The notes beneath the pieces were generated by a model. It had not been told where the DNA came from. It saw nothing but the letters and a program-made list of their open reading frames with translations, and ran no database searches. Shown here one piece after another: positions 1-37,509 of a stretch of DNA of 37,509 nt. The position numbers were made by a program, and so were the translations under genes. Within the stretch, counting starts at the first letter, position 1. Each line of letters opens with the position of its first letter. The stretch comes from Promethearchaeota archaeon (GTDB taxonomy: Archaea; Asgardarchaeota; Lokiarchaeia; Sigynarchaeales; SOKP01): the NCBI GenBank assembly GCA_030620005.1, contig JAUXAJ010000012.1, positions 1-37,509 of the forward strand, written 5' to 3'.

Positions 1-8
1 GTTTTAAG

Positions 9-476
9 ATGAAACACGACTCTAAAGTTGAAGCAAATATTTTCAGGATACTAAAGGAAAAAGAAATTGAGTTTGAAGTAATAGAACATGAAGCTGTCTA
101 TACTAGTGAGGTTGCGGCAAAAGTTGCGGGTCACGATATAAATGAAGGTGTAAAATCGATCATAATGAAATCAAAACCCTCTGGTGAATTTGTTCTCGTG
201 TGTTTGCCAGGGGGAAAAAGAGTCGATAGCAAAAGAATGCGAGAAATTACAAGTTCAAGAAGGATTAGGTTTGCAACAGCAGATGAAGTAAAAGAACTAA
301 CAGGTTTGACAATTGGTTGCTGCTGTCCCTTTGGATACGATGTAAATATTAGGAGATTTATTGATAAAAGTCTTCACGATAAAAAAGATCTTTATTTTAA
401 TCCTGGAAGCCACACCAAGACAGTAAAACTAAAATCTTCTGATTTTAAAAAATTAGTAATAGGCGTTGAGTTTTAA
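9..476 (+). CDS. YbaK/EbsC-type aminoacyl-tRNA deacylase
   Basis: A 155-residue protein covering one complete YbaK/ProX-type editing domain. Members of this family hydrolyse mischarged aminoacyl-tRNA (for example Cys-tRNA-Pro or Ala-tRNA-Pro) in the cytoplasm. Visible hallmarks are the lysine after the second strand in EGVKSIIMK (K49), which in the family is the essential lysine, and the late glycine/proline loop GCCCPFG (103-109), the counterpart of the family GxxxPxG element. The three consecutive cysteines in that loop are unusual. The N-terminal KVEANIFRILKEKEIEFEVIEH stretch (positions 6-27) is typical of the family's first helix and strand. The ATG lies 9 bases from the window edge, so promoter and upstream neighbours cannot be judged. 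Which tRNA is edited cannot be told from sequence. The next gene is convergent. Confidence 0.85.
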   Translation: MKHDSKVEANIFRILKEKEIEFEVIEHEAVYTSEVAAKVAGHDINEGVKSIIMKSKPSGEFVLVCLPGGKRVDSKRMREITSSRRIRFATADEVKELTGLTIGCCCPFGYDVNIRRFIDKSLHDKKDLYFNPGSHTKTVKLKSSDFKKLVIGVEF

Positions 477-509
477 AGAACTTGTAAATCAACGTCGTCA
501 ATTGGAGCG

Positions 510-1865
510 TTATTTTCTCTGTAATATTATAGGAACCTCTTCGCCGGCTCCTTTCATTCTTCTTTTTAAAATCTCGGCTAATTCAGCTCTGACCCCTGCG
601 TATTCTGGATCCTTTACAAGATTATTCCTTTCGTGAATGTCGTTCTCAAGGTCGTATAAAAAATCTTCCATGTACGAATCACTATGAGAATTTAAATACC
701 CATTCATATTAGGTGCTCTAACAGAGTACTTCCATTTTTTCGTGCGAATTGCTCTGCCAACGTGAGATTCGCTAATTTGAATAAAGACATCTTGCTGCCA
801 ATTTGACGCATTGCCATTAATCAATTCTTGTAGAGGACGGCCTCTCATTTGCTCAGGAATGTCAATACCTGCTGCTCTTAATAATGTAGGTGGAAGATCG
901 ATCAAGCTGACAAGTTCTGAAACTCGTTTTCCTCCTTCAAAACCGGGGCCTTTTATTATCAATGGAACATGCACGGTTGCTTCGTGACAAGAACGTTTAT
1001 ATTCGTCATTTCTGGTCCGGAAATGACATCCGTGGTCGCTAGTAAAAAATATAATGGTATTATCAGAGATTTCCAATTCTTCCAGTTTATTTTGAATCCT
1101 TTTCGCGTTCATATCAATACTATTGCAACAACCCAGGTAATCTGGAAAATTTTCACGCCAATTACCTCGCGTACCCTCAAGATCTCCTGGCACCTTAAAA
1201 TCTTTAAATTTTTCCTTGCTTCCAACGGGACCTTCAAACACATTACGATCGTTTTGATGATGTGGTTCAAGGTAAGAGATAAACAGAAAGAACGGTTTTT
1301 TTCCTTCGCGAGTATCTAAATAATCTATCGCGAAATCTGTTAAGCAATCAACTCGATATCCTTTAAATTCAACCTTGTTCATGTCACCATCGAAAAGATA
1401 TCCATCGTATCCATGCGAAGTGAATTCAAGTATATCAGAAGCAAGCCAAAAATCCTTGTAGCCACCCCTTCGTTCAGGAGGAATTGGTTTATTCCTGTAC
1501 GAAATTTTCTTTCTTTTAACCTCTTTAGAACGCAGAATTGTACTCGCAAGATGCCATTTTCCTATATAACCTACTTCATATCCACTATTAGAAAAATAGT
1601 TTGCAATATTCTTGTTAGTAATAGGGAGGGATATCCCATTAATATAACAACCCGTTTCTGTAGCATGCACGCCCGTTTGTAAGCAAGCTCTCGCAGGACC
1701 ACATACCGGCTGACACGTAAAAGAGCTCTCGAAAAGCACGCCTTCTTCAGCCAATTTATCAAGATTTGGAGTGACATTTATCTCTTTACTATATTCATCG
1801 TAGCATCCTAAAGTATCATGTCTCTGCTGGTCAGAAAATATAAAAACAATGTTAGGTTTTTTCAT
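510..1865 (-). CDS. type I sulfatase (arylsulfatase/phosphonate monoester hydrolase family)
   Basis: A 451-residue alkaline-phosphatase-superfamily sulfatase. It starts NIVFIFSDQQRHDTLGCYD, where D12 (with Q13) is the first metal ligand, and carries the sulfatase signature CGPARACLQTG at 55-65, in which C55 would be converted to formylglycine. The second metal site is SDHG in FFTSDHGCH. The length is that of a compact single-domain sulfatase. There is no signal peptide or membrane segment, so the product should be cytoplasmic, whereas most secreted sulfatases have one. The substrate could be a sulfate ester or a phosphonate monoester and is not resolved. No formylglycine-generating enzyme or anaerobic sulfatase-maturating enzyme is encoded in this window, so maturation must come from elsewhere. 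The ATG at 1863-1865 lacks a clear Shine-Dalgarno sequence. It is convergent with the upstream YbaK-type gene. Confidence 0.9.
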   Translation of the reverse strand: MKKPNIVFIFSDQQRHDTLGCYDEYSKEINVTPNLDKLAEEGVLFESSFTCQPVCGPARACLQTGVHATETGCYINGISLPITNKNIANYFSNSGYEVGYIGKWHLASTILRSKEVKRKKISYRNKPIPPERRGGYKDFWLASDILEFTSHGYDGYLFDGDMNKVEFKGYRVDCLTDFAIDYLDTREGKKPFFLFISYLEPHHQNDRNVFEGPVGSKEKFKDFKVPGDLEGTRGNWRENFPDYLGCCNSIDMNAKRIQNKLEELEISDNTIIFFTSDHGCHFRTRNDEYKRSCHEATVHVPLIIKGPGFEGGKRVSELVSLIDLPPTLLRAAGIDIPEQMRGRPLQELINGNASNWQQDVFIQISESHVGRAIRTKKWKYSVRAPNMNGYLNSHSDSYMEDFLYDLENDIHERNNLVKDPEYAGVRAELAEILKRRMKGAGEEVPIILQRK

Positions 1866-1897
1866 TTTGATTAATAATTGTTGATTTCATTTATTAT

Positions 1898-2110
1898 TTA
1901 CCTCAATTCTCTTATCAATTCTGAATAGAGTCTTGTTATCATCCCAAAGGAAGGGCCACACATGAGTTTAAAGAATTTGTTTGAGAAATTCCTCATAAGG
2001 TTCAAATTATTTCGTGGAAGGATTTTTAGCTTATTATACCCCAAATCAAGATATTCAAGTGCTATAAGGCGATCTAAAGATTTTAGGAGTTTTGGAAAAA
2101 AGAGGGGTAA
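1898..2110 (-). pseudogene. leucine-rich-repeat gene remnant
   Basis: On the minus strand this intergenic stretch keeps an open frame of about 70 codons that has no start codon and is preceded by an in-frame TGA at 2111-2113. It reads ALEYLDLGYNKLKILP, an LRR unit of the LxxLxLxxNxLxxLP type, preceded by a less clear half repeat (KLLKSLDRL) and ending at a TAA at 1898-1900. I infer the decayed C-terminal end of an LRR protein. A similar, apparently intact LRR C-terminus lies at the right edge of the window. Confidence 0.55.
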
Positions 2111-2244
2111 TCATTTATAGGTATTTTTTTTCAATTAACCAATAATTTTTTATTATCATGTAGTTCAAATCATGATACCGCACGATACATCGAAGTACGC
2201 GGGAGAAGGAAAAAATGTCGATAGTGTCCGCTAAACACATCCCC

Positions 2245-3000
2245 TTAAGTGGTAACGACTCCATCTAATATAGCAAAGTCTGCTCCTTTTTTGATGTGCA
2301 TGCCACTGGTTAGCTTGTAGTAACCAATTGCACTACGAGGTAGCCCTGGTTTAACTCCAGTTAATTTTCCACTCTCGATTTTCTCGTATGCGACAAATTC
2401 ATTTGCAAAAAATTTGCCTGCTTGCGGAGCAGGATCATGAATAATAAGCATATTTTTCTTCTTTTTTTCTTTTTCATCAATGCCAAATCCAACCAAAGTA
2501 ACCCAGTGCCCCCCGTTCCTATGATATTCGTCCGTCTCGGATTTATATTTGTACCAGCCGATATTAAGCCAGGCTACTGAATTGCCCAATATACCTTGCT
2601 TAACCCAGTTCATATCGGGAACCTTCTTCCGTGTTTTAAACTCCTTTGGATGCTTCCCCCATCCCTGATATTCCAAGCGCGAGTACTGATATCCTCGCTT
2701 TTTAACGTACTGAGAAACGCCATTAAGCACCCCGCTCACTTTAGTTCCATTCTTTATGCTTGTATTCATATATTTTTTTGAACCTAATATTCGAGCCATC
2801 TCTAATTGGGCGGTCTTTTCGTCTGATGCTATAGGAATCAGCTTTGGAAATCCATTCTTTCCAAGCCACATAAATGAATTGGACACGGAAACTGGAGCAC
2901 AGTATTGCTTGCCACCGTCAGGTAAATTCCCATCTGGATCTGTTTGCGTCAAATCCGGGGTGTTCATTATCTTTTTGGTGAATTTATTAGATTCACTCAT
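2245..3000 (-). CDS. C39/papain-like cysteine peptidase-like protein
   Basis: The open frame reaches 3090, but the first 30 codons are AT-rich and overlap a decayed GTPase fragment, so I place the start at the ATG at 2998-3000 (MSESNKF). A further ATG at 2967 (MNTPDL) is also possible. In the long numbering the protein has a catalytic-type KQYCAPVSVSNSFMWL segment (C64), a GGHWVTLVGFG strand (H195) and IHDPAP (D219). The order Cys...His...Asp is that of papain-like C39-type peptidases. The Gln is only two residues before the Cys, unlike the usual oxyanion Gln spacing, so activity is not certain. No signal peptide is seen with the chosen start. If the longer start were used, the N-terminus would be a short basic/hydrophobic helix that might anchor it. 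The substrate is unknown. Confidence 0.6.
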   Translation of the reverse strand: MSESNKFTKKIMNTPDLTQTDPDGNLPDGGKQYCAPVSVSNSFMWLGKNGFPKLIPIASDEKTAQLEMARILGSKKYMNTSIKNGTKVSGVLNGVSQYVKKRGYQYSRLEYQGWGKHPKEFKTRKKVPDMNWVKQGILGNSVAWLNIGWYKYKSETDEYHRNGGHWVTLVGFGIDEKEKKKKNMLIIHDPAPQAGKFFANEFVAYEKIESGKLTGVKPGLPRSAIGYYKLTSGMHIKKGADFAILDGVVTT

Positions 3001-3086
3001 CCTTAAAAATCTTCTAATGATTTTTAACTTTTTCAAAAAAATGAACTTCATTATTACAATTATTTGATTTAAATTAATACTTGAAA

Positions 3087-3245
3087 TCAATCAATAAATC
3101 TCTTAATCGCTTCATGAAAACTATTATAGATGTTTTTCTGCTTTTCGTAAATGGCGCAAGTTTTATAAACGACGAGATCGCGATTAATTCCCATCTCTCT
3201 TAATATTTCTTCAAAATCTTCTACACTTATAGTTTCTGGAAGGTC
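3087..3245 (-). pseudogene. Ras-like GTPase C-terminal remnant
   Basis: Read on the minus strand, these 53 codons begin DLPETISVEDFEEIL just after an in-frame TAA (3246-3248) and continue to VVYKTCAIYEKQKNIYNSF and a TGA at 3087-3089. The layout matches the end of a small GTPase: the part right after the NKxD motif, a helix, a strand carrying a G5-like TCA (for the usual TSA), then the last helix. Everything upstream (P-loop, switches, NKxD) is missing, replaced by unrelated sequence. I infer a truncated gene, not a functional one. Confidence 0.5.
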
Positions 3246-3342
3246 TTATATTTAGTTTAACCTTCTAATTATTTATAAAATATTGGTAATATTTAGTTAT
3301 AAGGGTTTGCTTTCTGGAGGGCAATATAAATTAATTACATGA

Positions 3343-3546
3343 AAAACAAGTATTTCATTTTTTGAACCATCCGCATCAGTGCGACTGGCTAAAGAGCTAT
3401 TCAAAAGATATACTGCTGACACAATTAAAGATATAAGAGCGAACGAATTTAAAAATTTCAGGAGAAGATTGAGATCTCGTGAAGCTCGCGAAGTTTTTAA
3501 GGCGTTTTTCGAGCGTAGAAAACCCGATTTCTCTAAATTTAGTTAA
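3343..3546 (+). pseudogene. enoyl-CoA hydratase/isomerase C-terminal remnant
   Basis: The frame opens after a TGA at 3340-3342 and has no start codon. It reads SVRLAKELFKRY in the first part and SREAREVFKAFFERRKPDF at the end, followed by a TAA at 3544-3546. The latter is the characteristic last helix of the crotonase family (SEDxxEGxxAFxEKRKPxF). Active-site and CoA-binding parts, which lie in the first two thirds of the fold, are absent. Probably a relic left by a deletion next to the AOR operon. Confidence 0.5.
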
Positions 3547-3604
3547 ATTTTATTTTTATTTTAAATTTTATTTTAGTTTATCTTTTTATCAATTTGAAAA
3601 AAGA

Positions 3605-3640
3605 AATATTTTTAAACGAACTCGTTTCAATTGTATATTG
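3605..3640 (+). promoter_or_regulatory. AOR operon promoter region with inverted repeat
   Basis: A TATA-like AAATATTTTTA (3605-3613) is followed directly by a perfect inverted repeat AAACGAACTCGTTT (3614-3627), six-base arms around two bases. A second TATA-like TGTATATTG lies at 3630-3638. The first box would put transcription start near 3635, the second near 3660. In either case the palindrome sits where a repressor or activator could act. This is sequence inference only. Confidence 0.4.
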
Positions 3641-3678
3641 TAATTTAATAAAAGAATTTAACAAAAGAGGTGAAAAAT

Positions 3679-5415
3679 ATGCCTAAAAAAATTATAAGAG
3701 TAGACATGAGTAATCTTAAAACCAGTTTTGAAGACTTCCCAGAAGGTTATCAAGCGCTAGGTGGTCGAGGACTCACTTCAACAATAATAGCAAAGGAAGT
3801 GCCTCCCATGTGCAATCCTTTAGGACCTCACAATAAAATTGTTCTAGCACCAGGAATAGTTACAGGAACAAGCGCTCCAAGTTCTGGTAGAATTTCTGTT
3901 GGTGGTAAATCACCTTTAACTGGAGGGATTAAGGAAGCTAACGCTGGGACCAATTTTGCCCAAAAATTAGCGAGGTTGCGAATAGCAGCCATAATTATAG
4001 AAGGTCAAAGCAAGGGAGATGATTATTATCTTCTTAAAGTTACTAATGACGGCTGCGAATTAACCAATGCTAATAAATGGAGTGGAAGAGGGCTTTACGA
4101 AGTTTACAAGGAACTTTTTCAAGAATTTGGGGATAAAGTTGGAATTTGCGGGGTTGGAATTGCCGCTGAATTGCGTGGAGCTGCTTCAGGACTTGCCTTT
4201 AACGACCCTGAAGGTTTACCAAGCAGATACGCGGGAAGAGGTGGACTTGGCGCCGTGTTGGCATCTAAAGGATTAAAATTCATTATTGTGGATGAAACGG
4301 GCGCTCCTGGTGTTGAAATAAAGAACGAAGAAATATTTAAAAAAGGTACCAAGAAACTCTTTGACGCGTTAACCTCACACGATGTTACCAAACCAGGTGG
4401 AGCTCTAAACTCTTATGGTACGGCTGTATTAGTCAATATTATAAACGAAGCAGGGGGACTACCCCAGAGAAACTTTTCTAGTGGCCAAGATGATAGATCA
4501 TCGAATGTATCTGGCGAGAAGAAAGCCGAAGAGGTAAAGAAAAGAGGAGGCACGCGCCCTCACGCTTGCCATTCAGGTTGCGTCATTCAATGTAGTGAGA
4601 TTTGGACGAAGCCTGATGGAAGTCAACCCGTTGGTGTATTGGAGTACGAATCAATATGGGCTCTTGGTCCAAATTCTGGAATTTATGATCTAGATGAGAT
4701 CGGAGAACTTAATCGCGCGTGTAACGATTTAGGGCTAGATACGATAGAAGCAGGCGATACGATTGCCGTGGCAATGGAAGGAGGATTATTGAAATTTGGA
4801 GACGGGAAGAAAGCATTGGAAATTTTAGAAGAGATTCGCAAGAAAACGCCTTTAGGAAGAATTATTACTAACGGAACGGAGTTTACGGGAAAAGCATTTG
4901 GGGTAACAAGGATTCCTACTGTAAAAGGTCAAGGTTTACCTGCTTATGACCCACGTGCTATTAAGGGTATTGGCGTAACTTATGCTACTACACCAATGGG
5001 AGCAGATCACACAGCAGGATACGCAATCGCTCCAGAAATAATGGGCGTGGGAGGAAAAGCCGATCCCCTGGATACTAAGAAGGCAGAGATATCTCGTAAC
5101 TTACAGGTAGCAACGGCGGCTGTTGATGCAGCAGGGTATTGTCTTTTCATAGCCTTTGCCATCCTTGATATCCCTGAAGGCTTAGAAGGAGTAGTAGAAT
5201 CACTTAACGGCGTGTTAGGTACAAGTCTGACTGTAGATGACGTAGGTCCAATTGGAATGTCTATCATTAAGACCGAAATGGAATTTAATAAAGCTGCGGG
5301 ATTTACTTCGTTAGACGATAGACTTCCTGAATTCTTTAACGAAGAAAAACTCCCACCACATAATGTAACTTTTGAAGTTTCTGACGAGGAATTAGACAAG
5401 GTTTTCGACTTTTAA
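3679..5415 (+). CDS. aldehyde:ferredoxin oxidoreductase family protein
   Basis: A 578-residue tungsten/molybdenum bis-pterin oxidoreductase of the AOR family, expected to oxidise aldehydes or related carbonyls in the cytoplasm and reduce ferredoxin. I chose the ATG at 3679 because GAGGTG (3667-3672) is correctly spaced as its Shine-Dalgarno; an in-frame GTG at 3670 lies inside that site. Signatures are the N-terminal KKIIRVDMSN and YQALGGRGL, the pterin-contacting SSGRISVGGKSPLTGG (about 68-83), and the 4Fe-4S cysteines C297, C301, C305 (ACHSGCVIQC) and C488 (AAGYC). The cluster motif is C-x3-C-x3-C instead of the C-x2-C-x3-C of the classical enzyme, which suggests a different subfamily from classical Pyrococcus AOR. 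The family domain is full length. It leads a three-gene operon with two beta-grasp genes. Confidence 0.92.
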   Translation: MPKKIIRVDMSNLKTSFEDFPEGYQALGGRGLTSTIIAKEVPPMCNPLGPHNKIVLAPGIVTGTSAPSSGRISVGGKSPLTGGIKEANAGTNFAQKLARLRIAAIIIEGQSKGDDYYLLKVTNDGCELTNANKWSGRGLYEVYKELFQEFGDKVGICGVGIAAELRGAASGLAFNDPEGLPSRYAGRGGLGAVLASKGLKFIIVDETGAPGVEIKNEEIFKKGTKKLFDALTSHDVTKPGGALNSYGTAVLVNIINEAGGLPQRNFSSGQDDRSSNVSGEKKAEEVKKRGGTRPHACHSGCVIQCSEIWTKPDGSQPVGVLEYESIWALGPNSGIYDLDEIGELNRACNDLGLDTIEAGDTIAVAMEGGLLKFGDGKKALEILEEIRKKTPLGRIITNGTEFTGKAFGVTRIPTVKGQGLPAYDPRAIKGIGVTYATTPMGADHTAGYAIAPEIMGVGGKADPLDTKKAEISRNLQVATAAVDAAGYCLFIAFAILDIPEGLEGVVESLNGVLGTSLTVDDVGPIGMSIIKTEMEFNKAAGFTSLDDRLPEFFNEEKLPPHNVTFEVSDEELDKVFDF

Positions 5416-5428
5416 GGGTTAACACGAG

Positions 5429-5716
5429 ATGCCCATAACTGTAAAATTGTTTGGCGATTTAAGAAAAAAAATAGGTCGTGAGACCCCAAAGGGGGGCGTT
5501 CCGATCACTTTAAATCTAGACAGCAAAGGAATAACGGCAATACGCGATATCCTTGAAAAGCTCGCAATACAAGAAAGCGAAGTTAGCCATATCTTTGTAA
5601 GTGGAAAGTATTCTGGACCAGGAAAGAAGGTAAAAAATGGAGAGCGAGTTGGATTATTCCCAAAGAACATGGGATTGCTATATAAATGGTATTTTAACAA
5701 GGAAGAAGATGACTGA
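5429..5716 (+). CDS. MoaD/ThiS-like beta-grasp protein lacking C-terminal GG
   Basis: A 95-residue protein starting MPITVKLFGDLRKKIG, the typical first hairpin and helix of MoaD/ThiS/ubiquitin-like sulfur carriers. The MoaD-like part runs to GERVGLFPKN (about residue 80), the place where carriers end in a di-glycine tail. Here the chain continues with MGLLYKWYFNKEEDD and has no GG, so it cannot be adenylated and thiocarboxylated in the usual way. It may be a structural or regulatory partner of the AOR enzyme. It follows the AOR stop by 13 bases and overlaps the next gene by 8 bases, so it is co-translated. Confidence 0.75.
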   Translation: MPITVKLFGDLRKKIGRETPKGGVPITLNLDSKGITAIRDILEKLAIQESEVSHIFVSGKYSGPGKKVKNGERVGLFPKNMGLLYKWYFNKEEDD

Positions 5717-5957
5717 GAGCAATACTATTACCGTTACTATTAAATTTTTTGCGAACTTAAGAGAATATGGGCCAAAAAAGTCAGAAGAATTGTTTCCTAA
5801 GGGGAGTATCATCAAAACAATTCTCGAAAAATACAAGATCCCAAAAGAAGAAAAAAATCTGATAATCATGGTTAATGGAAGACCACACCAAAAAACTAAT
5901 CGTGTTCTCGCAAATAACGATATCGTTGCTGTTTTCCCTCCTATTGGTGGAGGCTAA
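5709..5957 (+). CDS. MoaD/ThiS-like sulfur carrier with GG tail
   Basis: I start this gene at the ATG at 5709 (MTESNTITVTIKFFANLREY), preceded by GGAAGAAG and overlapping the previous stop. A longer in-frame ORF from 5637 lies entirely within the preceding gene. The 82-residue product has the MoaD pattern, with VKFFANLREYG-like first strand and helix and the C-terminal FPPIGGG. The terminal glycines are those that a MoeB/E1-like enzyme would activate so that the protein can deliver sulfur, most likely for the dithiolene of the pterin used by the AOR encoded upstream. A role as a ubiquitin-like modifier is an alternative that sequence cannot exclude. It is the last gene of the operon. Confidence 0.85.
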   Translation: MTESNTITVTIKFFANLREYGPKKSEELFPKGSIIKTILEKYKIPKEEKNLIIMVNGRPHQKTNRVLANNDIVAVFPPIGGG

Positions 5958-6266
5958 TCATGCATTGTGAGTACATGCCAATTAACTTTTTTTTTTTTTT
6001 GTAAATCTGCTATTTTTGTTTTTTTCTCAAAATGCCTAAATTTTTAAAAAAAAGACATTTTCATATTACTTACAGACCCTCCTTGGCAATTATTAATCGC
6101 TTTCTAGAAGGTATAAAGCGGTATGAAGGTAACATTTCGTGTAATTGCTGAATTTTAAAAAAGGAATGTTATATTGCAACTGGGTTGCTGATCCTTCTAT
6201 AAAAAAATAAAAAAACTTGTTAGACCTAAAAGGAATAATTGCCCCAAAATCTTTATATCTTATTTT
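5958..6266. other. intergenic, no gene seen
   Basis: Between the AOR operon and the convergent SRPBCC gene. Apart from the T-tract at 5987-6000, I see only AT-rich sequence, with no convincing open frame or structured RNA. Confidence 0.6.
5987..6000 (+). terminator. poly-T terminator of the AOR operon
   Basis: Fourteen consecutive T on the coding strand lie 30 bases after the last stop codon of the AOR operon. Archaeal RNA polymerase terminates at such T-tracts without needing a strong hairpin, and only a weak GCAT/ATGC stem precedes it. Confidence 0.7.
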
Positions 6267-6677
6267 TTATTTTTTAAATTCGTCCGGATTTCCCCCAGAT
6301 TGAAGGTATTCTGCGTATTTTTTCAAACTATCTAATAACATTTCACCCGCCACACCGAGAACGGCTTCTTGTTCGGGTTTATCAAATCCTACTTTTATCG
6401 TAACTTCGCATTTGTCGCCCTTTGGCGTCATGAAGTAATCCAACCCAGACATGTAGGTTCCTTCAAATGTTTGAGAAATCTTTTCGTTTTCAACCAATTC
6501 CACCGTGTTAGATATGAAATCTCCCACTGTAGATTTAACAGAAAACTTGTTTTCTTCGAGTTCTTCTATATCCTTAACAGTAATATTCCATTTAGGAAAA
6601 TTTGGCCCATCAGATAAGATCCCATACACAATCTCTACGGGCGCATTAATTTCAGTTTTTTTCTCAGTACTTGGCAT
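6267..6677 (-). CDS. SRPBCC (START/polyketide-cyclase-like) protein
   Basis: A 136-residue single-domain protein with the SRPBCC start pattern: a first strand EKKTEINAPVEIVYGILSD, then GPNFPKWNITVKDIEEL, alternating strands such as GDFISNTVELVEN and EVTIKVGFDKP, and a long C-terminal helix (LDSLKKYAEYLQ). This helix-grip fold makes a hydrophobic cavity for lipids or small ligands. No catalytic residues are recognisable, so binding or cyclase-type chemistry cannot be told apart. Soluble and cytoplasmic by absence of a signal. It is monocistronic and convergent with the AOR operon. Confidence 0.8.
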   Translation of the reverse strand: MPSTEKKTEINAPVEIVYGILSDGPNFPKWNITVKDIEELEENKFSVKSTVGDFISNTVELVENEKISQTFEGTYMSGLDYFMTPKGDKCEVTIKVGFDKPEQEAVLGVAGEMLLDSLKKYAEYLQSGGNPDEFKK

Positions 6678-6856
6678 TAAATTCGCTTATTGTTAATTTT
6701 AAATTGTATAAGAAAGATATAAGATATTTTCTTTTATAATAATTATGAATATGAATAGGAAAAAAATAGAAAAAGAAAAACACCTTTTAAAAGCGTTAAA
6801 AGATTGTTATTAATACTAAGGGACACAAGTATTTAGTTTAGATATTAAATAAGAAG

Positions 6857-6895
6857 AAAAAAAAAATAGGTAATTAACTTGAAAAGCTCGCTTTT
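6857..6895 (-). terminator. histone gene terminator
   Basis: Just after the histone stop, on the minus strand, there is a short inverted repeat AAAAGCTCGCTTTT (6882-6895) followed by a run of ten T (plus-strand A at 6857-6866). This fits an archaeal T-tract terminator. Confidence 0.5.
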
Positions 6896-6899
6896 AAGA

Positions 6900-7112
6900 T
6901 TACAATAATTTCATTGCCAGGTCCATATCATTAAGAGTCAACTTCTTTCTTCCAGCATGTCTTGTCATTTCGAGAGCCTTATTAGTCATGTTTTTAGCAA
7001 GTTTTTCTAAAAAAACGATTAAAGCATCTACAGCGTCTCGAGCGACCATTTCAGCACCATTATCCTTCATTAATTTTCGAATTGGGGACCAAGCAAAAAT
7101 TTTTTTTGCCAT
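6900..7112 (-). CDS. archaeal histone
   Basis: A 70-residue single histone-fold protein, the usual length for archaeal nucleosomal histones that dimerise and wrap DNA. It shows the short first helix with PIRKLMKDNGAEMVA, the long central helix DAVDALIVFLEKLAKNMTNKA, and the diagnostic HAGRKKLTLNDMDLA near the C-terminus, with the RK-T pair used for DNA contact. It has no N- or C-terminal tail. GGAGG (7124-7128) lies 11 bases before the ATG. A TATA box (CTTTATAAAA, 7148-7159 on the minus strand) lies about 40 bases upstream, so the leader is short. It is monocistronic with its own terminator. Confidence 0.95.
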   Translation of the reverse strand: MAKKIFAWSPIRKLMKDNGAEMVARDAVDALIVFLEKLAKNMTNKALEMTRHAGRKKLTLNDMDLAMKLL

Positions 7113-7147
7113 ATTTTATCATTCCTCCACTTTTAAATTTTTAATAA

Positions 7148-7159
7148 TTTTTATAAAGT
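7148..7159 (-). promoter_or_regulatory. TATA box of the histone gene
   Basis: On the minus strand ACTTTATAAAAA lies about 40 bases before the histone ATG. Transcription would begin roughly 25 bases downstream, leaving a short leader that still contains the GGAGG site. Confidence 0.5.
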
Positions 7160-7581
7160 TCACATTTTTTAATTTTAACTTTATTAAATAATAATACTTG
7201 TTTCAAATATTTAAAGATTACGGTAGATTTTCGAAAAAATGTGTTTGGGTTAATAATTTTATCCGATCGACAAAATTGCGAAGTTATAGAAGAAAGCTCA
7301 CGAGACATTATTCGGGCTGTTAGCTCTGAGATTTTTACATGAAATCGATCGTTCAAGCTTAACACGCTAATTTACTTGATTGATCAATTAAGATTTTAAG
7401 ATTACTTTGCTCATTAAACTAATTGGCTTCAATTTTTAGAGTTATTTATAAAAAGTTTTTATTCTTTTGTCTGTCATTTAAATTTATGAATTCTTATCGA
7501 ATTTTTTATCAAGTTTGCTTGAAATCACGTTAATTATTTAAAATCCCATATTTTTTAGGGCATTAAACTTTTATTAATTCA
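7160..7581. other. intergenic, no confident gene
   Basis: AT-rich spacer between the divergent histone and MFS genes. A plus-strand frame ending at about 7340 without a start reads RQNCEVIEESSRDIIRAV and looks weakly protein-like. I could not assign it to a family, so I do not call a gene. TATA-like sequences before 7582 may serve the transporter. Confidence 0.4.
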
Positions 7582-8781
7582 ATGAATATGGAAAAAGATC
7601 AAAGAGCATATATTCAGAAAAGGCTTTACTTTTACCATTTTTTAAATGATGGTATAACATTTTTGCTTCCGACAATCATGGCGAGCATGTATATTGAATT
7701 CAATCTAACTTGGTTTCAGATGGGCTTAGTATTTGCGATGAATTCTCTTGCGACGGTAATGCTGCAGGTATTTGTTGGTTATTTTACGGATAAACACTTT
7801 ACAGAAGCATTGATGAAAGTTGGATTAATTTTCTTAGCATTTTCTTCGCTGATGATGATTTTTTCCTTCGACTTCTGGAGTTTATTAATATTTGCCACTC
7901 TATCAGGAATCGCCTTAGCATTCCAACATTCAATATCGTATGCTACTACAAGTAGAATGTATAAGAATAATAAAGATATCATGATTGGAAGACAAGGCGC
8001 TGCTGGAGATTTAGGCAAGTGTACTGCTGTATTTTCTTCAGCGATATTGGTGATTTTTTTTGCATCGTGGCAATTAGCGTTGTTTTCATGGACGGTTATT
8101 GCCTTTTTATCCTTTATTATAATCACCATTAATTTTAAAAGGATCAAATTTCGAGATTATTATCATGAAGAGACTGAAGTTGATAAAATCGTTTTAAATG
8201 TTTCTGAAAATAACATGGAGAAGAGCTTAGCTATTTTAATTCTCGCTGCTTTTATTCTTGTTGCCGCTATTTTTACATTAATAATAACAAATCTTCCGAC
8301 TTATTTAAGAGTTGTAAAAACAGGCTTGGTATCAGAATTATCCGGGCTTTTTTTGGGATTTACACTAATTTTCGGAATTCTTGGGGCATATTTTTCTGGA
8401 AGAGTAAAATTAAGATTTGGAATGAGTAATTCGATAATAACAATTAGCGTTTTTTTAATTTTTACAATTATAATTTATTTAATATTAGATTCAAGCAATT
8501 TAATGACGAATTTAATCTTTTACGCCGTTCTTGGGTTTTTTCTTTTCATAATTTATCCACAATTATTAGCAGCAATAAATGATTGCTTTCATTCAAAAAA
8601 AATAGGTTTTGGATACGGAATAATGTTAAGTTTTGGATGGATTGGGAACTTCATCGGTTCTTTAGTTGGCGGTTTTTTAGCCGATATTTATTCTGCCAAT
8701 GTATTTTATGTTTTAGGCATTATTATCTTAATAATTATTATCGTGATTCTAGGAATTATCAAAATCAAGCATTCTATATAG
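7582..8781 (+). CDS. major facilitator superfamily transporter
   Basis: A 399-residue integral membrane protein with roughly twelve hydrophobic segments split by a charged central loop (about residues 190-212, KFRDYYHEETEVDK), the usual 6+6 MFS layout. It starts with a short cytoplasmic stretch, then FYHFLNDGITFLLPTIMASMY, with an asparagine and aspartate in helix 1 as in sugar-, drug- and organophosphate-type MFS proteins. The FTDKHFTEALMKVG loop after helix 2 corresponds to the GxxxDRxGRR-type MFS loop, in weakened form. An ATG at 7588 (two codons later) is an equally possible start. The substrate is unknown. It lies 85 bases upstream of the dehydrogenase gene on the same strand, but a TATA-like element between them suggests separate transcription. 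Confidence 0.85.
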   Translation: MNMEKDQRAYIQKRLYFYHFLNDGITFLLPTIMASMYIEFNLTWFQMGLVFAMNSLATVMLQVFVGYFTDKHFTEALMKVGLIFLAFSSLMMIFSFDFWSLLIFATLSGIALAFQHSISYATTSRMYKNNKDIMIGRQGAAGDLGKCTAVFSSAILVIFFASWQLALFSWTVIAFLSFIIITINFKRIKFRDYYHEETEVDKIVLNVSENNMEKSLAILILAAFILVAAIFTLIITNLPTYLRVVKTGLVSELSGLFLGFTLIFGILGAYFSGRVKLRFGMSNSIITISVFLIFTIIIYLILDSSNLMTNLIFYAVLGFFLFIIYPQLLAAINDCFHSKKIGFGYGIMLSFGWIGNFIGSLVGGFLADIYSANVFYVLGIIILIIIIVILGIIKIKHSI

Positions 8782-8866
8782 AAATTAGAGACAAATTCAT
8801 AAACGAATATTAAATAATATTAGAATTTTTTAATTACTATAAATATAAAGAAGAAATTAATTTTTC

Positions 8867-9934
8867 ATGAAAAAGATAATAGCTGTACTTAAAGGAGACG
8901 CGTGCGGACCAGAAGTGACAGAAGAAGGTCTTAAAATCTTAAGAATAATTTCAGATTATACGGAATTGGAACTTGAATTTCAAGATACTCCTGCGGGTGG
9001 TGCCGTTTGGAAGGAATATGGTGAAAGTTTACCTGATAAGACTTTTGATAAAATGAAGAATTCTGACGTTATTTTTAAAGGGCCAATTGGCCTACCGAAC
9101 CTCCCTCAAGGAGTTGCAGAATCGGCGCTTTTAAGGATTAGACAAGAATTAGATCTGTACATTAATTTAAGACCAATAAAACTATTTAACGCACTGCAAG
9201 ATAGATGTCCCTTGAAGGATGAGTTTATTGGAGATGGAATAGACATAACTTTCATTAGAGAAAATACCGAAGGAATATACTCAAATATTGGAGGGTTTTT
9301 AAAAAATAGTGTCGCTCAAAACACGATGATATTTACGAGGGAAGGCTGCGAACGAATAATAAGATATGCGTACGAGTTTGCGAAAAATGAAAAACATTCA
9401 AAAATAACTTCTGTAGACAAAGCAAATATTCTTTTCCCAAGTCAAATGTGGCGCAAGATATTTCACCAAATTGGAACCGAATACCCAGATTTACAAAAAG
9501 AAGATGTTTATGTTGATGCGTTTTGCCAATGGTTAATTCGAGCACCGTATTCGTATCAGATTGTTGTTACCGGAAATATATTTGGAGATATAATCAGCGA
9601 CGAGGCAGCGTTTCTTATTGGAAACTTGGGAATGGGTTCAAGCGGTAACATACATCCCGGCAAGGTTTCGATGTACGAGCCGTTGCACGGTTCAGCCCCA
9701 GATATCGCTGGAAAGGGCATAGCAAACCCTATTGGAAGCATTCTTAGCGTTAAAATAATGATGCAAGAATCGTTTAACCAACGTGCGATAGGCATGGAGG
9801 TTGAAAAATCCGTTGAAGACATTCTTGAGGAAGGACGCACGATTGATATTAAAAATCCAAAATTAAGAACACTGTCAACAAAAGAAATGGGAGATTTAAT
9901 AGCAGAAAAATTAAAGAGTCGCTTGAAAAAATAA
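8867..9934 (+). CDS. isopropylmalate/isocitrate-type beta-decarboxylating dehydrogenase
   Basis: A 355-residue member of the metal-dependent decarboxylating dehydrogenase family (3-isopropylmalate, homoisocitrate, isocitrate, tartrate). Substrate-binding arginines are in LLRIRQELDLYINLRP (R92, R102) and FIRENTEG (R131). Y138, K185 (VDKAN) and metal-ligand aspartates D217, D241 and D245 (FGDIISDE) are present. The nucleotide loop GSAPDIAGKGIANP (275-288) is the NAD-type version. RENTEGIYS is the form found in homoisocitrate, tartrate and some archaeal enzymes, and differs from the RELTGG of bacterial LeuB. The exact substrate is therefore open, with leucine biosynthesis only one option. No leuA/C/D-like neighbours are present. 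CTATAAATAT at about 8836-8846 is a likely TATA box, and transcription ends before the convergent GTPase gene. Confidence 0.88.
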   Translation: MKKIIAVLKGDACGPEVTEEGLKILRIISDYTELELEFQDTPAGGAVWKEYGESLPDKTFDKMKNSDVIFKGPIGLPNLPQGVAESALLRIRQELDLYINLRPIKLFNALQDRCPLKDEFIGDGIDITFIRENTEGIYSNIGGFLKNSVAQNTMIFTREGCERIIRYAYEFAKNEKHSKITSVDKANILFPSQMWRKIFHQIGTEYPDLQKEDVYVDAFCQWLIRAPYSYQIVVTGNIFGDIISDEAAFLIGNLGMGSSGNIHPGKVSMYEPLHGSAPDIAGKGIANPIGSILSVKIMMQESFNQRAIGMEVEKSVEDILEEGRTIDIKNPKLRTLSTKEMGDLIAEKLKSRLKK

Positions 9935-9949
9935 ATTGAACAAATTTAA

Positions 9950-11656
9950 TTAACTGATAGATTCATCATCTTTTTCTTTTTCTAATGCGCTTTTATCGCT
10001 TTTATCAACATTATCAATCAATTTACTCATGGAGTTCATTTTTTTTTCTAACAAATCAAATTCTTTCAAAATATTTGATGAGGATACTCTCGCTAGGGTT
10101 TTAGGAGAAAGGTATTTAATTTGGCTTAAAACCTTTTTAAAATTATCGTAAATGTTACGCCTATAATCAACTTGCATTGAAAACGATTTTAATGATACAT
10201 TTCTTTTTTTAATTTGCTCGTTATTTTTCAGAACATTTAATAGATTTAACTGATCTATCTTTTCAGATTCTTTTACTCCGATTAGGAACACGACGTTATT
10301 ATTAATTGTTTTACTCATTCTGTTCACAATTTCATTCCAAAGGACCTCAATATCGTCGTTATCCTTCGGATTAAAAATGAGAAATACAATATCAGAGTCG
10401 GAGATGTTAATATTTTTGTACGTATAATTCTTTATTATTACACCATTCGAATAAGTATATATTTTTTCATCTTTTCCACGCTCTATTTTAGAATATCCTC
10501 CCATTTTCAAGACATCAGCCATAATTTGTAAACCTGGATTCCAGAAAGAGTTTTCTGTGATAAAAGTTAATGTTAATTCGCCCTTATCATTTATAATATA
10601 TTCAATATCGTTTAACAAATCGCTCTTTAAAATGTCTTCTTCTATTTCTGTATTCATGGTTATAACATGATGAATAATAAGGTTAAAAGCTGCATTTATA
10701 TTGTCTCCACTTAACGCGCTTGTTTCAATGAAAGAAACATTTGAATTTCCCTTCTCGCAAATCTCGTTCGCCAGTAATACTCCTTCTTGATAATTAATTG
10801 CGCGTTGATCGAGCTTATCAGATTTATTACCTACAATTATAATCGGAATATCTTCGCCTTCTTTATAGAGTTCAAATTCCCAGAACCATTCTTTAGCATT
10901 TTCAAAACTTTTACGATCAGTTAAATCAAATACAATGAAAACTGCTTGAGTTCCACGGTAATAGATTTTTCTAAATCTTTCAAAATATTCTTGTCCTCCT
11001 ATATCCCATATAGACAAGTTTATCTCGTTTCCAAAAAAGTCATATTCACGCGATAAGATATTTAACCCCAGCGTTGCCCGATAATCCATTGGAAACCTAT
11101 TTTCTACATATCTTAGAGCAATAGAGGTCTTTCCAACCTCCTTATTTCCGAGGAGAATGACTTTAAGCAAATATTTTTGACCATCCAAGTTCACTTGATA
11201 TATTTGGTTTTTCAATTTCTCTGAATGTCGTGCTTCATATTCAAAATTTGGGACATCTAATTGAATAGAATCGCCTTCATTAGCATTTAAAATCTGTACA
11301 ACTTTTTCTGCTAGAAAATAACTATATGGGGTTAATATATCTATTGAAAGTGCTGTATCGATTACGATGCTAAGAATTGTTTTTTCATCTATTTTTAGGA
11401 ATTGATAGCTATAATCATCGGTAATTATCGATGCCATACCATATTTTTCAAACGTAACAACAGTGAGAATATTTTCCAAAATTGGATTAATTGTTTCTGT
11501 TGATATAGAAAGGAGGTCCATGTTAGAATTTTCCCTACACTTTCCAGCAATGATGGATCCTTCTTGATTTGTAACTAATATAGCTTGAATTTCCTTCTTG
11601 ACATTAATAAAATTGTTTAATAGATTTGTAAACAACTGGCCTTTAAATACTGACAT
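9950..11656 (-). CDS. roadblock-Ras-like GTPase fusion protein (copy A)
   Basis: A 568-residue protein of three parts. Residues 1-128 form a roadblock/LC7-like domain (start LFTNLLNNFINVKKEIQAIL, then VTNQEGSIIAGK). Residues 160-335 are a complete Ras-superfamily GTPase: P-loop GNKEVGKT (170-177), T195 in switch I, WDIGGQ (G3, D218-Q222), NKSD (277-280) and ETSA (311-314). Residues 340-535 form a third domain with a GTPase-like order of strands (TLTFITENSFW, DIVFLIFNP, NVVFLIGVKES) but no P-loop, perhaps a pseudo-GTPase. A charged tail ends the protein and there is no lipidation cysteine. Rag GTPases carry the roadblock after the GTPase, so the order here is reversed. A paralogue (copy B) lies 1.6 kb upstream. 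Roadblock partners and GEFs are unknown. Confidence 0.85.
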   Translation of the reverse strand: MSVFKGQLFTNLLNNFINVKKEIQAILVTNQEGSIIAGKCRENSNMDLLSISTETINPILENILTVVTFEKYGMASIITDDYSYQFLKIDEKTILSIVIDTALSIDILTPYSYFLAEKVVQILNANEGDSIQLDVPNFEYEARHSEKLKNQIYQVNLDGQKYLLKVILLGNKEVGKTSIALRYVENRFPMDYRATLGLNILSREYDFFGNEINLSIWDIGGQEYFERFRKIYYRGTQAVFIVFDLTDRKSFENAKEWFWEFELYKEGEDIPIIIVGNKSDKLDQRAINYQEGVLLANEICEKGNSNVSFIETSALSGDNINAAFNLIIHHVITMNTEIEEDILKSDLLNDIEYIINDKGELTLTFITENSFWNPGLQIMADVLKMGGYSKIERGKDEKIYTYSNGVIIKNYTYKNINISDSDIVFLIFNPKDNDDIEVLWNEIVNRMSKTINNNVVFLIGVKESEKIDQLNLLNVLKNNEQIKKRNVSLKSFSMQVDYRRNIYDNFKKVLSQIKYLSPKTLARVSSSNILKEFDLLEKKMNSMSKLIDNVDKSDKSALEKEKDDESIS

Positions 11657-12133
11657 GCGAAATCCTTTTTGGTATAAATATATCGATTTTACATTTCATT
11701 TCTCATATAATGATTTAGGTTGCTATTTTATAAAATTATTTCTCTTGGTTATTTTTAAATCGATAAATTCACTCCCTCTCTTTATTAATGAGTCATGATT
11801 TCCCATTTGTGCCATTTAACTAAAAATTTCTCTATTTTTCTAAATAATCAATCATTTTTTTTAGCTAATTTTATTAGGTTTAAAAACAAAATATCCTTCA
11901 AAATACGACAATTTGGCTTTTAGACTAAAAAAAAAGGTGAAAAAGGTGAAAAGTTCAAATTAATTGATATATTACATTGTTATGTTTACTAAGAAGTGTG
12001 GTAGAGATATAAAACTAGACTAATTCTTAAAGATAATAAAGTATTAAAATAATAAAATTAAGATCTATATTAAATTATATAAAAAAAAGCAAAACTTACT
12101 TTATTAAATAAGTAATTAAAAAGATCGAGAACA
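11657..12133. other. intergenic, no gene seen
   Basis: Divergent spacer between roadblock-GTPase A and the nitroreductase. It is AT-rich, with several A and T tracts and a doubled AAAAAGGTG at about 11934-11947. No supported open frame or RNA structure was found. Promoters for both genes must lie here. Confidence 0.5.
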
Positions 12134-12961
12134 ATGCCAAGAATTAAACCAACTGAAGAACAAATGGAGAACGGCCGTTCTTTTCTTAAAGGGGAATTAT
12201 GGACGCAATGGGGCAAGCTTGACCGAGATCAAAGGAAAAAAATACCTCCTCCTGCATTGCAGAAATCCTACCCAGATAATGCAAAACTAATTGATCTTGT
12301 TGATCCTGAAAAGCTTTCAGTTGGGAAAATGCCCTTGATTGAGGCGATAAGAAACAGAAGGAGTCATAGATTCTTCACGGATGAATCTTTTACTTTAGAA
12401 GAATTATCATTCTTGTTATGGGCGACCCAAGGTGTTCAATACATCATGGGTGAAGGCCAATCGACTCTGAGAACCGTTCCTTCTGGTGGGGCCCGTCACC
12501 CTTTTGAAACCTATCTACATATTCAGGGCGTGATTGGACTTAACCCAGGACTTTACAGATATTTAGCTTTAGAGCATAAGCTTTACATTATCCGAGAAGA
12601 ATCAGAATATCCGTTTAAAATTGAAAAAACTCTTGTTCCAAGGGCTCCTATTGTGTTTTTCTGGACGACAGTTCCATATCGTACTGAATGGAGGTATAGT
12701 CTACTTTCCCATAAACGTATTGCGCAAGATTCTGGCCATCTTTGTCAAAATCTTTATCTTGCGACAGAGGCTATTAGAGCCGGAACATGCGCCGTTGGAG
12801 CATTTAATCAAAAAATGATGGATGAGTTTCTCGGTGTAGATGGTAAAGAAGAGTTCTCTATCTATACCGCGCGCGTGGGAAAAATCGATCCGGAAAAAAA
12901 CAAAAAAGTACTTGTAATAATGAGTGCCCGCTTACACGAGTATAAAGTTAAAGAAGATTAA
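12134..12961 (+). CDS. SagB-type nitroreductase-family FMN oxidoreductase
   Basis: A 275-residue single-domain member of the nitroreductase/SagB dehydrogenase family. FMN-contacting elements are the arginine-rich AIRNRRSHRFF (71-81) with the helix after it, and PSGGARHPFETY (116-127), the signature of the SagB subfamily. The later LCQNLYLATEAIRAGTCAVGAF is the second FMN loop. SagB proteins oxidise azolines in thiazole/oxazole-modified peptides, but no cyclodehydratase (YcaO) or precursor peptide is visible nearby, and stand-alone archaeal homologues are common and uncharacterised. I therefore assign only the fold. It is soluble and cytoplasmic. It sits alone between the two roadblock-GTPase genes, both on the opposite strand. 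Confidence 0.85.
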   Translation: MPRIKPTEEQMENGRSFLKGELWTQWGKLDRDQRKKIPPPALQKSYPDNAKLIDLVDPEKLSVGKMPLIEAIRNRRSHRFFTDESFTLEELSFLLWATQGVQYIMGEGQSTLRTVPSGGARHPFETYLHIQGVIGLNPGLYRYLALEHKLYIIREESEYPFKIEKTLVPRAPIVFFWTTVPYRTEWRYSLLSHKRIAQDSGHLCQNLYLATEAIRAGTCAVGAFNQKMMDEFLGVDGKEEFSIYTARVGKIDPEKNKKVLVIMSARLHEYKVKED

Positions 12962-13125
12962 TAATCCTTTCTATTTCATTAGGATTCCATCCTGAAACAT
13001 CGTAATGTTCGTTTTTTCAATAAGAGCATATCATTTTCGAAATAAAAAAATTAATCGATAACCTCGCTTCGGTCAATATCTCGTATTTTTTCTATTTCTT
13101 CCCTCTTTAACTTCTTAATTTTCAT
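12953..13125 (-). pseudogene. GNAT acetyltransferase N-terminal remnant
   Basis: On the minus strand an ATG at 13123-13125 opens MKIKKLKREEIEKIRDIDRS followed by EVID and a TAA at 13051-13053. Directly downstream the same frame reads FFYFENDMLLLKKRT, and after a frameshift YDVSGWNPNEIERIIN, running into the end of the nitroreductase gene. This is the order of the first 55 or so residues of a GNAT-type protein family (IREIDRSEVI...W(N)P). One stop, one frameshift and loss of the rest of the gene make it a clear relic. Confidence 0.5.
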
Positions 13126-13240
13126 ATTTTATTTGAATGAGAATTCAAATATGAGTTTAAATGAAAATTAAATTACCTCTTCAGAATTTCTGAGACAATA
13201 TCTTTTTGAAATTTTATACTTTCAGTCCTATATTAAACAC

Positions 13241-14809
13241 TTAATCCTGAATAAATTTAATTGAATTTAGCATTACTTTTAATTGGTCGTAAATTTCTAA
13301 TCGATACTCAACTCCAATCTTGAAAAATAGCAGAGAAACCATTTTTTTTTCGAGGTATTCGTTAATATCAAACCCTTCCATTAATTGCGACCAATCAACA
13401 CCTTCAGACACCCGAATTCCAATCATGATAACTTTATTTTCTTCAATATCGTTTATGATTTTTATAACAATCTCTCTCCATGTAGGATCAATACAGTCCT
13501 TTTCTCTAGCGTCAAAAATTAGAAAAACGCCATCTGAGTTCGAAACATCTACATTATCGTATAAATAATTCCTTAAAGTCAAACCTTTCGAAAATTTGTA
13601 TATTTTTTCGTTGTTTTCGTCTTTTACTTTGGAGATCTCTCCTAGATCCCTTATTTCACTCAATATTTGTAAAGCGGGACTCCAGAACGGACTTTCAGTA
13701 ATAAAACATAAAGACAATGAATTTTTACTTTCTAGGATTGAATTTATCTCGTTTAAGATATCTTTTAGAAGATGACCTTCCTCCTTATCTTTAATTTTTT
13801 GGACATAATTAAAGGAAATCAAAATAAATGCGTCCTCAATGTTTTCCCCCGTTAATGCACTAGTCTCCATGTACGAAATGCGCGTGATTCCTTTTGTAGA
13901 TAATTCTGTTGCTAACTTTATACCATCTTGATATTCAATTACTCTTTGATCTACTAAATCAGACTTATTTCCAATAATAACAATAGGCAAGTCCTCGTAA
14001 TTGATAAAGTTAACCAGCTCTTCGTACCAACCATTAACATTGTCGTATGATTCTTTATTAGTCAAATCAAACACTATAAAAGCAGCTTGTGAACCAAGAT
14101 AATAGGTTTTTCGAAACCTCTTAAAATATTTTTGAGCTCCAATGTCCCAGAGCGAAAATATTATTTCGTTACCGAATAATGGAAATCTATGAGAAAACAT
14201 ATTAATCCCTATTGTTGCGCGATAATCTTTCGTGAATTTTCCTTCTACAAAGCGCCTGAGTATGGAAGTCTTTCCAACTTCGTGGTCTCCAATTATTACA
14301 AATTTAAAATGATACTTTCCACCAGAATCCAATCTCATTTGATATATTTGATTTTTTATTAGTTTTGAGCTTTCAGCACTTTTAGAGTCATATTCGAAAT
14401 TTGGAATGTGAAGTTGAATTAAGTCGTCTTCTTTAGCAGATAGAATTTGTGCCGTTTTTTCAGCTAGAAAATAACCATAAGGTGATAATTGCTCAGTGGA
14501 ACCCATTTCATCTACTACAAAGCTTAAAGTGGTTAATTCATCAACTGAAATGAATAACAAGCGATACTCATCCGTATCAAACGAGCCTGATCCAAAGTCT
14601 TTAAAAGCAAATTCATTTCGAATCCTTTCCAAGATAGGATTAACGATTGATGTTAAAACAGATAGAATTTCAAGGTCAATATCTAATTGCTTTTTTCCAG
14701 CAATGACAAGTCCGTCTTTATCAGACACAATTATGGCTTTTACATCTTTTTTGGTCGATAGGAAATTAGTAAATAACTCATTAAAAAGTGCTTCTCTTTT
14801 TACTACCAA
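13241..14809 (-). CDS. roadblock-Ras-like GTPase fusion protein (copy B)
   Basis: A 522-residue paralogue of copy A with the same order: roadblock-like 1-128, GTPase about 163-340, GTPase-like third domain about 345-520. The start is a TTG at 14807-14809. It is supported by GAGAGGT upstream and by register with copy A (LFNELFTNF against LFTNLLNNF at the same distance from the start). The P-loop is GDHEVGKT (174-181), switch I T199, NKSD 281-284, ETSA 315-318. G3 reads WDIGAQ, so the invariant glycine (Ras Gly60) is alanine while the catalytic-type Gln remains. Copy A keeps the glycine. The tail of copy A is missing. It is divergent from the RING gene. Confidence 0.85.
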   Translation of the reverse strand: MVVKREALFNELFTNFLSTKKDVKAIIVSDKDGLVIAGKKQLDIDLEILSVLTSIVNPILERIRNEFAFKDFGSGSFDTDEYRLLFISVDELTTLSFVVDEMGSTEQLSPYGYFLAEKTAQILSAKEDDLIQLHIPNFEYDSKSAESSKLIKNQIYQMRLDSGGKYHFKFVIIGDHEVGKTSILRRFVEGKFTKDYRATIGINMFSHRFPLFGNEIIFSLWDIGAQKYFKRFRKTYYLGSQAAFIVFDLTNKESYDNVNGWYEELVNFINYEDLPIVIIGNKSDLVDQRVIEYQDGIKLATELSTKGITRISYMETSALTGENIEDAFILISFNYVQKIKDKEEGHLLKDILNEINSILESKNSLSLCFITESPFWSPALQILSEIRDLGEISKVKDENNEKIYKFSKGLTLRNYLYDNVDVSNSDGVFLIFDAREKDCIDPTWREIVIKIINDIEENKVIMIGIRVSEGVDWSQLMEGFDINEYLEKKMVSLLFFKIGVEYRLEIYDQLKVMLNSIKFIQD

Positions 14810-15217
14810 AAAGGGTTACCTCTCGAATTAGAAAATTTCTTAGGATTTAATTTATTCATTTTGTTTAATTCATAATAGATTAGACACATTTTTAAAAATT
14901 AGTATTTAGTATTATTTTTTTTTTACACGGGCGAAACATTGCTTTGTTAAAATTACCTCTTAAACTGTAAATTATTAAAGAATACAACTCATTTATTGCA
15001 TTATAAACAATAAAAAAAACACATTTTTAATATTATCCATTTAGGTTTTTTTTTAAGAGGATTTTTATATTTTTATTGTTTAAAGTATTCAAATATAGAA
15101 AAATTTGAGAAAATTAATAGGAAATAATATAATAGGAGCCAATATAAAGTTATTCTTTGATGTGTTTAATCAGAATACGATATATCCTTAAAAAGATCAA
15201 CGGAAACGCTATAAAAA
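14810..15217. other. divergent intergenic region, no gene seen
   Basis: Spacer between roadblock-GTPase B and the RING-TPR gene. It is very AT-rich, with T-runs at 14915-14924 and 15045-15053 and TATA-like stretches near 15065-15075 and 15178-15185. No open frame with family resemblance was found, and no TPP-riboswitch consensus precedes the RING-thiDN pair. Confidence 0.5.
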
Positions 15218-15790
15218 ATGAAATGCATAATTTGTCACATGGAAATTGGCACTGAAAAGAGTGTTGAATGCCCTAATAACCATTCTACTCACGAGGATTG
15301 TTTTAAAGAATGGTTAGTCCATTCAAATCGTTGTCCTTTATGCAGTACAGAATATTCTCAAGAAGTTATTAAAACTTTTCAGAGTTTTTTAGACCAGAAG
15401 GATGCAGAAAAAAAAGAAGCGATAATTAATCAAATAAGACTAGAAACTTCGAAAAATATTGAAAATATCGCAGAAAAGATGGTTTTTTTAAAATTTGTGG
15501 AAACGATTGAGGAATTGCTGGAAAAAAAAGATTTTGATTTAGCATTAGATCGACTTGAAGCTCATGGTGAGAGGAAATTAATGGACTTTAAGGGACAAAA
15601 CCTTCTTTTTCTTAAAGGAAAATTGAACTATTTAAGAGGGCGTTATGATTTAGCTATAAATTTTTTATTTAAGCTTGTAAAAGTTCAATTTGACTATCCA
15701 GAGGCATTTCTATTTTTAGGTAAATCTTATCAAGAATTAGGTCTCGAAGAAAAAGCAAAATGGGCTTTTACGAGGATTAAAAAACTGTGA
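15218..15790 (+). CDS. RING-H2 finger protein with TPR-like C-terminus
   Basis: A 190-residue protein beginning with a textbook RING-H2 motif: C3-x2-C6-x11-C18-x3-H22-x2-H25-x2-C28-x10-C39-x2-C42. The residues that E3 ligases use to bind E2 are in place too: I4 in CIIC, W32 in CFKEWL and P40 in CPLC. Residues 45-100 are helical linker. Residues 100-190 contain two TPR-like pairs (FDLALDRLEAHG; YDLAINFLFKLVKV; PEAFLFLGKSYQELG). It would be an E3 ubiquitin ligase whose TPRs choose the substrate, as expected where an Asgard ubiquitin system exists. No ubiquitin, E1 or E2 gene is in this window. The stop overlaps the GTG of thiDN by four bases (GTGA), so the two are translationally coupled. Confidence 0.85.
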   Translation: MKCIICHMEIGTEKSVECPNNHSTHEDCFKEWLVHSNRCPLCSTEYSQEVIKTFQSFLDQKDAEKKEAIINQIRLETSKNIENIAEKMVFLKFVETIEELLEKKDFDLALDRLEAHGERKLMDFKGQNLLFLKGKLNYLRGRYDLAINFLFKLVKVQFDYPEAFLFLGKSYQELGLEEKAKWAFTRIKKL

Positions 15791-17199
15791 AAGATTTTTG
15801 CCTTACCATCGCTGGATCGGATCCTTCTTCTGGCGCAGGAATACAAGCTGATATTAGAACTTTTGACAGATGCGGCGTTCACCCGTTTTCTATAATCACT
15901 GCGATTACTTATCAAACAGCTACAAAATTTTTTGGTTATTCGGAAATTTCAAAAGAGAATTTAAAAAAGCAATTAGATGCAATATTAAAAACATACCCGG
16001 TAAAGTTCGTCAAGATTGGGATGATACCGAGTATTAATTCGTTGAATGTGATTGTAGACCATATTAAATCGTATAAGTTAAATGTAATTTTAGATCCAGT
16101 AACGGTTTCTAGCGCTGGAAAAAGATTGGCTGAAAATAATTTGGAATTTTATATTGAGAAAGAATTACTACCAAATATCATTGTTCTAACACCAAATATT
16201 CTTGAAGCGCAAATATACTCGGGAATAAATCTCCAAAACTGTACTCGGGAAGATCATGGCGATTTAAAAAGAGCAGCAATCGGGATCTTAAAAAAAATGC
16301 ATGAAAATGGCGATTTATCAAATCCAGAAAATATTGAGAAAGCTCTAATAATTAAAAGTGCTGGATTGGATAAGAATAAGATTTTTGATTTTATCCTTCT
16401 AAATAAAAAAAATGAGGACGGATTCACACAAGAATTTCAGATTTTAGATAAAAGAAAAGTTGATTTTAAAGGAAATATTCACGGTACAGGGTGTGTTTTT
16501 TCGTCTGCGTTAGCTGCCTTTCTTGCTAAAGGAAATAGCTTGAAAAATGGAATTAAATTGGCAGAGGAGTTTTTCGACGAGAAATTTCAGAATTTTATTG
16601 AATTACCAGACCAGGGGAGGGTCATTGACTTAACTGTGACTGGAGAAAAGTTGAAAGTCATGAATCAAATCAAGGAAATTTACAATTATTTATCAAGGAT
16701 TAAAAAGTTTAGCAAGCTCATACCAGAAGTAAGATTGAACGTCTCGGGATCGCTTCCTAACGCAACAAATAAACAAGATATTGCGGGAATAGAGGGTAGA
16801 ATAACGATCATTGGTGGTTTTCCAAAAGCTTCAGGAGACATTAAGTTTGGAGTTTCTGATCATACGGCAAGATTGATCCTTACGGCAAAAGAATTTGATA
16901 ATTCCATCAATTTTGTAATGAATTTGCGATATAAAGATAAGTATGTTAAGAAGATAAAGGAAAAAACAGATTTATTCCTTCATGAATTCATAAGAGAAAC
17001 ACAACCTGACCAAATTCGGAAAAAAGAGCATTCTACAATGCAGTGGTTAATTAAAGAAAGCGTAAAAAGCACGGGTAGAATTCCTGATATTATTTGGGAT
17101 AAAGGAGCTTTTAACAAAGAGGCAATGATGAGGTTATTTGGAAAAAGTTCAAAAAATATGCTAAATAAACTAAGTAGCATAAACGAAGCTTTGTTTTAA
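15787..17199 (+). CDS. thiDN: bifunctional HMP/HMP-P kinase - thiamine phosphate synthase (ThiD-ThiN)
   Basis: A 470-residue fusion. Residues 1-275 are the ribokinase-fold ThiD domain, which phosphorylates hydroxymethylpyrimidine (phosphate): LTIAGSDPSSGAGIQADIRT binds substrate, PVTVSSAGKRL is the middle motif, and GTGC (233-236) is the anion hole. Residues about 290-470 are ThiN, the archaeal thiamine-phosphate synthase that joins HMP-PP with thiazole phosphate (EVRLNVSGSLPNATNKQDIAGIEGRI region, then GDIKFGVSDHTARLIL). The start is a GTG overlapping the RING gene's stop. The HMP phosphate substrate is made by ThiC, encoded convergently 66 bases beyond the stop. There is no ThiE, consistent with an archaeal pathway. 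Confidence 0.93.
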   Translation: MKDFCLTIAGSDPSSGAGIQADIRTFDRCGVHPFSIITAITYQTATKFFGYSEISKENLKKQLDAILKTYPVKFVKIGMIPSINSLNVIVDHIKSYKLNVILDPVTVSSAGKRLAENNLEFYIEKELLPNIIVLTPNILEAQIYSGINLQNCTREDHGDLKRAAIGILKKMHENGDLSNPENIEKALIIKSAGLDKNKIFDFILLNKKNEDGFTQEFQILDKRKVDFKGNIHGTGCVFSSALAAFLAKGNSLKNGIKLAEEFFDEKFQNFIELPDQGRVIDLTVTGEKLKVMNQIKEIYNYLSRIKKFSKLIPEVRLNVSGSLPNATNKQDIAGIEGRITIIGGFPKASGDIKFGVSDHTARLILTAKEFDNSINFVMNLRYKDKYVKKIKEKTDLFLHEFIRETQPDQIRKKEHSTMQWLIKESVKSTGRIPDIIWDKGAFNKEAMMRLFGKSSKNMLNKLSSINEALF

Positions 17200-17265
17200 T
17201 AAGATATGATGTTAAATCATGAAACTAAAAAAAATCGTAAATTTAATAGAATAAATTCAAATTTC

Positions 17266-18582
17266 TTACAAGATGTTTTTTGAAGCCTTTTTTTCTAAAG
17301 CGTCTTTTAAAATCTTAATTGCGCAAAATTCTCCACACATGGAACAGACATCCTCGTCAGTATCTCCGCTTCTATAATGTATCTCCCTAGCTAATTCGGG
17401 ATCGATTGAACACTTTATCATTTCTTCCCAATCCAGATTTTTTCGTGCAATATCCATTTTATAATCCCAATTAGACGCTTTTCTACCGTATTTTGCAATA
17501 TTTACGGCGTGGGCAGCAATTTTCGATGCAATGACCCCCCTTTTAACGTCCTCTTTTTCGGGTAGTGCTAAATGTTCTGAGGGCGTCACGTAACATAGAT
17601 AGTCGGCACCCGAGAGTCCCGCAATAACACCACCAATTGCGCTAACTATGTGGTCATACCCAGGAGCGATATCAGTAACTAAAGGTCCTAAAACATAAAA
17701 TGGCGCTCCATTACATAAAGACTTCATTATCTTGATATTTCTTTCAATCTCGTTGGCAGGAATATGTCCTGGACCCTCAACCATTACTTGAACGTTTTGA
17801 GCCCATGCTCGCTTGACTAATTTAGAAATTTCAATTAGTTCTTGGATTTGAGCATAATCCGTGGAATCAAATATGCTTCCCGGTCTCATGCCGTCTCCAA
17901 GTGAGAGAGTAAAATCGTACTCATTTGCCATGTCCAATAAATAATCGTAATTCTTATTGAATGGGTTTTCCAAATCGTTCTCTAATATCCAAGCTGCCAA
18001 AAACGTGCCCCCACGAGAAACCACGCCCATTGTTCTTGGATGTTCTTTCAAGTATTTTATAATTTCCTTTGTTATTCCAACGTGAATTGTAAAAAAATCG
18101 ACTCCTTCTTTCGCTTGTTCTTCCACTACATTAAACAAGTCATCTTCATCAAAATTAATGATTGCCCCCTTTTTTTCAAGCGCCCTTAATGCTGATTGAT
18201 ATATGGGCACAGTTCCTATAGGAACTTTAATTTCTTCCAAGATTCGTTTTCTAATATTTTTTACGTCAGCTTCCGTCACACCGGTGCTTAGATCCATTAC
18301 TGTATCGGCACCATATTTTACAGCAACTTTGGCTTTTTCTATTTCAGCGTTAAGATCGCACACTTTTTTCGAACTTCCAATATTTGCGTTGATTTTTACT
18401 AGAAGTCCTTCTCCAATCCCTATAGGAAAATCTAAATCTCTTTTATTAGATTTAGGAACAATTATTCTTCCGTTCGCTACGCCTCTTCTTATGAATTCGA
18501 CATCAACTTCTTCTTTTTTTGCGACAAATTCCATTTCTTTGGTTATTTTTCCATCTTTAGCAAGTTTCATTAGTGTGGACAA
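17266..18582 (-). CDS. thiC: phosphomethylpyrimidine synthase ThiC
   Basis: A 438-residue radical-SAM-like ThiC, which converts aminoimidazole ribotide into HMP phosphate. Family blocks seen are NANIGSS, KYGADTVMDLSTG, PIGTVPIYQ, VSRGGTFLAAWI, SLGDGMRPGSIFD and VMVEGPGHIPANEI. The C-terminal cluster motif is CSMCGEFC (C413, C416, C420). Its spacing C-x2-C-x3-C is one residue shorter than the usually quoted C-x2-C-x4-C. The start is a TTG at 18580-18582, supported by AAGGT eight bases upstream and by the N-terminal register of ThiC proteins. An ATG at 18570 is the alternative. No THI-box (TPP riboswitch) is visible in the leader. It is convergent with thiDN. Confidence 0.95.
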   Translation of the reverse strand: MSTLMKLAKDGKITKEMEFVAKKEEVDVEFIRRGVANGRIIVPKSNKRDLDFPIGIGEGLLVKINANIGSSKKVCDLNAEIEKAKVAVKYGADTVMDLSTGVTEADVKNIRKRILEEIKVPIGTVPIYQSALRALEKKGAIINFDEDDLFNVVEEQAKEGVDFFTIHVGITKEIIKYLKEHPRTMGVVSRGGTFLAAWILENDLENPFNKNYDYLLDMANEYDFTLSLGDGMRPGSIFDSTDYAQIQELIEISKLVKRAWAQNVQVMVEGPGHIPANEIERNIKIMKSLCNGAPFYVLGPLVTDIAPGYDHIVSAIGGVIAGLSGADYLCYVTPSEHLALPEKEDVKRGVIASKIAAHAVNIAKYGRKASNWDYKMDIARKNLDWEEMIKCSIDPELAREIHYRSGDTDEDVCSMCGEFCAIKILKDALEKKASKNIL

Positions 18583-18826
18583 TTCTTAAGACCTTCAACA
18601 AAATTTGTTCTTATTATAACAAATAAACGTGTAAGAAATTATAATTTTTTGGCTTATTATTAATAAATTTGATGAATTTTTATTAATAAAATATTACTTC
18701 TTACAGGCTGAAAAAAGTTGTTTAGAGCATATTAGAAAAATTTCATGGGAATAATGGAAAATAATCAAAAATTGGTCTATAAATATTATAAATATTATTT
18801 TCGATGCTTTTTATTCGTGTTAAAAT

Positions 18827-18838
18827 ATTTATATAAAT
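18827..18838 (+). promoter_or_regulatory. TATA box for the small basic protein
   Basis: ATTTATATAAAT ends about 23 bases before the ATG at 18862. That places transcription start just before or at this ATG, which is why I reject the longer ORF from 18745. Confidence 0.4.
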
Positions 18839-18861
18839 CTATATTTGGTACGAAGGTTAAA

Positions 18862-18993
18862 ATGAAAAATGAACGATTAACAATGAATCGAGAGGATTGG
18901 GAACGATTAAGAGAGTATAGAAAAGCACCATATCGGAAAAGACATTTAGAACTAGGAAAACTAGAAGAGCTATGCAGTCTTAAGAACGAATAA
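18862..18993 (+). CDS. small charged hypothetical protein
   Basis: A 43-residue protein, mostly charged and helical (MNREDWERLREYRKAPYRKR). The open frame extends back to 18745, but the TATA box at 18827-18838 and GAAGG just before the ATG at 18862 favour this start. Another ATG at 18883 is possible. I recognise no family. The dense basic residues could suit nucleic-acid binding, but that is a guess. It is isolated between divergent thiC and the convergent Nudix gene. Confidence 0.45.
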   Translation: MKNERLTMNREDWERLREYRKAPYRKRHLELGKLEELCSLKNE

Positions 18994-19033
18994 AGCGATA
19001 TTTAGCATTAGTAAAGTTATTTAACTTGGAAAA

Positions 19034-19501
19034 TTAATCATATCCAATTTTCAATTGTTTTAAAAGTTCAATTAAGGATTCTGTTAATTTGTAATTTTTG
19101 AGCACCTCAAAAGGTACAAATTTGGCTTCAAGTGCGTCGTCATCGGCTCTTGGGGGTTGATTAGAGGATCCTTCAACTTGTTCTACAAAGTAATTAATCA
19201 ACACGTAATGGTATTCAATCTCGCCCATTTCGTCGCGCATTATCTTATCTATTATCCCTGCTAACTTGGTAACTTTTACTTTAAACCCAGTTTCTTCATA
19301 GGCTTCCCTTTCGGCAGCCGTTTTAGTTCGTTCCCCAAGGTCTAAATGACCACCGGGAATTGACCAATAACCGGCATCGGGATTATATTTTCTTTTAATT
19401 AATAGTAGTTGATTATCTCTTACAAACATTATCCCTACCCCTACATGTGGAAATCGAGGATAGTGTCTTAATTTATAATTCTCAGAAACGTCTTTATTCA
19501 T
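19034..19501 (-). CDS. Nudix hydrolase
   Basis: A 155-residue single-domain Nudix protein. The Nudix box G51-x5-E57-x7-R65-E66-x2-E69-E70-x-G72 is complete (GGHLDLGERTKTAAEREAYE then ETGF), so metal-dependent hydrolysis of a nucleoside diphosphate linked to another group is expected. The preceding GYWSIPGG and the VGIMFVRDNQLLLIKRK strands resemble ADP-ribose- or nucleotide-sanitising (MutT-like) members. The substrate cannot be fixed. It has an ATG start, is cytoplasmic, and appears monocistronic. Confidence 0.92.
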   Translation of the reverse strand: MNKDVSENYKLRHYPRFPHVGVGIMFVRDNQLLLIKRKYNPDAGYWSIPGGHLDLGERTKTAAEREAYEETGFKVKVTKLAGIIDKIMRDEMGEIEYHYVLINYFVEQVEGSSNQPPRADDDALEAKFVPFEVLKNYKLTESLIELLKQLKIGYD

Positions 19502-19743
19502 CTTTTTGACTTACTTAGATAACTATTTTTATATTATTAATATGGTGAATTATTTATATTTATAATTAAAAAAATTCCCAATATATTAGAGTAAAAATCG
19601 TCTGCATGAGCTTGGAAAAAAATAATTTTTAACATTTTAGTAATTATTAAAGTTATCTAATATTGAACTACTCCTTCCTAAAAATATTTAATGTTAAAAA
19701 ATTAATAAGATTAAAGATAATATTTTTTAAGACGTAGATTGAA

Positions 19744-20235
19744 TTGAGACCATGGTATTGGCCAGAAGGCGGACAACCTCATAGAACAAAGCCTTTTTCT
19801 TGGATTATAAAGAATATAATGGCGGCTTCCTGGTGGCCCGATCCTCCTGTTTTTGAAATATATAAAAAAGAAGGAATAATAGTAGTCATTAACTGTTCCG
19901 AATTTGATAATCGTCGCGATGTTCCCAAGGAATTCATATATTACAATATTAACGTACCAGATTATGGGATTCCAACAGATTCACAAATGGAAAGATTCCT
20001 TGAAATAACTGATAAACACGACTCTAAAGGAGACCCCATCGTTGTACATTGTGTTGCTGGATGTGGTAGAACTGGACAATTAATTGTAGCTTGGGCCGCA
20101 CATAATGGATATATTCCTAAAAGAATGGATCCGGTTAAATGGATTCGAAATTTAAGGCGATGTTGTCTTGAAACAAATGAACAAATGAATTTTGCTAGAA
20201 AAATGGCAAAAAAACATCAAAAAGTCTCAATGTAA
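19744..20235 (+). CDS. dual-specificity protein tyrosine phosphatase-like protein
   Basis: A 163-residue compact cysteine phosphatase. The P-loop is HCVAGCGRTG (H102, C103, R109), matching HCx5R, and the general acid is D73 in NVPDYGIPT, in the normal place about 30 residues before the Cys. The opening RPWYWPEGGQPHR and the FSWII segment resemble the start of archaeal DSP proteins. The start is a TTG at 19744; an in-frame TAG at 19735 rules out much extension, and no in-frame ATG precedes the conserved part. It would dephosphorylate phosphoproteins or small phosphate esters in the cytoplasm. No kinase is adjacent. Confidence 0.88.
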   Translation: MRPWYWPEGGQPHRTKPFSWIIKNIMAASWWPDPPVFEIYKKEGIIVVINCSEFDNRRDVPKEFIYYNINVPDYGIPTDSQMERFLEITDKHDSKGDPIVVHCVAGCGRTGQLIVAWAAHNGYIPKRMDPVKWIRNLRRCCLETNEQMNFARKMAKKHQKVSM

Positions 20236-20581
20236 GAAGAACTGAACTGCCACACCCTAGAGGGCAACGGATTCCGTAAAAAGCGATTTAAATTCTCTTC
20301 TAGTTTAAAACTTGATTCAATTTTAATAAGACGTAGCTATATCTCAATATCCTCGATTCCCATAAACCACATATTAATTTCATTCGCATATACAATTAGT
20401 AATATTAAAATAATTAGAAATATGAGGCACGAACTATTTTTGCGGCTGAAAGCTTGTCTTGATCTGATTTATTTTGAGCGGGATTTATATTCTTTAGCTT
20501 TTGCATCATAAAGCGCTTTGATCCCTTTTAGAGTTACTATTAACTTTTCATGTAATATTCACCCTCAATAGCGTGAAAAAT
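20236..20581. other. intergenic with a possible wHTH remnant
   Basis: Spacer between the phosphatase and convergent CPBP gene. On the minus strand, 20469-20575 contains two short frames that together read HAIEGEYYM and KLIVTLKGIKALYDAKAKEY. These resemble the wing and last helix of a winged-helix regulator with a frameshift between them. The resemblance is weak. Nothing else was seen. Confidence 0.3.
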
Positions 20582-21403
20582 TTATAATTCATGCTTAGCA
20601 ATAAATTTAATTAGCAAGATGTTAAGAATACAGGGTATGACGCTGAACCCTAATATATACACGAAAATTACTTGCAAAACTATATCCGCTCCTGGTGCAT
20701 ATATGACTAGTGCCACCAGTGCATCAATCAGGTAATGAGTGATAATGCAGGGTATAAGGCTTTCTGTTTTTACGAATAGATATGCCAAGAATAATCCAAT
20801 AAAAAAAGCATAAAATATTTTAATTGGCAGTGCCAATATTTCTGAAAGAGACATCTCCATCCAAAAAATATTTATTATGGTTAATCCATACCAAATTCCA
20901 AATATTAATGCGTCGTAGATAATTGCCTTCCGCACTGGATATTTCTTTAAAAGAATGGTTAAAATCGCCCCTCGAAAGAAAACTTCCTCCCAAATTCCAG
21001 GAGTCAATGCTCCAAGTAGCATGAAAGAGGTAGGTGGGAGTATTTGATTTATATCAAATACATATTTCCCAGTTAGGATTGAACCAAACAGCGTACAGAT
21101 AAGCACTATAAGAGCACAACCAATCCCTAGTAAGAGATTTCGAGTTGCTGGACAAATTCTGGTCAGGCAAATACTATCTAAATATTGATGGTAGGTTTCG
21201 TGTCCGTTTGGAAGATGTAACCAAAAAGATACCACGATGAGCCACAATAAAGCTAAACTTATGAATTGCATGTAGAAATAAAATTCAAGATATATAAAAC
21301 CAACTAAAAAAAAAGGAATAATTCCCTGAAAGATCATATAGAGTACACAGAGGAGAAATATTGATAACAATGGATATTCAACTAACCTCGAATTAAATCT
21401 CAC
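20582..21403 (-). CDS. CPBP family intramembrane protease-like protein
   Basis: A 273-residue protein with about eight hydrophobic segments, a CPBP/Rce1-type (Abi) membrane protein. Motif 1 is EEVFFRG (E139, E140, R144). Motif 3 is HYLID (H223, D227). Motif 2, normally FxxxH, reads FGIWY (168-172), so the usual zinc-ligand or catalytic histidine is tyrosine. It may be inactive or use another residue. The start is a GTG with AAAGG about ten bases upstream. A (TA)n run at 21455-21469 lies about 50 bases upstream and probably acts as its TATA box. Members process prenylated or other membrane proteins, or confer bacteriocin immunity. The role here is unknown. Confidence 0.8.
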   Translation of the reverse strand: MRFNSRLVEYPLLSIFLLCVLYMIFQGIIPFFLVGFIYLEFYFYMQFISLALLWLIVVSFWLHLPNGHETYHQYLDSICLTRICPATRNLLLGIGCALIVLICTLFGSILTGKYVFDINQILPPTSFMLLGALTPGIWEEVFFRGAILTILLKKYPVRKAIIYDALIFGIWYGLTIINIFWMEMSLSEILALPIKIFYAFFIGLFLAYLFVKTESLIPCIITHYLIDALVALVIYAPGADIVLQVIFVYILGFSVIPCILNILLIKFIAKHEL

Positions 21404-21565
21404 TAAAAAATAACCTTTTTTTTTAAATCTATTATTAACATTATTATTTCTTCCATATATATATATATAAATATTTTACTTTATAACATCATAAACTATT
21501 TTTTTTTAATTGATAACAACTTAATTTTTTAGAAGAAGAAGTAAAATTGGAATACAAAATCACGA

Positions 21566-23599
21566 TCACATTAACGATAAATCGAGAGTTTCAATAATCG
21601 TCGTAAATTGTTGGAATTTCTCCAAATTTTCTCGAGCGTTTGAAACATGTTGAGAGAACTCCTTCCAAAAACGATGAAAAATAATTGATAAAATCCTATC
21701 AATTCTTTCAATTAAAATTTTCATATCAGCTCGTCCTAAAACATAATAAAGGCTTCCTTTTTCTTTGTATATCACGAACCGATCGTTTCCTATAATAACG
21801 TTGTTAAGCTGTTGTTGACTGATTTCTAAACTAAAATTTTGTAATGCCATGAGGAATTTTCCTAGAAGATCGTTGTCTATTTTAGTTTCAGGACAATAAC
21901 TATATAATTCAATTTCATATACCGTGGAAAAAATCCATATCTCCTTTACATCTCCCATTGGGTGGTATGTTTTTGGCTCACGAGTGGAAATTTTTTCAAA
22001 TTTTTTAGTTAAATCGTTAATTTTTTGCTTGTAATAAACTGTTTTTTCATTGTTATTGAGTTCTGAATAAATACCAACAATCTGATTCAATAATTCTAAT
22101 TCTTCTTGGACAGGAGTTTTTAAAGAACCGAAAATATCGTGTGCTTTTAAAAGTTCCGACAATCCTTCTTTTTTTTTTCCAATGGCAATTAATGAGCTTG
22201 CTAATTGTCGATACATCCAAGCGGTCGTGAATAAGTCTACAAATTTATATTTTTCGATGTTTGTTAAAAAGTCATTAAGTCTTTCGATGTTTTTTTCACG
22301 CATTTGTAACTGTTCTTGTTTTTGAATAATTCTTTTAAACAAGTCGATTGTTTTTCTGTAGTTTTCATATTTTTTAGCAATTTTTAAGGCTTTCTCGTAA
22401 TATTCAAGAAATTTTTCGTTATTTTTTAAAAATTCATTAATATTTCCCATAATCTCATAAATTTGAATTAAAATTTCGTGATCTCTTGATTCAGATAATA
22501 AATTCGTAGCTTTTTCAAAATTACTTAAAGCAGCTTCAAAATAAATCTTATAATTTTCAAACTGGTTAATTCCAAATTCTTTTATATTTTTAATTGCAAT
22601 TCTAAAATTAACATCTCCTATTTCGTATAAAAGTTCAGATTGTTGTTTTTTAATAGTGTCAGATTTTTCCATGTTAACACTGATTTTTAAAGCATTTAAA
22701 AGAACTTCAAGAGCCTCATCATATTTTTCAAGATTGATAAGAATTCTTCCTTTAATCGTTAAAATTTGAAATTTGTTGATGAATTTTGCTCTTGCAATGT
22801 CAATTTTTTTTAATTTACGAAACGCCGCAAAGTAATTTTCTATCTTGTAAGCGCTAAAACCCTGCATGAAAATACTTATTTCTAGATATTTTTGATTTTG
22901 TAATTCCTCAGCTAGTTCTTCTAAACGCTTAAAAGTCTCCATTGCAACTCTATAATTTTTCTTTTGTGTGAACAAGGAGGCTATAATGTAAAGAACTTCC
23001 ATTATTAAACGCTTATTGTTTTCTTGTTCAAATTTAAGAAGTACCTTCTTTAATGTCTGATAAGCTCGGTCAAGATTTCTTGTTTTAAATAACCGTACGC
23101 CTGCTTGAAAGTCTTCTACTGCGGCAGTGTATGAATAATTTTCGCTTATTTCAATATCAGGCTCTTTAAGAGTGATTTCTTGATTAGAAACGAGGATTTT
23201 TTTTAATTCTTCGTAAAACATTTCGAGTACATTATTTTTGCCTTTTAAATATTTATCAGATATAGTAATCATGATTTTATCATAAATTTTTAATTCTTCA
23301 TCCGCAAGGTAATCTGGAACGAGAACAACAACGATAAAAGGTAAAATCTCTTCTTTTTCTTCTGATTTTGTAAGAATATCAAACAAGACTTTTGCTTTTC
23401 TGTTAAAACGATTTATTGGTATGGTAACTAACTTTTTCCTAAAAGATTTATGGGAAGAATCTCCAAGAAATTGATAACTTGTAAAAATCTGAGAAGTTAA
23501 TTTTTCAAGATCACCAACATCTGATTTGGGGTAAACATCAACAATTTCGGGACCAATATCTTCGTTCCAAAGAGCTATAAATGAAGTTAGAGCTTTCAT
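21566..23599 (-). CDS. longin-like / TPR / C-terminal longin-like domain protein (copy 2)
   Basis: A 677-residue soluble protein. Residues 1-140 form an alpha/beta domain starting ALTSFIALWNEDIGPEIVDV and including LPFIVVVLVPDYLADEEL, which I read as longin-like. Residues about 155-535 are a TPR array of amphipathic helix pairs (YRVAMETFKRLEELAEEL; YDEALEVLLNALKI; FLEYYEKALKIAKK; KKEGLSELLKAHDIF). Residues 545-650 form a second alpha/beta domain (VKEIWIFSTVYEIELYS, LLGKFLMALQNFSLEI, RFVIYKEKGSLYYVLGRAD) of the kind attached to Asgard roadblock/longin proteins. No catalytic motif is present. It is the last gene of a four-gene minus-strand cluster, 86 bases after its closest paralogue, so it may also have its own promoter. 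The fold calls are inferred by pattern, not alignment. Confidence 0.65.
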   Translation of the reverse strand: MKALTSFIALWNEDIGPEIVDVYPKSDVGDLEKLTSQIFTSYQFLGDSSHKSFRKKLVTIPINRFNRKAKVLFDILTKSEEKEEILPFIVVVLVPDYLADEELKIYDKIMITISDKYLKGKNNVLEMFYEELKKILVSNQEITLKEPDIEISENYSYTAAVEDFQAGVRLFKTRNLDRAYQTLKKVLLKFEQENNKRLIMEVLYIIASLFTQKKNYRVAMETFKRLEELAEELQNQKYLEISIFMQGFSAYKIENYFAAFRKLKKIDIARAKFINKFQILTIKGRILINLEKYDEALEVLLNALKISVNMEKSDTIKKQQSELLYEIGDVNFRIAIKNIKEFGINQFENYKIYFEAALSNFEKATNLLSESRDHEILIQIYEIMGNINEFLKNNEKFLEYYEKALKIAKKYENYRKTIDLFKRIIQKQEQLQMREKNIERLNDFLTNIEKYKFVDLFTTAWMYRQLASSLIAIGKKKEGLSELLKAHDIFGSLKTPVQEELELLNQIVGIYSELNNNEKTVYYKQKINDLTKKFEKISTREPKTYHPMGDVKEIWIFSTVYEIELYSYCPETKIDNDLLGKFLMALQNFSLEISQQQLNNVIIGNDRFVIYKEKGSLYYVLGRADMKILIERIDRILSIIFHRFWKEFSQHVSNARENLEKFQQFTTIIETLDLSLM

Positions 23600-23685
23600 A
23601 TCTATTCTGTTTTATTCTTTCATTCTATCTATAAATTATATATCAACTTTTTTAATTTTATAAAACATTAAAAATACCGTTTTAT

Positions 23686-25710
23686 TCAAGAGTTTTCAAC
23701 CCATTTTAAAAATTCATCAAAGCGCCCTACATAACCGTCAAACTTGTTTATATCTTCTAAAAATTCTTTATACCGATTCCAAAATTCGTCGTAAATTCTT
23801 TTAAGAGACTCTTGTACCAAATTTTCGGGTATGTTTTTATTAGAGCGCCCTAAAATAAAGATAGGATGGTTTTCTTGTTTAAAAATCGTAAAAACATCAA
23901 TTCCCGTGTCCATAGATTTTAATTCTTTAGAAGTTAAAGTTTCACAGAAGTACAGAAAAGCAGAGATAAAACCACCGAATAGGTCGGGATTCTGTTTAGT
24001 TTCTGGAGCGTAAGAGATAAGGTTTAATCCGTCTTCCGTGCAGATCCAGATTTCTTTCAAGTTTCCTAAAGCACCATATTTTCCCTTTTTTTCTAACTGT
24101 AATTCTTGAATTTTTATTTTTAATTGATCATGTTGATCTTGATAATATTGTGCATAATTGTCTTCTTTTAAACTTTCATAAATCTCAATTATATTTCGCA
24201 ATGTTGTTAGTACATCCTCCACTGGTGTTTCGAACTTATCATAAATGTTCTTAGCAATTAATAACTCTGAAATTGCTTCTTTTGCGCGACCAATTTTGAA
24301 TAAGGACACTCCTAATTGTCTATGAAATCCGGAGATTGTAAAGAGATCCATGTATGCGTACGAAACCACCTTAGAAAGCATTTCATCAATTTCTTTAACA
24401 ATATTCTCGTGCATTTCTAATCTTTCTAAAGCCAGGATTATTAAATTGAAAATTATAAACTTACTTACCAAATCATTGGTTAAATCTGTATAATATAATG
24501 ATTTTCTATAACTATCTATAGATCGCGGCAAATTGTCCATTATATCGTAAATATTACCGATTAATTGATATATGTGTATAAGATTCTCATAATTCGATAA
24601 TTCTTCCCAAATCTTAATGCTCTCATTGTAATAATCAATTATTTCAAGTAATTTCGAATTTAAAATATCTTGTTCTAAGCTTCCTTTATTCAAGCTATCA
24701 ATGACCATGATATAACTTGTATTGCCCAGTTCAAGTAACGTTTTCGCTTGCTTTTCTTTATTAATAATCGTTATTTCTAACTTTTTAATTATTTCTAAAG
24801 CTTTTAAGAAAAAATTGATAGCTTTATCATTTTGCTTTAATTTTGTTAACACTTGTCCGTATATAAAATAAAAGCGAAATTTGTCTAAAAATTTGATTTT
24901 CTTCGATTCTAATTCGCTAAACTTTGTCATGGCAACCGAATAATCCCCAACTTTAAACGCACATAAGCCCTCCATGAATAAAGCGGTCTCACGATATTTT
25001 TGATGTTTAAGCTCATTTGAGAGATTTTCTAAAATTTCGAAATATTCCTGGGCAGCGTTGAATTTTTTTAGTTGGGACAAAGCAGAACCGAGAAAAAACG
25101 AGGCTTGAAGGATTAAATCTAACTTATTCTCTTTTTGAAATTGCGTGAATGCAGATTTCAATAAAACAAAGGCTTTCTTAAAATTTTTCTTTTTGAATTG
25201 ATCTACTCCTTTCGCATAATCCAAACCAGCTTCTTTTAGAGAATAATCCCTGTCAATACTAATATCTGCATCCTTAATTTTTTCTTCTAACAAAAATTGT
25301 TCGGTAATTTTATCAAAATGTTTTTTCAATAAAGGATTCTTAAGCTCGATGTATTCAATTCCAATATTGTAAATTATATCATCGAATTTTGTTAAATCCT
25401 CCTCAGAAATGTAGTCCGGAAACAAAAAAGTAACAATAAAAGGTTGGATCTTCTCCTCGTTATTTGGATTTTTAAACGAATCTAAAAAAACTCTTGCTGT
25501 ACGATTAATATTTATAAGAGGGAGCTTAAAAAATGCGCGTTCTATTTTTCCTTTTTCATCTTCTTTTGAAAAGAAATTATGATAGGCAAGAAAAATTTGC
25601 CGTGTAGTTTGTTCTAAATCAAATTTAGATTTAATCGATCTAGGATAAAATTCTATTATATTTACTCCTGTATTTTTATCCCAACTGGCTATAAAGGCGG
25701 AGATTTTCAT
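23686..25710 (-). CDS. longin-like / TPR / C-terminal longin-like domain protein (copy 1)
   Basis: A 674-residue paralogue of the downstream gene over its full length. Matching landmarks are the N-terminal SAFIASWDKNTGVNIIEFYP, LPLININRTARVFLDSF and PFIVTFLFPDYISEEDL, the TPR core beginning YAKGVDQFKKKNFKKAFVLL, and the C-terminal LKEIWICTEDGLNLISYAPE with FILGRSNKN. The two clearly arose by tandem duplication and have since diverged strongly. No enzyme motif or membrane segment is present. The ATG overlaps the stop of the 805-residue gene by four bases (ATGA), so the two are translationally coupled. Function unknown; an adaptor or tethering role with small GTPases or their roadblock partners is a reasonable inference. 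Confidence 0.65.
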   Translation of the reverse strand: MKISAFIASWDKNTGVNIIEFYPRSIKSKFDLEQTTRQIFLAYHNFFSKEDEKGKIERAFFKLPLININRTARVFLDSFKNPNNEEKIQPFIVTFLFPDYISEEDLTKFDDIIYNIGIEYIELKNPLLKKHFDKITEQFLLEEKIKDADISIDRDYSLKEAGLDYAKGVDQFKKKNFKKAFVLLKSAFTQFQKENKLDLILQASFFLGSALSQLKKFNAAQEYFEILENLSNELKHQKYRETALFMEGLCAFKVGDYSVAMTKFSELESKKIKFLDKFRFYFIYGQVLTKLKQNDKAINFFLKALEIIKKLEITIINKEKQAKTLLELGNTSYIMVIDSLNKGSLEQDILNSKLLEIIDYYNESIKIWEELSNYENLIHIYQLIGNIYDIMDNLPRSIDSYRKSLYYTDLTNDLVSKFIIFNLIILALERLEMHENIVKEIDEMLSKVVSYAYMDLFTISGFHRQLGVSLFKIGRAKEAISELLIAKNIYDKFETPVEDVLTTLRNIIEIYESLKEDNYAQYYQDQHDQLKIKIQELQLEKKGKYGALGNLKEIWICTEDGLNLISYAPETKQNPDLFGGFISAFLYFCETLTSKELKSMDTGIDVFTIFKQENHPIFILGRSNKNIPENLVQESLKRIYDEFWNRYKEFLEDINKFDGYVGRFDEFLKWVENS

Positions 25711-28124
25711 GATGTAATGAATTGGTCCAAGTGACTTTTTATCTCCAGGAATTTTTTCATGGATTCTTGTAATTCGATTTTTTTCAAAGCATTTATGCCT
25801 TCCTTACTTAATTGATTGATTAAAATTTTTAATTCTTCGAATTTGTATAACTCGAGAAGTTTATAATGATAATTACGAGTTCCAGTTTTCATTTCCCCCA
25901 CATTCCATTTGACAAGTTCACCTTGATCAGCACTAGTCGTATCATGAGGTAAAAGCTTTGGTTCTTCAATGAAATGAATATAATAAAGCGGAATTATATC
26001 TTCAATTATTACACCTTTAATTATTTCATAAGTGTTTGTAAAAGGCATTTTAGCCTCAAAAAGGCCTTCTAAATCCCGTGCATGTATATTAGAGTGAGTC
26101 TTTACGATTTTCAGCTGATCCTCAAGTAGAAATATTATTGAACGCGAAACTCTTCGTCGTAAATTATAATTAATTTCTACTTTTTCTTTAGGCTGAATGT
26201 TCTTTATTTGCCAATTTACCTCAATACCATCTGCTGTAAGAGATTTATCAGGTAATTCCTTAACGGATTGACCATTCAATTCCACATCGACAATTTCAAA
26301 ATTGTAAGGAATTAGATCGGTAATAATTGCTTCTTCAATTACATCATCAAATGGATTGATTAATCCCGACTGGATGATATAATTTGCTCTGTCATCGTCT
26401 TCTGATTTTTGAACATCTATTATTTTTTCGAGCTCAGAAATATCTCCGGAGGCACTAGTTAACAAGACTTTGTTTGTTATTGTGTTTTTAATTTCAACTC
26501 GATGTTCGTTAAGGATGGATTCAATTTGTTCCAACGATTCGCTAGCATCTTCGGATAAATCACCTAAAATCTCGTCAATAGAAAATTCTTCAACTAGGGG
26601 TAATACATCCTCATCTACTTCGATTATTTCTTCAATTTCTTTTGCTTTTTCTATTAATTTATCGCGTTCTTCAAGAACAAGTAGTTTAGCGGCTTCTTTT
26701 TCTTCAAGTTCGGTTTTAACTTGCTCGTATAATTTGGAATATTTCACAATTAATTCATCTTTTGAGAACGCATCGGCGATTTCGATGATTCTTTCACAAT
26801 TGTTCATAGCCATTAATAAACTACCTTTTTCCCTATTTTGCTTGAATTTCTTTTCAAGCTCTTTCATTTCTTTAGACAATTGCTCTTGAAGTTGCTTGTT
26901 TGCAGAAAAATCCTTTTTTAGTTTCTCCCTTAATTCAGAATATTTTTTTACCAAATCTTCTCTGTTTAATGAGCTTGCAATTCGTATTATCCTGATACAA
27001 ATCCGAGTTGCTTCTTGAATATTTCCTTTTTTTTGATGAATTTCGAATTTTTTCTCTAATTCCTCTAGATTTTCAATGGCTTTTATCTTTTTTTTTACGT
27101 CTTCTAATACTTTTCTGTATTTTCTCGTTGTCTCGTATTTTTTAACGCTTCTAGATATTTCAATAATTTTTTCGCAATCAGTTAATACATCCTTAAAATT
27201 TCCACTTTCTAAATTTTTGTCGATTCTAATTTCTAATTCTTCCATGTTTTTTAACGCATTTCCATACTTTTCTTTAGCTACCTGTATTTCCTTTATGATC
27301 TCTTCTTTAATTTGTGAATATCTATCACTCAATTCTGTTAACTTTAGGGAATTAGCTAATTCGATGATTTTTTCGCAATTTCGTAGCGCTGTTTCATACC
27401 TTTCATTTGTTCGATTTAAACTAATATTCTTTTCTAATCTCGAAATTCCTTTTAGTCCTTCAATTTTTTTTGTTACTTCTTCTAAAATCTTCGAATATTT
27501 TCTTTTAATATCGATTTTCTTAATAGATTCGGATATATTAATAATTTTCTGACAAATAATTGCGGTTGTTTCAAAATCGCCATTCTCTTTGCTAAGTTTT
27601 AATTGTTCTTCTAAATCTGCTATTTTTTCCATCCCTTTTTCATATTTTTCCTTGGTAGCAGAGATTTCTTTTCGTTTTTCAAATAATCGTTTGTTAAACA
27701 CTTTATCTTCTTCTAAACGAATTAATTCAATCATTTCTTCAATTTTTACCCTGGCTTCATCAAATTTAAATTGCATGACCAATCGATCACTTTCTTTCAT
27801 GGCATTTTCAATTAGTTCAATAGTTTCTTCGTTAAGTTTTTCCTCCACGAAATAAAATTTATAATCATATCGCTTTTGCTTTCCTTTAATTACTTCACAT
27901 GAACTTAAAATTATATTCCTATAGGTATTTCTCCAAGTAGAGATGTTTTTTTTAAAACCTGCTTTCTTAATTCTTTCTGTTTCGTCTATTCTCTCGACTT
28001 TTTCAACGATTTGCTCCTTAAAAATATCTTTATAATATTTTAAAAGCAAATCCTTTATCTCCTTCTTCCTTCCAAGAAAAACATTCTTATATTTTACGAA
28101 AATTTCGTTAATTTCTTCACTCAT
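25707..28124 (-). CDS. helical-repeat protein with two C-terminal beta-sandwich-like domains
   Basis: An 805-residue protein. Residues 1-100 are an unrecognised N-terminal part. Residues 168-475 hold five copies of a helical repeat with the core NCEKIIEIA...KYSKI. Their marker cysteines are at 191, 250, 317, 376 and 443, with spacing alternating 59 and 67 residues, so the true unit is a pair of about 126. Residues 480-560 are acidic linker. Residues about 580-665 and 690-770 are two related beta-rich domains (EEAIITDLIPYNFEIV with VNWQIKNIQPKEKVEINYNL; KGVIIEDIIPLYYIHF with VKWNVGEM), resembling DUF11-like sandwich modules usually seen on cell surfaces. There is no signal peptide. The gene starts 28 bases after the 928-residue gene and shares its repeat family. 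Confidence 0.65.
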   Translation of the reverse strand: MSEEINEIFVKYKNVFLGRKKEIKDLLLKYYKDIFKEQIVEKVERIDETERIKKAGFKKNISTWRNTYRNIILSSCEVIKGKQKRYDYKFYFVEEKLNEETIELIENAMKESDRLVMQFKFDEARVKIEEMIELIRLEEDKVFNKRLFEKRKEISATKEKYEKGMEKIADLEEQLKLSKENGDFETTAIICQKIINISESIKKIDIKRKYSKILEEVTKKIEGLKGISRLEKNISLNRTNERYETALRNCEKIIELANSLKLTELSDRYSQIKEEIIKEIQVAKEKYGNALKNMEELEIRIDKNLESGNFKDVLTDCEKIIEISRSVKKYETTRKYRKVLEDVKKKIKAIENLEELEKKFEIHQKKGNIQEATRICIRIIRIASSLNREDLVKKYSELREKLKKDFSANKQLQEQLSKEMKELEKKFKQNREKGSLLMAMNNCERIIEIADAFSKDELIVKYSKLYEQVKTELEEKEAAKLLVLEERDKLIEKAKEIEEIIEVDEDVLPLVEEFSIDEILGDLSEDASESLEQIESILNEHRVEIKNTITNKVLLTSASGDISELEKIIDVQKSEDDDRANYIIQSGLINPFDDVIEEAIITDLIPYNFEIVDVELNGQSVKELPDKSLTADGIEVNWQIKNIQPKEKVEINYNLRRRVSRSIIFLLEDQLKIVKTHSNIHARDLEGLFEAKMPFTNTYEIIKGVIIEDIIPLYYIHFIEEPKLLPHDTTSADQGELVKWNVGEMKTGTRNYHYKLLELYKFEELKILINQLSKEGINALKKIELQESMKKFLEIKSHLDQFITS
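26700..27623 (-). repeat. five coding helical repeats (59/67-residue alternation)
   Basis: Protein-level repeats inside the 805-residue gene. Each unit contains a ...GDFxxAxxNCEKIIEIA... helix pair followed by KYSKIxEEVKKxI. They are diverged at DNA level, so this is old duplication and not a recent array. Confidence 0.75.
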
Positions 28125-28152
28125 AGATATTACAACCCTTTTACATTTTTAA

Positions 28153-30939
28153 TTAATCGCTAAATTCCTTTTTATAATCCTCAAATTTATTGATAACCTT
28201 TTCAAACACTTCAAGCGTTTCTTTAATGGCACCTTTATTTAAAAGTTCCAATCCGTTATTATTTAATTCAATAATTTTTGATTTAAATTCGTCAAAATTA
28301 TCCAATACTTCGTGCTTCTTTTCTTCAGCAGCTTCACTCAACTTCTTAATATCTTCGAATATTTGAGTATACTTGCCCAGGATCTCATCATTACCAATAG
28401 TTTTTGACACCGTTATAATTTTCTCACAATTTTGTAGGGCAGTTTTGAAATCTTTATTCTTCCTATTTTCTTCGATAATTTTTTCGAGTTTCTTTACTTC
28501 TTCAATCAATTTTTCGTATTTCTCTTTTGCAACGATTAGTTCTTTTCTCTTTTCTTCTAATTTCTTCTTATATTCAGGAAAGTCTTGTTCTTTTAATAGC
28601 TCTAACATTGAATCTATTTTTGATATTGCGTCTTCAAACTGAAAGCGATCTACTAATTTAGAGCATTCTTCATCTAAATTTTTGATGATTTCTTTAATAT
28701 CACTTATTTCCCTCTTTATTTCCTCAATAGCCAGCGTGTATTTATCAATGGCCCACTTTATTCCTAACGGTTCAGAGATTTCTATGATTTTCTCGCAGTT
28801 TTGTAAGGCGGCATTAACATTCTTGGCCTTGAGATTATTTTTAATTTCAGTTCCCAATCTACTAATTTCGTCATTTATTCTTTTGTATTTCTCTTCAGCG
28901 TCAATTAACTCTTTTCTCTTTAAATCTAATTTTTTGTATTCAGGAAGGTTTTCATTCTGTAATAATTCTAAAATTGAATCTATTTTTTTTATAGCATCAC
29001 GATATTGAAAATTTTCTACTAATTTAGAACATTCTTCGTCTAGAAATTCGATTTTTTCATTCAATTCATTTAATTCTTCCTTTACTTGTTCTAAAATCTT
29101 GGAATAATTGTTTAAAACGGTATCATTTCCAATTTTTTCAGAGATCTGAACGATTTTTTCGCAATTAAGCAAAGCGGCGTTTAAATCTCTATTTTCTTGA
29201 TTCTCCTTGATTAATCCTTCAAGCTTGCTGATTTCTTCATTTATTTTATCAAGTTTTTCCTTGGAGGCCATGTATTCTTTTCTTTTTTCTTTTAGTTCAT
29301 CCACATATTCTGTAAAATCCTGATTTTTCAACAATTCTAACATTGAATCGATTTTTAAGATTGCTTTATCTATCTGGAAATTTTTTATTAGTTCATTACA
29401 CTCATCGTATAGCGCATTGATATCATTGAGTGAAATTTCCATTTGTTTCTTGAGCTGTTCTAAGATCTCGGAATATTTATCTTCAACAGCCTTATCTCCA
29501 ATTGATCCTGACAATTCAATAATTTTTTCGCAATTAAGCAATGCAGTTTTAAGATCATTATCCTTCCGATTTTTTTCAAGTATTCTTTCAAATTTGCGTA
29601 TTTCTTTTGTAATTTTATTGTATTTTTGTTCAGCTTCAATTAATTCGTTTCTCTTTTCTTCTAATTTTTTCTCACATTCAGGAAGGTCTTGCGTTTTTAT
29701 ATATTTCAACATTGAATCTATAATTACAAGCGCCTCTTTGAAGGAAAAATTATTCATCAATTCTGAGCTGTTAATAAGTGTTCTTTCGACTTCCTTGATA
29801 AGATCTGATTTCTTTAAGACTTCCTTTTTTTTCACGCCCGCCGCAAAATCGTTTTCAATTTTGGCCCATTTTTTTATTAAAGCCTCATCGTTTAGTTTAA
29901 ACAGTAGGCTCCAAGCGTCTTCTATGATATTTCTTGCTGCTTTTCTATTATTAGCTTCTACAAATTTATTAAACTGATATTCTAATTGCACGAGTTCTTT
30001 TCTTGCATTTTCTTGTCCAGATGTGAAATCTTGCCATAATTCTTCGTCTTTTGAAATGAAATATTGAGCAGCTGGTATAATTGGTAATTCTTGATAATCT
30101 TGATATTTTCTGACAAAATTCTGTACAATTTCTTGCGCTTCATTAATTTTTTTAAGTGCTACCAAGTCATCAAATTCATTCCTGACAGCCTTACTCTCTG
30201 CTTTAACTTCTTCAATTGTATATTTTTTATAAGTTCTCCCCAGTAATCTGGCTATATATTCTTCTTGCTCTCTTACTATTTCTTCGAGATCAGCTTCTTC
30301 AGCAATACTAATAATATCCTCAGCGATTCTAATTGCTTCATAGACTTCTCCTAATCTTTCGTGATTTCCTTGCGTAATTCTTAGTTCGTCTATTTGTGCT
30401 ATTACACCTATAATTTTCCTTCTTTCAATGTCTTCAATGCTATCTTTTAAATTTTGTTGGTCTTTTTCAAGAGCCTTATCTTCAATTTTTCGAGCTAATT
30501 CAATGATTTCGTCAGATATCCCGTAAGCTTTATTGAATTCCTCTGAATCAATTAAATCGTCTATTTTCTCCTTCAATTTATCAATTTCTGAGAGAACTGG
30601 AAGGATTTTTTCCTCCTGTGCTTTGATACGAGCCTCCAATTCTTCTCCCGTGAACTCAAAATTTTCCATGAAATTGAAAGTCTCTGAACCAGATTCAATT
30701 GTAATGTTACGCAAGACGCGTAATTCCGGATGATCTTTAGAGAAGAGCTCTCGTGCGTGAGGAATGAAAATCCTCAAGCTTGTTGAGGCATATTGTCCGA
30801 TCCAAAAAAATAGGTGCTTGTCGCTATAAATACCAAGAATATCATATAAAGTGAATAAATCTAATGGTGACTCTGTTGACACTTCATTGAAAGAACCGGA
30901 GTAATTTAATCTGAATATTTTCAGTTTTTCATCAATCAT
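28153..30939 (-). CDS. gelsolin-like domain protein with long helical-repeat array
   Basis: A 928-residue protein and first gene of the cluster. Residues 5-95 look like one gelsolin/villin-type domain: KIFRLNYSGSFNEV, then LYDILGIYSDKHLFFWIGQY, FIPHARELF, and RVLRNITIESGSETFNF before FMENFEF. These correspond to the gelsolin pattern IYVWxGKxS ... VxxGxEPxxFWxxF. Residues 100-380 are irregular helices of the same repeat family. Residues 386-873 contain four tandem 122-residue units, each made of DEECSKLVxxFQ, KIDSMLELL, EEKRKELI and NCEKIIEIS, with marker cysteines at 470, 593, 715 and 838. The C-terminal 55 residues are one more helix pair. It has no catalytic motif or transmembrane segment. 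An actin-associated or scaffold role is inferred from the gelsolin-like domain only. Confidence 0.65.
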   Translation of the reverse strand: MIDEKLKIFRLNYSGSFNEVSTESPLDLFTLYDILGIYSDKHLFFWIGQYASTSLRIFIPHARELFSKDHPELRVLRNITIESGSETFNFMENFEFTGEELEARIKAQEEKILPVLSEIDKLKEKIDDLIDSEEFNKAYGISDEIIELARKIEDKALEKDQQNLKDSIEDIERRKIIGVIAQIDELRITQGNHERLGEVYEAIRIAEDIISIAEEADLEEIVREQEEYIARLLGRTYKKYTIEEVKAESKAVRNEFDDLVALKKINEAQEIVQNFVRKYQDYQELPIIPAAQYFISKDEELWQDFTSGQENARKELVQLEYQFNKFVEANNRKAARNIIEDAWSLLFKLNDEALIKKWAKIENDFAAGVKKKEVLKKSDLIKEVERTLINSSELMNNFSFKEALVIIDSMLKYIKTQDLPECEKKLEEKRNELIEAEQKYNKITKEIRKFERILEKNRKDNDLKTALLNCEKIIELSGSIGDKAVEDKYSEILEQLKKQMEISLNDINALYDECNELIKNFQIDKAILKIDSMLELLKNQDFTEYVDELKEKRKEYMASKEKLDKINEEISKLEGLIKENQENRDLNAALLNCEKIVQISEKIGNDTVLNNYSKILEQVKEELNELNEKIEFLDEECSKLVENFQYRDAIKKIDSILELLQNENLPEYKKLDLKRKELIDAEEKYKRINDEISRLGTEIKNNLKAKNVNAALQNCEKIIEISEPLGIKWAIDKYTLAIEEIKREISDIKEIIKNLDEECSKLVDRFQFEDAISKIDSMLELLKEQDFPEYKKKLEEKRKELIVAKEKYEKLIEEVKKLEKIIEENRKNKDFKTALQNCEKIITVSKTIGNDEILGKYTQIFEDIKKLSEAAEEKKHEVLDNFDEFKSKIIELNNNGLELLNKGAIKETLEVFEKVINKFEDYKKEFSD
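28321..29784 (-). repeat. four tandem 122-residue coding repeats
   Basis: Four protein-level units of 122-123 residues within the gelsolin-like gene. Units 3 and 4 still share near-identical segments such as DEECSKLV and CEKII, so the array may expand by duplication. Half of each unit is the NCEKIIEIS repeat of the neighbouring 805-residue protein. Confidence 0.8.
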
Positions 30940-31226
30940 TACATATCAATCGAATTTGTTTTTACATTTATTAATATTTTAATGATTTTATTCTAATAAA
31001 TGCAAGTTAAACATTAAGTTATAATTTATTCTAATTACTATTACCTTATTTAATAATTTTAAATTTTTGTTATTTTTTTTAAAAAGTAGTTGATACATAT
31101 ATGACTAAAATTTAAATAAAGCTAAATAAGAGTTATTATATCATTTTTATAATATTAAATAGATTATATTTAATTACTACAAAATAAAAAACACATGAAA
31201 TAGAAATTAGAAATCCCGAAGCGCTC
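30940..31226. other. divergent promoter region
   Basis: Very AT-rich spacer between the four-gene minus-strand cluster and the plus-strand 384-residue gene. Several TATA-like stretches occur on both strands. No gene was seen. Confidence 0.5.
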
Positions 31227-32381
31227 ATGCAAAAATCCGATTATTTAAACATGATCAAGGATAATGTACTTGTATTTAACATCAATCTTTCCCCAGAATT
31301 TCAAGGAGAAAAATTGGATAATCACCTCAATAATTTTGACGAAAATTCTCTTAAAATAATTGCTGGATGCAACCAATATCTTCTTGAGTATTTCTTAACT
31401 ATCTCGAAAGGAAAATCTCAAAAAGACATGGAAGAATCACTTAAAAAAATGGAAAAATTATCGTACATGATTGGTCCTACTGGTAATTTGAGTTATTTGG
31501 GATCAAATCAAATAGAATACATTTTAACTAAGTTGGATTCGTTAATATTAAATGAGATTTCTGAAGCGAAAATTAGCTTAATTGCAGACGAACAACTAGA
31601 GAAAGAATTTGGAGCAGGGCAATACAACGAGTCTACGGCTCTAGAAAATCAGTTGGCAAGCGCAGAATTTTATCTCAAGGAAATGGGTTATAGTCACACC
31701 GATATTCAGGCTAAAATAAGAGAAATAAAACTAGAACCTAAAAAATTGGACGAATTATTTAATCTCCCCCCGAAAGAAATATATAGCGTGCCTCCAGAAT
31801 TAGAAGGAGGAGGAGACGGTTTAGCTCCTTCCAACGCACGGGACAGCGAAATTACTCAAGAGGTGCAAAAAGCCATTTCTCGCCACGTGCAATCAATCCA
31901 CCACGACTTATCCGAACAGAGAGTAAAGAAAATTAATGAGATAATGGAAAAGATAAAGGCTCACGTGAAAGATGACATGAATGACGAATACGAGAAGGTT
32001 TATGTACAGATACATCCTGATAGGTTAAATCGTGCCCTTAAAGTGTTTAAAGAAACTAAAAGGAAATCTAAAAGACAAAAACTGCTTTTAGAATGGTTCT
32101 TTACTACACATTTATTAGAGAATATAGAAGTTCGAGTTGAACATTGGCAAACGTCGGCTCGAGCCGATAGAAGTGCTGCTGGTGTTTACACTGCAGGTAT
32201 TTCCTTTTGCAGATATGATCAAATCGTAAGAGAATTTTCCGATTCCAAGTTTTCGAAGGTTATCAATATTACAAGACGGATACTACAAAAACCTTCTAAA
32301 AAAGCAATTCAAAAATTGGGACAAGACCTAGTTGCAGAAACGGGATTCGAAGAACACTTGTATTTCTACCCCGATGATTGA
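31227..32381 (+). CDS. hypothetical protein with possible UBA-like segment
   Basis: A 384-residue soluble protein I do not recognise. Residues 1-125 are mostly helical. Residues about 138-180 contain AEFYLKEMGYSHTDIQAKIR, reminiscent of the UBA fold with its MGF/MGY loop (153-155). A glycine/proline-rich linker (PPELEGGGDGLAPSN, 189-203) separates this from a charged helical C-terminal half, where VEHWQTSARADRSAAGVYTA is the most distinctive stretch. There is no signal peptide or membrane helix. If the UBA reading is right, it could act with the ubiquitin-type machinery suggested by the RING protein in this window, but this is a weak inference. It stands alone, divergent from the four-gene cluster. 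Confidence 0.6.
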   Translation: MQKSDYLNMIKDNVLVFNINLSPEFQGEKLDNHLNNFDENSLKIIAGCNQYLLEYFLTISKGKSQKDMEESLKKMEKLSYMIGPTGNLSYLGSNQIEYILTKLDSLILNEISEAKISLIADEQLEKEFGAGQYNESTALENQLASAEFYLKEMGYSHTDIQAKIREIKLEPKKLDELFNLPPKEIYSVPPELEGGGDGLAPSNARDSEITQEVQKAISRHVQSIHHDLSEQRVKKINEIMEKIKAHVKDDMNDEYEKVYVQIHPDRLNRALKVFKETKRKSKRQKLLLEWFFTTHLLENIEVRVEHWQTSARADRSAAGVYTAGISFCRYDQIVREFSDSKFSKVINITRRILQKPSKKAIQKLGQDLVAETGFEEHLYFYPDD

Positions 32382-32465
32382 TCTAAAGTTAATAGTGTTT
32401 ATTAAGATATAATTGAGTCTTCTAAGGAATTGATTTTTTTGGTGGAAAAATTATGAAGAAAATGA

Positions 32466-32738
32466 AAAGGACGGGATAATTTAAGAAAATTAATTATAAT
32501 TAACCATAATTGTAATAAGATTAGTGAAATCAAGGGATTGGATCATTTAAAAAGTCTTGAAACTCTAATTTTGTTAAAAAATTTTATATTACAACTGGAA
32601 GGTGTGAAAAATTTGGAAAGAATAAAAGTCTTATGTCTAACTGAAAATAAAATCAAATTTAAAGACGCTATTCTAGAACATCAAAAAGCACTTAAAAATG
32701 CTTATGAAAATACTTTAATATCAGCGGCATTTCTATAA
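32466..32738 (+). pseudogene. SDS22-type leucine-rich-repeat remnant
   Basis: The frame opens after a TGA at 32463-32465 and reads LRKLIIINHNCNKISEIKGL, DHLKSLETLILL, NLERIKVLCLTENKIKF: two to three LRR units of the NxIxxIxGLxxLxxL type. It then ends in a helical cap and a stop at 32736-32738. The only in-frame start is a weak TTG in the middle of a repeat (32538). An ATG at 32453 lies one frame off and soon stops. It is most likely the decayed C-terminal end of an LRR gene. Confidence 0.5.
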
Positions 32739-32806
32739 TATGGATTACGTTCGATTTTGTCCAAAGAAATATTGAATTTTCAAAATAATGGAGTGGTAAA
32801 TGAGAA

Positions 32807-35800
32807 ATGATTGATATTAATTGTCCATTGTGTGGGGAAAAAGGAAATGAATCAAAAAGTATTTCAAATCATTTCAAATTAGAACATCCTTGGTTTTACA
32901 AAATTATTCAAAAAAGACAATATTATATTGATGTTTGGGGATTTGACCCATTAACTAATGTAACTCAAGTAAAAAAAAGTCAACATGAAGTTTACTATCA
33001 TGAGATATATAATTCAAAGTATAAATTCGAAGAATCCTACGAATTGAATAATGATCCGATACTTAAGGATGTAGGCGTGAAAATTTTAGCAAGAACCTAT
33101 GTTGGTGCTAATGGAGTTTTTAATAAGATTGTTTTTACACATGATCAAAGAGAACATTTAGTTAATTGCAATTTATATTCAATCATTAAAAGACCTATTT
33201 CACTTTTTGAGAGTTTAGGTAATAGTGTTTTACCTATAGCTGTTATTAGTTTAGAAGATATTGCAGCTCAAAATCCTATACTACCAAGTGATGAATTTGT
33301 GTATTTAAAATCTTATATTGCAGGTATTGCAGAATTAGGGTTAGAAAACATTCTATCTGCCAATATGGAGTTTAAGAAAGGTGAAATCCAACTATTTCCT
33401 TTTACTTTTCAAGAAAATTTGAGAACAGAAATTGCTATAGCAATTTTTAAAATTAAAGTGGGAAATATTTTCTTTTCAAATATGATTGATAATGTTATTT
33501 CTCAAAAGAATTCGTCTAAAATGAAAGGAATCAGATGGTTTTTAAAATTAAAGTGGGGAACATTTGCACTTAGATCAATTGTTTTAAATCCCAAAACTCC
33601 GCTAAATGTTCTAATATTTCTTGCAAATAATGGAGATTCACAAGCAAAAAAAGCTTTATCACATAATCCAAAAATTCCTGAAAAATATCTCCAGAATATT
33701 GCATATAATTATCCAGATTGGTTTTGGAATGCTAAAAGACAAGATTTCTCCAAAGAATTCATGAATACAATAATTTTAACAAAATTAATCCTTGAAGAAA
33801 AAGTTACTGAGAATATTGATGAAACTCAAATTGAAGAACTTATGAAATTTAATAACAGAAAAATTAGAAAATTTATTGCGGGGCATCCAAATACACCACC
33901 TAATATTTTAAAAAAACTTGCAATGGTTTCTGATCAACAAGTTTTGAATGTAGTTGTTAATAATCCAAACTCTTCTTCAGATATTTTAATGTTGGCAGAT
34001 TGGACAAAAACCTTGAAAGAAATTTCTGGAATTATTGGTAAAAAAAAGATCAAAATTCCAACGAACATTCTTCATCAACTTAAAAATTCAATAGATCCCC
34101 GCATTAGAGGTATTATTGCTACATTTCCCAAAACCCCAGTGGATATATTAGACTTTCTATCGAAGGATGATCATGATTTCACCAGAGTATCTGTTTCTAA
34201 TAATAAAAACACAAGCTCAGGTATATTATCTTTATTAAAGAATGATGTAGAAAAGGAAGTGAGAAATGGTGTTGCAGGGAATCCAAATTGTACTTCAGAA
34301 ATGCTTGAATATCTAGCATATGATATTTCGCCAAAAGTGAGAGAAACTGTTGCTAGGAATCCAGAAACACCCCAAAAATCCCTATCATTTTTGGTTAATG
34401 ACTATAATAAAAGTACTCGTTGGGAAATCGCTAGAAATTCTAATACTTCACCATCCATATTATATTTTCTCACCAATGATTACGAAAACCATACCCGTGA
34501 GGAAGTGGCTAAAAATCCCAATACAAATTTAGATATTCTTGAAATACTTGTGACGGATCCACATTGGATTGTTCGAAGGACAGTTGCGGAGCGGGATGAT
34601 GTTACATCATCACTTTTATTAACGCTTTCTCAAGATAGTTCATGGACAATCCGAAAAATAGTAGCAAAACACCTAAAAACTCCAATAAAAGCATTAGAAA
34701 TAGTTGGGTTGAATATCCCTAAAGGACGAGACGCACCTGCAAAAGTACTTGTAGATGATGTTCTCAAGATTTTAGCTGAAAGAGAAGATACTCCCTCTCA
34801 TGTTCTAGAACACTTAGAAAAGGAAAAAAATCATTATGTTAATGAAATTTTAGCAGGCAATCCACATACTCCAAAGCATGTTTTAGAGAATCTTGTAGAG
34901 AGAATGAACACAAAAATTAAAGTTGCCCTTGCAAAAAACCCTAACTCCACACCATACATATTAGGAAAATGTGCAGATTCTTTTGTAGAGCCCAGAAAAT
35001 CTGTAGCAGGAAACATTCATGCTCCATCAGATTTATTAAATAAATTAGGTGGAGATAAGGAAGAAATTGTTAGAAATGCCGTTGCTAACAACCCCAAAGC
35101 ACCAGCAGCTGCTCAAAAAAAGGTTAAATTTATTCATGAATTCTTACATGCTAAAAAAGGAAATATCAACAAGAGTACTTTTGAATATCTATTTCGCTTA
35201 AGTCATGAATGGATAAGAGAAAAGGTAGCCTCTCATCCAGAAACCCCAATTGAAATACTTGAAAAACTTTCTAAAAATAGAAAGACTGCTGTGCAAAGGG
35301 CCGTAGCGAGAAACCCTAAAACTCCAATTACATTATTGAGGGTTATAGCAAAGGATAATTCTTCTTATGTTAGATGTGAAGTAGTGTATAATCCCAACAC
35401 ACCATTAGATTTGTTTGAAACTTTGCTTTTGGATAAAGAACGGGAGGTTCATAGAGCTTTGGCACAAAGTCCTTACACACCCGTAGATATACTTGAAAAA
35501 ATCTCAAAAAAAAAGAATGTAAAAATACTAAATGCGTTAGCAGAAAATAAAAACGCTCCAAAAACAATTCTTGCGAGGTTATCAAAGCATGAAGATAAAT
35601 ACATTCGAAGAGCTGTTGGTGGGAATGTAAATACTCCCGAAAAAACTCTCGAATTATTGATTGACGATGAAGATAAATATGTAGTTGAAGCAGTTGCAAA
35701 AAATCCTGCTATTACTACATCTCATTTTTCACAATTAGTAAGTCTAAAAAAGTATAGTATTTCAGATATAATAGCAAAAAGAACTCAAATTCCTTTAGAA

Positions 35801-36436
35801 ATTCAAGAAAAACTTGCTCAATACGATGATTCGTCAATAAGATTCACTTTAGCAAGAAACTCAAGTGTATCTGAAAAGATTCTTGTAGAACTTTCAAAGG
35901 ATACAAGTAAATTAGTCAGAGAATATATACTAAAAAATGCTAATGCACCTCTTTCTATTTTAAAACGTCTTGCAGTTGATGAAGAAGTAAGTGTACGAGA
36001 AGCAGTTTTAAGTAATCCTAATATTAATCAAGAAATTCTTAAAATCCTAGCACATGACGAAAACTATAGGATTATAGAAAAAGTCTTGAAAAGACCTAAT
36101 AATAGTATAGAAATCTATAACATTCTATCCTCCAATGATAATTACAATTTTCGTATCAAAGTAGCTAAAAATCTAAATACACCTTTATCAATACTAGAAT
36201 CCCTTTCCAAAGATAAAAATTCCAACGTAAGAAAGGCATTAATTCAAAATCCTAATACACCGCTTACAGTCTTAGAATCACTTGCTAAAGATGAAGATGA
36301 ATCTGTTAGATTGGAATTGGTAGGTATAAATGATTTATCAATAGATATAATAAAAATACTACTTGACGATTGTGATTTAGAAATTAAATATACTGCTAAA
36401 AAAAGAATGGAAGACTGGACCGAGAAAACCAAATAA
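32807..36436 (+). CDS. giant LRV-repeat protein with N-terminal C2H2 zinc finger
   Basis: A 1209-residue protein. Residues 5-28 form a C2H2 zinc-finger-like motif: C6-x2-C9-x12-H22-x4-H27. Residues 30-250 are a non-repeat region of mixed strands. From about residue 255 to the end there are about 33 units of roughly 24-26 residues built on VRxxVAxNPNTPxxILexLakD. This is the leucine-rich repeat variant (LRV) pattern, which folds as an all-helical superhelix. LRV proteins known from bacteria carry an N-terminal iron-sulfur motif; here a zinc finger takes that place. Units 12-14 (around 34590-34800) are irregular, with a small insertion. It probably binds protein or nucleic acid partners; the function is unknown. 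The gene is monocistronic. Confidence 0.8.
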   Translation: MIDINCPLCGEKGNESKSISNHFKLEHPWFYKIIQKRQYYIDVWGFDPLTNVTQVKKSQHEVYYHEIYNSKYKFEESYELNNDPILKDVGVKILARTYVGANGVFNKIVFTHDQREHLVNCNLYSIIKRPISLFESLGNSVLPIAVISLEDIAAQNPILPSDEFVYLKSYIAGIAELGLENILSANMEFKKGEIQLFPFTFQENLRTEIAIAIFKIKVGNIFFSNMIDNVISQKNSSKMKGIRWFLKLKWGTFALRSIVLNPKTPLNVLIFLANNGDSQAKKALSHNPKIPEKYLQNIAYNYPDWFWNAKRQDFSKEFMNTIILTKLILEEKVTENIDETQIEELMKFNNRKIRKFIAGHPNTPPNILKKLAMVSDQQVLNVVVNNPNSSSDILMLADWTKTLKEISGIIGKKKIKIPTNILHQLKNSIDPRIRGIIATFPKTPVDILDFLSKDDHDFTRVSVSNNKNTSSGILSLLKNDVEKEVRNGVAGNPNCTSEMLEYLAYDISPKVRETVARNPETPQKSLSFLVNDYNKSTRWEIARNSNTSPSILYFLTNDYENHTREEVAKNPNTNLDILEILVTDPHWIVRRTVAERDDVTSSLLLTLSQDSSWTIRKIVAKHLKTPIKALEIVGLNIPKGRDAPAKVLVDDVLKILAEREDTPSHVLEHLEKEKNHYVNEILAGNPHTPKHVLENLVERMNTKIKVALAKNPNSTPYILGKCADSFVEPRKSVAGNIHAPSDLLNKLGGDKEEIVRNAVANNPKAPAAAQKKVKFIHEFLHAKKGNINKSTFEYLFRLSHEWIREKVASHPETPIEILEKLSKNRKTAVQRAVARNPKTPITLLRVIAKDNSSYVRCEVVYNPNTPLDLFETLLLDKEREVHRALAQSPYTPVDILEKISKKKNVKILNALAENKNAPKTILARLSKHEDKYIRRAVGGNVNTPEKTLELLIDDEDKYVVEAVAKNPAITTSHFSQLVSLKKYSISDIIAKRTQIPLEIQEKLAQYDDSSIRFTLARNSSVSEKILVELSKDTSKLVREYILKNANAPLSILKRLAVDEEVSVREAVLSNPNINQEILKILAHDENYRIIEKVLKRPNNSIEIYNILSSNDNYNFRIKVAKNLNTPLSILESLSKDKNSNVRKALIQNPNTPLTVLESLAKDEDESVRLELVGINDLSIDIIKILLDDCDLEIKYTAKKRMEDWTEKTK
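33567..36400 (+). repeat. about 33 LRV coding repeats
   Basis: Protein-level repeats of about 24-26 residues marked by an NPNTP-type turn (RNPKTP, KNPNTN, GNPHTP and others) followed by a hydrophobic ILxxL helix. Individual units differ in DNA sequence, so this is not a recent tandem array. Confidence 0.75.
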
Positions 36437-36521
36437 TCTTTAAAAAGGAAGGGATTTAACGTTTTATTCTTCGGAAATCTTCCCAATATCCTCCACGTCC
36501 CCTGTTTCTTCTTCTGTTTCC

Positions 36522-36656
36522 TTAATTTTCTTCGATCCCATAGCCAGCACTCATTGAAGTTGGATTTATTGCCCATTGCAATAAAGCATCTAATATAATT
36601 ATGTCTTTATTGTATTTTTTAATAAATTCAATAATAATCTTTTCGGCCATTTTCAT
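36522..36656 (-). CDS. possible small protein (44 residues)
   Basis: An ATG at 36654-36656 (or at 36648) opens a 44-codon frame beginning MKMAEKIIIEFIKKYNKDII and ending at a TAA at 36522. One frame over, the downstream sequence stays open to about 36463 with an acidic ETEEETGDVEDIGK, so this may be a frameshifted gene. I recognise no family and there is no clear Shine-Dalgarno. Confidence 0.3.
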   Translation of the reverse strand: MKMAEKIIIEFIKKYNKDIIILDALLQWAINPTSMSAGYGIEEN

Positions 36657-36750
36657 CAATTGTTTTCTTTTTCAATTATATTTACTGATTCGTATAATTA
36701 TTTAAATTTTTATAAAAAGAAGTCAAACACGCCACGTCGAGAAAATCTTA

Positions 36751-37038
36751 TCAGGTTAATTCAGCTATTTCCGAAGGAAATTCGTGGATTGCATTCAAAA
36801 TATTTTCGATAATACCGTAATGCTCTGCAATAGATATGTATCCTATTCTTAAATAGAATACCTCGCACATATAAAATGCGGAGATAAAAATAAATGAGGC
36901 AATTACAATGTATGAGATTACAAGTATATCCATAGCTACGGTATTTCTTAGAATATCTAGAAAAAAATTTTGATTTGTAATGGGAGGATTTGATTTGTTT
37001 TGTAATGGGAGGATTTGGAAAAGTTCTATCATTAACAT
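36751..37038 (-). CDS. possible small single-pass membrane protein
   Basis: A 95-residue open frame with one hydrophobic segment (residues 37-58, DILVISYIVIASFIFISAFY). An internal ATG at residue 36 (36931-36933) would start right at this segment. The N-terminal third is encoded by a short duplicated stretch (36974-37017) and may not be translated. There is no ribosome binding site or family resemblance, so it may not be a gene. Confidence 0.3.
   Translation of the reverse strand: MLMIELFQILPLQNKSNPPITNQNFFLDILRNTVAMDILVISYIVIASFIFISAFYMCEVFYLRIGYISIAEHYGIIENILNAIHEFPSEIAELT
36974..37017. repeat. 19-base direct repeat pair
   Basis: TTTGTAATGGGAGGATTTG occurs at 36974-36992 and again at 36999-37017, a 25-base period. 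It is probably a local slippage duplication. Confidence 0.7.
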
Positions 37039-37146
37039 GAAGGATTAATTGCCACAAAATTTATTTTTATTTATTGAATGCCTTGAAAGAAAAGTTTTTA
37101 AGAATAATTTCAAATTTAATATTTAGTTCTAATTTATTAAGGGAAA

Positions 37147-37266
37147 ATGTTGAGTGATATTGAGGCGCTAAAGAAACCAAATAGATGGAAGAAACTTAAA
37201 CGAGGGGTAAAGAAAGGTTTTAAAACAATACTCCTTACTTTGGATGATAAGATTATTACTTCTTAA
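37147..37266 (+). CDS. possible small basic protein (39 residues)
   Basis: An ATG preceded by AAGGG opens a 39-codon frame with many lysines and arginines (KKPNRWKKLKRGVKKGFK) ending at a TAA at 37264-37266. No family was recognised. The Shine-Dalgarno-like AAGGG and strongly basic composition are the only support. Confidence 0.3.
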   Translation: MLSDIEALKKPNRWKKLKRGVKKGFKTILLTLDDKIITS

Positions 37267-37291
37267 TGAATTTTAAGGATTTTAATTTTAG

Positions 37292-37509
37292 TCATCTATA
37301 AATTTGCAGTCCTTTATTTTGTAAACTATTGGGAATGTCTATGATATTTTTATTTAAAGTCACATTTAAAACATTGAGAAATTTTAAAGAACTTATAGAT
37401 TCAGGTAAGATTTCGAGTTTGTTGCCTCGTAAATTAAGTTCTTCCAATGAAAAAAGAGAACTAATCCATTCAGGAAGTTTAGTAATGTCGTTCCAACTTA
37501 AATCTAGCT
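37292..37509 (-). CDS. leucine-rich-repeat protein, C-terminal part (cut by window edge)
   Basis: On the minus strand the frame runs from the window edge to a TGA at 37292-37294, giving the last 72 residues of an LRR protein. Units read LDLSWNDITKLPEWISSL, LEELNLRGNKLEILPESISS and a less regular last unit (LNVLNVTLNKNIIDIPNSL). The pattern LxxLxLxxNxLxxLPxxIxxL is the ROCO/bacterial-type LRR common in Asgard genomes. The N-terminal part, which might hold a GTPase or other domain, is outside the window. Confidence 0.8.
   Translation of the reverse strand, partial: LDLSWNDITKLPEWISSLFSLEELNLRGNKLEILPESISSLKFLNVLNVTLNKNIIDIPNSLQNKGLQIYR

Follow-up and report, generated by a model that had tools for sequence, protein, structure and literature searches.

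In eukaryotes, the longin proteins of MON1-CCZ1, FUZ-INTU and HPS1-HPS4 work as pairs, and in MON1-CCZ1 and TRAPP such pairs have Rab GTPases as their targets. The tri-longin Rab GEFs (MON1/CCZ1/FUZ/INTU/HPS) are defined by three longin domains. Genes for gelsolins, longins and GTPases abound in Asgard archaea.

Asgard longins and gelsolins, as well as GTPase function read from operons, are discussed in the accessible parts of PMC4917890, PMC6393860 and PMC9834061. Asgard roadblock, longin and TRAPPC3 proteins dimerise like TRAPP and Ragulator according to the accessible text of PMC10933270, where the longin is an AlphaFold model. The accessible text of PMC10936438 furthermore reports Asgard longins joined to adaptin appendage, Vps28-C, TPR or Ig-like domains. 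Our literature search, with preprints and most subscription papers outside its range, found no description of longin-TPR-longin pairs, of the bct family introduced below or of their linkage to gelsolin-like genes. Each type of part is already known; their architecture and linkage look new.

The locus studied here lies in a window of 37,509 nucleotides, i.e. the whole stretch of DNA that was analysed, from a Promethearchaeota archaeon. Two of its genes, C and D, encode a pair of related longin proteins, as in regulators of the MON1-CCZ1 type, and by profile their C-terminal longin comes closest to the first of the longin domains in MON1, FUZ and HPS1. Unlike a tri-longin Rab GEF, C is predicted to have two longin-type domains flanking a TPR solenoid rather than three longins. 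The TRAPP subunit BET5 (TRAPPC1), the second-best PDB family, has a longin domain like C and D, but its chain of 154-159 residues in the PDB matches lacks a TPR part. No TRAPPC3-like family was found among the Pfam matches of the window.

Four packed genes and the domains of A and B

The four genes and their conserved domains are arranged as follows:

28153..30939, minus strand: gene A, 928 aa, ATG start; gelsolin-like domain at the N-terminus, followed by helical repeats
30604..30930, minus strand: gelsolin-like domain of A, residues 4-112
25707..28124, minus strand: gene B, 805 aa, ATG start; helical repeats, then the conserved C-terminal bct region
25710..26657, minus strand: bct region (residues 490-805 of B), predicted as two beta-sandwiches and a helical hairpin
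23686..25710, minus strand: gene C, 674 aa, ATG start; longin-like domain, TPR solenoid, longin domain
25258..25710, minus strand: N-terminal longin-like domain of C, predicted b-b-a-b-b-b-a-a
23689..24075, minus strand: C-terminal longin domain of C, with MON1 and BET5 as family-profile matches
21566..23599, minus strand: gene D, 677 aa, ATG start; paralogue of C, aligned over its whole length
21584..21964, minus strand: C-terminal longin domain of D

The original prediction had described four tightly packed minus-strand genes, and their lengths and coordinates were reproduced exactly. Inspection of the gene ends gave the spacing that it had claimed: 28 bases between A and B, a 4-base ATGA overlap of B and C, and 86 bases between C and D. 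Upstream of A, the open reading frame at 31227-32381 (plus strand) is divergent. The claim that A-D contain neither a catalytic motif nor a membrane segment agreed with the searches made. Above the Pfam cut-off C and D matched only TPR families and A and B nothing, and the highest Kyte-Doolittle mean over 19 residues was 1.72, within a TPR helix of C.

The strand of D continues, 162 bases beyond the end of this gene, with a 273-aa Rce1-like (CPBP) protease gene (20582-21403). We rejected it as a cluster member, since no relative was found at E<=1e-5 in 14 relative loci. The window further contains a 1209-aa protein with many LRV/HEAT-type repeats (32807-36436) on the strand opposite to A-D, and a protein of 190 aa (15218-15790) that combines a RING-type zinc finger with a weak TPR match and whose gene overlaps that of a ThiD-ThiN fusion by 4 bases.

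A and B had been proposed to share a helical repeat (NCEKIIEIS). The pattern indeed occurs four times in A and three times in B, and in none of 20 other window proteins tested. BLASTP aligned A and B in their helical parts (3e-32), and in A these form a supra-repeat of about 123 residues.

Judged by profile similarity to gelsolin and villin, the N-terminus of A is a gelsolin-like domain. The family profile matched villin at 1.2e-13 and the Lokiarchaeota 2DGel at 2.1e-8 in the PDB, and 5 of 22 family members matched Pfam Gelsolin (best 4.4e-6); the window's own domain alone gave no Pfam match. While Asgard gelsolins (2DGel and the single-domain form) and villin also contain such a domain, A differs from them in two respects: a single copy was found, placed ahead of a long helical region, and the canonical calcium-ligand columns are non-acidic. 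For the type-2 ligand positions, which we take to be those read off the villin alignment, all 22 aligned members have I/V/A and L/I/V/K, respectively. The column preceding the first of them is D or E in 5 of the 22, the window included.

These columns bear on a reading in which A and B organise actin through the gelsolin-like domain, C and D only multimerise it, and GTPases are uninvolved. Such an actin-side scaffold would fit the clear gelsolin-like domain and its linkage to longin genes in two arrangements (L121 among them, see below). The non-acidic ligand columns in all 22 members speak against it, and gelsolin folds also act as plain binding modules, e.g. in Sec23/Sec24. We consider it unlikely.

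The bct region of B was modelled with a pLDDT of 88.7 as two beta-sandwiches followed by a helical hairpin. Its double beta-sandwich had no clear PDB match. The best Foldseek match of the model was the COPI delta mu-homology domain (E 5.7e-3, TM 0.20), which was absent from the VIA rows shown. Among 33 bct members, one touched Alpha_adaptinC2 (E 0.12) and eight touched DUF11 (best 9.8e-7); the window's bct gave no DUF11 match. Some relatives thus share a weak similarity with the DUF11/B_ant_repeat Ig-like repeats, but the conserved double sandwich with its hairpin exceeds one DUF11 unit.

The COPI and adaptin matches would suit an adaptor- or coat-like complex, in which A-D sort cargo at a membrane and GTPases merely act as recruiters. 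AP and COPI coats are likewise built from longin domains, alpha-solenoids and paired beta-sandwiches, and Arf-like GTPases adjoin C/D relatives in two loci (L023 and L025). The distance between the Arf-like gene and the D relative is 31 bases in L023, a locus of G004. Asgard proteins joining Vps28-C, an adaptin appendage and a longin are described in the accessible part of PMC10936438, and like A-D these combine longin, beta-sandwich-type and TPR parts. As far as that part of the paper goes, A-D differ in that they have no Vps28 Pfam match, carry the beta-sandwiches on a separate gene and have longins flanking the TPR. Overall we regard a sorting function of this kind as rather improbable.

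Predicted longin-TPR-longin layout of C and D

C and D are paralogues, as had been recognised from the sequence, with 31% identity across 675 columns (4e-109). In the model of C (pLDDT 84.1) the longin order of strands and helices appears at both ends of a TPR superhelix. TPR_12 and TPR_8 were found above the curated Pfam cut-off in both proteins. The best structural matches of the superhelix were the TPRs of LGN/Pins, a scaffold with which C has solely the repeat fold in common.

At the C-terminus, residues 553-673 of the C model follow the order b-b-a-b-b-b-a-a, i.e. the longin topology given in the accessible text of PMC10933270. A profile of 21 mainly C/D-type sequences matched MON1 (3.9e-4) and BET5 (1.2e-3) in the PDB. 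With 29 sequences, many of them standalone relatives, the values were 9.2e-8 for MON1 (best single stretch 1.5e-6) and 3.1e-4 for BET5, and roadblock proteins reached only 0.3. The Pfam family Fuz_longin_1 (MON1, FUZ, HPS1) was matched by 13 of the 29 members (best 1.2e-8) and Longin by 5, whereas just 2 of the 21 mainly C/D-type members touched Fuz_longin_1 (best 0.0021). For the window's own domain Intu_longin_1 at 0.13 was the sole match. From these profiles, the C-terminal domain of C and D is a longin closest to MON1 and TRAPP BET5, and its MON1 likeness leans on the standalone relatives. The longin itself is an ordinary Asgard part, given that Fuz_longin_1 reached E<=0.001 in 165 of the phylum's 222 genomes, exceeding the cut-off in 99 of them, and did so in none of 14 control genomes.

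At the N-terminus, residues 4-146 of C show the same b-b-a-b-b-b-a-a order within the whole-protein model, in blocks with a pLDDT of 58-88. This domain is longin-like by predicted topology only. Among PDB and Pfam matches no longin was found, save Folliculin (E 0.055) in 1 of 23 members. We rejected the idea that it is a distant copy of the C-terminal longin, because a profile comparison revealed no relation. At most, its W-D-x-x-x-G-P start may resemble that of NPRL2-type longins. Of the terminal folds that had been proposed from the sequence, gelsolin and the C-terminal longin were thus recovered in profile searches, and for the N-terminal longin it is the predicted strand/helix order that agrees.

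The N-terminal domain has a wide distribution, with matches at E<=1e-6 in 80 of 227 genomes, and by reading of the sequences its relatives often sit behind a receiver domain (11 of 20 matches). Response-regulator receivers fused to this type of domain were seen at L089:226-1164, L023:10261-10977 and in L147-L156, and the 227-genome search gave many more open reading frames of about 300 aa that carry it. The fusions possibly link phosphorelays to longin machinery. They also allow a reading as a two-component signalling scaffold, in which the domain is a docking module and response-regulator output domain, and C and D relay signals. The receivers are CheY-like (Response_reg 1.6e-25 in L089), and the L089 fusion adjoins a gelsolin-bct gene on the opposite strand. 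However, neither a receiver nor a kinase family occurred among the Pfam matches of the window genes, and at about 300 aa the fusions are too short for the TPR part. We regard a signalling role of A-D as distinctly improbable.

In a maximum-likelihood tree of 38 rows, a branch with 100/100 support separates C and D, and the D-type clade is supported at 98/97. Both types are present in the window and in four other genomes (G002, G003, G004 and G157). From the tree, the C/D duplication predates the relatives compared. C immediately precedes D in both G004 and G002; in G003 they are separated by two genes for Arf-like GTPases. Long retention as adjacent paralogues suggests that C and D may form a heterodimer. 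Full-length relatives were found at E 1e-40 in 11 of 227 genomes, and C relatives located by name in GTDB contigs carried Lokiarchaeota or Lokiarchaeia titles in all four loci. The N-terminal domain is missing from the C/D relatives in L029, L031, L032 and L034. In L035 of G103, stop codons, nine of which were counted, interrupt the C relative (about 4944-5915), and the A and B relatives beside it are open; the longin partner may be decaying in this lineage.

Linkage and fusion in Asgard genomes

At least 19 of the 69 genomes with bct have a bct and a longin-TPR match on one strand, separated by no more than 682 bases (G045 to G055, G057, G001, G091 in two places, G092, G094, G095, G103 and G157). 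Bct precedes longin-TPR in 16 of the 20 linked places and follows it in 4. In named records the locus tags of a C relative (ACFFBP_17800) and a B relative (ACFFBP_17805) adjoin. Two genomes, G004 and G002, have the longin pair on one contig and the gelsolin-bct pair on another. A second arrangement, present in at least 14 of 43 gelsolin genomes, consists of a gelsolin gene followed on the same strand by a standalone longin 1.8-2.0 kb downstream. In L121, the sole locus of this kind that was read, the intervening helical gene resembles the helical region of A.

Fusions were seen as well. Among the matches listed, 63 of 120 B relatives (the window's B included) carry an A-type gelsolin-like domain at their own N-terminus. 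Gelsolin, helices and bct form one open reading frame in L026, L030, L089, L090 and L093; L035, L087, L088, L091 and L092 have divided A/B-like pairs. With the gelsolin domain in about half of B's listed relatives, A and B of the window look like a divided version of a protein that many relatives encode in one piece.

The gelsolin domain was found in 43 of 227 genomes (E 1e-3) and bct in 69 (E 1e-5). Among 66 bct relatives, those named after an organism come from Asgard archaea, with a single exception that carries the label Bathyarchaeia. Bct is likely restricted to Asgard, a range that refers to 7994 scored candidates and to whole-genome searches within the phylum of G004 and is to that extent unproven. 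In the matches listed, 50 of the 69 bct genomes showed no longin-TPR neighbour; among them are those with bct proteins of about 520 aa. Relatives of that length among the 66 mostly bear Heimdallarchaeota or 'Asgard group' names. A gene of 201-207 aa lies directly upstream of a 500-540-aa bct protein in 10 of 14 loci read. In L098, L100-L104 and L107-L110 bct starts a few bases after this gene, whose family is unassigned, and the bct proteins there have, judged by eye, a third beta-sandwich-like stretch.

Duplication and co-transcription could by themselves have brought scaffold genes together in the absence of any complex. Repeat proteins do duplicate in tandem, and the 50 genomes without a listed neighbour would agree with such a history. 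Yet two unrelated families, bct and longin-TPR, are adjacent in two orders in at least 19 genomes, and A and B are fused in relatives; mere neighbourhood without a complex is an unlikely account. The comparison provides good support for a conserved Asgard module rather than a chance neighbourhood: gene order, whose loss in every relative the original prediction had counted among its refuting conditions, is kept in a number of relatives. Its guess of a common function of A-D gains support from this order and from the fusions, and its interpretation as a whole is borne out in part. Because relatives often keep the genes adjacent or fused, A-D probably act as one complex, and we hold it to be quite likely that they are one functional module.

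GTPase neighbours and a proposed mechanism

Across 54 loci, 10 genes for GTPases were counted at a distance of up to 3 kb from module genes. This is a 3.6-fold enrichment over the 2.81 that the GTPase density of G004 and G002 (76 in 7.6 Mb) would predict, with a Poisson P of 7e-4 when related loci are counted as independent. The neighbours are mixed, comprising Arf-like, Rag-like and Ras-like GTPases, the last alone or behind a roadblock domain, such that we rejected a single GTPase class as partner. A modest enrichment of mixed classes near the module is suggestive of a connection. In the window there is no GTPase gene within 3 kb of A-D. It encodes two proteins of 568 and 522 aa (9950-11656 and 13241-14809) in which a Ras-like GTPase domain follows some 150 N-terminal residues that form a domain related between the two; this part, which had been called roadblock, gave no Pfam match in either. 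Both were rejected as cluster members, since over 6 kb with unrelated genes in either orientation separate them from A-D, and the window thus provides no link between the two groups.

The explanation that we favour combines these data. A-D would encode one conserved Asgard scaffold complex, in which the longin domains of C and D associate and create a surface for binding and regulating a small Ras-superfamily GTPase, much like the longin pairs of eukaryotic GTPase regulators. The TPR solenoids of C and D would dock onto B and A. With its helical region and double beta-sandwich B may present the complex to a partner or cargo, and the gelsolin-like domain of A may attach it to actin or another partner. 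The computation supports the domain identities (for the N-terminal longin by predicted topology only), the adjacency, the A/B fusion and the ancient C/D pair. Several points speak against this explanation: in the matches listed, 50 of the 69 genomes with bct show no such neighbour, the two gene pairs are on separate contigs in G004 and G002, full-length C/D relatives reach E 1e-40 in only 11 of 227 genomes, and the N-terminal domain is absent from some relatives and matches no longin by sequence. Further such points are the dependence of the MON1 likeness on standalone relatives, the mixed GTPase classes in a count that takes related loci as independent, the window's lack of a GTPase within 3 kb, and the non-acidic calcium columns. 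As a whole, with a scaffold of A and B, a GTPase-regulating longin pair and an actin contact, it is a tentative proposal that falls somewhat short of an even chance. The full mechanism taken alone is more doubtful.

The most specific version would be a pre-eukaryotic coupling of GTPases to actin: a MON1-like longin heterodimer with TPR solenoids, which would control small GTPases at a membrane and be bolted to actin through A and B with their Asgard double beta-sandwich. We think this improbable. If true, such a complex would be a forerunner of eukaryotic tether/GEF or coat scaffolds. A module that ties gelsolin-like, longin-TPR and beta-sandwich families together names concrete partners among the Asgard parts, and its MON1/BET5-type longins would place it near the regulators that later run eukaryotic membrane traffic.
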